In this document: piece by piece, positions 1 to 52,034 of the stretch
Position numbering within the stretch: position 1 is the stretch's first letter
Layout: every line of letters starts with the position of its first letter
NCBI RefSeq assembly: GCF_019104945.1
Contig: NZ_JAHRWW010000051.1
Span: 1 to 52,034, forward strand
Length of the DNA stretch: 52,034 nucleotides
Direction of reading: 5' to 3'
Source of the DNA: Thermomonas sp.
Lineage (GTDB): Bacteria; Pseudomonadota; Gammaproteobacteria; Xanthomonadales; Xanthomonadaceae
Notes under the pieces: generated by a model
What the model was told of the DNA's origin: nothing
What the model saw: only the letters and a program-made list of their open reading frames with translations
The model's database searches: none
Program-made: the position numbers and the translations under genes

Positions 1-225
1 GGCAATCGCGTTTTGTACCCATGGTTCCACCAACCAGCCGAAGGTGCGTGGGTTGCTGGCGGCCATGCCTGCCAAGGGCGGCTCGATCAATGGCCTACTG
101 ATGTCGCCCAGCAATACAAAGACAAACTTCACCACCACCCACGTCAGCCACAGTGGCAGCAGGGTTAGAAGGCCAGTCAAGAAGAGGCGCTGCAGACGCA
201 GGCCAATAGAGGGGTTTGGGGGCAT
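1..225 (-). CDS. DUF502 family membrane protein, N-terminal fragment
   Basis: The minus strand is open from an ATG at 225 to the window edge, giving the first 75 residues of a larger protein. They begin MPPNPSIGLRLQRLFLTGLL and form a hydrophobic helix (about residues 14-40, with the LTGLLTLLPLWLTWVVV pattern). A loop with GDISRPL and a second region follow. The basic residue run, the LTGLL-LLPL helix and the following polar loop are typical of DUF502 inner-membrane proteins, whose function is unknown. The family assignment is from pattern recognition. The gene is cut by the window boundary and is divergent from the chemoreceptor to its right, with about 130 bases between the start codons. 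Confidence 0.7.
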   Translation of the reverse strand, partial: MPPNPSIGLRLQRLFLTGLLTLLPLWLTWVVVKFVFVLLGDISRPLIEPPLAGMAASNPRTFGWLVEPWVQNAIA

Positions 226-357
226 CTGCCCATTTTAGACGAAAAAGAACAGACCGAAGTACGACAAGTTGTTACTAGATTGATATCCATCAAAAAAATA
301 TCGCAAGCCGTCGCGTAGATTGCCGATGACTAGTTGCTGTATCGGGTGAGGGGCGGA

Positions 358-2625
358 ATGGTTGCAAGTATTGGGGTAAGACAAGCCGAAAGGTTGAGCC
401 GTAAGGCGATTATGGAGCGGTCTGTCACCCAGCGCGAGCGTGAGTATCGTGATGGTGAATTGATCATTTCACGCACCAATAAAGGTGGGGCAATCACCTA
501 TGTCAACGAATACTTCTGTGAAATCAGTGGATTTTCTGAAGAGGAGCTGATTGGCCAGCCTCACAACATCATTCGCCACCCCGATATGCCTGCGGCGGCA
601 TTTGCAGATCTATGGGCAACGCTAAATAAAGGCTTGCCATGGACAGGCGTGGTCAAAAATTATGCCAAAGGGGGCGATCATTATTGGGTCGTTGCCCATG
701 TGGCACCAATGCGTGATGAGCGCGGCGATGTGACAGGATATTTGTCGGTGCGGCGCAAGCCAACACGTGAGCAGGTTTTACGAAGTGAGCGCGATTATGC
801 ATCGATGCGCGCAGGCACTTTGGGTGACGTGGTGGTCCGCAATGGCCAGCTGGTGAAGGTGCCATTGGCTGAGCGTATGAACCCGCTGTGGAAGTTGAAC
901 TTAACGACACGGCTATATTTGTTCTCATTAGTGGCGCCAGCATTAGCGGCTTGGCTGCTGCTACGAAACGGTGTGGTATCGGGGCTCGATTGGGCGTTGG
1001 TGCTGGCTGTGGCGGGGGGGATGCTGTATTCCGCGTACTGGCTTTCCAAGGATGTTGTTCACAGAGCTAATCAAGTTCGCCAGTCTTTACGCGAGATGAG
1101 TGGGGGGACTTACACCAGCCGTATCGATATCTCACGCAACGATGAGATTGGTCGCATTCTGATGGGGGTCAAAGTTCTGCAAACGCGGCAAGCCTATTAC
1201 GTAGAAGAGTTGCGGCGCGAGGGGGAGAAAAGCCGTCGTGTCGTGGAGGCATTAAATGCGGCAACGGACAGCATCATGGTGGCGCGCTCGGATCGCACCG
1301 TTGTTTATGCAAATCGGGCGCTATTGGCAGACTTTGGAGCTTCCGAAGCCGAAATTGCGACTGCGGTAGCAGGCTTCAAAATTGAAAACGTCATTGGCAT
1401 GCCGTTGGAAGAATTTCATCCCCAACCCGATGTGGGACGCAAGGTCCTTGCCGGTTTGACGGCGCCTTATGCTGAAACAATCGTATTGGGTGGGCTCACA
1501 TTTGATGTGGTCATGACGCCTGTGTTCGATGAACGCGGCGCTACGATTGGCTACGTGGCCGAATGGAAAAACCGTACACAAGAACTGGTGGTTGAGCGTG
1601 AAATCGAACAAGTGGTGGCGGGTGCAGTGCGTGGTGAGCTGGAACGGCGTATCGAAGAAAACGGCAAGCAAGGCTTCCAGCTGACCTTGGCGCGTCAGCT
1701 CAATGCCATGCTGGCCAGCATGGGGCAGGCGATTGGTGAAATTCGCCATGTGCTTTCAGCCTTGGCTGAGGGCGATTTGACACGCCGTGTGGAGACCCGG
1801 CTACACGGTGCATTTGGCGAAATGGCGCGCAATGCCAATGACACCGTGGAGCAGTTAAGCGAAACGGTGGGGCAGATTCAAGATGCGGTGGACGTGATTC
1901 GTTCTGCGGCATCGGAAATTGCGGCTGGCAACGATGATCTGTCGCAGCGAACCGAGCAACAAGCGGCGCACTTGGAAAAAACCGCCACGTCGATGGAAGA
2001 GCTAACCTCCACCATTCAAAGCAATGCAGAAAATGCTCGCAACGCAAGAGAGCTTGCGGAAGGCGCTGCGAAGATTGCGCAGCAGGGGGGCGTCTTGGTG
2101 GACTCTGCGGTGGGGACAATGGGGCGCATCACCGCTGCATCACACAAAATTGAAGAGATCATCGGTGTGATCGATGGGATCGCTTTTCAAACCAATATCC
2201 TCGCGCTCAATGCAGCGGTGGAAGCGGCGCGTGCCGGTGAACAGGGGCGGGGGTTCGCGGTGGTGGCAGGTGAAGTGCGCACACTCGCCCAGCGTTCGGC
2301 CACGTCGGCCAGAGAAATCAAAACGCTGATCGATGCCTCAGTGCAGGCGGTGGATCAAGGGGCAACGCAAGTACAGGATACGGGGGGCACCATCGGTGCG
2401 CTGGTGGGAGAGGTCGATAAGGTCTCGGGCTTGGTCGTTGAGATCAGCGCAGCAAGTGAGGAGCAAGCGGCGGGAGTGCGCGTGGTGAATCAAGCTGTTG
2501 CCGAATTGGATAGCAGCACGCAACAAAACGCAGCGCTGGTGGAAGAAGCCAGCGCATCGGCGCGCTCGATGGCAGACCAAGCGAGTGCGCTGGCAGAGCT
2601 GGTGGCGCACTTTAAACTACGCTAA
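358..2625 (+). CDS. PAS-containing methyl-accepting chemotaxis protein (Aer-like)
   Basis: A 755-residue energy or redox-type chemoreceptor. The N-terminus is an Aer-like PAS domain (about residues 30-135, motif [17 protein letters not shown]), which in Aer binds FAD. Two adjacent hydrophobic segments (about 187-230) anchor it, so sensing is probably cytoplasmic. A HAMP-like segment, a second PAS-like region (about 300-415), another HAMP-like helix and the signalling coiled coil follow. The hairpin tip [30 protein letters not shown] is the conserved CheA/CheW contact. No C-terminal CheR-tethering pentapeptide is seen; the protein ends FKLR. I chose ATG 358 because GAGGGG lies just upstream; an upstream TTG (334) and ATG 412 are alternatives. 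It converges on the kinase gene with only 8 bases between. Confidence 0.9.
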
Positions 2626-2633
2626 AGGCGCGT

Positions 2634-4601
2634 TTAGTGGGTGCGTACCAGTAGCAAGCTTACGTCGTCATAGCCGCGCGTGGCGTCTAGTGGCTGCGGC
2701 TTGTTGCTGGCCATGCGCTGTTTGCAGGCGTGGTCGTTGCAGAGGTTGAGCCAGCTGGTGCTTGAGGCATGTGTGCTCGCTTCTCCGGCGCTGGGTAGGC
2801 GATAGCTGTGGCCGTCTTGTGCGCCGCGCCAAGCGGCATAGGCTTGAGCGTCGGCGGCGGAGATGCAGACCACTGGCTTGCGATCGCTGCCGGTGTTGCT
2901 CCATTTCAGCGTGCGACCCAAGAAGCCTTTGCCGCAGTTGGAAAAGCCGCGCCCCGTTGCGTTGGCAAATTGAGCGTATTCAAGGCGAGAGATAGATTGA
3001 ACCTCGAGCGGAGCTGTAGGCTGCGCAGGAGTATGGGCTGCGGCGGAAGCGGGTGTTGGAGCCGTGCTGGAAGGTGTTTTAGCTGTACGCGCACGTAGCG
3101 CGCGGAGTCTGGCTTCGGGCAGGTCAAGCCATGCTAGGTCGCTGACAAGTTTTGTGGCGGCAGGGCGCGTTTCCGAGCGTGCAAGTAGCTTATCTAGGCG
3201 TTCATCCAGCACGCTATCCAATCGCTTGCGTAAGGTGGTAATCGCTGCGCCTGTGCCGCCACGGCGCGCGTCGAGTTGCTGTGCGTGTTGGAAGTTGCTG
3301 ATAGCAGTGTTCATATCACCATTGCGCAAGGCCGCAACGGAGGCATCGGCAAGCGCGTCGAATAATTGCGCTGTGAGCTTGAGGGTTTCGGGATAGGTGG
3401 GGTCAGCTTTCCAAGCGGCTTTTAGGCTATTCCACGCGTTGGCATTGGCGGGTGTGAGTAACTGGCCGTGACTGAGCTGCTGTTGCGCGTTGGCGAGATA
3501 GGCGGCGATACCAAGCGGTTCTTTTTGGTCTTTGTCGGTGGCCTCCAGTGGAATGTCTTCTACAGTGCTGGGTGCCGCTGCGGATGGTTGTGGGCTGGGG
3601 CGGTCTGTTTGCGTGGTAACAGGCGAAGGCGTAGTGGGGGCTTCAGGCTGTTGTTGCTGAAATAGTGCAAAACCAACCGCGATAGCAATTGCCGTTACCG
3701 CACCGGCTGAGATCAGCGTGCGTGAATTGGGTAGGGAGAATTTGCGTGCTCCCGTGGTGTTGGGAAGCTCAACGGCCGTAAACGCCTTGCCACTTTGCTG
3801 CTCCAATGCATCAAGCGCTTGCTGCATGTCGTTGGCGCTGGCGAAGCGTAGTTCGGGCTGTTTGGCCATCGCCTTGTCGATAAATGGCTGCCAATGTTTC
3901 AGCGCAGAAGGAAGGCGGGGGATGGGATCTTGCACATGCTTGATCGCCATGGTGAGCGCATCGCCTGCATTGAAAGGCAGTTGCCCCATCAGCATTTCCC
4001 ACGCGAGAACGCCCATGCTGTAGATGTCTGCGCGGCGGTCCACCTCTTGGCCGCGTGCTTGTTCCGGGGGCATGTAGGCGGTGCTGCCAACGGCAAGCCC
4101 CGCATTGGTGAGCCTTGGGTTATTGCCACGGCGCAGCGCAATACCGAAATCGGCCAGCATGGGGCGGTCGCTGTCGTCGAATAAAACGTTCTCGGCCTTA
4201 ACGTCACGGTGCACGACGCCGCGCACATGGGCGTAATCCAGCGCTTGCAGCAAGCTGCGCATGATAGCCGCAACTTTGGGTTGATCCCCTATGAGATTAC
4301 GCTGGGCAAGGTGGCCGTGCGGCAGGTAGGGCATCGAGTAGAAAGGCAGGCCATCGGCAGTGCGGCCTACTTCAAAAATACCGACGATATTGGGATGTTC
4401 GAGCCGCGCAATGATGCGTGCTTCATTTTCAAAACGGGCGCGGCTGACTTCGTCTGCCAGCGCTTCGGGCAGCATAATTTTGAGCGCAACACGCCGTTCG
4501 AGCGACGTTTGCTCGGCGATATACACGGTGGACATGCCGCCGTGGCCGATGACGCGCTGAATTTGGTAGCCCGCTACGCTTGGATAGTTAGATGACGTCA
4601 A
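2634..4601 (-). CDS. Ser/Thr protein kinase (PknB-type) with FGE/sulfatase-modifying-like C-terminus
   Basis: A 655-residue membrane-anchored Hanks-type kinase. The catalytic domain covers about residues 10-270, with a glycine loop (GHGGMSTVY), lysine K41 (VALKIM), the HRDVKAEN loop (D133) and DFG at 151-153. All key residues are present, so it should be active. A transmembrane helix (about 294-314) separates it from an alanine/proline-rich periplasmic part with helical repeats. The last 120 residues (SRLEYAQFANATGRGFSNCG, then CISAADAQAYAAWRG and YRLPSAGE) match the formylglycine-generating-enzyme fold, used by several bacterial kinases as a sensor-like module. The start is TTG 4601, because GGAGAGAG lies 7 bases upstream; the reading frame extends to a GTG at 4661, but that codon abuts a hairpin and lacks a ribosome site. 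Confidence 0.85.
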   Translation of the reverse strand: MTSSNYPSVAGYQIQRVIGHGGMSTVYIAEQTSLERRVALKIMLPEALADEVSRARFENEARIIARLEHPNIVGIFEVGRTADGLPFYSMPYLPHGHLAQRNLIGDQPKVAAIMRSLLQALDYAHVRGVVHRDVKAENVLFDDSDRPMLADFGIALRRGNNPRLTNAGLAVGSTAYMPPEQARGQEVDRRADIYSMGVLAWEMLMGQLPFNAGDALTMAIKHVQDPIPRLPSALKHWQPFIDKAMAKQPELRFASANDMQQALDALEQQSGKAFTAVELPNTTGARKFSLPNSRTLISAGAVTAIAIAVGFALFQQQQPEAPTTPSPVTTQTDRPSPQPSAAAPSTVEDIPLEATDKDQKEPLGIAAYLANAQQQLSHGQLLTPANANAWNSLKAAWKADPTYPETLKLTAQLFDALADASVAALRNGDMNTAISNFQHAQQLDARRGGTGAAITTLRKRLDSVLDERLDKLLARSETRPAATKLVSDLAWLDLPEARLRALRARTAKTPSSTAPTPASAAAHTPAQPTAPLEVQSISRLEYAQFANATGRGFSNCGKGFLGRTLKWSNTGSDRKPVVCISAADAQAYAAWRGAQDGHSYRLPSAGEASTHASSTSWLNLCNDHACKQRMASNKPQPLDATRGYDDVSLLLVRTH

Positions 4602-4657
4602 CGCTGCTCTCTCCACACTTGCCGGGAGAGGATACGATGCCAAACGCGTGGGGGGAA

Positions 4658-4675
4658 CCACCGCCGAGGCGGTGG
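4658..4675. repeat. GC-rich inverted repeat between trx-like gene and kinase gene
   Basis: The sequence CCACCGCC is followed after two bases by GGCGGTGG, giving a perfect stem. It lies between the thioredoxin-like gene and the kinase start, both on the minus strand. No T-tract follows on the minus strand (it runs into CCCCCC), so it is not a canonical intrinsic terminator. It may be a transcript 3' end stabiliser or a partial attenuator. Confidence 0.5.
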
Positions 4676-4694
4676 CTTACAACAAGTGGCTATA

Positions 4695-5567
4695 TCAGAC
4701 TAAAAGGAGCGCTGACATCTGGCGGCGGAAGCGGCTAATGAGGTCTTCATCATCCAGAACGCGGAAGGCGTCAATCAGGGATTTGCGCGCTAGCCCGTCG
4801 GAATAGGTCTTATCGCGTTTCAGCATCTCGATGAACTGGGCGAGCCCGGCTTCGGCGTCACCGGCCACCAGTTGGCGAACACCCAGAAGGTGACGCGCGC
4901 GCAAGTCATCGGGGTTGGCTGCGATAGCGGCTTCCAATACCTCGGCAGGAGGCGCGTCTTTTAGTAGGGCGGAAAAGCCCAGCTTGGCGCGGGCTTTAAT
5001 GGCGCGATCATCGGTGGCAAGGTTAGCCGGGAGCTTGTCGAGCAGTTGTTCGGCCTCAGCCGCTGCGCCGATTTGCAGCAGCGCTAGGGCGAGGTCGAGC
5101 TTGTGCTCGTCTTTGCTCGGCTCAGTCTCTACTTCTTTACGCAGGCGCAGCACCTCTTGGTGCGGGTCTAGCGGCGCAGGGGCGGCTTCGGGGGCCTGGT
5201 CTTCGCTGGGCGCGGCAGGCTCAATGCCCACTTGCTTCAGCATCTCGCGTAGCTGGCCTTCCGGTAGCGCGCCGGGAATAGCGCCCAGCACTTGGCCGTC
5301 TTTCACCACGGCGATGGTGGGAACAGAGCGAATTTGGAATGCGGCGGCGAGCTCTTGCTCTTTATCCACATCGACCTTGGCCAGCACAAATGCGCCGTGA
5401 TAGTCCGCCGCAAGTTTTTCCAGCACCGGCCCAAGGGTTTTACACGGGCCGCACCACGTCGCCCAAAAGTCCACCAGTACGGGGGTTTCAAGCGATTTGC
5501 GGATCACCGTTTCTTCAAACGTGGCGGCGGTGGCGTCAAAAACGTAGGGCGAAGCGGTGTCGGTCAT
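4695..5567 (-). CDS. cnoX: Thioredoxin/TPR co-chaperone, CnoX (YbbN) family
   Basis: A 290-residue protein with an N-terminal thioredoxin fold (about 1-115) and a C-terminal tetratricopeptide region (about 130-290). The active site is FWATWCGPCK (C39, C42), a full redox-active pair, and the cis-proline loop reads RSVPT. Characterised CnoX proteins act as holdases and protect GroEL and DnaK substrates from overoxidation. E. coli CnoX lacks the CGPC pair, so this homologue probably keeps oxidoreductase activity, as described for some other bacteria. The acidic, alanine/proline-rich linker near residues 120-140 separates the domains. It is divergent from the following membrane gene, with about 80 bases between. 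Confidence 0.88.
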   Translation of the reverse strand: MTDTASPYVFDATAATFEETVIRKSLETPVLVDFWATWCGPCKTLGPVLEKLAADYHGAFVLAKVDVDKEQELAAAFQIRSVPTIAVVKDGQVLGAIPGALPEGQLREMLKQVGIEPAAPSEDQAPEAAPAPLDPHQEVLRLRKEVETEPSKDEHKLDLALALLQIGAAAEAEQLLDKLPANLATDDRAIKARAKLGFSALLKDAPPAEVLEAAIAANPDDLRARHLLGVRQLVAGDAEAGLAQFIEMLKRDKTYSDGLARKSLIDAFRVLDDEDLISRFRRQMSALLLV

Positions 5568-5650
5568 GGCGGGCCTGGCAAAGATGTTTCTAATCAGATG
5601 GGGGCGATGCAGGATAATCGCAAGCCAATGAGTGTTTTAAGATAACGCCG

Positions 5651-6247
5651 ATGATGAAGCCTTTTTCGAGTGCCGCTTTACGCTGGGTGGCGGCCGCTAT
5701 CGTGCTGTTTGTGCTGACGCTGCTACTGGCGCGGGTGGGGGTTCCGGAGTTTTCGCATCTGGTGCATCCGCTGGCACTGCGCGGTGCGGTGGGCTTGCCG
5801 GGGGCGAAGCTGTTTAACGCTGGGGCATTTTTGCTGCCAGGCATTAGCCTGCTGCTGGCGGCGCATGCGCTGCGGCCAGCAGTGCAGGAACGCGGCTGGA
5901 TGGCACGGTTGGGGCTAACACTGGCGCAGCTGTCGGTGCTGGCGTTTGCCCTGCAGGGGGCGATGCCTCTGGATCAGCGTGGGGTAGAGGAGCTAACCAG
6001 CCGCCTACATGTTTCGCTGTGGATGCTGTGGTGGATCGCGTTTGTGCCTGCGATGCTGTTATTGGCACTGGGAGCTAAACGCGGAAAAGGGTTTGCGGTG
6101 TTCTGCTTGGGCGCGGGCTTGCTGCTGCCGGTGCTTACCGTGCTCGCTCCCATTGGTGCGTGGGTGGGGCTGGCGCAGCGGTTGGCGTATGCCGTGTGGC
6201 TGCTGTGGTGGTTGGGCGCGGCGCTGTGGCTGCGTCGCGCCCAGTAG
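5651..6247 (+). CDS. DUF998-like integral membrane protein
   Basis: A 198-residue protein made almost wholly of hydrophobic helices; I count about six. The first follows the start (WVAAAIVLFVLTLLLARV). The motif LSLLLAAHALRP and the conserved-looking GAMPLD loop resemble DUF998 proteins, which have no established function. Two consecutive ATG codons occur at 5651 and 5654, and either could be used. The gene stands alone between a divergent thioredoxin-like gene and a convergent amidohydrolase gene. The family call is tentative, but coding is well supported by the membrane pattern. Confidence 0.65.
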   Translation: MMKPFSSAALRWVAAAIVLFVLTLLLARVGVPEFSHLVHPLALRGAVGLPGAKLFNAGAFLLPGISLLLAAHALRPAVQERGWMARLGLTLAQLSVLAFALQGAMPLDQRGVEELTSRLHVSLWMLWWIAFVPAMLLLALGAKRGKGFAVFCLGAGLLLPVLTVLAPIGAWVGLAQRLAYAVWLLWWLGAALWLRRAQ

Positions 6248-6257
6248 CACCGATAGG

Positions 6258-7562
6258 TTAATTGTTCACTGGCTTGTCTTGCTGGCGATACACCTTGCCC
6301 GCTTTCATCACGAAATTGACGTGCTGCATCAGGTTGATATCGTCCAGTGGGTTGCCAGAAACGGCCACAACGTCGGCATATTTCCCGACTTCTAAGCTAC
6401 CAAGATCCTTGCTTTTCTTGAGAAGCTCCGCCGCATTCTTGGTGGCGGCCTGTAGCGCGTAGGAGGCGGGAATGCCGGCTTCCACCATGTAGGCAAATTC
6501 TTTGGCGTTTTGCCCGTGCGGGTACACGGCCGCGTCGGTGCCGAAGGCGATCTTCACGCCAGCCTTGTACGCGCGCCCAGCGGTGCCTTGGATCAGCGGC
6601 CCAATTTGCTTGGCTTTGGCCGCAACCTGCGGGGTGTAGTAGCCGGGAACTTCGGCTTTCTCCGCGACATATTTACCGGCGATGATGGTGGGCACATACC
6701 ACGTGCCGCGTTCTTTCATCAGTTTCATGCCCGCATCATCAAGATAGGTGCCGTGTTCAATGGAATCCACGCCGCCTTGTACCGCGCGACGAATGCCTTC
6801 AGCGCCGTGCGCGTGCGCGGCCACGGTCAGGCCATAGTCGTGCGCCGCGGCTACGATGGCCTTGATTTCATCCAAAGTCATTTGTGGGTTATCGGCGCTG
6901 CCACTTTGATCTAACACGCCGCCGGAGGGCATGATTTTCAATACGTCTACGTGGTCTTTGTAGTGCTGACGCACGGTTTTCCACGCATCGTCCACGCCGT
7001 TAATAATGCTGTCTTTTGCGCCGGGGTCGCCTTGTAGGTCTAGACGTAGGCCGTCGGTTTCGTCGGCGTGGCCGCCGGTTGAGCCGATGGCGCTACCAGC
7101 CGTAAAGATGCGCGGGCCGGGAATGCTGCCCGCGTTGATCGCATCACGCAGGGCGATGGAGATATTGGCGCCATCGCCCAAATTGCGCACGGTGGTGAAA
7201 CCTGCCTGTAGGGTGCGGTTGGCGTAAAGAGTAGAGCGAATCGCGTAGTCGGCGGTGTTCAGACGGAAACGGTCGGTGAACGCGGTGGGGCTGGTTTCGC
7301 CGGTCAGGTGGGTATGGGAGTCGATCAGGCCGGGCAGGCAGGTTTGCGCGCTAAGGTCGATGGCCTGCGCATCTGCGGCGGCGGGGGCGGTGCCTGCACG
7401 AACCTCGGCGATACGGTCGTTGCGCACGGTAATGTTGTGCGGCCCCAGTAGCTTGCCGCTGTTGCTATCGAAGAGTTGGCCGCAATGCAGCACGGTGTCG
7501 GCGGCAAAGCTGGGCGCAGTGGCGGCCAGTAGGCCTGTGGCAAGCAGTAAGTGGTAGCGCAT
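6258..7562 (-). CDS. Secreted metal-dependent amidohydrolase (Xaa-Pro/Xaa-Arg dipeptidase-like)
   Basis: A 434-residue member of the amidohydrolase superfamily. A signal peptide (MRYHLLLATGLLAATAPSFA) predicts export to the periplasm. Metal ligands visible in order are the DSHTH pair (H83, H85), the likely carboxylated lysine in DVLKIMPSGG, the histidines in TVAAHAHG and SIEHGTYL, and the aspartate in FGTDA. The C-terminus LGSLEVGKYADVVAVSGNPLDD is the usual small beta-sandwich closing segment. Relatives with this arrangement are prolidase-like or dipeptidase enzymes; substrate is not decidable from sequence. ATG 7562 is preferred over TTG 7565 because AGGGGG sits about six bases upstream of it. 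It is divergent from leuS. Confidence 0.85.
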   Translation of the reverse strand: MRYHLLLATGLLAATAPSFAADTVLHCGQLFDSNSGKLLGPHNITVRNDRIAEVRAGTAPAAADAQAIDLSAQTCLPGLIDSHTHLTGETSPTAFTDRFRLNTADYAIRSTLYANRTLQAGFTTVRNLGDGANISIALRDAINAGSIPGPRIFTAGSAIGSTGGHADETDGLRLDLQGDPGAKDSIINGVDDAWKTVRQHYKDHVDVLKIMPSGGVLDQSGSADNPQMTLDEIKAIVAAAHDYGLTVAAHAHGAEGIRRAVQGGVDSIEHGTYLDDAGMKLMKERGTWYVPTIIAGKYVAEKAEVPGYYTPQVAAKAKQIGPLIQGTAGRAYKAGVKIAFGTDAAVYPHGQNAKEFAYMVEAGIPASYALQAATKNAAELLKKSKDLGSLEVGKYADVVAVSGNPLDDINLMQHVNFVMKAGKVYRQQDKPVNN

Positions 7563-7609
7563 CAAAACCCCCTGTTGATGTTGGCGTGTTCAGCCAATCA
7601 TGGCGGGTT

Positions 7610-10389
<2,780 letters not shown>

Positions 10390-10391
10390 CG

Positions 10392-10907
10392 ATGAACTAT
10401 CGCCTTATTGCCATTGCGCTTACGGCCACACTGCTTGCAGGTTGTGGGTTCCATTTGCGTAAAGCGCTGCGCCTGCCGGAAAACCTCGGCCCGGTGCGGG
10501 TAACCGCGTCGGATCGTTACAGCCCGTTGGCCGATACCTTGGCAGAAGGCTTGCAGCGCGCCGGGGCTGTGCCTGCTGCGGAAGACACTAAAGACGAGGT
10601 GGCAATACTGGCGATCGTGTCTGAACAGTGGGCCGACACGCCCATCAGCATGGATCAGTTTGGCCGCGCGCAGGAGTTCACCCTGCGCTACGCCGTGATC
10701 TTCAGCCTGAAACGTGCCGATGGTGAGATGCTGGTGCCGCAGCAGGCGATCGAGCTCTCGCGTGATTACCTCGCCCCGGCGGTGGATTCCATTGGTAAAA
10801 CCGCCGAACGCGAACTTCTGGTGCGTGAACTACGCCGCGATATGGCTGCCGCCGTGCTGCGCCGCGTGGATGCTGTGTCTTCGCAGCGCACGCCGGCCTC
10901 TCCGTAA
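10392..10907 (+). CDS. lptE: LPS-assembly lipoprotein LptE
   Basis: A 171-residue outer-membrane lipoprotein that plugs the LptD barrel and helps deliver lipopolysaccharide to the cell surface. The N-terminus MNYRLIAIALTATLLAGCGFHLR is a lipoprotein signal peptide with lipobox LLAGC, and the following GFHLR is characteristic of LptE. The mature part alternates strands and helices as expected and ends after LRRDMAAAVLRRV. It starts two bases after the leuS stop, so translation is likely coupled. The leuS-lptE-holA order is the standard gammaproteobacterial arrangement, which supports the call despite low sequence conservation in this family. Confidence 0.93.
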   Translation: MNYRLIAIALTATLLAGCGFHLRKALRLPENLGPVRVTASDRYSPLADTLAEGLQRAGAVPAAEDTKDEVAILAIVSEQWADTPISMDQFGRAQEFTLRYAVIFSLKRADGEMLVPQQAIELSRDYLAPAVDSIGKTAERELLVRELRRDMAAAVLRRVDAVSSQRTPASP

Positions 10908-10919
10908 GCTAGCCGCACA

Positions 10920-11960
10920 GTGGAACTTAACGCCGACCGCCTCAGCGCTACGCTCAGCAAAGAACCGCTGCGCCCGGTGTACCTCATTGCGGGCAGCGAG
11001 CCGTTGCTGGTGCTTGAAGCCGCCGATGCCGTGCGCGTGGCCGCGCGTGCGCAGGGCATGGGGGAGCGAGAAGTACATGATATGGAAGGCCGCGATGCCG
11101 ACTGGGGCGCGCTGGAGTCGTCCATTCATGCGCCCAGCTTGTTTTCCAGCCAGCGGCTGATTGAACTTCGCCTACCCACAGGCAAGCCGGGGGGCGAAGG
11201 CGCGAAGCTGATTGCTGGCTTTTGTGCCAACCCACCGCCCGACGTGGTATTGCTGATCGTGGCCAGCGAATGGTCGAAATCGCATGCTGGGAAATGGAGC
11301 GAAGCGGTCGCCAAGGCCGGGCATCTAGTCACCATTTGGCCGGTGAAACCGCATGAGCTGGGTAGTTGGATCGGCCAGCGCCTGCGCAGCCGTGGCCTGA
11401 AGACTACGCCGGATGCGGTGGCGCAGCTCGCGCAGCGAGTAGAAGGCAATCTACTTGCGGCAGCGCAAGAGATCGACAAGCTCGCCTTGCTGTTGCAAGG
11501 CGAGACTGCGGTGATCGACGCGGCGCGCATGGCCGATCTAGTTGCAGATTCGGCACGCTTTGATGTGTTTCGTCTCACCGATGCGGCGCTCAACGGCCAG
11601 CCGGTGCAAGTGGCGCGTGTGCTGGCAGGCCTACGTGCGGAAGGGGAGGCCATCCCCGCGTTGATGGGCATGGTGGTGCGCGAGCTCACCTTGGTGGCGC
11701 AGCTTGCGAAAGCGCGCAACTTCGCTGCCGAATGCAAAGCTCTGCGCATTTGGGATTCCAAACAAGCCGTGTATAAGCGCGCACTGGCACGGCATGCGCC
11801 AGAGCGCTGGGAGCGACTGCTGGTGGAAGCGGGCCGGGTAGATCGCATCGCCAAAGGCCGCGTGCGGCCGGGTAAAGAGTCGTTTGATGCGTGGCTGCAG
11901 CTAGAACGGTTGTTACTGGCGGTGGCTGAAAAAAGCGCGCTACGGCTGCTGGCATCATGA
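10920..11960 (+). CDS. holA: DNA polymerase III, delta subunit
   Basis: A 346-residue delta subunit of the clamp-loader complex, which opens the sliding clamp at replication start points. The N-terminus (MELNADRLSATLSKEPLRPVYLIAGSEPLL) is the typical HolA opening. The AAA+-like fold follows, with SLFSSQRLIELRLPTGKPG in the first domain and EGNLLAAAQEIDKLALL in the linker. The C-terminal helical collar domain carries RVDRIAKGR and FDAWLQLERLLL. As usual for delta, no Walker A motif is seen. The start codon is GTG. The gene overlaps nadD by four bases (ATGA), indicating coupled translation. Confidence 0.96.
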   Translation: MELNADRLSATLSKEPLRPVYLIAGSEPLLVLEAADAVRVAARAQGMGEREVHDMEGRDADWGALESSIHAPSLFSSQRLIELRLPTGKPGGEGAKLIAGFCANPPPDVVLLIVASEWSKSHAGKWSEAVAKAGHLVTIWPVKPHELGSWIGQRLRSRGLKTTPDAVAQLAQRVEGNLLAAAQEIDKLALLLQGETAVIDAARMADLVADSARFDVFRLTDAALNGQPVQVARVLAGLRAEGEAIPALMGMVVRELTLVAQLAKARNFAAECKALRIWDSKQAVYKRALARHAPERWERLLVEAGRVDRIAKGRVRPGKESFDAWLQLERLLLAVAEKSALRLLAS

Positions 11961-12613
11961 GCCAGCGTTTGCACGTGTTCTATGGCGGCAGCTTTGACCC
12001 GGTGCATAACGGGCATCTGGCCATTGCGCAGGTGGTTCGTGATCGTTTGCATGCCGACGTGAGTCTGTTGCCCGCCGGTGCGCCGCCACATAAGGCAGGC
12101 ACCCATGCCAGCGGAGAGCAGCGCGCCGAAATGCTGGAGCTTGCCATCGCCAACATGGCGAATATCCGCGTGGATCACCGCGAGCTGCGCCGCGCAGGCC
12201 CGTCTTATACCGTTGATACATTGGCCGAACTGCGCGCTGAACTTGGGCCGCAAGCGCCGATCGCTTGGCTGATTGGTGCCGATTCGCTACTGCAGCTGCA
12301 TACGTGGCAGCGCTGGGAAACTTTGTTCGATCTGGCCCATATCGTGGCCGTGCGCCGCCCCAATACAGCGCTGGATGCGCAGCGCCTACGCGCCGATGCG
12401 CCGTCTGTATTGGCAAAAATCAATGGCCGCTGGCTACCGCCGGAGGCGCTGACAGATAGCCCCGCTGGTGGTTTCAGCCTCATCAGCCTGCCAGAGCTGC
12501 GCCCTGAATCCTCCAGTGAGCTGCGCCAACGTATCGCCCAAGGGGAGAATTGGCAGGCGTGGCTGCCTCCTAGCGTTGTGGCCTATATCGAACGGTTCAA
12601 TCTCTATCGCTAG
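11957..12613 (+). CDS. nadD: Nicotinate-nucleotide adenylyltransferase
   Basis: A 218-residue enzyme that makes nicotinate adenine dinucleotide from nicotinate mononucleotide and ATP in NAD biosynthesis. The nucleotidyltransferase signature [13 protein letters not shown] lies at about residues 9-21, with the HxGH motif present. [16 protein letters not shown] and the closing [12 protein letters not shown] match the family. Length is normal. The ATG overlaps the holA stop, and the gene sits before rsfS as in most gammaproteobacteria. Confidence 0.97.
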
Positions 12614-12621
12614 TCGGCCGT

Positions 12622-12627
12622 TATAAT
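12622..12627 (+). promoter_or_regulatory. Possible internal promoter before rsfS (perfect -10 hexamer)
   Basis: A consensus TATAAT lies about 28 bases before the rsfS start in the only gap of this operon downstream of nadD. No convincing -35 hexamer is seen 16-18 bases upstream, so activity is uncertain. Confidence 0.3.
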
Positions 12628-12654
12628 AGGCGTCACTCCATCGAGCGCGCCGCC

Positions 12655-13077
12655 TTGACCAACGCTGCCCAAGTTATCAAAACCAGCCTACCCACCCCGC
12701 CGCCGTCGGTGGACGCCCTGCGCCAAGCGGTGCGCGATGGGTTGGAGTCTTTGAAAGCCCAAAATATTTTGGAAATCGACGTGCGCGGCAAAAGCAGCGT
12801 CTGCGATTTCATGGTGATCGCCTCCGGTACTTCCACGCGCCACGTAAAATCGGTGGCCGACGAAGTGGTGCGCTTCGCCAAGAAGCTCGACGTGATGCCA
12901 CTAGGTGTAGAAGGCGAACGCGAAGCCGAGTGGGTGCTGGTGGACTTAGGCGATGTCGTGGTGCACGTGATGCTGCCGCGCGTGCGTGAGTTCTACGCAC
13001 TGGAGCGCCTATGGTCGGTGGGTGACGAACCACCAAAAGCGGGCGCAGAGCTAGAAGACGTAGGCGCGGCCGAATAA
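12655..13077 (+). CDS. rsfS: Ribosomal silencing factor RsfS
   Basis: A 140-residue protein that binds ribosomal protein uL14 on the large subunit and blocks subunit joining when nutrients are scarce. The family core is clear: [38 protein letters not shown], then [35 protein letters not shown]. The start is TTG at 12655, and the first 35 residues are poorly conserved, so the true start could be slightly downstream. The C-terminal extension is acidic. It is followed by rlmH after three bases, the usual pairing. Confidence 0.96.
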
Positions 13078-13080
13078 GCG

Positions 13081-13551
13081 GTGAAAGCACGCCTGATCGC
13101 CGTTGGCGAGCGCGCCCCAAGTTGGGTTGCGCAAGGCTTCACCGAATACCAAAAACGCCTCTCGCACTGGCTGCCTTTGGAACTGGTGGAGGTCGAACCG
13201 GGTGTGCGCGGCAAAGGCCGCGACACCGCCCGCGCGATGAGCGACGAAGGCGCGCGCGTGCTTGCGGCACTACCCAAAAACGCCCACGTTATTGCGCTGG
13301 ACGGCCGCGGCAAAATGCACAGCTCCGAACAACTTGCACAGCGCCTTGAGCACTGGCGCAGCCAAGGCCGCGACCTTGCGTTTCTTATTGGCGGCCCCGA
13401 AGGCCATGCTCAGGATGTCATTACCCGCGCCGCCGAACTTTGGTCACTTGGCCCACTCACCTTGCCGCATATGCTGGTGCGCCTCGTCTTAGCCGAACAG
13501 CTCTACCGCGCCGCCGCACTGCTGGCGAATCACCCGTATCACCGGGCGTGA
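13081..13551 (+). CDS. rlmH: 23S rRNA (pseudouridine-1915 N3)-methyltransferase RlmH
   Basis: A 156-residue SPOUT-class methyltransferase that modifies pseudouridine 1915 in helix 69 of 23S rRNA. The knotted SAM-binding C-terminus is visible: LAFLIGGPEGHAQDV, then LGPLTLPHMLVRLVLAEQLYRAAALLANHPYHR, the strongly conserved family ending. The start is GTG. Length and sequence are normal. It is the last gene of the leuS operon and converges on the next gene. Confidence 0.97.
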   Translation: MKARLIAVGERAPSWVAQGFTEYQKRLSHWLPLELVEVEPGVRGKGRDTARAMSDEGARVLAALPKNAHVIALDGRGKMHSSEQLAQRLEHWRSQGRDLAFLIGGPEGHAQDVITRAAELWSLGPLTLPHMLVRLVLAEQLYRAAALLANHPYHRA

Positions 13552-13562
13552 ACCAAGAGTGC

Positions 13563-14519
13563 TCAGTCTGATTGTTTCACTTCAGCCGAACACGCGGATT
13601 GTGGAGCTGGCTTGAATTCTGGGTAGTCGGCGAGCCGCACCACCCCTGCACGATCAGCAAGCCCCTCTTGAGTTAGCAGGCGCTTCACGCCTTCCTCATA
13701 ATCTGAGGGCAGCTCAACATTGCATACACCCAAGGCAGCCATGTCTGCGCCAGAAAGTGTGTACGCTTGGTTTTGAGGCGGCAGTGGCAGGTAGTCCACT
13801 AAACAGTCGATGCGCTCATCGATGCCAGTTTTAGAAAATAGCTGTTTGTGTTGACGCGCAGCAGTTTGATAGTAGCGGCGTAACTTTTCCCGCAACTTCG
13901 GCCCTTGCTTCTGGAGTTCAACCTCTATTTCAGCACTGGATAAGCGTGCACCGTTACGCGTCATGGCACCTGTCAGGTTAGGAATATCACCGGCTAAAAT
14001 GCGCTCGAATGCGATATCGTTGGGCACGTTCTGCGGACAGCTGTTGTGCCAGATCACCATACTTTCCGGTAGCACCTTTCTTACAGGTGCGGGGGTGAAT
14101 AGATAACTTGCGCATGCTGAATTGCAAACTCTATCAACGACTACGGTAAGTTTTCGGCGAAGGACAATCTCACCCATGTCGATCGCTGGTAGCGCGTCGC
14201 CACCACGCGAACGCACTTGTAATGTTGTCACGCCCGGATGCGTCTTCAGCGTCTTCTGAAATAGAGAAAGGCCATCCACTGTGATAATGTCGACGTAATA
14301 AAGTGTGTCGCCCTCTACACGCACTTGCGCGTCATAGTTGCCGCCTACAAGTACCTGCTGGTGTTCAGCCTGTGGCTTTAGTTCGTTGGCAGGTGCCAAT
14401 GTAGAGGTGATACCTGCAGCAAGCCCTGCTGCATAGAGCAGTGCGCGGCTGTGGGCTGTACGGTTCTTAGGCGTGGTTCCAGCTTGGAACTCATGTACAT
14501 GGCCATCAAGCACGCGCAC
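13563..14519 (-). CDS. Secreted ClpP/crotonase-fold protein of unknown function
   Basis: A 318-residue protein that I cannot name. A hydrophobic segment (about residues 25-45, ALLYAAGLAAGITSTLAPANE) after a basic stretch suggests a signal peptide or anchor. Residues 95-165 resemble ClpP-fold serine hydrolases seen in bacterial exported proteins: LQVRSRGGDALPAIDMGEIV forms the oxyanion-type glycine turn, CNSACASYLF holds a candidate nucleophilic serine, and the histidine in VIWHNS is a candidate acid-base residue. The C-terminal third has no recognised domain. The start is a weak GTG at 14519, and other starts are possible. Base composition is less GC-rich than neighbouring ribosomal genes. 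It lies alone between rlmH (convergent) and the tsf terminator. Confidence 0.6.
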   Translation of the reverse strand: MRVLDGHVHEFQAGTTPKNRTAHSRALLYAAGLAAGITSTLAPANELKPQAEHQQVLVGGNYDAQVRVEGDTLYYVDIITVDGLSLFQKTLKTHPGVTTLQVRSRGGDALPAIDMGEIVLRRKLTVVVDRVCNSACASYLFTPAPVRKVLPESMVIWHNSCPQNVPNDIAFERILAGDIPNLTGAMTRNGARLSSAEIEVELQKQGPKLREKLRRYYQTAARQHKQLFSKTGIDERIDCLVDYLPLPPQNQAYTLSGADMAALGVCNVELPSDYEEGVKRLLTQEGLADRAGVVRLADYPEFKPAPQSACSAEVKQSD

Positions 14520-14554
14520 TAGAGTGGGTGCTGAATTTTCGTTATGTCTTTATA

Positions 14555-14586
14555 CAAAAAACCCGCCATCACTGGCGGGCTTTTTG
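14555..14586 (-). terminator. Intrinsic terminator after rpsB-tsf
   Basis: The stem CCCGCCA-TCAC-TGGCGGG (14562-14579) is followed on the minus strand by a run of T residues, and it is mirrored by T residues on the plus strand. It lies directly downstream of the tsf stop codon and is a clean rho-independent terminator. Confidence 0.9.
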
Positions 14587-14607
14587 TGAAACGGATGCAG
14601 CGAGGAA

Positions 14608-15489
14608 TTAAACCTGCATCGCCTTGGCGACTTCGGCTAGGTAGTCTTCTTGCACCTTTTCGATGCCTTCGCCTACCACCAGACGCTGGAAGCCAACCAC
14701 GTCGGCACCGGCGGCCTTGACCACGGCTTCCACGGTCTTGTCGCCGTCCAGCACGTAGCTCTGGCCGTACAGGGTGACTTCGCTGATGATCTTGTTGATC
14801 TTGCCGCTGATGATTTTTTCGAGGATTTCGGCCGGCTTGGCCTTGTCCTTTTCGCTCATCTTGGCCAGCTCGATTTCTTTTTCCTTGGCCACGAACTCGG
14901 CCGGAACGTCAGCGGCCTTGTTGTGCGGCGGGTTCATTGCGGCCACGTGCATGGCAAGGCCACGGGCCAGCTCTTCGCTACCGCCAGCCAGTTCCACCAG
15001 TACACCGATCTTGCCATTGGTGTGCACATAGGTGCCCACGTTGTTGGCGGTGTCCAGCTTCACCAAACGGCGAATCTGGATGTTTTCACCCAGCTTCTGC
15101 ACGGCGGTGGCACGGGCTTCTTCCACAGTTTCGCCGGAGGCGAGCTTGGCGGCCTTCAGTGCTTCAACGTCGGCAGCGCCGGAAGCCAGCGCAGCCGCAG
15201 CAACCGCGTCCACGAAGGACTTGAAGTTAACATCGTTGGCCACGAAGTCGGTTTCAGAGTTGATTTCAACCAGTACGGCCTTGCCGCCGTTTTGGGCCAC
15301 GCCCACGCGGCCTTCAGCGGCCACGCGGTCGGCCTTTTTGTCGGCCTTGGCGGCGCCCGACTTGCGCAGGGCTTCTGCTGCAGCGTCGATATCGCCATTG
15401 GTTTCAGTGAGTGCCTTCTTGCACTCCATCATGCCGGCGCCAGTGCGCTCGCGCAGTTCCTTCACGAGGGAAGCGGTAATTTCAGCCAT
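14608..15489 (-). CDS. tsf: Translation elongation factor Ts
   Basis: A 293-residue guanine-nucleotide exchange factor that recycles EF-Tu. The N-terminal UBA-like domain ([45 protein letters not shown]) is unmistakable, including the conserved [13 protein letters not shown]. The core reads [24 protein letters not shown], and the C-terminal region carries [19 protein letters not shown]. Length is close to the usual 283-295. It is the second gene of the rpsB-tsf operon and is followed by an intrinsic terminator. Confidence 0.98.
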
Positions 15490-15517
15490 GGGGTTACCTC
15501 AAAATTAAATACTTAAG

Positions 15518-15539
15518 CCCCTCTCCGTGCGGAGAGGGG
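15518..15539 (-). terminator. Hairpin in the rpsB-tsf spacer (probable attenuator)
   Basis: A 10-base perfect inverted repeat, CCCCTCTCCG and CGGAGAGGGG with a two-base centre, lies in the spacer between rpsB and tsf. On the minus strand it is followed by CTTAAG rather than a T-run. In E. coli a partial terminator lies at the same place, so a role in setting the S2 to EF-Ts ratio is plausible. Confidence 0.5.
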
Positions 15540-15580
15540 AAATTTAAGCGCAGCCGCGTGGTGCGGTTGCGGAAGAGCGA

Positions 15581-16351
15581 TTACTCGCCTTTCTTGCCGT
15601 GCTTGGCGGCTTCTTCGCCTTCAACAGCGGCGGCGAAGTCTTCTTCGCGCACGTTGGCGGCGTTCGGCGCAGCGGCCTTGCCTTCCAGCACGGCGTCAGC
15701 GGCAGCGCGGGCGTACAGCTGCACAGCACGGATGGCGTCGTCGTTGCCCGGGATGGCGTAGTCCACCAGGTTGGGGTCGTAGTTGCTGTCCACCACCGCG
15801 ATCACCGGGATGCCGAGCTTCTTGGCTTCCTTGATGGCGATGTCTTCATGGCCGATATCGATCACGAAGATGGCGTCGGGCAGACGGTTCATTTCCTTGA
15901 TGCCGCCGAGGCTGGCTTCCAGCTTGTCGCGTTCGCGGCGCAGGCCCATCACTTCGTGCTTGACCAGCTTCTGGAAGGTGCCATCGGTTTCAGCGGCCTC
16001 CAGTTCCTTCAAACGGGCAACCGACTTCTTCACGGTGGCGAAGTTGGTCAGGGTGCCGCCCAGCCAACGCTGGTTCATGAAGGGCTGGCCGCAACGCTCG
16101 GCTTCTTCCTTGATGGCTTCACGCGCGCTGCGCTTGGTGCCCAGGAACAGGATGGTGCCGCGCTTTTGCGCAACGCCGCTGATGAAGTTCATCGCGTCGT
16201 TGAACAGCGGGACGGTCTTTTCAAGGTTGATGATGTGGATCTTGCCGCGCGCACCGAACAGGTACGGGGCCATTTTGGGGTTCCAGTAGCGGGTCTGGTG
16301 GCCGAAGTGAACGCCGGCTTCCAGCATCTGACGCATGGTGATTTGGGGCAT
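15581..16351 (-). CDS. rpsB: 30S ribosomal protein S2
   Basis: A 256-residue ribosomal protein of the small-subunit platform. It begins [27 protein letters not shown], with the family signature GVHFGHQ. It continues with [13 protein letters not shown], the Rossmann-like core, and [36 protein letters not shown]. The C-terminal tail is acidic and lysine-rich. A strong AGGAG ribosome site lies just upstream of the ATG. It is divergent from alaS and followed by tsf. Confidence 0.98.
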
Positions 16352-16561
16352 GGTAAAACTCCTAAATGTAAGGAACCCACGCCAAGGGAATGAAGGCGCT
16401 GCGCCGCATCCTAGAAGGATTAGCGCTGGATTCCGGGGTTGGGCCTCCCTGTCGTCACTGCGTCCGAACCCGCTTACGCGGGCACCCCGGAACAGGGATT
16501 GCCGACAGGTGTGGATTCGACGGTTTCGAGAGGGCCTCGCCGCACGTCGTGGCGGTATAAC
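16352..16561 (-). promoter_or_regulatory. Structured leader of rpsB (possible S2 autoregulatory RNA)
   Basis: The roughly 210-base rpsB leader contains two pairs of long complementary segments that interleave. TTCCGGGGT (16431-16439) pairs with ACCCCGGAA (16484-16492). CCTGTCG (16448-16454) pairs with CGACAGG (16503-16509) or, in an alternative register, with 16492-16498. Between them is a CCCGC-TTAC-GCGGG hairpin (16469-16482). The interleaving predicts a pseudoknot or switch. Ribosomal protein S2 is known to repress its own mRNA in gammaproteobacteria, so this is the likely control element; the structure itself is inferred by eye. Confidence 0.55.
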
Positions 16562-16567
16562 CCGCTA

Positions 16568-16596
16568 ATTATGGGGCAAATGCCTGCTGTGAGCAA
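16568..16596 (-). promoter_or_regulatory. Putative rpsB promoter
   Basis: Reading the minus strand, TTGCTC (complement of 16591-16596) and CATAAT (complement of 16568-16573) are 17 bases apart. The start site would be near 16561, giving a leader of about 210 bases. The -10 hexamer is good and the -35 weak. Confidence 0.4.
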
Positions 16597-16650
16597 ATCA
16601 TGCGGTGTAACGCTACGCGATAGCCGCGTGCGCTTGTAAACTAGGCGGCT

Positions 16651-19290
16651 ATGAAAACCACTTCCGACATTCGCCGCGACTTCCTCGACTTCTTCGCCTC
16701 CAAGGGGCATACCATCGTCCCGTCCGCACCGCTGGTGCCGGGCAACGACCCGACCTTGCTGTTCACCAACTCCGGCATGGTGCAGTTCAAAGATGTGTTC
16801 TTGGGTGCGGAAAAGCGCAGCTACGTGCGCGCAGCTGACGTCCAGCGCTGCCTGCGCGCCGGCGGTAAGCACAATGACCTTGATTCGGTCGGCTATACCG
16901 CGCGCCACCACACCTTCTTCGAAATGCTCGGCAACTGGTCGTTTGGCGATTACTTCAAGAAAGAAGCCATCGCCTGGGCTTGGGAGCTGCTGACCGAGGT
17001 CTGGAAGCTGCCGAAGGAGCGCCTGCTGGCGACGGTCTACCACACCGACGACGAGGCCTACGGCATTTGGTTGAACGATATCGGCCTGCCGCCGGAGCGG
17101 ATCATCCGCATCGGCGACAACAAGGGCGCGCCGTTTGCGTCCGACAATTTCTGGCAGATGGCCGATACCGGCCCCTGTGGCCCGTGCAGCGAGATCTTCT
17201 ACGACCACGGTCCGGGACACGCCGGCGGCCCGCCCGGCTCGCCGGACGAGGACGGCGATCGCTATATCGAGATCTGGAACAACGTGTTCATGCAGTTCGA
17301 CCGCCAGCCCGACGGCACGCTGGTGCCCTTGCCAGCGCCCTGCGTGGACACCGGCATGGGTCTGGAGCGGATCACCGCGATCTTGCAACAGGTGCATTCC
17401 AATTATGAAATCGACCTGTTCCAATCCTTAATTCGCAAGGTGGCCGAACTCGCCCAAACAGCCGATTTGGAAAACAAGTCGCTGCGGGTGATCGCCGACC
17501 ATATCCGCGCCTGTTCGTTCCTGATCGTCGATGGCGTGCTGCCCTCCAACGAGGGTCGCGGCTATGTGCTGCGCCGGATCATCCGCCGCGCCCTGCGCCA
17601 CGGCTGGATGCTGGGCGTGCGCCAGCCGTTCTTCCATCAGCTGGTGGGAACCTTGGATGCGTTGATGGGCGAAGCCTACCCAGAACTGCATGCCGCGCGC
17701 GCCACCGTTGAGCGAGCACTGAAGGCGGAAGAAGAGCGCTTCGCAGAAACGCTGGATTCCGGCATGAAGATTTTCGATGACGTGGCCAGCCGCGTTGTCG
17801 ACAAGATCATTCCCGGTGTAGATGCGTTCCGCTTGTACGACACCTATGGGTTCCCGCTTGACCTCACCCAGGACATGGCGCGCGAACGCGGCATGAGCGT
17901 GGACGTGGAAGGCTTTGATGTATCGATGGCGCAGCAGAAAGAAACTGCGCGCGCTGCAGGCAAGTTTGGCGGCGGCGTGCAGCTGCCCGCCGAATTGGTG
18001 GCTACGCTTTCGCCCACGCAATTCTTGGGCTATGACGCGCTCAGCGCCGAAGGTCTTACCGTGCTTGCGCTGCTGAAAGACGGCAAGCCGGTGGAGGCGA
18101 TTGCGGCAGGCGATGACGCTATCGTTCTGCTGGATCGCAGCCCGTTCTACGGTGAGTCCGGTGGCCAAGTGGGCGATACCGGTGTGCTATCCGCCAACGG
18201 CGTGCAGTTTGATGTCAACGATACCTTGAAGCTGGCTGGTCAGTTTCACGGTCATTTGGGCAGGCTTGCTGCAGGTAGCCTGAAAAAAGGTGACGTACTC
18301 AGCGGCGCGGTGGACGCCGCGCGCCGCAGTGCGACCGTACTAAATCACAGCGCCACCCACTTGCTGCACGCCGCGCTGCGCAACGTGCTTGGCACGCATG
18401 TGCAGCAGAAGGGCTCGCTGGTAGCGCCGGATCGCCTGCGCTTTGACTTCTCACACTTCCAGCCGATGACGGCAGCGGAGTTGGCCGATGTCGAACGCCG
18501 AGTCAATGCTGAAGTGCGCGCTAACCACGCAGGTGAAGTGCGCCATATGGGCATGCAGGAAGCGCTGGATTTCGGCGCGATGGCGCTGTTTGGCGAGAAG
18601 TATGGCGAAGAAGTGCGCGTGCTGCGCTTTGGCCCGACCTCCACCGAACTGTGCGGTGGTACCCACGCCAGCCGCACTGGCGATATTGGTTTGTTCAAAA
18701 TTGTTTCTGAAGGCGGTGTGTCGGCAGGTGTGCGCCGCATTGAAGCGGTAACGGGACAAGGGGCGCTGGACTTTGTGGCCGAAGAGGAGCAGCGCCTACA
18801 CGAGGTCGCACACCTCGTGGGCGCGCCCCCAGCTGAACTGGCGCACAAACTGCACGCCCTGCTAGAGAAGCAAAAGAAGCTAGAGCGCGAGTTGGAAGCG
18901 ATCAAGGCCAAGGCGGCCTCCAGTGCAGCGGGTGATTTGGCCGCGCAAGCGCAAGACGTGGAAGGCATCAAGGTGTTGGCTGCGCGCTTGGAAGGCTTTG
19001 ATGCCAAGGCGCTGCGCGATGCCATGGATCGACTCAAAGCCCAGCTGGGCGACGCGGTGATCGTGCTGGCGGGCGTGAGCGATGGTAAGGCGGCCCTCGT
19101 GGCGGGCGTGGCGGGCGCGGCGCTGGGTAAGATCAAAGCGGGTGACGTGCTGGGTGATGTCGCCAAGCAGGCTAATGGCAAGGGCGGCGGCCGCCCGGAT
19201 ATGGCCCAAGGTGGCTGTGACGACGTTCCAGCGCTCAAGGTAGCGTTGCAAGGCGTTGCGGCGTGGGTTGGGCAGAAATTAGCCGGTTAA
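16651..19290 (+). CDS. alaS: Alanyl-tRNA synthetase
   Basis: An 879-residue class II synthetase that charges tRNA-Ala. The catalytic domain begins [41 protein letters not shown] and contains the class II motif around [23 protein letters not shown]. The editing domain has the zinc-binding pair HSATHLLH (H566, H570) and [13 protein letters not shown] (C668, H672). The C-terminal domain includes the oligomerisation coiled coil ([20 protein letters not shown]) and the glycine-rich [13 protein letters not shown] end. A ribosome site resembling AGGCGG precedes the ATG. Here alaS is divergent from rpsB; in many xanthomonads recA and recX lie upstream instead. csrA follows, the usual downstream neighbour. 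Confidence 0.98.
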
Positions 19291-19308
19291 ATTGATGAAC
19301 TGTGACCG

Positions 19309-19330
19309 AAGTCCGTTAACCCCGGACTTT
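19309..19330 (+). terminator. Weak terminator-like hairpin after alaS
   Basis: AAGTCCG and CGGACTT form a seven-base stem around a TTAACCC loop, followed by only a short T stretch (TTTGG). It lies between the alaS stop and the csrA promoter and could end part of the alaS transcripts. Confidence 0.45.
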
Positions 19331-19337
19331 GGTACGC

Positions 19338-19366
19338 TTGCGGGCGGGTTTTTCTCCGCCTATGAT
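19338..19366 (+). promoter_or_regulatory. Sigma-70 promoter of csrA
   Basis: TTGCGG (19338-19343) and TATGAT (19361-19366) are separated by exactly 17 bases. The predicted start near 19373 gives a leader of about 62 bases containing the palindrome and GGA motifs described separately. Confidence 0.6.
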
Positions 19367-19396
19367 CTGCTGTTCAATACTATTACGGATGTCAGG

Positions 19397-19412
19397 CGCG
19401 GAACGTTCCGCG
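19397..19412 (+). promoter_or_regulatory. 16-base perfect palindrome in the csrA leader
   Basis: CGCGGAACGTTCCGCG is perfectly self-complementary and lies 22 bases before the csrA start. In RNA it could form a short hairpin exposing or hiding a GGA triplet; in DNA it could bind a dimeric regulator. GGA triplets also occur at 19386-19388 and inside the ribosome site, the type of element bound by CsrA. CsrA autoregulation is known in other bacteria; here it is inferred. Confidence 0.4.
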
Positions 19413-19434
19413 TTTCGGCGACAGGGGAGTTGCA

Positions 19435-19629
19435 ATGCTCATTTTAACTAGGCGTGTAGGCGAGACCCTGATGATCGGTGATGCGATCACCGTCACCGTG
19501 CTCGGTGTGAAAGGTAATCAAGTACGCATCGGTATCACTGCGCCAAAAGACGTTGCCGTGCACCGCGAAGAGATCTATCAGCGCATCCAAAGCGGTGAAG
19601 ACAACAAGAACGAAGAAAAATCATCTTAA
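19435..19629 (+). CDS. csrA: Carbon storage regulator CsrA (RsmA)
   Basis: A 64-residue RNA-binding dimer that represses or stabilises mRNAs by binding GGA motifs near ribosome sites. It controls carbon flux, motility and, in xanthomonads, virulence. The sequence [51 protein letters not shown] is nearly identical to other CsrA proteins, with the RNA-contact residues L4 and R44 regions intact. The tail ([13 protein letters not shown]) is hydrophilic. A GGGGAG ribosome site lies six bases upstream. It follows alaS and precedes tRNA-Ser. Confidence 0.98.
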
Positions 19630-19634
19630 AAAGT

Positions 19635-19663
19635 TTGCCGAATCTCGAATAAGCCTGTATTCT
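19635..19663 (+). promoter_or_regulatory. Putative promoter of tRNA-Ser
   Basis: TTGCCG (19635-19640) and TATTCT (19658-19663) are 17 bases apart and lie just upstream of the tRNA-Ser gene, starting immediately after the csrA stop codon. Confidence 0.45.
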
Positions 19664-19686
19664 TGCCGGCTCGCGATTCGCCTCAC

Positions 19687-19779
19687 GGAGACTTGCCCGA
19701 GAGGCCGAAGGGGCTCCCCTGCTAAGGGAGTATGGGGTCAAAAACTCCATCGAGGGTTCGAATCCCTCAGTCTCCGCCA
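19687..19779 (+). tRNA. tRNA-Ser (anticodon GCU)
   Basis: The acceptor stem GGAGACT pairs with AGTCTCC, followed by discriminator G and an encoded CCA end. The anticodon loop reads CTGCTAA with anticodon GCT, decoding AGC and AGU. A long variable arm (about GGAGTATGGGGTCAAAAACTCC) marks it as a class II tRNA, and the T loop is GGTTCGAATCC. Confidence 0.96.
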
Positions 19780-19826
19780 CTTGCGGCGAAACGCGAAAAA
19801 AAATGCACGAAAATGAAAATTTTTCC

Positions 19827-19855
19827 TTGACGTGCAAGCGGTGTTTCTACATAAT
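19827..19855 (+). promoter_or_regulatory. Promoter of tRNA-Arg
   Basis: TTGACG (19827-19832) and CATAAT (19850-19855) are separated by 17 bases. The predicted start near 19862 lies eight bases before the mature tRNA end. Both hexamers differ from consensus at one position, so this is a strong promoter. Confidence 0.7.
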
Positions 19856-19869
19856 TCCGCTTCTACATT

Positions 19870-19946
19870 GCGCCCGTAGCTCAGTTGGATAGAGCACCAG
19901 GCTACGAACTTGGGGGTCGGAGGTTCGAATCCTTCCGGGCGCGCCA
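19870..19946 (+). tRNA. tRNA-Arg (anticodon ACG)
   Basis: The stem GCGCCCG pairs with CGGGCGC, followed by G and an encoded CCA. The anticodon loop is CTACGAA with anticodon ACG (edited to ICG), decoding CGU, CGC and CGA. The D arm (TAGCTCAGTTGGATAGAGCA) and T arm (GGTTCGAATCC) are canonical. The accessory island starts just downstream. Confidence 0.97.
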
Positions 19947-19958
19947 TTACAAAACAAA

Positions 19959-19992
19959 AGAGTCAACCGGCTATTGCCAGTTGGCTCTTTTT
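19959..19992 (+). terminator. Intrinsic terminator of tRNA-Arg
   Basis: A long stem (AGAGTCAACCGGC with GCCAGTTGGCTCT, with G-U pairs, loop TATT) is followed by TTTT. It closes the tRNA transcription unit and shields the restriction operon from read-through. Confidence 0.85.
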
Positions 19993-20061
19993 GTTTGCGT
20001 ATGATCTTGGTGGTTTGTGCTAATTTCATGCCACGCAAGAAGCTTTTTAGGATCCCTTGTT

Positions 20062-22743
20062 TTGACCCCCGATAAGATCACGTTGTCCCAGCTCGAATCC
20101 TTCTTGATGGGCGCGGCTGACATCCTGCGCGGCAAGATGGATGCCTCCGAGTTCAAGGAGTTCATCTTCGGCCTGTTGTTCCTGAAGCGCCTGTCTGACG
20201 AGTTCGACGCCAAGCGCCAACGCCTGCGCACGCACAACTTCGCCCACCTTGCCGACCAGCCGGAACTGCTGGCCGAGCTGCTGGAAGACCGGACCAGCTT
20301 TGGCGAAACCTTCTACGTGCCGGTTCGGGCACGCTGGAATGAAACCTGGTTGGATGAGAGCGGCGACACCGTTCCGGCGCTAAAAGACCTCAAGCACGAC
20401 ATCGGCGCGATGCTCAACAAGGCCATCGCCGCGCTGGAAGACAACAACGACTCGCTGGCCGGTGTGCTGAAAAGCAACATCAACTTCAATGAAGTTAAAG
20501 GCAAGACCAAGATCGCCGACCAGAAGTGGAAGGACCTGCTCGACCACTTCAACGCCTTCGGACCACTGGTCAACGACCGCTTCGAGTTCCCGGACCTGCT
20601 CGGCGCGGCCTACGAATACCTGATCAAGTACTTCGCCGACAGCGCCGGCAAGAAGGGTGGCGAGTTCTACACCCCCGCCGAAGTGGTGCGCCTGCTGGTG
20701 CAGCTCACCAAACCCGCCGCCGGGCAGACCATCTATGACCCCACGGTCGGTTCCGGTGGTTTCCTGATCCAGGCCCATCAGTACGTGGAAGAACAGGGTC
20801 AGGACGCCAACGACCTGGCGCTGTACGGGCAGGATTCCAACGGCACCGTGTGGTCGATCTGCAACATGAACATGATCCTCCACAACATCACCCGCTTCAC
20901 GATTGAAAACGGCGACACCCTGGAAGACCCGCAGATTCTGGAAGACGGCCGCATCCGCCAGTTCGACCGCGTGCTGGCCAACCCGCCATTCTCGCAGAAC
21001 TACAGCCGCGCCAACGTCAAGTTCGCCAGCCGCTTCCGCGAGTGGTGCCCGGAAACCGGCAAGAAAGCCGACCTGATGTTCGTGCAGCACATGCTGGCCA
21101 GCCTCAAGCCCAACGGCCGCATGGCCACGGTGATGCCGCACGGCGTGCTGTTCCGTGGCGGCAAGGAAAAACTGATCCGCGAATTGTTTTTGGCCGACGA
21201 CTGCATCGAAGCCATCATCAGCCTGCCGCCTGGCCTGTTCTACGGCACCGGCATCCCCGCCTGCGTGCTGGTGTGCAACAAGCAGAAGCCGGACGAACTG
21301 CGCGACAAGATCCTTTTCATCAACGCCGACCGGGAATACGGCGAAGGCAAGGCGCAGAACAAGCTGCGCCCGGAAGACATCGAGAAGATCGACTTCGTGT
21401 TCAGCCACAAGCGGGAGCTGCCCAAGTACTCGCGGCTGGTCGGAAAGACCGAAATCCTGGATGCGCACGACGCCAACCTCAACATTCGCCGCTACGTGGA
21501 CAACACGCCGGACCCGGAACCCGAGGACGTCCAGGCGCACCTGGTCGGCGGCATTCCGCAATCGGAGATCGACACCCTCGGCCCGCGGTTCGGCCAGTTC
21601 GGCGTTGCCCCACACACCTTGTTCCGCAGCGAACGCGCGGGCTACCAGATCTTTGTCGAAACCATTACCGACAAGCCCGCCATCAAGCAGGTGCTGGAGG
21701 CCGATGCCGCACTCACCCAGACGCTTGCCCGCCATCGAGGTGCGCTGGTCGATTGGTGGGGCGAGGCCAGCACCGACTTTGCCGAACTGGAGGACGCCGG
21801 CAACGGCGGCCGCAAGACGCCGGAGATCCGCCGCGGGCTGATCACCTCGCTGAAGGATAAGCTCATCCCGCTGGGTGTGCTGGACGAGTTCAAGAGCGCC
21901 GGCGTGTTCGTCAACTGGTGGCAGCAGATCCGCTACGACATCAAGACCATCGTCGCAAGCGGCTGGCACCACAGCCTGATTCCCGACGCCTACCTGGTGG
22001 CTGCGTTCTTTCGGAAGGACGCCGACGCCATCGACGCGCTGGAAGCGAAGATCGCCGAAGCGCAGGCCGAACTGGATGAAGCGGTGGAGGCCGCTGTGGA
22101 GGTGGCCGCGTGGGAGCCGGAAGCCGACGAGAAAGCCACCGCCGCCGTTCTCAAGAAAGCGCTGAAGGCCTTGATCGACGACCTAGATAACGCCACCGGT
22201 GCCAGCGCCGACAAGGAACGCGCAGCGCTGAAGGCGCAGGACAAGGCGATCAAGGCCATCGAAGCCCGCATCAAGGACGCCAAGGCCAAACACAAGGCCA
22301 GGCGCACCGAACTCACCGAAAAGCTGGAACTCAAGCGCAGCGGCGGCGAGGCTTACAAGGCCGAGCAGCGCGAGCAGATCGCGCAGATCGACGCCCGCAT
22401 CGCCAAGCTGGATGCGAACAAGAAGGAAGGGCAGAAACAGGTCGCCGCGCTCACCGTCGACAAGGACGCGCTGCAAGCCCGCATCGCCCGCACCGAGGCG
22501 CAGCTCGCCACCATCGGCGGACAACTGACCGACGACGAGGCGCGCAAGCTGATCCTGGAGAAGATCGACGATCTGGCCCGCGCCGAACTCACCCGCTACC
22601 TCAACGCCGAGAAGCGCGCACTGATCGCCAGCGTGGAAAACCTGTGGGACAAGTACGCGGTGTCGAGCCGGGAGCTGGAAGCCGTTCGTGCGGAGACGTT
22701 GAAGGCGTTGGAGGGGATGTTGGCGGGGCTCGGCTATGTCTAA
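20062..22743 (+). CDS. hsdM: Type I restriction-modification system, methyltransferase subunit HsdM
   Basis: An 893-residue N6-adenine DNA methyltransferase that works with HsdS to methylate the target site and with HsdR to cut unmodified DNA. The N-terminal HsdM domain ([43 protein letters not shown]) is followed by the SAM-binding motif DPTVGSGGF (from residue 226) and the catalytic NPPF (from residue 307). The part after about residue 500 is a long alanine/lysine/glutamate-rich coiled coil, making the protein much longer than E. coli HsdM (529). TTG 20062 is chosen because family alignment starts at [13 protein letters not shown] and AGGA lies upstream. Third codon positions are very GC-rich compared with flanking genes. 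It overlaps hsdS by eight bases. Confidence 0.93.
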
Positions 22744-24025
22744 AGTGAAGCTCGCCGACGTCGTAGAAAGGAGCGTGGGCGGCGGCACTCCCGCAAGGGA
22801 TGTTGCATCGTTCTGGAACGGACCGATTCCTTGGGCAACAGTAAAGGACTTCAAGGATGGAGTTCGTCACCTCTCCGCCGTGCAGGAGTCCATCACCAAG
22901 CTGGGCTTGAACAGCAGTGCGTCAAACCTGATCCCGGCTGGCACTCCGATCATTTGCATGCGAATGGGCGTCGGACGGGTTGCCACGGCCCCCATGCCAA
23001 TCGCGATCAACCAGGACTTGCGCGCGTTGTTTGTCGGTGCGGCTTACGATGCGGACTTTGTCGTTTGGTCCCTTGACGGAATCCGCAGTCAGATCGAGAA
23101 CGAGGCCATTGGCTCCACGGTAAAAGGTATCAGCGTCGATCGGTTGCTGTCGTTCGAGATACTCGATACCACTCTGCCCGAACAATCCAAAGTCGCGGAC
23201 GTGCTGTCCACGGTGGACCGGGCGATTGCGCAGACCGAGGCGCTGATCGCCAAGCAGCAGCGCATCAAGACCGGCCTGATGCAGGACCTGCTCACCCGCG
23301 GCATCGACGAACACGGCCAGCTCCGCTCCGAAGCCACCCACGCCTTCAAGGATTCCCCCCTCGGCCGCATTCCGGTGGAGTGGGAGGTGAAGTCGTTAGG
23401 TGCTGCGCTTGATGAGGCCAAAGGCTATTTACAAACCGGACCATTCGGCAGTCAGCTTCACGCGTACGAATATACCCATTCGGGCGTGCCAGTGGTGATG
23501 CCCCAAGATATTTTGCAAGGCAGCGTGTCCACGGCCAACGTTGCGAGAGTTCCAGAGACGCGAGCGCACGACTTGCGGCGCCATCGCGTTATGGAAAACG
23601 ACATTGTGTTCGCTCGGCGTGGCGATTTGAGTCGCGCGGCAGCAATCGGAACACGAGAATTTGGGTGGCTGTGCGGCACTGGCTGTTTCTTGTTGCGTGT
23701 GCCGCTGAGGAACATGGCTGCCAAGTGGCTCGCTCATCTGTATCGGTATCACTGGATACAGCGTCAAATTGAAACAAACGCGGTCGGCTCCACCATGCCA
23801 AGCTTGAACAACGGTGTCATGGCACGGTTGGTTGTTCCCATTCCGAGCGTTGATGAACAGCACAAAATTGCCTGCCGGATTGATTCGATGGATAGGGAAC
23901 TAGAGTTGCTTGAACAACAGCTCGATAAGCAGCAATCACTCAAAACCGCCCTGATGCAAGACCTGCTCACCGGCAAGGTCCGCGTCACACCACTGCTTCA
24001 ACCGTCCAAGGAAGCCATCGCATGA
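22736..24025 (+). CDS. hsdS: Type I restriction-modification system, specificity subunit HsdS
   Basis: A 429-residue DNA-recognition subunit with two target-recognition domains (about 1-145 and 215-375), each followed by a helical spacer. The spacers carry related ends, [17 protein letters not shown] (near residue 175) and [17 protein letters not shown] (near residue 398), so the gene contains an internal repeat typical of HsdS. Each target domain reads half of a bipartite site. The second domain is less GC-rich than the spacers, as expected for modules swapped by recombination. The gene overlaps hsdM upstream and the DUF262 gene downstream (ATGA). Confidence 0.95.
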
Positions 24026-26115
24026 AGGCACAGGATCTGCAGTTCACCCAGCTGTTGCAGGGCGCCAAGCAGTTCATCATCCCGATCTTCCAGCGCCCGT
24101 ACAGCTGGGAAATTGCGCATTGCGAGCAGCTGTGGCACGACATCCTGCGCGTGGGTAGCCATGCGGAGCTGGACAGCCATTTCATCGGCTCGGCGGTCTA
24201 CATCCCCGAGCAGGAAACCAGCGCGGCGATTTCGCGCTGGCTGGTGATCGACGGGCAGCAGCGCATCACCACCTTGTCGCTGTTGTTGCTGGCGCTCAAG
24301 CGGCGGCTGCAGGCCGAAGGGGTGGACACGCCGGTATCGGCAGCGGAGATCGAGGACTATTTCCTGCTCAACCGCTACGGCAAGGGCGAGCAGCGCTACA
24401 AGATGCTGCTGACCAGGACCGACAGGGACACGCTGATCGCGCTGCTCGACGACAAGGCGCCGGCGCCGGACGCCTCCCACCGCATCCGCGAGAACTTCGA
24501 GTTCTTCACCGGCAAGCTGGCGGGCGCGGACCTCAAGGTGGTCTATGCGGGCATCCAGAAGCTGATGATCGTGGACGTGCGCCTGCAGCAGGGCATCGAC
24601 AACCCGCAGATGATCTTCGAGAGCATGAACTCCACCGGCAAGGCGCTGACCCAGGCCGACCTGATCCGCAACTACGTGCTGATGGGCCTGCCGCACGCCG
24701 AGCAGACCCGGCTTTACGAAGACTGTTGGCGGCCGATGGAGATGCTGTTCGGCGCGGAGAACTACACGCGCTACTTCGACGAGTTCATGCGCTTCTTCCT
24801 GGTCATCCACACCGGCAACCACCGCATCCGCAAGGACGAGGTGTACGACCAATTCAAGACCTATTCGCTGGGCCAGAAGGTCGAGCCGCTGCTGGCGTCG
24901 CTGCTGGAGTTTGCCCGCTATTACTGCGCCATGGCGCTGGGCAAGGAACAGGATGCGGAGCTGGCGCGCGCCTTCCAGGACATCCGCGAGCTGCGCGCGG
25001 ACGTGTGCTACCCGATGTTGATGGAGGTGTACCACGATCATGCGCAGGGCCGGCTGGGCAAGGACGCGTTCGTGGACATCCTGCAACTGGTGGAAAGCTA
25101 CGTGTTCCGCCGGGCCATTTGCGACATCCCGACCAACTCGCAACGCCAGACCTTCGCCACCTTCTGCCGCAAGCTGGACAAGGCCCGCTATCTGGAAAGC
25201 GTCAAGGCCGCTTTCATGCTGCTGCCTTCGTACCGGCGCTTCCCGGGCGACGACGAGTTCCGCCGCCAGCTGCAGATCCGCAACCTGTACAAGTTCAATC
25301 GCCGCAGCTACTGGCTGCGCCGCTTCGAGAACTTCGGACGCAAGGAGCGGGTGATGGTGCAGGACTACACCATCGAACACATCCTGCCGCAGAACACCCA
25401 GCTGAGCGCCGCGTGGCAGCATTCATTGGGGGAGGACTGGGCGCGGGTGCAGGAGCAATATCTGCACACCCTGGGCAACCTCACGCTGACCGGCTACAAC
25501 TCGGAATACAGTGATCGACCTTTTGCCGAGAAGCGCGACATGGAGGGCGGCTTCGCACAGAGCCCGCTCAAGCTCAATGAGGGACTGGGCAACTGTGCGG
25601 ACTGGAACGAGCAGGAGATCATCAAACGCGCAGCACGATTGGCCAGTCGTGCCGTGGGGATCTGGGTATCCCCGGGTCTTTCCGACGAAGTGCTGGACAC
25701 CTATCGCGAGAAGAAGGCGGACAGCGCACCCGAGTACACGATTGCCGACCATCCGCACCTCTCCAGCGGGCTGGTGCGCGAGCTGTTTGAACACTTTCGC
25801 ACCCAAGTGCTCGCTTTGGACGAGTGCGTGAATGAGGAGTTCCTGAAGCTGTATGTGGCCTACAAGGCGGAAACCAATTTCGTGGATGTCGTTCCGCAAG
25901 CCAAGCGGCTGCGGCTGTCCCTGAACATGGCGTTCGCCGACATCGACGACCCGCGCAAGCTGTGCGTGGACGTGACCGATCTGGGCCGCTGGGGCAATGG
26001 CTGTGTGGAAGTGGGCTTGGACAACGAAACCGACCTGCCGTATGTGATGAGCCTGGTGCGGCAAGCGCTGGAACGGCAGCTGGGCGAAGAAGACACCGAG
26101 ACCGAGAACGCATGA
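24022..26115 (+). CDS. DUF262/DUF1524 protein (GmrSD-type nuclease-like) inside the hsd operon
   Basis: A 697-residue protein joining a DUF262 domain to a DUF1524 HNH-like nuclease, the arrangement of the modification-dependent GmrSD/SspE-type restriction enzymes. DUF262 shows IPIFQRPYSWE near residue 18 and WLVIDGQQRITTL with the D77-GQQR motif implicated in nucleotide hydrolysis. The C-terminal nuclease shows IEHILPQN (H453) and LGNLTLTGYNSEYSDRPFAEKR. The last 120 residues form a small extra domain. Overlaps of four bases with hsdS upstream and hsdR downstream tie it firmly to the operon. It could be a second effector targeting modified DNA that the type I enzyme would miss. This function is inferred. 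Confidence 0.88.
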   Translation: MKAQDLQFTQLLQGAKQFIIPIFQRPYSWEIAHCEQLWHDILRVGSHAELDSHFIGSAVYIPEQETSAAISRWLVIDGQQRITTLSLLLLALKRRLQAEGVDTPVSAAEIEDYFLLNRYGKGEQRYKMLLTRTDRDTLIALLDDKAPAPDASHRIRENFEFFTGKLAGADLKVVYAGIQKLMIVDVRLQQGIDNPQMIFESMNSTGKALTQADLIRNYVLMGLPHAEQTRLYEDCWRPMEMLFGAENYTRYFDEFMRFFLVIHTGNHRIRKDEVYDQFKTYSLGQKVEPLLASLLEFARYYCAMALGKEQDAELARAFQDIRELRADVCYPMLMEVYHDHAQGRLGKDAFVDILQLVESYVFRRAICDIPTNSQRQTFATFCRKLDKARYLESVKAAFMLLPSYRRFPGDDEFRRQLQIRNLYKFNRRSYWLRRFENFGRKERVMVQDYTIEHILPQNTQLSAAWQHSLGEDWARVQEQYLHTLGNLTLTGYNSEYSDRPFAEKRDMEGGFAQSPLKLNEGLGNCADWNEQEIIKRAARLASRAVGIWVSPGLSDEVLDTYREKKADSAPEYTIADHPHLSSGLVRELFEHFRTQVLALDECVNEEFLKLYVAYKAETNFVDVVPQAKRLRLSLNMAFADIDDPRKLCVDVTDLGRWGNGCVEVGLDNETDLPYVMSLVRQALERQLGEEDTETENA

Positions 26116-29100
26116 GCACCAAGTCCACGCCGCCACACATCAAGCTCGACGAACGCAACCACGTCGAGAAACCCTTTCTTGACCAACTGGCGGGCCTGGG
26201 CTGGAACATCCTCGATCTGGATAAGGATCAAAAACCCGCCGACACCGGCCGCAGCAGTTTCACCGAGGTGGTGCTGGAGCCGCGCTTGCGTGCGCAGCTG
26301 AAGGTGATCAACCCGTGGCTGCAGGACGACCAGATCGACGACGTGGTGAAGCAGCTGACCGCCAGCTTCCCCGGCTCTGATCTGATGAAGAACAACCAGC
26401 ATCTGCTGCATCTGCTGCTGGAGGGCACCAGCGTCGGCGAGAACCGCGTCACCGGCGAGAACAGCCCGACGGTGAAGTTCGTCGATTTCGGCAAGGTGGA
26501 CAACAACGACTTTACCGCCGTCTGCCAGTTCAAGCTGCGCGTGCCGGGCACCGAGCACCACATCATTCCGGACATCGTGCTGTTTCTGAACGGCCTACCG
26601 GTGGTGCTGGTGGAGTGCAAGTCGCCCAAGGTCAACGACGCGCTGGCCAGCGCCATCGACCAGATGTTGCGTTACAGCGAACAGCGCGGCGCGAAAGGCG
26701 AAGGCCATGCGCAGTTGTTCTGGTACAACCAGTTCGTCATCGCTACCTGCCGCCAGCAGGCCAAGTTCGGCACCATTTCCACCCACACGGAGAAATATTT
26801 CTACCGCTGGGCCGACCCGTATCCGCGCAGCGTGGAAGAGCTGGACCACGGCAGCGGCAGCCCCAACGACCAGCAACGGCTGGTGGCCGGCATGCTGGAC
26901 CGGCAGAACCTGCTGGACCTGATCCGCACCTTCACCTTGTTCTCGACCAGTGACAGCGGCCAGACCATCAAGATCGTCGGCCGCTACCAGCAGTTCCGCG
27001 CGGTGAAACTGGCGGTCAAGCGGCTGCTGGAGGGCAACACGCCACGCCAGCGCAGCGGCATCATCTGGCACACGCAGGGCTCGGGCAAATCACTGACCAT
27101 GATGTTCATGGTGCGCGAGCTGTATCGACACGCGGCGCTTGCGCACTGGAAGGTGGTGTTCGTCACCGACCGCACCCAGCTGGAAGCGCAGCTCGCCGAG
27201 ACCAGTCAGGCCATCGGTTTCACGGTGAAGGTGGCGGACAGCATCAAGAAGCTGAAGGAACTGCTGGCATCGACCTCATCCGATCTGGTGATGGCGATGA
27301 TCCACAAGTTCCGCGAGGCGGAGCTGGAAGCGAGTTTTCCCGAGCTCAACACCAGCCCGCACATCCTGGTGATGACCGACGAGGCACACCGCTCGCAGTA
27401 CCAGCTGCTGGGCGCGAATCTGGACCGCGCCATCCCCAACGCGGCGCGCATCGGCTACACCGGCACGCCCATCGACAAGACCGAGCGCGTGTTCGGCGAT
27501 TACATCGACAAATACACCATGCGCCAGTCCATCGAGGACGGCGTGACATTGGAGATTGTGTACGAGGGCCGCACCCACAACGCCGAGGTGGAGGATGGGG
27601 CGGCGATGGATAAAGCCTTTGCCGACGTGTTCAGCGATTACAAGCTGGAGGAGCGGCTGGAAATCCTCGGTTACGGCTCGCGCCAAGCTTATCTGGAAGC
27701 CGACCCCACCATCGCGGCCAAAGCCAACGACATGGTGGCGCACTACCTGACCCATGTGTTTCCCAATGGCTACAAGGCACAGGTGGTGGCCACCTCGCGC
27801 GAGGCGGCGGTACGCTACAAGGCCCACATCGACGCGGCGCTGGCGGCGGCCGTGACGAAACTTGAGGCCAGCAACCCGAACGGGCTGGACATCGCCACGC
27901 TGAAAGCGCTCGACACCGACGTGATCATCTCCACTGGCCACAACGACCTGCCGCTTATCAAGGAATATGGCGACAGCCGCCGCCACGAGACCAGCATCAA
28001 GCGCTTCAAGCTGGGGTTTGGCGCCACCGACGAAGGTGTGGACGGCAAGCTGGGCATCCTGATAGTCAACAACATGCTGCTGACCGGCTTCGATGCGCCG
28101 GTGGAACAGGTGATGTACTTGGACAAGGTGGTGGTGGCGCACAACCTGCTGCAAACCATTGCGCGCGTGAACCGCGTGGGCGGAGCTGCCAAGGACAAGG
28201 GCTACATCGTCGATTACGTCGGCGTGGGCCATCACCTGAAGAAAGCGCTGGACAACTACGACGAGCGCGAGCAGAAGGAAATCACCGGCTGCCTGAGCTT
28301 TCCCGAACGCGAGCTGCGCGAATTGCAGGCCGCGCATGCGGAGATCATGGCGCTGCTGAAGAAGCACGGCCTGACCGATCTCAGTGATCACGATGCCTGT
28401 TTCGACGTGTTCTACGACGAGGACATCCGCTTCGCCTTCATGCTGGCATTCAAGAAGTTTACAAGCGCGCTGAATACCTTGTTTCCGGCCAAGGAAGCGC
28501 TGGTTTACATACCGGACTACCAGAAGCTGAACGAGATCAACATTCTCGCTGGCAAGCACTTCCGCGACGCGCGTCTGAGCATGCAGGGCATTCCGCCTAA
28601 GCTGCGCGCCATTGCCGATGCGCACCTAGTTTCCAAGGGCATCGACATCAAGATTGCGCCCATTTCCATCCTCGACGAGGATTTCGAAAAGGACGTCAAA
28701 GAGCACAAACGCAACAAGACCAAGGCCGCCGAGGTGGAACACGCCATCCGCCATCACATCGACATCGAGCTGGATGACGACCCGGACCTGCAGGCATCCT
28801 TCGCCGAGGCGCTGGCGGCGATCCTCGCCGAGTTCAAGGACAACTGGCAGAAGATCTACGAGGAGCTGGAGAAGCTGCGCCAGCGCATCAAGGATGCCGG
28901 CAGCGAGCCGACCTATGGGCTGCACCGCAAGAAGCAGATGCCGTTCTTCCGTCTGTTCCAGAATGAATTGGGAGGTGCGATGGACGAACACGTCGATTAC
29001 GCCGGCAAGCCCGACGACCGCATCGCCGTGCTGGTAGACCTGACTCAGCAGATCTACAACGCGGTGGAGCGCGAGCTGAAGCTGACGGGGTTCTGGGAGA

Positions 29101-29261
29101 GCATTCCGGCGCGCAACAAGCTGAAGGCGGAGCTGCAGCAGATCGTCGTTTCGCCGCAGTTCGCTGCGGTGCCAAGCCTGCTCAGGAAGCGCGAGGCGAT
29201 CATCAGCCGGGTGATGGAACTGGCCGAAGCGAAGAACGACACGATTCTGCACACTGCGTGA
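26112..29261 (+). CDS. hsdR: Type I restriction-modification system, restriction subunit HsdR
   Basis: A 1049-residue translocase-nuclease. The N-terminal PD-(D/E)xK nuclease shows PDIVLFLNG (D154) and VLVECKSP (E168, K170). The helicase part shows Walker A QGSGKS (near 322-327), DEAH (423-426) and GYTGTPID, followed by the second RecA-like lobe (LLTGFDAPVEQVMYLDK, QTIARVNRVG). The C-terminal region is helical. The ATG at 26112 overlaps the stop of the previous gene (ATGA); an in-frame upstream extension lies inside that gene and is rejected. The enzyme cuts DNA after ATP-driven translocation from unmodified target sites. Confidence 0.96.
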   Translation: MSTKSTPPHIKLDERNHVEKPFLDQLAGLGWNILDLDKDQKPADTGRSSFTEVVLEPRLRAQLKVINPWLQDDQIDDVVKQLTASFPGSDLMKNNQHLLHLLLEGTSVGENRVTGENSPTVKFVDFGKVDNNDFTAVCQFKLRVPGTEHHIIPDIVLFLNGLPVVLVECKSPKVNDALASAIDQMLRYSEQRGAKGEGHAQLFWYNQFVIATCRQQAKFGTISTHTEKYFYRWADPYPRSVEELDHGSGSPNDQQRLVAGMLDRQNLLDLIRTFTLFSTSDSGQTIKIVGRYQQFRAVKLAVKRLLEGNTPRQRSGIIWHTQGSGKSLTMMFMVRELYRHAALAHWKVVFVTDRTQLEAQLAETSQAIGFTVKVADSIKKLKELLASTSSDLVMAMIHKFREAELEASFPELNTSPHILVMTDEAHRSQYQLLGANLDRAIPNAARIGYTGTPIDKTERVFGDYIDKYTMRQSIEDGVTLEIVYEGRTHNAEVEDGAAMDKAFADVFSDYKLEERLEILGYGSRQAYLEADPTIAAKANDMVAHYLTHVFPNGYKAQVVATSREAAVRYKAHIDAALAAAVTKLEASNPNGLDIATLKALDTDVIISTGHNDLPLIKEYGDSRRHETSIKRFKLGFGATDEGVDGKLGILIVNNMLLTGFDAPVEQVMYLDKVVVAHNLLQTIARVNRVGGAAKDKGYIVDYVGVGHHLKKALDNYDEREQKEITGCLSFPERELRELQAAHAEIMALLKKHGLTDLSDHDACFDVFYDEDIRFAFMLAFKKFTSALNTLFPAKEALVYIPDYQKLNEINILAGKHFRDARLSMQGIPPKLRAIADAHLVSKGIDIKIAPISILDEDFEKDVKEHKRNKTKAAEVEHAIRHHIDIELDDDPDLQASFAEALAAILAEFKDNWQKIYEELEKLRQRIKDAGSEPTYGLHRKKQMPFFRLFQNELGGAMDEHVDYAGKPDDRIAVLVDLTQQIYNAVERELKLTGFWESIPARNKLKAELQQIVVSPQFAAVPSLLRKREAIISRVMELAEAKNDTILHTA

Positions 29262-29265
29262 TGCC

Positions 29266-29949
29266 ATGGTGCTGAGCTACGAAATTCGCCGCTCGAGCAG
29301 GCGTAAGAACATCACCATCACGGTGGAGCGCGACCGCGCCGTGGTGGTGCACGCGCCTGTGGGCGTGCCCGAGGCGAAGGTGCGGCAACTGGTAGACAGC
29401 AAGCGACAATGGCTGTTCGAGAAACTCAACGACGCGCAGAAATATCAGCCTCTGCCGCATGCACCCGGCAAGGAATTGGTCAACGGCGAATCCGCCTTGT
29501 ACTTGGGGCGTGTTTACCGCATCGAGCTGGTTGACGCTCCTGACGGAGACGTCCGTTTTGATGGGAAGCTCCTGATCCCGCACTCACGCGCCAGCGAACG
29601 CAAGCGGGTACTGCGCGAGTGGTACATGGCGCGCGCGAAGGAGAAGATCCTGCCTCGCGTGAAGCTGCACGCAAAGAACCTTGGTATCAGCTACGAACAG
29701 GCCAAGATCACCGACAGTCGTTTTCGTTGGGGCTCCTGCACCCCGGGTAACAATCTCAATTTCAATTGGCGACTGATCAAGGCGCCAATGTTCGCTATCG
29801 ACTACGTGATCGTGCACGAGCTAGCGCACTTGATCGAAGCGAACCATACGCCACGCTTCTGGAACATAGTGAGTGCTCAGTTACCCGCGATGGAACGCGC
29901 ACGTGTTTGGTTACGCGAGCACGGGCAGAGTCTCGAGGAAGACATTTAG
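29266..29949 (+). CDS. YgjP-like zinc metallopeptidase (DUF45) at the end of the hsd operon
   Basis: A 227-residue protein with the gluzincin-like motif HELAH (184-188) and third histidine at 194 (HELAHLIEANH), matching the YgjP/DUF45 metal-dependent hydrolase family. The N-terminal half is beta-rich (SYEIRRSSRRKNITITVERDRAVVVHAP) and conserved in the family, and RFRWGSCTPGNNLNFNWRL is its other hallmark. It starts four bases after the hsdR stop, so it belongs to the operon. Such proteins often accompany type I restriction genes, but their role, perhaps processing of the complex, is unproven. Confidence 0.88.
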   Translation: MVLSYEIRRSSRRKNITITVERDRAVVVHAPVGVPEAKVRQLVDSKRQWLFEKLNDAQKYQPLPHAPGKELVNGESALYLGRVYRIELVDAPDGDVRFDGKLLIPHSRASERKRVLREWYMARAKEKILPRVKLHAKNLGISYEQAKITDSRFRWGSCTPGNNLNFNWRLIKAPMFAIDYVIVHELAHLIEANHTPRFWNIVSAQLPAMERARVWLREHGQSLEEDI

Positions 29950-30051
29950 TTCGTACAAATGAATGAGCCTTGTACTCAACCAGTTCATTGATTGAATGAC
30001 TAAATCTCTGGAAATCGCTTCAGGATATATCTTTTCAGTGCAAAATTAAAA
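29950..30051. other. AT-rich gap between the hsd operon and hipBA
   Basis: About 100 bases, clearly more AT-rich than the genes on either side, with no reading frame of note. The tail reads into the hipBA operator. No clear terminator hairpin for the hsd operon is seen. Confidence 0.5.
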
Positions 30052-30099
30052 TGTATTGAATGCTTGACATTCAGACTAATAAGTCTAGTATTCAATACA
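30052..30099 (+). promoter_or_regulatory. hipBA promoter enclosed by inverted-repeat operators
   Basis: Perfect 10-base arms TGTATTGAAT (30052-30061) and ATTCAATACA (30090-30099) enclose a consensus -35 TTGACA (30064-30069) and -10 TAGTAT (30086-30091), 16 bases apart. A second inverted repeat, AGACT-AATA-AGTCT (30073-30086), fills the spacer. A dimeric HipB-like repressor bound here would block polymerase. The predicted start site falls on or next to the ATG at 30099, so the message may be leaderless. Confidence 0.7.
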
Positions 30100-30356
30100 T
30101 GGACGCCGCTACTCTCTTGCGCCGGTTTGGCAGTTCGCTGCGGGACGCCCGCAAGCGGCGCGGTTTGACGCAGGCTCAGTTGGCGGCCTTAGCTACCGTC
30201 CCGCGGCTTAAGGTAATTCAGGTTGAACGGGGCGATGCGTCGGTTTCGATTGGTGCCTACGCCGAAGTGGCCGCAGCACTGGGGTTGGAGTTCACGCCCG
30301 TGCCGGCACGCCGTCCCACGTTGGATGAGGTTGCGGAGCTATTGGCGAATGACTAA
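30099..30356 (+). CDS. hipB: HipB-like antitoxin, helix-turn-helix repressor
   Basis: An 85-residue Xre-type DNA-binding protein. The helix-turn-helix covers LRDARKRRGLTQAQLAALATVPRLKVIQVERG, with the usual TQAQLA start of helix 2. It would repress the operon and neutralise HipA. ATG 30099 is chosen because the upstream in-frame ATG (30060) lies within the promoter and operator. The last three codons overlap the start of hipA, implying coupled translation. Xre-type regulators of this size upstream of HipA kinases are standard. Confidence 0.9.
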   Translation: MDAATLLRRFGSSLRDARKRRGLTQAQLAALATVPRLKVIQVERGDASVSIGAYAEVAAALGLEFTPVPARRPTLDEVAELLAND

Positions 30357-31572
30357 TCCTGCCACCATTGATCGGCTCTGGGTCGGGACGCCGCAGGGAG
30401 GCAGTGGCGTCCTTGGCAAGACCGGCGAGGACTATCTATTCGGCTATCATGCTGACGCGTCTAAGGCTGCGGAGATCAGCTTGTTGATGCCGCGCAGGTT
30501 GGAGCAGTACGGCAGTCGTGAGCTGCATCCCATCTTCCAGATGAATCTGCCGGAAGGCTATGTACTGGAACGCCTACGCCAGCGCTTGGCTAAGGCAACC
30601 ACCATCGATCCGATGCTCCTGCTGGCGCTAACCGGCCGCGATGCGGCGATCGGCCGGGTTCATGTTGAGGCGCCCCCAAAATTCGTCGAAGCCTTCGCGG
30701 CAGGTGTTCAGGAGAGTCGTGGTGAGCGTCTGGCGCAGATATTGGCCTGGGACGGCGCCGAGAACCTATTCGAAGAGCTGGCGCGGCGCTATCTGTTCCG
30801 AACTGGCGTGTCCGGCGTGCAACCCAAACTGCTGGTTCCGGAAGCCCGGGAGTCGGACGGTAAGGTGTCACTTGCCACGACGGACCTCATCGTAAAGAGC
30901 GGCGGCGTGGATTACCCCGGTCTGGCGGTGAATGAGTTCGTCTGCATGTCTATCGCCAGAAATGCTGGAATTCCCGTTCCGGAGTTCTTTCTGTCCGACA
31001 ATCGGCAGTTGTTCGTGATGCGGCGGTTTGATCGTACGGACGACGGGCAGGCGATCGGTTTCGAGGAAATGGCCGTGCTGATGGCTAAGGGTGCAGCGCA
31101 GAAGTACGAGGGTAGCTATGAGCAGGTGGCACGCTTCGTCTCGTTGTTTTGCTCGCCCAACCTCCGGCTTCCGGCCTTGGGGCAGTTATTCGACCAAGTG
31201 GCCCTGTCCTGTATCTTGGGCAATGGCGACGCACACCTGAAGAACTTTGGCGTGCTTTACGACGATCCCACCTCGGAGGACATCTGGTTATCACCGGCCT
31301 ACGACCTAGTGTGCACCACGGCTTACATCCCTGACGACAGCCTGGCATTGACGCTGGGTGGGTCGAAGAGTCTGTTTGCCTCCCGTGTCCATTTGATGGA
31401 CTTTGCTAAGCGTTGCGAGATCGGCGATCCTCGTGGTCGCATCCTGACCTTGCTGCAGGCGGCGGAGCAGGGGCTTCAGGAACACTGGGCCTTGCTTGAA
31501 GAAGAGCCGATCGTTGGCGCCGGGCTCCGTCAGGCATTCGAAGGTTTTGCTTCCCGGTTCAAGCCGGAATAA
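30349..31572 (+). CDS. hipA: HipA-family serine/threonine kinase toxin
   Basis: A 407-residue kinase of the HipA type. E. coli HipA phosphorylates glutamyl-tRNA synthetase and induces persistence. The N-terminal subdomain shows NLPEGYVLERLRQRL. The kinase core shows the phosphorylatable loop GVSGVQPKLLV, FVMRRFDR, the catalytic NGDAHLKNFG and the metal-binding SPAYDLV. All key residues appear intact, so an active toxin is likely. ATG 30349 overlaps the end of hipB; the longer upstream frame lies over hipB and is rejected. No third gene (hipS or hipT type) is seen. Confidence 0.93.
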   Translation: MTNPATIDRLWVGTPQGGSGVLGKTGEDYLFGYHADASKAAEISLLMPRRLEQYGSRELHPIFQMNLPEGYVLERLRQRLAKATTIDPMLLLALTGRDAAIGRVHVEAPPKFVEAFAAGVQESRGERLAQILAWDGAENLFEELARRYLFRTGVSGVQPKLLVPEARESDGKVSLATTDLIVKSGGVDYPGLAVNEFVCMSIARNAGIPVPEFFLSDNRQLFVMRRFDRTDDGQAIGFEEMAVLMAKGAAQKYEGSYEQVARFVSLFCSPNLRLPALGQLFDQVALSCILGNGDAHLKNFGVLYDDPTSEDIWLSPAYDLVCTTAYIPDDSLALTLGGSKSLFASRVHLMDFAKRCEIGDPRGRILTLLQAAEQGLQEHWALLEEEPIVGAGLRQAFEGFASRFKPE

Positions 31573-31662
31573 TCAGCCCAATGGTCGAAGCTCACTTCAT
31601 CATAGTTATGGGTGTGTTTTTGTATTGCGGGTATCATCTGACCTTTGCCGACTTACCCCTCC

Positions 31663-33099
31663 ATGACCGTCTCTGAAAGCTCTTTATTTAGTGTGGTCCC
31701 TGCAGGGTTGTTTGGCCCGCTGGCTTCACCCAATCGTGAGCATTACTGGGCGCTGCTGTGCCGTTTGTTCGATGAATTTTTTGGGCCAGATGCGCCGCTG
31801 CCGCCGAGTATTGGCTTTCAGCGGCGCGATATCACGGCCGCGATCGAGCGCTATCTGCTGGCCGATGATCCTTGGGACAGTGAAGAAGGCGAAACGTCAG
31901 GGGCTTCGTTAGCCGATCGAGCGGGCGCGATTTATGAGCGCTTTCGTGCCGCTGGCTGGCTGCGCCAAGAGCGCATCGGTGCGCGTGAAATGGTGGCGAT
32001 GGTGCCGCAGGTGGTGCAATTCTTGGCCACACTGGTGGAATTTTCCGAACATGGCCCTACCTTTGTATCGGCCAAAGTGCGTTCCATCGAACTGCAACTG
32101 CAGCAAGTGCTGGAAGGGCAGGCGGCAGGCGATGCACTGGACGAAGCGGCTGATCAAGCGCGGCGTTTGTTAGTCTCACTGGCATCGATGAGTTTGCGTG
32201 TGCGCGACTTGATGCCGGAACTATCGCGCGCAGAGACCACCGCGCAATTTGCACGGCAGTGGTTTGAACGCTACGTCACCCATTTTTTTGTGGGTGATTA
32301 CGCCAACTTGCATCAAGCCGATCATCCACTGGCGCGGCGCAGTGCCATTCTTGCGATGGCGCAAGACATTGAACATGGTACCCGGCGTGGCGCGGTACTG
32401 CAGTGGTATCAAGAACATCTCACGGCGGGCGATAGCGCATTGGCCGAGCAGCGTCTAGCGCGCAGTTTGCGGCGGCTGCATGAGTTAGAGCGTATCGACG
32501 AATACCTGCAGCGTTTGGATGACGATATTCGTCAAGCCAACCGCCGTGCGCTGGCGTTTTTTGATTACCGCCTGCGCGCACCCGCTAAATTGGATGTGCT
32601 ACTGCAGCGTGCAATTCGCGGCGCGCTGGCTGCGCCAGACGATGCACTGCGCCTGTCGGTTGCACCGGGTGCATTGATGGACGATGCGCAGCTACGCGCG
32701 CCAAGGCGTAGGCCTTCTGCCATTACGCGCAGCGCCAACCGCATCGCGCAGCCCACGCCCGAACAGCAGGCGCGGCTGGCGCTACTGCGGCGCATGAAGC
32801 GCGCCCGTCTGGTGACTGCAGAAAGCATGGCGCGCTATTTGGCAAGGCATCTCACTGCACAAGACCGGTTAGAGTCTTCGCAGCTGGAAATTCAAAGTAT
32901 CGAAGACCTGCGCGCTTATCAAACCTTACTCACGCTTGCGCTACGCGGTAATCGCATTGGTGGCCTGCGTCGTGAAGACCCGCTAAGCCGCATTGCACGT
33001 GGCTTTCGTGTGGAACTGATCGACCCCGGTGAACGCGTGGATAACGCCTACCTACGCGCCCCGCGCTTTGCCATTCAACCTATTCGAAAAACAGCATGA
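31663..33099 (+). CDS. jetA: Wadjet/MksF-like JetA kleisin subunit
   Basis: A 478-residue, largely helical protein at the head of a three-gene SMC operon. The N-terminus (SLFSVVPAGLFGPLASPNREHYWALLCRLFDEFF) matches the JetA/DUF5716 group, and long helices (FVSAKVRSIELQLQQVLEG) fit a kleisin that bridges the SMC heads. In Wadjet systems JetABC extrudes DNA loops and JetD cuts closed circular plasmids; in MksBEF the equivalent complex condenses chromosomes. ATG 31663 is preferred over an in-frame TTG at 31645. It overlaps jetB by four bases. The call rests on gene order and overall pattern more than on motifs. Confidence 0.75.
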   Translation: MTVSESSLFSVVPAGLFGPLASPNREHYWALLCRLFDEFFGPDAPLPPSIGFQRRDITAAIERYLLADDPWDSEEGETSGASLADRAGAIYERFRAAGWLRQERIGAREMVAMVPQVVQFLATLVEFSEHGPTFVSAKVRSIELQLQQVLEGQAAGDALDEAADQARRLLVSLASMSLRVRDLMPELSRAETTAQFARQWFERYVTHFFVGDYANLHQADHPLARRSAILAMAQDIEHGTRRGAVLQWYQEHLTAGDSALAEQRLARSLRRLHELERIDEYLQRLDDDIRQANRRALAFFDYRLRAPAKLDVLLQRAIRGALAAPDDALRLSVAPGALMDDAQLRAPRRRPSAITRSANRIAQPTPEQQARLALLRRMKRARLVTAESMARYLARHLTAQDRLESSQLEIQSIEDLRAYQTLLTLALRGNRIGGLRREDPLSRIARGFRVELIDPGERVDNAYLRAPRFAIQPIRKTA

Positions 33100-33728
33100 A
33101 ACGCAGCTGGAACACGCTTTCTCAACAAACGAATGGGCTCTATGCCGTTGCGGATTTCGAACGCACGGCGTATCGGCTTGTTACCGAACAAGTGCTCTAT
33201 GCCAGCGACCGTAATGCGCGCAGCGCTTATCACATGGTGGAAGAGTATTTCGATGACTATGTCGCTGCGCTGGCACCGCTGGGGATTCGCCTAGAGCGCA
33301 ACGCGCATTACCGATACGTGGTGGCCTTGCCTGCGCATAGTGAAGGCACGCCGGTAACGCTGGATGAAACGCTGCTGCTACTGGTGCTGCGTCAGCGCTA
33401 CGACGTTGCGGCGCGGCAAGGGCAGGTAGAAGAGCAGGGCGAAGTGATCGTGGAATTGCCAGAGTTACAAGACGCCTACCAAGCCCTGACTCAGCGCCCC
33501 ATGCCGGACGTAGGTACTTTGCGGGCCTTAGCACGCGCAGCAAAGCGTTGGGGTGTGGCGCGCTTGGTGGAGTCTGAGCCAGACGACCCGCAGCCGTTCC
33601 ATCTGCGCGTGCGTCCGGCCATTGTTGAGGTAGTGGGCGAGTTATGGCTGCAGCGTTTAGATCAACACAATCGCGATGATGACGCAGATAGCGATGACGT
33701 CACGGAGGACGACGATGCAACTGCTTGA
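33096..33728 (+). CDS. jetB: Wadjet/MksE-like JetB subunit (DUF4194-type)
   Basis: A 210-residue protein of the kite type that binds the kleisin. DRNARSAYHMVEEYFDDYVAALAPLGIRLERN and LDETLLLLVLRQRYDVAARQG match DUF4194, winged-helix proteins always found between JetA and JetC. The last 20 residues are strongly acidic (DDDADSDDVTEDDDA). Its ATG overlaps the jetA stop, and its end overlaps the jetC start by 14 bases, so the three are translated together. Function follows from the operon. Confidence 0.8.
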   Translation: MKRSWNTLSQQTNGLYAVADFERTAYRLVTEQVLYASDRNARSAYHMVEEYFDDYVAALAPLGIRLERNAHYRYVVALPAHSEGTPVTLDETLLLLVLRQRYDVAARQGQVEEQGEVIVELPELQDAYQALTQRPMPDVGTLRALARAAKRWGVARLVESEPDDPQPFHLRVRPAIVEVVGELWLQRLDQHNRDDDADSDDVTEDDDATA

Positions 33729-36700
33729 ACGCGTGCACTTAGTGCAGTTCTTTTTGTTTGAAGCGCAAACACTAGAGCTTGATGCCACAAGCGCAGTGAT
33801 CGCGCCGAACGGTGCGGGTAAAAGCGCCTTGCTCGATGCACTGCAAATTGTGCTGCTAGGGGGTGATCGCTCGCGCATTCGCTTCAATGCGCAGGCGGGT
33901 GGTAGCGCGCGTGCGCGCTCGATTCGTGATTATTGTTTAGGGACATGGCGCAGCGGTGAAGAAGGGCGCAAGCGCCGTACCGCCACAACCTATATTTCGC
34001 TTGTGTTTCGCGATACAGAAACGCAAGCGCCACTATCAATAGGTATCGCATTAGGTGCGTCGCAAGACGAGCCCGATCATCGCGTGTATGGGCAATACGT
34101 GGCACCGGGTGTTGCGCTTGCGCTAGAAGACCACCTTGAACATAGCGAAGGGCGTGAACTGCCTTTGGCTTGGGCGGCCTTTCGTGATCGCCTAAGCCAA
34201 CGCTGTCGCGCCGCTGAAACAGGGCTGGAACTGCACGCCACTAGCGAACGCTTCGTCAAAGACGTGTTGTATCGCTTGCGCGCTACACCTTCGGCTCAGC
34301 CCGATGTAAATGCTTACCGCAAAGCGTTTTTGAATGCACTGAATTTGCAGCGTGTGGAAGATGTGGATTTGTTCGTGCGCACGCTGGTGGCAGAAGATCG
34401 CCCCACCGATATCGCGCGCTTCCGCGGTTTGCTGGAGACCTTCCGCCAGCTTAAAGAAAAGATTGAGCAGGTTGTTGCGCGCATCAGTGATGCTGAGGCG
34501 GTGGATGCGCAATACGAGAAAATTTCCCAGCAGGCGGCCCGCGCGGCCAGCTACCGTGCACTGGCGGCGGAATACGCTCGTGATCTGCTTTCAGAGCAAG
34601 TGGATGAAGCCGAAACACATTGCGAAAAAGCCCGCCAGCAGTTGGCCGATACACGGCGTGCACTGAGTGAAGCCAGCATTGAGCAGCAGTTGGCCGAAGA
34701 TGCGCTTGTGCAGGCGAATGCGCGTATGCAAAGCAGCCAAGGCTATGGCGAACAAGCGCAGCTAGATGAACTAAGCAACCGTGACCGCAGTGAGTTGGTG
34801 CGCATCAAGCGTGAGTTGATGCGGCAGATGCACGAGATCAACACGCAGTGGCAGGCCGTGGCGGCGCTGCAACTTGTACCCACGGAGATGCTGGAGCAAG
34901 CACAGTCGCTATGGCATAGCGAGCATGCACGCTTGGCAGAACTTGCCGAAGAGGCTGCATTGCCGTGGACGGCATCTAGCCTGCACGCGCAGGCGTTACA
35001 GGCGATCACGGCGGCGCAGGGTGTAATCAGCGCGGTACAGGTGCACGCCCGCACGCTGCATATGCGTGTTGAGGCGCTGCAGTCGCGTATCGAAACATCA
35101 CGGCAAAATCAAAAGCGCATTAGTGCAGGGCAGGCAGAATTAAGCCCTGATGCGATGCGTCTTTTGCATTATCTGCAAGAAGAGGGTATTGCCGCGCGGC
35201 CAGTGTGCGACTTGGTGCAAGTGCGCGACCCTGCGTGGCAGCCTGCAATCGAGGCTTATTTGCGCAGCAATATCGAGGCGCTGTTAGTGCCTGTAACCGA
35301 TGAAGCGCGCGCGGTAAAGCTGTATCGCTCGCTGAATGGTGGACGCAGTGTTTATGGTGTGAAGCTTGCGCTATCGAGCCATGCGCAGCGCGTGATTGGT
35401 CACGCCAAACCGGGCAGCGTAGCGACCTTGTTAGAAAGTGATAACGTCGATGCTCTGGCATTTTTACGCCAGCAGTTAGGTGAACTACGCTGCGTGGAGA
35501 GTGAGGCGGAGCTCATTCAAGCACGACAAGGACTTACGCGGGATGGTCTGTTGGCCAAAGGCGGCAGCATCGAGCGCAGACGCTTACCCGCAGCGGGCGA
35601 GCTAAAAATTGGCGCGAATGATAACCGCATGCGCCTACGCGTTCTGCGTGAAGAGTTAGAGCAGGCCGAGACCGAGCTGCGTACGTTAGAACCTGCACTG
35701 CGCAAGGCAGAGGCTTGCCAGCGTGGCTTGACGGCTTTGCTGGACCCGGCGCGTGTCGCTCAGGTGCTGCACGATAAAGTGCTGGAGCACCATCAGGTTG
35801 AACAGCGTTATCGCGAGGCGATGACCCAGCGTGAGCATGCGCTCAATCCTGACTTGATACGCCTTACCGAACAGCTGCAAGCACTAAACGAGCGCGTGGC
35901 CGCGTGCCGAAAGCTACGCGATGCGCTGCTGGGTAAAGTGGCTGTGGAAGAGGGGGCGGAGCAAGCCGCACTACGTTTGCTCGATGGCCTTCGCGGGCAG
36001 GAAGAGCTGGTGGCACGCCGTGCCGTGGATGCGTTCCGTGAGCCTGACGTGGACCCTAATCGGGTGGAACGCCTGCGCGACGAAATGGATCACAAATGGC
36101 CAGCATTGAAAGAGCGTGGCGACCGCTGCGACGAGCGTGCCAAAGACAGCGATAAGCAGCTTGACAATCTCAAGCCAGAGGCTTGGGGCCGGCTGATGCA
36201 ATACACCAAAGACCACGGGTTGGATGTGGACCTTGCCCCCGGCGATTGGCGTGCAGCGCGCAAGCTCATGGGGCGCGAACTGGCCCATCTGCGCGATTCG
36301 GAATTGGCCAATTACCAAGATCAGGCAGACCAAGCCTATACCACGGCAACGGAAACCTTCCGTAGCAACGTGGCATCGGCGTTGTTTGATAATTTCAGCA
36401 AGCTCAAATACCAGATCGGAACACTCAACCGCACGCTGCGCGCCAGCCCCGCGTTTTCCAATAACGAGCGCTATCAGTTTCATTATGAAGTTGCGCCGGA
36501 ATATCGCGAGCTGCACCGCTTCATTCTGCGTGTGGCCGATGTAGGCGGCGAGGACAATTTATTTGGCAGCGCGGGTGAAGTTCCGGCCGCATTTCGTGCA
36601 CTGATGGAAGATAGTGCTGCTGAGCGCGCAACGGCGTCGCCACTTGACGACTATCGCCGTTTCTTCCGTTTTGAAGTGCGGATCCATCACGATGATAAGG

Positions 36701-37131
36701 TCATTGGCAGTCTCAGCGAACGCATGCGCTCAGGCTCCGGTGGCGAACACCGCGCGCCGCTGTATGTGATCGCCGGTGCCGCCCTTGCGGCGGCCTACGG
36801 GAAAAATGAAGTGCAGCAGGGTGGAATGGGGCTGATCTTGCTGGATGAATTTGGCGACAAGATCGACGCGCAAAACGCCCGCGCGACTGTGGATTATCTG
36901 CGCTCACTTGGCCTGCAGCTTATTCTTGCCGCGCCGGATACCGCACAGGGCACGCTCTCTGGTGTGCTGGATAGTTATATCGAACTGTTCCGTGACGGCG
37001 ACCTGCTGCAGGTGGAACGTGTCGAGATGAGCCAAGCAGCACGTGACCTACTGTTAAGCGACCAATTCGATCTGCACCCTGAACTGCTGGCGGAAGAAGT
37101 GCAGCGGATCACAGCAGACGAGAAGGTGTAG
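33715..37131 (+). CDS. jetC: Wadjet/MksB-like JetC SMC ATPase
   Basis: An 1138-residue SMC-like ATPase. Walker A is APNGAGKS at residues 30-37, the signature motif GSGGEH is near 1007, and Walker B GLILLDEFGDKID begins near 1039. Between lie two long coiled-coil arms (about 290-480 and 640-960) with a hinge-like region around residues 490-640 that includes VRDPAWQPAIEAYL. The layout matches JetC/MksB rather than chromosomal Smc. ATG 33715 is chosen because GGAGG lies about eight bases upstream and the product begins MQLLERVHLVQFFLFEAQTL, as family members do. No jetD nuclease gene follows; the next gene is molybdenum cofactor related. Confidence 0.88.
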   Translation: MQLLERVHLVQFFLFEAQTLELDATSAVIAPNGAGKSALLDALQIVLLGGDRSRIRFNAQAGGSARARSIRDYCLGTWRSGEEGRKRRTATTYISLVFRDTETQAPLSIGIALGASQDEPDHRVYGQYVAPGVALALEDHLEHSEGRELPLAWAAFRDRLSQRCRAAETGLELHATSERFVKDVLYRLRATPSAQPDVNAYRKAFLNALNLQRVEDVDLFVRTLVAEDRPTDIARFRGLLETFRQLKEKIEQVVARISDAEAVDAQYEKISQQAARAASYRALAAEYARDLLSEQVDEAETHCEKARQQLADTRRALSEASIEQQLAEDALVQANARMQSSQGYGEQAQLDELSNRDRSELVRIKRELMRQMHEINTQWQAVAALQLVPTEMLEQAQSLWHSEHARLAELAEEAALPWTASSLHAQALQAITAAQGVISAVQVHARTLHMRVEALQSRIETSRQNQKRISAGQAELSPDAMRLLHYLQEEGIAARPVCDLVQVRDPAWQPAIEAYLRSNIEALLVPVTDEARAVKLYRSLNGGRSVYGVKLALSSHAQRVIGHAKPGSVATLLESDNVDALAFLRQQLGELRCVESEAELIQARQGLTRDGLLAKGGSIERRRLPAAGELKIGANDNRMRLRVLREELEQAETELRTLEPALRKAEACQRGLTALLDPARVAQVLHDKVLEHHQVEQRYREAMTQREHALNPDLIRLTEQLQALNERVAACRKLRDALLGKVAVEEGAEQAALRLLDGLRGQEELVARRAVDAFREPDVDPNRVERLRDEMDHKWPALKERGDRCDERAKDSDKQLDNLKPEAWGRLMQYTKDHGLDVDLAPGDWRAARKLMGRELAHLRDSELANYQDQADQAYTTATETFRSNVASALFDNFSKLKYQIGTLNRTLRASPAFSNNERYQFHYEVAPEYRELHRFILRVADVGGEDNLFGSAGEVPAAFRALMEDSAAERATASPLDDYRRFFRFEVRIHHDDKVIGSLSERMRSGSGGEHRAPLYVIAGAALAAAYGKNEVQQGGMGLILLDEFGDKIDAQNARATVDYLRSLGLQLILAAPDTAQGTLSGVLDSYIELFRDGDLLQVERVEMSQAARDLLLSDQFDLHPELLAEEVQRITADEKV

Positions 37132-37146
37132 CGCTAGGATACGTCG

Positions 37147-38271
37147 ATGGTTATGGTCACTGAATTATCCCCGCAACAGGCTCAGCAGCGCATGCAGGCT
37201 GGCGTATCAGTGCTGGATGTGCGCGGAGAGGGCGAGCGTGCGCTGGGCATGGCGGAGGGTGTGACAGTGGCCGAGCTGGGCGCGCTTCTGGAAACGCCCC
37301 AACGGTACCTGCCTGCGTTAGATGAAGAAGTTGGGCTAATTTGTGCCAGCGGAATGCGCACGCGTGCCGCTGTGCACGCGCTCCGGGCGCAGGGCTACAC
37401 GCACTTATGGTCGGTTGTTGGTGGAACCGAGCGCTGGAGGCAGGAAGGCCTGCCGATGACGGCGGCGCAAGAGTCAGTGGAATTTTTGCAGCGTTATTCG
37501 CGGCATCTCTTGCTTCCTGAAATTGGCTTGCAAGGCCAGCGCAAATTGCGCGATGCGAAGGTGGCGCTGATTGGTGCAGGTGGCTTGGGCTCGCCGATAG
37601 CGCTGTATCTGGCGGCTGCGGGCGTAGGCACGCTGACCTTGATCGACGACGATGTGGTGGACCGTAGTAATTTGCAGCGACAGGTAGTGCATGGAGAAGC
37701 CGACGTTGGCCGCGCAAAAGTGGCTTCGGCAAAAGCGCGTCTGCTCGCGCTAAACCCCGAGTTGCATGTGCTGTGCCATCAAACACGTTTGCGTGCCAAC
37801 AATGTTGCAACATTGCTGGGTGGCCACGATGTGGTAGTGGATGGAACGGATAATTTTTCTACCCGCTATTTAGTCAATGAAGCCTGCGTGCGGATGAATT
37901 TACCGCTGGTGTATGGGGCGGTGGAGCGTTTTCGCGGCCAGGTAAGCGTGTTCTGGCCGGGGCAAAGTGGCGGCTGCTATCGCTGTGTCTTCCCCGAGCC
38001 GCCGCCCGCAGAGCTTGCGCCGAACTGTGCGGAAGCGGGGGTGCTTGGCGTATTGCCGGGCTTAGTGGGGATGCTGCAGGCTACCGAAGTGCTGAAGTTG
38101 CTGCTGCAGATTGGCCAGCCGCTGCTGGGGACGCTACTTTGCGTCGATGCGCTAAGCATGCACTTCGATCGCATTCCGCTGGGCCGTGATATGGCCTGCG
38201 CCACCTGTGCACCGCAGGCCGATCGTCAGCCTTACGCCGACCTAACTGCAGTGTGCGCGGGTATCTCGTAG
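37147..38271 (+). CDS. moeB: Rhodanese-MoeB fusion: molybdopterin-synthase adenylyltransferase
   Basis: A 374-residue protein. Residues 1-105 form a rhodanese-like domain with the loop ICASGMRTRAA (candidate persulfide cysteine), and residues 115-370 form a ThiF/MoeB E1-like enzyme. The latter has GAGGLGSPIALYLAAAGVG for ATP, DDDVVDRSNLQRQ, and a DGTDNF catalytic segment; zinc-type cysteines occur in YRCVFP and CATCAP. It would activate the C-terminus of MoaD and, through the rhodanese part, supply sulfur for molybdopterin. In bacteria these are often separate proteins, but fused forms occur. AGGA lies seven bases before the ATG. It leads the modABC genes. Confidence 0.93.
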   Translation: MVMVTELSPQQAQQRMQAGVSVLDVRGEGERALGMAEGVTVAELGALLETPQRYLPALDEEVGLICASGMRTRAAVHALRAQGYTHLWSVVGGTERWRQEGLPMTAAQESVEFLQRYSRHLLLPEIGLQGQRKLRDAKVALIGAGGLGSPIALYLAAAGVGTLTLIDDDVVDRSNLQRQVVHGEADVGRAKVASAKARLLALNPELHVLCHQTRLRANNVATLLGGHDVVVDGTDNFSTRYLVNEACVRMNLPLVYGAVERFRGQVSVFWPGQSGGCYRCVFPEPPPAELAPNCAEAGVLGVLPGLVGMLQATEVLKLLLQIGQPLLGTLLCVDALSMHFDRIPLGRDMACATCAPQADRQPYADLTAVCAGIS

Positions 38272-38325
38272 TGCGCACCGGCATGGCTTAGACTTCAGCG
38301 AAAGCCATTGGGCAAGGTGAATACG

Positions 38326-39114
38326 ATGCGATATGGATTTTGTAGCGTGGTGTTGGCGGCGGTTCTTTCATTGGCGCTCGGGCCGTGCGTTGCAGCGCAA
38401 ACCAGCGCGCCCACCAAGCCAGCAGCGGTTGCTTCAGCGCGAGTGGCGGTGGCCGCTAATTTTGCCGATGTAGCTAAAGAGCTGGCGGCCGATTATTCGA
38501 AAAAAAGCGGTCATAAGATCAGTATTAGTTCTGCATCCACCGGCAAGCTCTATGCGCAGATCCGTAACGGAGCGCCGTTTGACGTGCTGCTCTCGGCCGA
38601 CGTGGCCACGCCGCAGCGTTTGGAGGATGAAGGGCTGGCTGACGGCACAACACATTACGACTACGCCCGTGGCCGCTTGGTGCTATGGAGCCGCGACCCA
38701 GCGCTAGTGAAAAACGGTGAAGCGCTGCTGCGTCATGGTGCAATGAGTAAGTTGGCTATCGCAAACCCGGAGCTGGCCCCTTACGGCGCAGCGGCCCGCG
38801 ATGTGCTGGAGTACGTGCGGCGCTGGAATGAGCTTCGGCCTAATTTAGTGATGGGGGAAAACGTTGGCCAAGCCACGCAGTTCGTTGTTACCGGTGCCGC
38901 ACCGCTGGGGCTGTTGCCACGTTCGCTGGTGATGCACGCCAATAAGATGCGGCAAGGCTCGGGTTGGGAGGTTCCAGCCAGCTGGCATTTGCCGATTACC
39001 CAAAGTGCGGTATTGCTAGAACGCGGAAAAACAAATCCGGCTGCGCGTGGGTTTATGCAGTACCTGCAAAGCCCAGCGGCGAAGCAGAAAATTCGCGCCA
39101 ACGGTTACGACTGA
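38326..39114 (+). CDS. modA: Molybdate ABC transporter, periplasmic binding protein
   Basis: A 262-residue periplasmic protein with a cleavable signal peptide (RYGFCSVVLAAVLSLALGPCVAAQ). Residues after about 40 match ModA: VAVAANFADVAKELAADYSKKSGHKISISSASTGKLYAQIRNGAPFDVLLSAD, which includes the serine contacts to the oxyanion. The later part shows GENVGQATQFVVTGAAPLGLLP. It captures molybdate or tungstate for ModBC. ATG 38326 is chosen because AAGGTGA lies seven bases upstream; the in-frame TTG 38308 is rejected. It is followed closely by modB. Confidence 0.96.
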   Translation: MRYGFCSVVLAAVLSLALGPCVAAQTSAPTKPAAVASARVAVAANFADVAKELAADYSKKSGHKISISSASTGKLYAQIRNGAPFDVLLSADVATPQRLEDEGLADGTTHYDYARGRLVLWSRDPALVKNGEALLRHGAMSKLAIANPELAPYGAAARDVLEYVRRWNELRPNLVMGENVGQATQFVVTGAAPLGLLPRSLVMHANKMRQGSGWEVPASWHLPITQSAVLLERGKTNPAARGFMQYLQSPAAKQKIRANGYD

Positions 39115-39120
39115 GGCACG

Positions 39121-39813
39121 ATGGAAGACGCAACCGCTTGGCCCGCGTGGTTGGCGGCAACTTGGGTAACGCTCAAGCTGGCAGGACTGACTACGATTAT
39201 TTTGCTGCTACTCGGCACGCCTCTGGCGTGGTGGTTGGCGCACACACGTTCGCGCTGGCGCATGCCGATTGGCGCAGTGGTGGCGCTGCCAATGGTGCTC
39301 CCCCCCACGGTGCTGGGGTTTTATCTGTTAATCGCATTTGCTCCCGAAGGCCCGGTAGGGCTGGTTGCCGATCGACTTGGGTTGGGCGGGCTGGCGTTTA
39401 CATTTCAAGGGCTGCTGGTGGCCTCGGTGCTGTATTCATTGCCCTTTGTCGTACATCCATTGCAGGCCGGTTTTTCGGGGGTTCCTAAACACGTGCTGGA
39501 AGCCGCTGCAACTTTGCGCGCTTCACCATTCGATAGATTTTTTAGCGTGGTACTGCCGCTGGTGCGGCCCTCGATCATTACGGCTACATTGCTGGGGTTT
39601 GCGCATACGGTGGGTGAATTTGGCGTGGTCTTGATGGTGGGCGGCAATATCGAAGGGCAAACCCGCGTGCTGTCGGTATTGCTGTACGACCAAGTGGAAA
39701 GTATGGCCTATGGCGAAGCACACCAGCTTGCAGCGGGCCTGCTGCTGTTCTCGTTTGCGCTGCTGCTATTGATGCAGTGGTTAGGGCGGCGCACGGCGGT
39801 GGGGCATGATTGA
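39121..39813 (+). CDS. modB: Molybdate ABC transporter, permease
   Basis: A 230-residue inner-membrane permease with about five to six transmembrane helices. ALPMVLPPTVLGFYLLIAF is the hallmark of ModB, and VLEAAATLRASPFDRFFSVVLPLVRPSI is the EAA loop that contacts ModC. The start lies six bases after the modA stop, and the end overlaps modC by eight bases. Length and organisation are standard. Confidence 0.96.
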   Translation: MEDATAWPAWLAATWVTLKLAGLTTIILLLLGTPLAWWLAHTRSRWRMPIGAVVALPMVLPPTVLGFYLLIAFAPEGPVGLVADRLGLGGLAFTFQGLLVASVLYSLPFVVHPLQAGFSGVPKHVLEAAATLRASPFDRFFSVVLPLVRPSIITATLLGFAHTVGEFGVVLMVGGNIEGQTRVLSVLLYDQVESMAYGEAHQLAAGLLLFSFALLLLMQWLGRRTAVGHD

Positions 39814-40870
39814 GGCGCTACACATCGCCCAGCGCGTGACACTAGGGGCCTTCAGCCTTGATGTAACACTTGATCTACCGGGGCGCGGTGTCAGCGCGAT
39901 ATTTGGCCCGTCTGGCTGCGGAAAAAGCACGCTCTTGCGTGCGCTGGCAGGGCTTGAGGCGAATACACAAGGGCGCGTGCATGTTGCAGGGCAGTGCTGG
40001 CAAGAGGCGCAGCAGCGCCTGCCTGCTCATCGGCGTAATGTAGGGATGGTGTTCCAGCACGCGGCGCTGCTTCCGCATTTAAGCGTAGAAGAGAATCTGC
40101 GCTATGGCTGGAAGCGCGCCAAGGTTGGGCATGACGTATTGGCACGCTGGGTCGCGCAGCTTGATCTTGCGCCGTTATTAGCGCGTAAACCTGCCTCGCT
40201 TTCCGGGGGGGAGCGACAGCGCGTTGCATTGGCACGCGCGCTGGTCTGCGCACCGCGCTTGCTATTACTTGATGAGCCGTTGAGCGCACTGGATGTGCAG
40301 CGCCGCACAGAGATTCTTCCTTATCTCGAAGCAATACGCAGTGCGGCAGAGATACCCATTCTCTATGTCACGCATGCGGTAGATGAAGTGGCGCGCTTGG
40401 CCGACCACTTGGTACTGTTGGAAGCAGGGCGCGTGCTGGCGGAAGGGCCCGCACTGGAGCTGCTTAACCGCCACGACCTGCCGCTTGCGCTGCGCGACGA
40501 CGCGGGTGTGGTGCTGGAGGCGCATGCACAAAGCCGCGATGCGCACGGGCTCATGACATTGCACACGCAGGCCGGAACACTGTATGCGCATGGGCCAGAG
40601 CACTCGCAAGGGGCAGCTTTGCGGGTGCGCATTTTGGCGCGTGATGTCAGCCTTGCCCTGCGCCGGCACGACGACACCAGTTTATTGAACGTGTTACCGG
40701 CCACGGTAATGGCTTTGGACGACATACATGGCGGGCAAGTGCAGGTACGCTTGGAGGCGCAGGGTTGCCCCCTGTTGGCGCGTATCTCGCACCGTTCGTT
40801 AGAACGCTTGCAGCTGCAGCCGGGGATGCAACTATGGGCGCAGATCAAAGCCGTTGCGCTGCTGGTATGA
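39806..40870 (+). CDS. modC: Molybdate ABC transporter, ATP-binding protein
   Basis: A 354-residue ATPase that energises ModB. Motifs in order are Walker A FGPSGCGKSTLL, the Q-loop MVFQHAALLPHLSV, signature LSGGERQRVALARAL, Walker B LLLLDEPLSALD and the switch histidine in YVTHAVDEV. The C-terminal 110 residues form a Mop-like molybdate-binding domain (VLPATVMALDDIHGGQVQVRLEAQGCPLLARIS) that can inhibit transport when molybdate is plentiful. It starts within the end of modB. Confidence 0.97.
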   Translation: MIEALHIAQRVTLGAFSLDVTLDLPGRGVSAIFGPSGCGKSTLLRALAGLEANTQGRVHVAGQCWQEAQQRLPAHRRNVGMVFQHAALLPHLSVEENLRYGWKRAKVGHDVLARWVAQLDLAPLLARKPASLSGGERQRVALARALVCAPRLLLLDEPLSALDVQRRTEILPYLEAIRSAAEIPILYVTHAVDEVARLADHLVLLEAGRVLAEGPALELLNRHDLPLALRDDAGVVLEAHAQSRDAHGLMTLHTQAGTLYAHGPEHSQGAALRVRILARDVSLALRRHDDTSLLNVLPATVMALDDIHGGQVQVRLEAQGCPLLARISHRSLERLQLQPGMQLWAQIKAVALLV

Positions 40871-40877
40871 AATAGGA

Positions 40878-40891
40878 TTGATTTCAGTCAA
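40878..40891 (+). promoter_or_regulatory. FNR/Anr-type box upstream of the TDT transporter gene
   Basis: TTGAT-TTCA-GTCAA matches the FNR consensus TTGAT-N4-ATCAA at nine of ten fixed positions. Its centre is 41.5 bases upstream of position 40926, where a TAATCT at 40914-40919 would place the start site. The -10 is poor, so the promoter is tentative. Confidence 0.45.
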
Positions 40892-40948
40892 AAAGCGCTA
40901 CGGAATGGCGAAGTAATCTCGGCTAGGTTATTGCTCTAGGGGAGCGTT

Positions 40949-42007
40949 ATGCCACGGTTTTTGGGTTACGTGCGTACTTCTACCGAAACCCTATCACCGG
41001 GTTATTTCAGTATGGTCATGGCCACCGGCATCATGTCGCTTGCGGCCCATTTGATGGGGCCTGCGTGGCTGGCTATTGCGCTCTTGGTGCTGAACTGGCT
41101 GCTGTTTATCAGTATTGGCGCTCTTGCTTTGGCGCATTTGCACTGGCACCCAAAACGCGTGCTGGCCGATTTGTTTAGCCACCACACCGCGCCGGGTTTT
41201 TTTACTTTTGTTGCGGCCTGTTCCATTTTGGGAAGCCAAAGTCTCTTGATCGGCCGCAGCCTGCCGATGGCCGTGATGCTTGCCGGGGTGGCGCTGCTGG
41301 CGTGGGTGGTGATTACCTACACCATTTTTACCGTGCTCACGGTGAAGCGCGAGAAGCCAACGCTTGATAAAGGTATCAACGGAGGCTGGCTGCTGGCGGT
41401 GGTATCAACCCAGGCGATGGCGGTCATTGCGGCGTTGATTTCGCAATATGTAGATCAGCCACTACGTCTTGAAATGAATTTCTTCGCGCTCTCCATGTGG
41501 CTATGGGGCGGGATGCTTTATATCTGGCTGATGTCACTGATCTTCTATCGCTATACGTTTTTTGAACTGTCACCCGCCGATCTGTCGCCGCCGTATTGGA
41601 TCAATATGGGGGCGATGGCGATCTCGACATTGGCGGGATCGCTGCTGATCGTCAACGCGCCACACGCGCCTTTCTTGCAGTCGCTACTGCCGTTTATCAA
41701 AGGCTTTACTGTGTTCTATTGGGCCACGGGGACATGGTGGATCCCGATGCTAGTGGTACTGGCCATTTGGCGTCACGGCGTGCGCCGTTTTCCTTTCACC
41801 TATGACCCGATGTACTGGGGTGCAGTGTTTCCGCTGGGCATGTATGCGGTAAGCACGCTGCGCATGATGCACGCGATGCAATTACCTTTTCTCGGAAAAC
41901 TTCCGCAGGTGATGTTTACGGTTGGGCTCACCGCATGGGGGCTGCTCTTTATTGGCCAGCTGCGCGCGCTGCGGCGGCATTGGCTGGCCTCTGATCGCAG
42001 CGTGTGA
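40949..42007 (+). CDS. TDT-family (TehA/Mae1/SLAC1-like) transporter
   Basis: A 352-residue inner-membrane protein with about ten transmembrane helices, of the tellurite-resistance/dicarboxylate transporter family. LSPGYFSMVMATGIMSLAAHLMG is the N-terminal signature of these channel-like proteins, and the region FTFVAACSILGSQSLL follows it. Characterised relatives move malate or sulfite, or act as anion channels; an anion role near molybdate genes is plausible but unproven. A strong AGGGGAG site lies five bases before the ATG. It is separated from modC by about 80 bases holding its own regulatory box. Confidence 0.85.
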   Translation: MPRFLGYVRTSTETLSPGYFSMVMATGIMSLAAHLMGPAWLAIALLVLNWLLFISIGALALAHLHWHPKRVLADLFSHHTAPGFFTFVAACSILGSQSLLIGRSLPMAVMLAGVALLAWVVITYTIFTVLTVKREKPTLDKGINGGWLLAVVSTQAMAVIAALISQYVDQPLRLEMNFFALSMWLWGGMLYIWLMSLIFYRYTFFELSPADLSPPYWINMGAMAISTLAGSLLIVNAPHAPFLQSLLPFIKGFTVFYWATGTWWIPMLVVLAIWRHGVRRFPFTYDPMYWGAVFPLGMYAVSTLRMMHAMQLPFLGKLPQVMFTVGLTAWGLLFIGQLRALRRHWLASDRSV

Positions 42008-42023
42008 ATTCATAAGGGCTAAG

Positions 42024-42053
42024 AAAAAAACGGGCCACCCGAAGATGGCCCGT
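42024..42053 (-). terminator. Intrinsic terminator of the TonB-dependent receptor gene
   Basis: The stem ACGGGCCA (42030-42037) with TGGCCCGT (42046-42053) is followed on the minus strand by seven T residues. It lies between convergent genes and serves the minus-strand receptor; on the plus strand only a weak T stretch follows. Confidence 0.85.
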
Positions 42054-42075
42054 CGTTTCTAAAGTGCAGACTAAC

Positions 42076-44958
42076 TTAGAACTTCAGATTGAGCTGAAGG
42101 TATGAGAAACGGCTGGGTAAGTCGTAGGTGGCTGCATCGTAACCATTCAACGAGCACGACAAGCAAATAGGCGGTGCTTTGTTGAATAGGTTATTGATGC
42201 CAGCGGTTACGCTTAGGTTCAACGCAATGGGCAGTTTCCAGCTGGCGCGAATATCGCTATAGGTAACGGCAGACAGATAGTTCGTGCCACCTGGGCGGTC
42301 CGCGGTCACCTCGCTGGGGTTGCTGCAGATGGGGTAGCCCGAAGCTGCGGCGCAGTCTTCGCGCAGGCCGCTGATGTAGCGCAGCTTGTAATCCACATTC
42401 CAAGCGCCGCGCTGCCAGCCTAGGCTAAGGTTAGAAGCCCAGCTTGGGATAGCACTGTTGGTGACTTCAATACCTACCGCACGCGGCTCAAGGTTACCGG
42501 TTTCATTTTTGGCTTCATAGCGAATCACGTGCGTGCCTTGGAGACCTGCAGTGAATTGGCCAATAGCCGTTTCTGGGCCGCGCCATTGCACGCCAATATC
42601 GTAGCCGCTGGTTTCCACTTGCCCTAAGTTCTGCAAGGTGTTGTTGAAACCGTCGATATTGCCGGTGGCATTGCGATGGATGCCAACACAGTAGGGTGAG
42701 GTCAAGCTGCCGCTATCCACGCAGCGGTTGAGCTGGGTTTGTGCGTCGGGGGCCAAGATGGCCTGTTTGATATTGATCTTGTAGTAGCCAAAGGTGAAGT
42801 CCAGTTTGCTCGACCAAGCCACATTTTCTGCCCAACTGGGGCTATAGACAGCGCCCCAAGTGAGGCTGCGTGATTCCTCCGGCTTCAGTGCCACATTGCC
42901 GCCGGTACGCACCGAGATTTGTGGGTTTGGCTGCGAGTAGCTGGCCGGGATGCCCATTGCAGCGCAGTTTGCGGCAGTTTGTGTGTTCGCAATCGGCGCA
43001 GAGCATGGGTCTTGCAGCGTGGCGTCAAAGCGTGCCGGAGAGCCAAACACTTCGCCAATCGATGGTGCACGGAAGCCCTCTGCCCAAGTGCCGCGCAGGG
43101 TTAGATCGTCCACGATCTGCCAGCGTAAGCCGTACTTGTTATTCGTGGCAGAACCAAAGGTTGAGTAGTCCGAATACCGTGTGGCCACCGATAGATCGAG
43201 CGCTTTGAATGCAGGAACATCGCGCAGCAGCGGTGCGTTGAGTTCAACGTAATATTCGTTGATGGAATAGCGGCCCGATGTGGGCAGCGATGGTACACCG
43301 TTCGACTCACCCGCAACGACGACTGCATCAGGTTCATAAGAGCCCGTGTAGTTGCGATGCTCGTAGCCGGTAGCAAAGCTCAGAGGGCCAGCTGGTAGAT
43401 CAAACAATTCGCCGGTGAGGTTGGCCGTCCATAGGCGAATGGTGTTTTCGCTGCGATCGTGCTCGGTGTATTGAATGTAGTTGAGCATCTCCGGTGTAAT
43501 TGAACCGGGGCCACCAAATAAATTCAGCGGAACACAGGGCGCTGTGCAGTTGGCAACGGGGCCTAAGGCGCGCTGAATATGGGCGATGTTGTAAGTGCCG
43601 CGTACTGTTTGTGTGGCGCGGTTATTGCCGCTGGCAAAGTTGACGTCCCAATAAAAATTGCGGGTGCCAATGCCAAAAGAGCCTTGTAAGCCGGTACCGA
43701 AATAGAAGGTATCCACGTCTTGCGAATATTGGCGTGGCCCACCTTCCACCGGACGGCGGCCGATCATGATGAGATTACCCGTGGATGGGTCGGCGTCTAG
43801 CGTATAGCCAAAGGGGTTGTAAGGGTTGGTGACATCCACCCCCACGCTGTCGGCCAAGCTGCCGGTGCCTGCACCGGGGCCGAGGAAGATGGGCTCGGGG
43901 GCCGCTTGGTTCATCGATGTGCGGCGGTTATACAAGCCGCGCACATACCAAGTAGTGTTGGCGGTGATGTTGTAGTCCACTTGGGCAAACACCGATTTGC
44001 GTTCGCTCGGTGTAAGTAGCAGGTTGAACGGAGCAAAATTGAAACGGTCGGCGCTGGTGAAGGGGTGGAAGTCCGCGGGATACTGCGCGGTGCCTGTGAT
44101 TGGGCCATTGAGCGTAACGCTGTGGTAATTGCCCAATGGGTCGTTGAACATAAAACGCCCGGTAGGTGTTGCCGAGCTGCAGTTATCAAGGCCCGTACCC
44201 GGCACGCATTCCGCGCCCGCCTGCGCCCAGTCACCGGAGCTGATGGCGTCTTGTTTGACGTAGCCGAAATCCACGAAGAAGTTGTAGCGATCACCCTTCG
44301 CACCAAACGACAGATCGGCGTTCTTAGTGTCGCCGCCATTGCGGTTGTTGTAATTGCCGAAATAAACGCTGGCTGCACCGCCGTCCTGCGACTTCTTGGT
44401 GATGATGTTGACCACGCCGGCAATGGCGTCGGAACCGTAAAGCGCAGAAGCACCGTCTTGCAGCACTTCAATACGGTCGATGATGCCCACCGGAATGGTA
44501 TTCATATCTACGGCGGCAGAGACACCAGAGGCCGAGCTTTCGTTTACCCAGCGGATGCCATCAACGAGGATCAAGACGCGCTTGGCGCCAAGGTTGCGAA
44601 GATCGAGCGTCGAAGACCCCGAGCCTACGCCGCTGCCGTCGGGCGGAAAGCCGAAGTTACCAGCCGAGTTGAACTTGGTGTTGAGCGAAGAGCCGGACGA
44701 AGACAGTTGTTTCAGGATGTCACCAATACTGGTGAGCCCGGCGCGCTGAATGTCGGCCGAGTTCATGGTGAGGATGGGTACTTGGGTGGCTACTTCGGCG
44801 CTTTTGATGCGCGATCCGGTCACCATCACTTTATCGAGTGTCGTGGCTTTTTGCGGCGGGGCTGCGGCTTCTTGAGCGAAGGTAGGTGCTGTTGCGATAG
44901 ATGTAATGACGCACGCGATGGCAGCTGCCAAAGCGCGGTGGCGTAACGCGTTGTTCAT
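42076..44958 (-). CDS. TonB-dependent outer-membrane receptor
   Basis: A 960-residue outer-membrane receptor. A signal peptide ([30 protein letters not shown]) precedes the TonB box-like segment [11 protein letters not shown]. The plug domain follows, with [20 protein letters not shown] and [27 protein letters not shown]. The rest is a beta-barrel ending in [10 protein letters not shown] with a terminal aromatic, as needed for BAM insertion. The substrate cannot be deduced; xanthomonads have many such receptors, often for carbohydrates or peptides. ATG 44958 has GGGGA upstream and is preferred over a longer frame starting at 44994. It diverges from the molybdenum-related gene pair. Confidence 0.9.
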
Positions 44959-45018
44959 TGGTTTCCCCAGAGCTGTTGATTGAGTGACCTGCATCCAGCT
45001 CCCCTCAGCTGGCGGTTA

Positions 45019-45047
45019 AATGTAAACCTATTGTTAATAAGTGTGAA
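45019..45047 (-). promoter_or_regulatory. Promoter of the minus-strand TonB receptor
   Basis: On the minus strand, TTCACA (complement of 45042-45047) and TACATT (complement of 45019-45024) are 17 bases apart. The start site near 45012 gives a leader of about 54 bases. The -35 differs from consensus at one position. Confidence 0.5.
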
Positions 45048-45069
45048 GGGGCGCTCGTTTTTCTTTTCT

Positions 45070-45083
45070 TTGACTCAAATCAA
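45070..45083 (+). promoter_or_regulatory. FNR/Anr-type box at -41.5 of the molybdenum receptor promoter
   Basis: TTGAC-TCAA-ATCAA matches the FNR consensus at nine of ten fixed positions. With the -10 hexamer TATCAT at 45106-45111, the start site is 45118 and the box centre is exactly -41.5, the class II activation position. The -35 region is otherwise poor, as expected for an FNR-dependent promoter. Confidence 0.6.
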
Positions 45084-45105
45084 AAACACGGCAACGTGTT
45101 ATTTC

Positions 45106-45111
45106 TATCAT
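45106..45111 (+). promoter_or_regulatory. -10 element of the molybdenum receptor promoter
   Basis: TATCAT, five of six to consensus, places transcription start near 45118, within the ModE-type operator and 33 bases before the ATG at 45151. Confidence 0.5.
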
Positions 45112-45116
45112 TTCTT

Positions 45117-45140
45117 CGCTATGAGCCTAACTATATAACG
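45117..45140 (+). promoter_or_regulatory. ModE-type operator
   Basis: CGCTAT, twelve bases and ATAACG (with TATATAACG at the right side) reproduce the length and ends of the known E. coli modA operator, CGTTAT-N12-ATAACG, as I recall it. The site covers the predicted start point and abuts the AAGGA ribosome site, so molybdate-bound ModE should block expression. modE itself lies 2.6 kb downstream. Confidence 0.7.
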
Positions 45141-45150
45141 AAGGAAAATT

Positions 45151-45720
45151 ATGAAATTTCAAATGCTTGCATTGAGTTCTCTGTTGCTTTTGGGGGGCGC
45201 GCCGGTGGTGTTTGCGGCAAACCCTGCGGCGCATCACGTGGCCACTCCGGCGGCGAAGGACTTGGCCAAGGTCAACCCAAGCTATCAGTTGCGGGTGAGT
45301 GGGGCGGTGAAAACACAAAAGACCTTCAACGTGGCGGCGCTCAAGCAGCTCACTGCGCGCAACAGCGGGCCGATGGATGTGGTCTGCGCGTCTGGGCAGG
45401 TGAAGGACAAGGCCAATAACTATCGCGGCGTGCTGCTCACCGACGTGCTGGATGCAGCGGTCATCGACCAGAAGGCACACAAAGACGACCGCCGGATGGT
45501 GATCGTGGCGCGCGCCACCGACGGCTACACCGTTACCTTCTCGTGGAGCGAGCTGTACAACTCTGAGATCGGTAAGCAGGTGCTGGTGGCTTGGGAGAAA
45601 GACGGCAAGCCGCTGAGCGTGGGTGAAGGGCAGATGCTGCTGATTTCTGGCAAAGACATCAAAACTGGGCCGCGTCATGTACCCAATTTGAGCGCGCTTG
45701 AAGTTGTGCGGATGAAATAA
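45151..45720 (+). CDS. Periplasmic sulfite-oxidase-fold (molybdopterin-binding-like) protein
   Basis: A 189-residue exported protein with a signal peptide (KFQMLALSSLLLLGGAPVVFA). The mature part resembles the oxidoreductase molybdopterin-binding domain (PF00174 type): YQLRVSGAVKTQKTFNVAALKQLTARNSG, a cysteine at residue 79 in VVCASGQ at the position used for molybdenum ligation in that fold, and NYRGVLLTDVLDAA and GPRHVPNLSALEV. It is about half the length of full enzymes such as YedY and has no Tat twin-arginine motif, so it is probably not a complete enzyme. It lies five bases before a TonB receptor gene, under a ModE-type operator, and might be a molybdenum-compound binding partner of that receptor. 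Confidence 0.8.
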   Translation: MKFQMLALSSLLLLGGAPVVFAANPAAHHVATPAAKDLAKVNPSYQLRVSGAVKTQKTFNVAALKQLTARNSGPMDVVCASGQVKDKANNYRGVLLTDVLDAAVIDQKAHKDDRRMVIVARATDGYTVTFSWSELYNSEIGKQVLVAWEKDGKPLSVGEGQMLLISGKDIKTGPRHVPNLSALEVVRMK

Positions 45721-45725
45721 CGCTG

Positions 45726-47744
45726 ATGAAAAACTCCCCCACATTTTTCCGCCATGCGCTGGCGGTAGCGCTTGCGTCTGTCATTTCATTTTCGGTACAG
45801 GCCGCGCCGCCCGCAGCCAAGACAACGCTGGATAAAGACGGCGTGTTTCAGCTGGGCAGTGTCGTGGCGCAAGGCAAGCGTGATGGCCTTGCGGCATTGG
45901 GCGAAGTGATCGTGTCGCGCGAACAGCTCGATACACTCAACCGCGAAACGCTGGGCGAAGCGGTAGCCACGGCACCGAGCGTGAACCTTTCAAACAACAG
46001 CCGCAATGAGGCGACGGTGTACGTGCGGGGCTTTGATCCGCGCCAAGTGCCGGTGTTTCTAGACGGCATTCCGCAGTATGTTCCGTATGACGGCTATATC
46101 GATTTTGGCCGTTTCACCACGTTTGATCTTGCCCAAGTTCGTGTGGCCAAGGGTGCTGCGTCATTGCTCTACGGGCCGAACACGCTAGGTGGCGCGGTCA
46201 ATCTAATTTCGCGCAAGCCCACGCAGCCGCTGGAGGGTGATGTGCGCGTGGGTGTAGGGAGTGGCGGCGAGCGCAAGGTTGCGGCCAATATCGGGATGCG
46301 CAACGGCCAGTGGTATGTGCAGGCGGGGTTATCGTGGCTTGATGCCGATAGCTTTCCGCTTCCTAGTGGGTTCAAAGATTACAAGGCCAGCCCAACCGAT
46401 ACCGGTGATCAACGCGAAAATGCGTATCGTAATGATCGCCGTGCGTCGATCAAAATTGGTTTCGAGCCAAATGCACGCAGTGAGTTTGCCCTAGGCTATG
46501 TGAAGCAGGAGGGCGAGAAGGGCAACCCCGTGTACACCGGGCGCTCGAAGAGTGGCGTGCGTTATTGGCGCTGGCCGTGGTGGGATAAAGAAAGCGTGTA
46601 CTTCATTGGCAATATGGGGCTAGGGGAAGCCAATAGTCTGAAGCTACGCGCTTATGAAGACCGCTATGGCAATGGTCTGCAGGCATATACCAATGGCAGT
46701 TACAGCACGGAATTACTCACCACCAGTTTCCCTAGTGTGTATGCCGATAAAACGCGCGGACTGAGCCTAGAGTTAGCCAGCCAAGTGTTTGCCAACCACG
46801 ATCTGCATGCAGCGCTGCACTATAAGGACGACCGGCATAGTGATTTAAACCCGAAGTCGCCGGTGAAACAGTATCGCGATGTCACCACCACGCTTGCGCT
46901 GGAAGATAGCATCACGCTTGGCGCTGGCTATGGCCTGCGCGTGGGCGGCAGCCACGAGCAGCGGGATGCGAAGGAAGTATATTTCTGGCCGGTGGGGAAG
47001 ACCTCAGCCAATAACGCATTGATTGAGCTGACGCGTGACTTTGGCGATGCGGGTTTGCTGTTTGCCAGTGCTTCGCACAAGACCCGGTTTCCCACCATCA
47101 AAGACCGTTATTCAGCGCGCATGGGGCGAGCATTGCCCAACCCTGATTTGAAGCCAGAGGTTGCGCGTCATCTTGAGATGGGCTGGCGCGGCCAGCCGTG
47201 GAGTGGGGCGCAGTTGGAAGGCTCGCTGTTTTACAGCCGTATTGATGATTTGATCCAAGATGCGATCGTCGCTTCCACCGAATGCGGCAGCAGTGTTTGC
47301 GACCAGGCCCAGAATATCGGGAAAGCGCGCCACCGAGGGTTTGAGCTGGCACTGCAGCAACGCTTAGGCGAGCAAGGACAGTTGGGGCTGACCTATACAT
47401 GGATGGATCGGGATAACTTGCTGCAGCCCGACGTGCGTCTTACCAATAGCCCAAGTCAGCGTCTGTTTGCGCATGCGCAGTGGGTGTTCGCACCGCAGTT
47501 CAAAGCGGTAGCTACGCTGGAGAGTGAGCGCGGCCGTGTGGTTCCGGTGTCCATTACAGGTCAGCCGCCCTACCTTACCTTGCGCGGGTTTACCGTGTTG
47601 GGGCTGAAGGGCGTATGGACGCCCATCACTCAGGTTGATGTGGAAGTGGGTGGGCGCAACCTAACCGACAAGTGGTACGAACTTGCCGAAGGCTACCCGA
47701 TGCCGGGCCGCAGTTGGTTTGCCAATGTGATTTATCGGTTCTAA
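45726..47744 (+). CDS. TonB-dependent receptor, predicted molybdenum-related
   Basis: A 672-residue outer-membrane receptor with signal peptide (NSPTFFRHALAVALASVISFSVQA). The plug shows ETLGEAVATAPSVNLSNNSRNEATVYVRGFDPRQVPVFLDGIPQYVPYDG and VRVAKGAASLLYGPNTLGGAVNLISRKP, both typical. The barrel ends in SWFANVIYRF. It is shorter than the other receptor in this window and belongs to a different subgroup. It shares an operon with the sulfite-oxidase-fold gene, under a ModE-type operator and FNR-type box, and modE follows convergently. Import of molybdate or an organic molybdenum complex is the best guess from context, not from the sequence. Confidence 0.88.
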   Translation: MKNSPTFFRHALAVALASVISFSVQAAPPAAKTTLDKDGVFQLGSVVAQGKRDGLAALGEVIVSREQLDTLNRETLGEAVATAPSVNLSNNSRNEATVYVRGFDPRQVPVFLDGIPQYVPYDGYIDFGRFTTFDLAQVRVAKGAASLLYGPNTLGGAVNLISRKPTQPLEGDVRVGVGSGGERKVAANIGMRNGQWYVQAGLSWLDADSFPLPSGFKDYKASPTDTGDQRENAYRNDRRASIKIGFEPNARSEFALGYVKQEGEKGNPVYTGRSKSGVRYWRWPWWDKESVYFIGNMGLGEANSLKLRAYEDRYGNGLQAYTNGSYSTELLTTSFPSVYADKTRGLSLELASQVFANHDLHAALHYKDDRHSDLNPKSPVKQYRDVTTTLALEDSITLGAGYGLRVGGSHEQRDAKEVYFWPVGKTSANNALIELTRDFGDAGLLFASASHKTRFPTIKDRYSARMGRALPNPDLKPEVARHLEMGWRGQPWSGAQLEGSLFYSRIDDLIQDAIVASTECGSSVCDQAQNIGKARHRGFELALQQRLGEQGQLGLTYTWMDRDNLLQPDVRLTNSPSQRLFAHAQWVFAPQFKAVATLESERGRVVPVSITGQPPYLTLRGFTVLGLKGVWTPITQVDVEVGGRNLTDKWYELAEGYPMPGRSWFANVIYRF

Positions 47745-47754
47745 GTACGTTTTC

Positions 47755-47782
47755 TGTGTGCCGACAGGGACGTTGGCACACA
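47755..47782. repeat. Inverted repeat between receptor gene and modE
   Basis: TGTGTGCC and GGCACACA form an eight-base stem with a 12-base loop in the 40-base gap between two convergent stop codons. No T-tract follows on either strand, so it is a weak terminator or a transcript-end hairpin. Confidence 0.45.
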
Positions 47783-47784
47783 CC

Positions 47785-48579
47785 TTAAACGGCAACCGCC
47801 AAGATAACGTGCGAGGCTTTTACAAGCGCCTGCAAAGGGGTGCCAATCTCGATGCCCAGTGTCGCGGCGCTATCGTTGGTGACCGTGGCCACGAGGCGTT
47901 TTCCTCCGGCAAGCGCAAGTTCAACTTCTGAGTTGACTGCGCCGGTGTGGCAGGCGGTGACGCTTCCTTTCAACACGTTGCGGGCGCTGGTGCGCAGACT
48001 AGTGTCTGCGGTAAGTATGACGAAAGAAGATTTCACCAACCCAACCGCGCTACTGCCAACGCGTAGCCCGAGCTCATCGACACTATGGTTAGTAATAATC
48101 GCGGTGAGCGTGTCGCCACCTGCAATTTCCAATACCACTTCACTATTCACCGCGCCGCGCTGAAGTGTGCGAACTGTGCCTTCGTATTGGTTGCGCGCGC
48201 TGGTTTTAAGCATGAGGTTACCTAAGCGTTTAAGGATCTGTTCGAGATCGTGCGCTTCGTTTGTACTGCCCGCAAGCAAGCGTTGCTGCAAGGTGGTCAG
48301 TGCCTGATGAAACGCCAATACGCGCCGCCCCATCTCGGTGAGGCGCGCGCCGCCGCCGCCGCTGCCGCCTGTTTCCGCACTGACTAGCGGCTCGCCCACA
48401 AAGGTGTTCAGCGCAGCAATGGCATCCCACGCGCCCTTATAACTCATACCCACTGCACGCGCGGCGGCGCTGATGGAGCCATGCGCGTCTAGTGCCTGCA
48501 GCAAACGCGCACGCTGCGGGGTTAGGCTTGTGCCTGCACCGCGTAGGTCGATGAGGGGTTCTAGCGAAGGGGCAGGCAT
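47785..48579 (-). CDS. modE: Molybdate-responsive transcription regulator ModE
   Basis: A 264-residue regulator. The N-terminal winged helix-turn-helix shows LTPQRARLLQALDAHGSISAAARAVGMSYKGAWDAI and the linker ETGGSGGGGARLTEMGRRVLAF, both hallmarks of ModE. Two Mop repeats follow (TSARNQYEGTVRTLQRGAVNSEVVLEI and TSARNVLKGSVTACHTGAVNSEVELAL), the molybdate-binding module. It would repress or activate molybdenum genes when molybdate is bound. ATG 48579 is preferred, and an in-frame TTG at 48594 is possible. A matching operator lies upstream of the neighbouring receptor operon. Confidence 0.96.
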   Translation of the reverse strand: MPAPSLEPLIDLRGAGTSLTPQRARLLQALDAHGSISAAARAVGMSYKGAWDAIAALNTFVGEPLVSAETGGSGGGGARLTEMGRRVLAFHQALTTLQQRLLAGSTNEAHDLEQILKRLGNLMLKTSARNQYEGTVRTLQRGAVNSEVVLEIAGGDTLTAIITNHSVDELGLRVGSSAVGLVKSSFVILTADTSLRTSARNVLKGSVTACHTGAVNSEVELALAGGKRLVATVTNDSAATLGIEIGTPLQALVKASHVILAVAV

Positions 48580-48656
48580 GGCGTTGCCGTCCAAGCATTC
48601 AACAACCTATTACAGTAGTCTGAAATACACCTGCTACGCCATCTTTTCTGCATTGG

Positions 48657-50309
48657 TCAGAATTGATACACCGCTTGCGCCCAAAGCCGTGGGCTTTTGT
48701 CCTCGTCAGATTCGGGTTCACCGGTGCCTGCTTTCCAAGCAGCAAACACTTGCACGCTGAACGGGTGAAACACGTAGCTCAGGCCCACGCCATAACCAGC
48801 AAGGCGGCGGTGGTTGCTGGCGGCTGGCCCCCACGGCGCTTGGTTGATGCGCACGCGGCCTGCGTCATAAAACCCAAATGCGTCGATGCGTTCGGCAACG
48901 CTATGCCGTAGTTCAACGCTTGTAATGTAACCGTTATCGCCGCTGGCCTCGCCCTGCGGATAGGCGCGCACGCCGGTGCTGCCACCAAGCAGTAGTTTTT
49001 CAGAAGAATCCAGATTTTTATCTGCCCACTGCGCGTTAGCGTTCAGGGTCAGCAGCCAGTTTTGGGGAAGGCGCTGCAGGCGCTGGTAGTCAAGCGACCA
49101 TTTGCTGAACTGCCCGCTGCTGTGCGCGGTAAATTGGTCGATAAACGCACTGACGGCGTCCATGCCCAAGCGGCCCTGAGTGTAGTTCAGCAGAATGCGG
49201 TTGCTGGCACCGCCTGCCAATGTGTCGATGATGTCGCCACGGATGCCCAGCGTTGCGTTGTGCAGGGTTTTTCTGCTTTGCAAATGCACAATGCCAATAT
49301 CGTCGTGCAGGTGTTTGTCGTCGAATTGCGCGTTCACATACCAGCTTGCCCGCCTACCGCGCAGCAGCGGCTGTTGCACATAAAAACTGCCAATGGAGGC
49401 GCTGCCGTTGGCGTCAAGCACGTCAAACGCTTTACCTAACTTGTAGCGCATGGCCGACCAAGCAACGCCTATGCGCGTGGCCCACGGCCCAATGGGCAAT
49501 TGGTAGCCAATGCGTCCGTAGCGAAAATCGCTGGCGTTGGCCTGTGCGCGCAGGCTGAGCTGGTCGCCCAGCTTGGCCGGGTTGTTCCAATACAGGCTGG
49601 CGCCAATGCGCTCTGCGCCTACGAAGCGGTTGCCGAAGTTGTCCACGTCCACTTCGCCAGTGAATGCAGCGCTGGGCTCTAGTTCCACAAGAAAATCGGA
49701 GCTTCCCACGCTGGCACCGGGGCGCAGCGTCGATTTCACTTCAACGCCGGGTAAATCAGACAGGCGCAGCAGCGCATCTTCCATCTGTTGACGGTTAACG
49801 GCGTCGCCCGTTTGCAGGCGGTGAAGCGGCGCAGTGGCCGTACTGGCCGTACCGGTGTTGTCGTGCAATGTAATTTCGCCAAGGTGCCCTTCAAGAATGG
49901 CAATGGTCACAACGCCTTCGCTCACGTCCTGCGGCGGCAGGTAGGCGCGGGCCACCAAGTAGCCGTGGTTGCGGTAGTAACGGGTGATGCGTGCGGCTAG
50001 GTTGTCCAGGTCGGTGAGCGTCATGCTTGGCTGAATGTCGCCTGCAATCAGCGCGCTGAGTGTGGTGGAAGAAAATGCGCTGTTGCCGGTGATCTGGACG
50101 TTTCGAACGGTAATAGGTTCGTTGCTTGCTGCCGCTTGTTTGGTGGGTTCCTCTACCGTTGTTTCTTTTGCCGTGGCTGAAGGCGGTGGCGGCGGTGGGG
50201 CGGTTTGCTGAAGCAGTTGCCCTGCCGTAGGCTGCGACTGCGCAAACGCCACGGCAGGGGCCAGCAGTAGCCCTGCCAGCAGGTACGGTGTTGTTGTTTT
50301 AATGGTCAT
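48657..50309 (-). CDS. Two-partner secretion outer-membrane transporter TpsB (ShlB/FhaC/HecB family)
   Basis: A 550-residue Omp85-type transporter. The signal peptide (TIKTTTPYLLAGLLLAPAVAFAQ) is followed by a proline-rich linker, POTRA domains (about 65-205; VRNVQITGNSAF and YLVARAYLPPQDVSEGVVTIAILEGHLGEI) and a 16-strand barrel. Barrel hallmarks are VDNFGNRFVGAERIGASLYWNNP and the conserved-loop-like segment LLLGGSTGVRAYPQGEASGDNG, and the protein ends in AVYQF. It would export the TpsA protein encoded directly upstream; its ATG follows the tpsA TAA without a gap, so translation is coupled. Confidence 0.94.
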   Translation of the reverse strand: MTIKTTTPYLLAGLLLAPAVAFAQSQPTAGQLLQQTAPPPPPPSATAKETTVEEPTKQAAASNEPITVRNVQITGNSAFSSTTLSALIAGDIQPSMTLTDLDNLAARITRYYRNHGYLVARAYLPPQDVSEGVVTIAILEGHLGEITLHDNTGTASTATAPLHRLQTGDAVNRQQMEDALLRLSDLPGVEVKSTLRPGASVGSSDFLVELEPSAAFTGEVDVDNFGNRFVGAERIGASLYWNNPAKLGDQLSLRAQANASDFRYGRIGYQLPIGPWATRIGVAWSAMRYKLGKAFDVLDANGSASIGSFYVQQPLLRGRRASWYVNAQFDDKHLHDDIGIVHLQSRKTLHNATLGIRGDIIDTLAGGASNRILLNYTQGRLGMDAVSAFIDQFTAHSSGQFSKWSLDYQRLQRLPQNWLLTLNANAQWADKNLDSSEKLLLGGSTGVRAYPQGEASGDNGYITSVELRHSVAERIDAFGFYDAGRVRINQAPWGPAASNHRRLAGYGVGLSYVFHPFSVQVFAAWKAGTGEPESDEDKSPRLWAQAVYQF

Positions 50310-52034
50310 TTAGCGGCAGTCTTGAATAAGTTGGACAGGAAGGTGTTGGCCGCATTGCAGCACCGCAATGTCGGGGGCCGTATGCGCTTGGCGCGCAACG
50401 GTGTCTTTGACTTGGGTATTGGCCGAGTTAGCGGCGGCGGCGTAGGTTGCGCCGTAGGTGTCGGCTGCGCTGTTGAAAATACTGGCGGTGGCCGTGGGGG
50501 CATTGGCCCAGTCGATGCGGTAGTTCAGGCGGTCATTGCCGGTTAGCGCCATCTCGTTGAGCACCACTTGTTTCAGGTGGCCAATATCGGCACTGGTAAA
50601 CGCAGCGCTCCAGTGGGTACCCACATTGTCGTTTGCCACGATACCCGCCAGCGCCAACGTGCTGTCGGTTATCTCGGCATCCGTAGTGCCGTCGAATAGT
50701 TTGTCGGCCACGTTGAAGCTGCCATCAATGGTGAGCACTTTTTGCAGAATGGTGCTGTGGGTGTTGTTGAGATAGGTGATGACGTAATTGCCGCCGTTGT
50801 TGCCGTCGTTTACCGTTACGCCGCCTACCGTCACGGTCTTGTTGGTGCCTGCGTTTTTGTCGGTAAAGGCGAAGCTGCCACCGCTGAGGCTGTCGTTGCC
50901 AAACAGCTGCCCGTCGGCCAGCAACAGCGCACCGTCGGCGGTGGTGGTGCCGTCGTAGGTTTTGGTGATGTCGCTGGTGGTTAGCGTGATGGCGGCAGGG
51001 TTGATAAGAAGGCTGCCATCCACATAAGTCAGGTTGTAGTTGGCGGCGCTGCCACCGCTGACCGTATGGGCATAGGTGCCTGCATTGGTGCCGCTGCCGC
51101 CGGTTTCCACAAGGCCGGTGATGACGCTGGTTGCATCGCCGGGCACCAAGCCGGTGATGCTGTAGCCGGTGATGGCTTGCAGCAGGCCGTTGTAGGTCAA
51201 CGTGCCGCTGTTGGCGGTGATGACGGCGTTGGCCTTGGCGATGTTGAGCGTGCCGTCTTTGTAGGTGATGACGTAATTGCCACTGGAAAGGCCGCTGGCA
51301 ATCAAACTATAAATGCCCGCGTTGACGGCGTTTTGGCTGCTGCCGCCCCATGTCAGGGTGCCGGAGAGCACATTGAAGTCTTCGCCATTGACGAAGCCGC
51401 TGTAGCTCACGCCGTTGCCGCCCGTCCACGCGAGGCCGTCGTAGGTTTTGCTGGCGTCGTTGGCGGTAATGGTCAGCGTGGCGGGGTTGATGGTGAGCGC
51501 GCCGGGGACGTAGGTCAGGGTGTAGTTAGCGGCGCTGCCGCCGCTCACCGTATGGGCATAGATGCCTGCGTTGGTGCCGCTGCCGCCGGTTTCTACAAGG
51601 CCGGTGATGACGCTGGCGTTTTCGCCATTGACCAAGCCGGTGATGCTGTAGCCGGTGATGGCTTGCAGTAGGCCGTTGTAGGTCAATGTGCCGCTGTTGG
51701 CGGTGATGACGGCGTTGGCTTTAGCGATGTTGAGCGTGCCGTCTTGGTAGGTGATGACGTAGTTGCCGCTGGAAAGGCCGCTGGCGATGAGGCTGTACAC
51801 ACCTGCGTTGACCGCACCTTGGCTGCTTCCGCTCCAAGTGAGCGTACCGGACAGCACGTTGTAGTCTTCGCCGTTGACGAAGCCGCTGTACGTCACACCG
51901 TTGCCGCCCGTCCACGCGAGGCCGTCGTAGATCTTGCTGGCATCGTTGGCGGTGATGGTGAGCGCTGCGGGGTTGATGGTCAGGCTGGTGGTGGGGCTGT
52001 AGGTGATCTCGTAGCCGAGTTGGCCGGAATACAG
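50310..52034 (-). CDS. Large MBG/YDG-repeat TpsA exoprotein, C-terminal part
   Basis: The minus strand is open from the stop at 50310 to the window edge, giving the last 574 residues of a larger secreted protein. It consists of repeated MBG-type domains (YNGLLQAITGYSITGLV and VITANSGTLTYNG, each twice) and YDG-type domains (KTYDGTTTADGALLLADGQL). This architecture is typical of filamentous haemagglutinin-like two-partner exoproteins. The C-terminal 70 residues after TATASIFNSAADTYG lack repeats. No N-terminal secretion domain is visible because the gene is cut. Adhesion or biofilm function is likely from the family. It lies immediately upstream of its TpsB transporter. Confidence 0.85.
   Translation of the reverse strand: MYSGQLGYEITYSPTTSLTINPAALTITANDASKIYDGLAWTGGNGVTYSGFVNGEDYNVLSGTLTWSGSSQGAVNAGVYSLIASGLSSGNYVITYQDGTLNIAKANAVITANSGTLTYNGLLQAITGYSITGLVNGENASVITGLVETGGSGTNAGIYAHTVSGGSAANYTLTYVPGALTINPATLTITANDASKTYDGLAWTGGNGVSYSGFVNGEDFNVLSGTLTWGGSSQNAVNAGIYSLIASGLSSGNYVITYKDGTLNIAKANAVITANSGTLTYNGLLQAITGYSITGLVPGDATSVITGLVETGGSGTNAGTYAHTVSGGSAANYNLTYVDGSLLINPAAITLTTSDITKTYDGTTTADGALLLADGQLFGNDSLSGGSFAFTDKNAGTNKTVTVGGVTVNDGNNGGNYVITYLNNTHSTILQKVLTIDGSFNVADKLFDGTTDAEITDSTLALAGIVANDNVGTHWSAAFTSADIGHLKQVVLNEMALTGNDRLNYRIDWANAPTATASIFNSAADTYGATYAAAANSANTQVKDTVARQAHTAPDIAVLQCGQHLPVQLIQDCR
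51030..52000. repeat. Tandem 486-bp direct repeat within the tpsA gene
   Basis: Two near-identical copies with a period of 486 bases (162 codons) lie head to tail. Matching landmarks are exactly 486 bases apart, for example GATGTTGAGCGTGCCGTC near 51240 and 51726, and CTGCCGCCGGTTTC near 51093 and 51579. Differences are scattered single bases. Copy number may change by recombination, and more copies may continue beyond the window. Confidence 0.8.

Follow-up and report, generated by a model that had tools for sequence, protein, structure and literature searches.

A candidate FNR- and ModE-responsive promoter ahead of a putative molybdenum-uptake operon in Thermomonas sp.

The PTB locus and its proteins

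The window (the whole analysed stretch of Thermomonas sp. DNA, 52,034 nucleotides) contains genes for a molybdate ABC transporter and a SLAC1-type anion transporter. These are followed by PTB, encoding a small exported protein, TBDR2, encoding a TonB-dependent receptor, and a modE gene on the opposite strand (Table 1). PTB and TBDR2 presumably share one operon.

Table 1. Genes and promoter elements of the PTB locus in the window
Feature	Position	Strand	Remarks
modA, modB, modC (molybdate ABC transporter)	38308-40870	+	profile matches
Second FNR-type box, TTGATTTCAGTCAA	40878-40891	+	before the SLAC1 gene; no ModE box
SLAC1/Tdt-family anion transporter	40949-42007	+	profile matches
FNR/Anr-type box, TTGACTCAAATCAA	45070-45083	+	9/10 to TTGAT-N4-ATCAA
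-10-like hexamer, TATCAT	45106-45111	+	read from sequence
ModE-type operator, CGCTATGAGCCTAACTATATAACG	45117-45140	.	motif match and conservation
Inferred transcription start (+1)	45118	+	deduced from the -10-like hexamer
PTB start codon	45151	+	
PTB	45151-45720	+	189 aa; exported lone Oxidored_molyb (SUOX-fold, PF00174) protein; conserved Cys79
TBDR2	45726-47744	+	TonB-dependent receptor, 672 aa; begins 5 nt past PTB
ModE	47785-48594	-	HTH_1 and two TOBE domains above Pfam cut-offs; Mop above its cut-off

The N-terminus of PTB is signal-like and lacks a twin arginine. The window protein has no Tat signal; among the 20 listed N-termini, those of the pair L010 and L019 start with adjacent arginines, as judged by eye. 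A sequence search of PTB against the PDB returned weak matches (best 0.0045). The predicted structural model has a mean pLDDT of 80.6, and its best solved match is PruR (7kom, E 9.8e-08, TM 0.78 by target length), followed by enzymes of the sulfite oxidase family. PruR, a periplasmic pterin-binding protein (PDB 7kom, 7kos), is like PTB a small exported lone SUOX-fold protein. The two differ at the Mo-ligating position and in their partners: PruR has Trp in place of the Cys and works with DcpA/DTB (available text of PMC13259868), whereas PTB keeps Cys79 and sits with a TonB receptor and modE. Membership of PTB in PruR was rejected on the retained cysteine and on the presence of TBDR2 and modE instead of dcpA/DTB. 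Cys79 is nearly invariant across 48 aligned PTB proteins; in a weak profile alignment (probability 32%) it pairs with Cys146 of MsrP, which we take to be a Mo ligand. PTB is uncommon, being found in 13/395 genomes of the family and 5/233 of a sister family (E 1e-25).

TBDR2 has Plug (PF07715) and barrel (PF00593) domains above the Pfam cut-offs; among the matches listed (25 of 34), no NCBIfam receptor model reaches its cut-off. The same two domains are found in TonB-dependent receptors for metal chelates, while the neighbourhood of TBDR2 points to molybdenum. A second, divergent TonB receptor gene lies between SLAC1 and PTB (42076-44994, minus strand); it is present in the window only and absent from the syntenic loci L024-L028. 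Because the start of this gene is turned towards the FNR box, the box may act in both directions.

The ModE protein of the window scores below the cut-offs of the NCBIfam ModE models; its gene lies 2.6 kb from the promoter. Elsewhere in the genome lie genes for two FNR-type proteins that have the Fe-S cysteines and an ETVSR motif; these genes adjoin HemN-like and CcoN-like frames (all by eye). For both, the best NCBIfam match is Fnr, at 176 and 218 bits; the cut-off of 228 is not reached. The genome also encodes a NarG-like molybdoenzyme, as a frame of 1269 aa reads as NarG.

The promoter and its conservation

The FNR box, the -10 TATCAT and the ModE-type palindrome were all found where a sequence-only reading of this DNA had placed them. 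That reading set the centre of the box at -41.5. The arithmetic is correct, as the centre falls at 45076.5, provided that transcription starts at 45118; this start is deduced from the hexamer, whose place is partly conserved among homologues. On the same numbering the operator core would cover about -1 to +23. The operator CGCTATGAGCCTAACTATATAACG is an imperfect palindrome, with 5/6 positions paired in the outer arms, or 7/8 when the TT/AA flanks are counted; its middle has no symmetry. It shares with the ModE operator of E. coli modABC the 24-base layout CGNTAT-N12-ATANCG, and both lie just before a start codon. Scored as a 28-mer against the E. coli consensus ATCGNTATATA-N6-TATATANCGAT (as printed in the available part of PMC545781), the window operator reaches 15/22; on this yardstick the best site before E. 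coli modA reaches 16/22.

The core CGNTAT-N12-ATANCG is found once in the window against 0.00 expected from 100 shuffles. The 26-mer TCGNTAT-N12-ATANCGA has a single exact match in the 2.69-Mb genome (95% complete), and nowhere else in these 2.69 Mb is the operator core matched exactly. With up to one mismatch the 26-mer has 4 places in the genome versus 5 for the reversed control, and the 24-mer, which is looser, has 30 versus 23. The FNR box taken alone is weaker evidence. The observation is nevertheless firm because the elements are conserved before homologous genes.

This conservation, on which the sequence-only reading had staked its claim, was checked upstream of PTB homologues. Forty loci were compared; 20 were dropped as repeats over the first 200 bases of match, leaving 20 distinct upstream regions, the window included. 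These regions share a common descent, and one genome contributed two of them (L010 and L019). A ModE operator (at least 13/22) is present in 18/20, centred 21-25 bases ahead of the presumed start codon. An FNR box (at least 7/10) with its centre 47-54 bp from the operator, a range fixed after the first loci had been inspected, is present in 17/20, all of which carry both elements. Within the 18 operator-bearing regions the box scores at least 8/10 in 16 and at least 9/10 in 10. Dinucleotide shuffling predicts 0.27, 0.03 and 0.0 regions at 7/10, 8/10 and 9/10; real background predicts 0.37-0.43 at 7/10 and 0.07-0.08 at 8/10. A chance origin of the paired boxes was thus ruled out against both shuffles and real background. 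The exceptions are L009, which has the operator without the FNR box, and L024 and L122, which have neither; in L024 the coding frame seems to start within the preceding SLAC1 gene.

In the 17 regions with both boxes, pairwise identity is 82-93% in the box arms and 29-30% in the spacer and flanks; since the regions were picked by box match, part of this contrast arises by construction. The flank identity gives the extent to which the DNA has drifted apart. At the -10 place the hexamer is kept less strictly, with A at the second position in 11/17 and T at the last in 13/17, and a pairwise identity of 41% versus 30% for the spacer. By eye, it stays about 21-23 nt past the FNR box. The distance from operator to FNR box falls into two groups, 47-50 bp (8 regions) and 52-54 bp (9 regions). 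A nearly constant gap between box and hexamer combined with two operator spacings makes FNR look tied to the polymerase, while for ModE an overlap with the start region would be enough. The two spacings would fit activation by FNR together with steric repression by ModE. Overall, the reading of the promoter holds up, and its conservation is good.

Related loci in Lysobacterales and Bacteroidota

The genes behind the promoter, about which the sequence-only reading was silent, are the larger and more interesting finding. Fifteen named loci (L024-L038) are of the Lysobacterales type, and 12 of them are assessable downstream of PTB (L036-L038 end too soon). A modE gene lies near PTB, on its downstream side, in 11/12 (L024-L034); L035 has TBDR2 without modE. 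TBDR2 is complete in 8/12, a fragment in L031, and missing from L024, L028 and L034. The modABC genes lie upstream in 8/15 (L024-L028 and L035-L037); they were not found within 4.6-6 kb upstream in L030-L034, and the upstream sequence of L029 and L038 is short. The full order modA-modB-modC-SLAC1-PTB-TBDR2-modE, with modE on the minus strand, is shared by the window and L025-L027, which include Thermomonas sp. S9 (L026) and Thermomonas beijingensis (L027).

The FNR box before the SLAC1 gene scores at least 8/10 in the window, L024-L028, L036 and L037, always without a ModE box; it is absent in L038, where SLAC1 is split over two frames. No ModE box was found within about 160 bp before modA in seven loci and the window (best score at most 12/22). 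This differs from E. coli, where the ModE operator precedes modABC itself; here the operator precedes an operon with an outer-membrane receptor and is combined with an FNR box, and the local modABC genes have no such box.

By their record titles, most of the remaining 61 named loci (L039-L099) belong to Bacteroidota. Of these loci, 51 have 4 kb or more of sequence ahead of PTB; a gene with a ModE-type HTH is present in 40 of the 51 (none in the other 11/51), a receptor homologous to TBDR2 in 31, and both in 29. The gene between ModE and PTB in L043 and L088 is another TonB receptor (2/2 tested). ModE, receptor and PTB thus recur together in other loci, mostly Bacteroidota, so the association is not local. 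Flavobacterium johnsoniae CI04 (L073) carries ModE, box, receptor and PTB in this order, then FtsX-, UppP- and TruB-type genes; the ModE protein has 115 aa, consists of the HTH only and scores below the model's cut-off.

The palindrome CRNTAT-N12-ATANYG, which shares its layout with the operator of the window, lies at most 350 bp before the receptor in 28/33 loci, a count which is descriptive because this looser pattern was picked after the matches had been viewed. Elsewhere in these loci, from which the background was taken, it occurs 15 times in 382,577 bases; eight of these sites are just before modE and six soon after a modE gene. The Bacteroidota boxes are hard to find with the E. coli 28-mer, on which they score 11-15 of 22. 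An FNR partner for these boxes, sought over 14 positions, scores at least 7/10 in 19/42 and at least 8/10 in 5/42; this is a count without a control, and no FNR box is claimed for Bacteroidota.

Two loci have other arrangements. In L067 (5400-6435) no receptor gene separates the ModE-HTH gene and the palindrome from PTB, which suggests that PTB can work where no TonB receptor adjoins it. In L080 (597-6480) the ModE-receptor-PTB cassette comes after ThiF/MoeB-type, MoaE and MoaC genes, which ties the cassette to cofactor synthesis.

Proposed regulatory logic, alternatives and known systems

The segment before PTB is probably a dual-input promoter, responding to FNR and ModE, of an operon for molybdenum uptake at the cell envelope, and it would be active at low oxygen combined with low molybdate. 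When oxygen is absent, an FNR/Anr protein with its Fe-S cluster would bind at about -41.5 and, by class II activation, recruit RNA polymerase. With ample molybdate, the ModE-molybdate complex would occupy the start region and block the promoter. TBDR2 would import a molybdenum species through the outer membrane; in the periplasm, exported PTB would receive it and hand it towards ModABC. We infer binding, the direction of regulation, the substrate and the hand-over from sequence. PTB may also act without TBDR2, because some loci lack TBDR2 and no receptor accompanies ModE, box and PTB in L067. The sequence-only reading had predicted expression only without oxygen and with scarce molybdate. The conserved elements, the encoded ModE and FNR-type proteins and the NarG-like enzyme all support this prediction; 'only' is too strong, because basal expression and other inputs are not to be judged from sequence.

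We read the whole as a molybdenum-repressed outer-membrane uptake module which appears to have been placed under FNR control in Lysobacterales. More tentatively, and with the balance tipped slightly against it, the loci may represent an undescribed TonB-dependent system for molybdenum uptake across the outer membrane, common to Pseudomonadota and Bacteroidota. Its defining parts would be a TonB receptor, a ModE box and a PruR-like periplasmic protein that carries the Cys. This protein would capture molybdenum in a form that may be Mo-pterin or a different Mo chelate instead of free molybdate. In Lysobacterales the system would have been joined to the anaerobic FNR programme.

The promoter logic may be right and the operon have another purpose: PTB could be a PruR-like periplasmic protein for signalling or redox work that depends on a pterin or a cofactor, and the receptor could import a pterin or a different compound required under molybdenum shortage. 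The pterin-binding PruR is after all the best solved structural match of PTB, and PTB is found under ModE-type boxes without any receptor (L067) and without TBDR2 (L028, L034). We consider this unlikely, though worth keeping in mind, as PruR has Trp for the Mo-ligating Cys that PTB keeps, and sits with dcpA or DTB genes (available text of PMC13259868), while the neighbours of PTB are modE, a TonB receptor and often modABC.

An NO-responsive regulator as the reader of the box at -41.5 is less probable again. Regulators of the Dnr/Nnr type read very similar boxes, and Dnr and Anr of P. aeruginosa share their target promoters (available text of PMC9769707). Against such a reader in place of an oxygen-sensing FNR, a PF13545 search of the genome (95% complete) gave four places: two FNR-like proteins with Fe-S cysteines, one CRP-like protein and one short match that looks Lrp-like by eye; on these matches a cysteine-free Dnr-type reader was thought unlikely. 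That the FNR box is a chance match and ModE the sole regulator seems very improbable indeed. Single FNR-like boxes are common, with nine (at most one mismatch) in the window versus 3.5 expected, and L009 has the operator with no FNR box; however, the box stands at 47-54 bp in 17 of the 18 operator regions against the 0.27 expected, and reaches at least 9/10 in ten of them against 0.0, even though the spacing range was set post hoc.

Joint FNR and ModE control, as preferred here, has parallels. In E. coli the dmsABC and moaABCDE promoters receive both FNR and ModE input, so that oxygen and molybdate signals are joined at one promoter, as would be the case before PTB. The E. coli targets serve a molybdoenzyme and cofactor synthesis, whereas here an uptake operon of the envelope would be controlled, and the operator would lie on top of the start. 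Molybdate is a scarce oxyanion, and unspecific porins are usually credited with its passage across the outer membrane. In P. aeruginosa, Anr and Dnr drive the T6SS-ModA-IcmP molybdate system (available text of PMC9769707 and PMC8602904). This is an envelope-level molybdate route linked to anaerobic regulators, and the need it meets is comparable; it uses secreted ModA and outer-membrane IcmP, whereas the work here would fall to a TonB receptor and its SUOX-fold partner, controlled by ModE. ModE sites at other targets are described in the available parts of PMC2700814 and PMC9542535, the latter also covering TonB siderophore receptors under VnfA1 in Azotobacter; the available part of PMC7759655 contains no mention of TonB. 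Among the papers listed by a literature search, judged mostly by titles and the first lines of abstracts, none described a ModE-controlled TonB receptor. Dual FNR/ModE control is therefore known in kind from E. coli, and an outer-membrane target and a module spanning two phyla were not found described. If the reading is true, a TonB receptor controlled by ModE and served by its own periplasmic partner, recurring in two phyla, would amount to a specific and energised route for molybdenum. It would also explain how a nitrate-respiring bacterium supplies its molybdoenzymes once oxygen runs out.

The window has further features of its own. An FNR-type box, TTGATATCCATCAA, lies at 280-293, just before a PAS-HAMP-MCP frame (334-2625) which perhaps encodes an aerotaxis-like receptor under anaerobic control. 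The region between alaS and moeB (20017-37131) holds defence-type genes: HsdM, HsdS and HsdR (type I restriction), GmrSD, HipA and a Wadjet-like set starting with JetA. On the minus strand at 48657-51896, an ShlB-type transporter lies beside an MBG/YDG-repeat protein, and the two resemble a two-partner-secretion pair.
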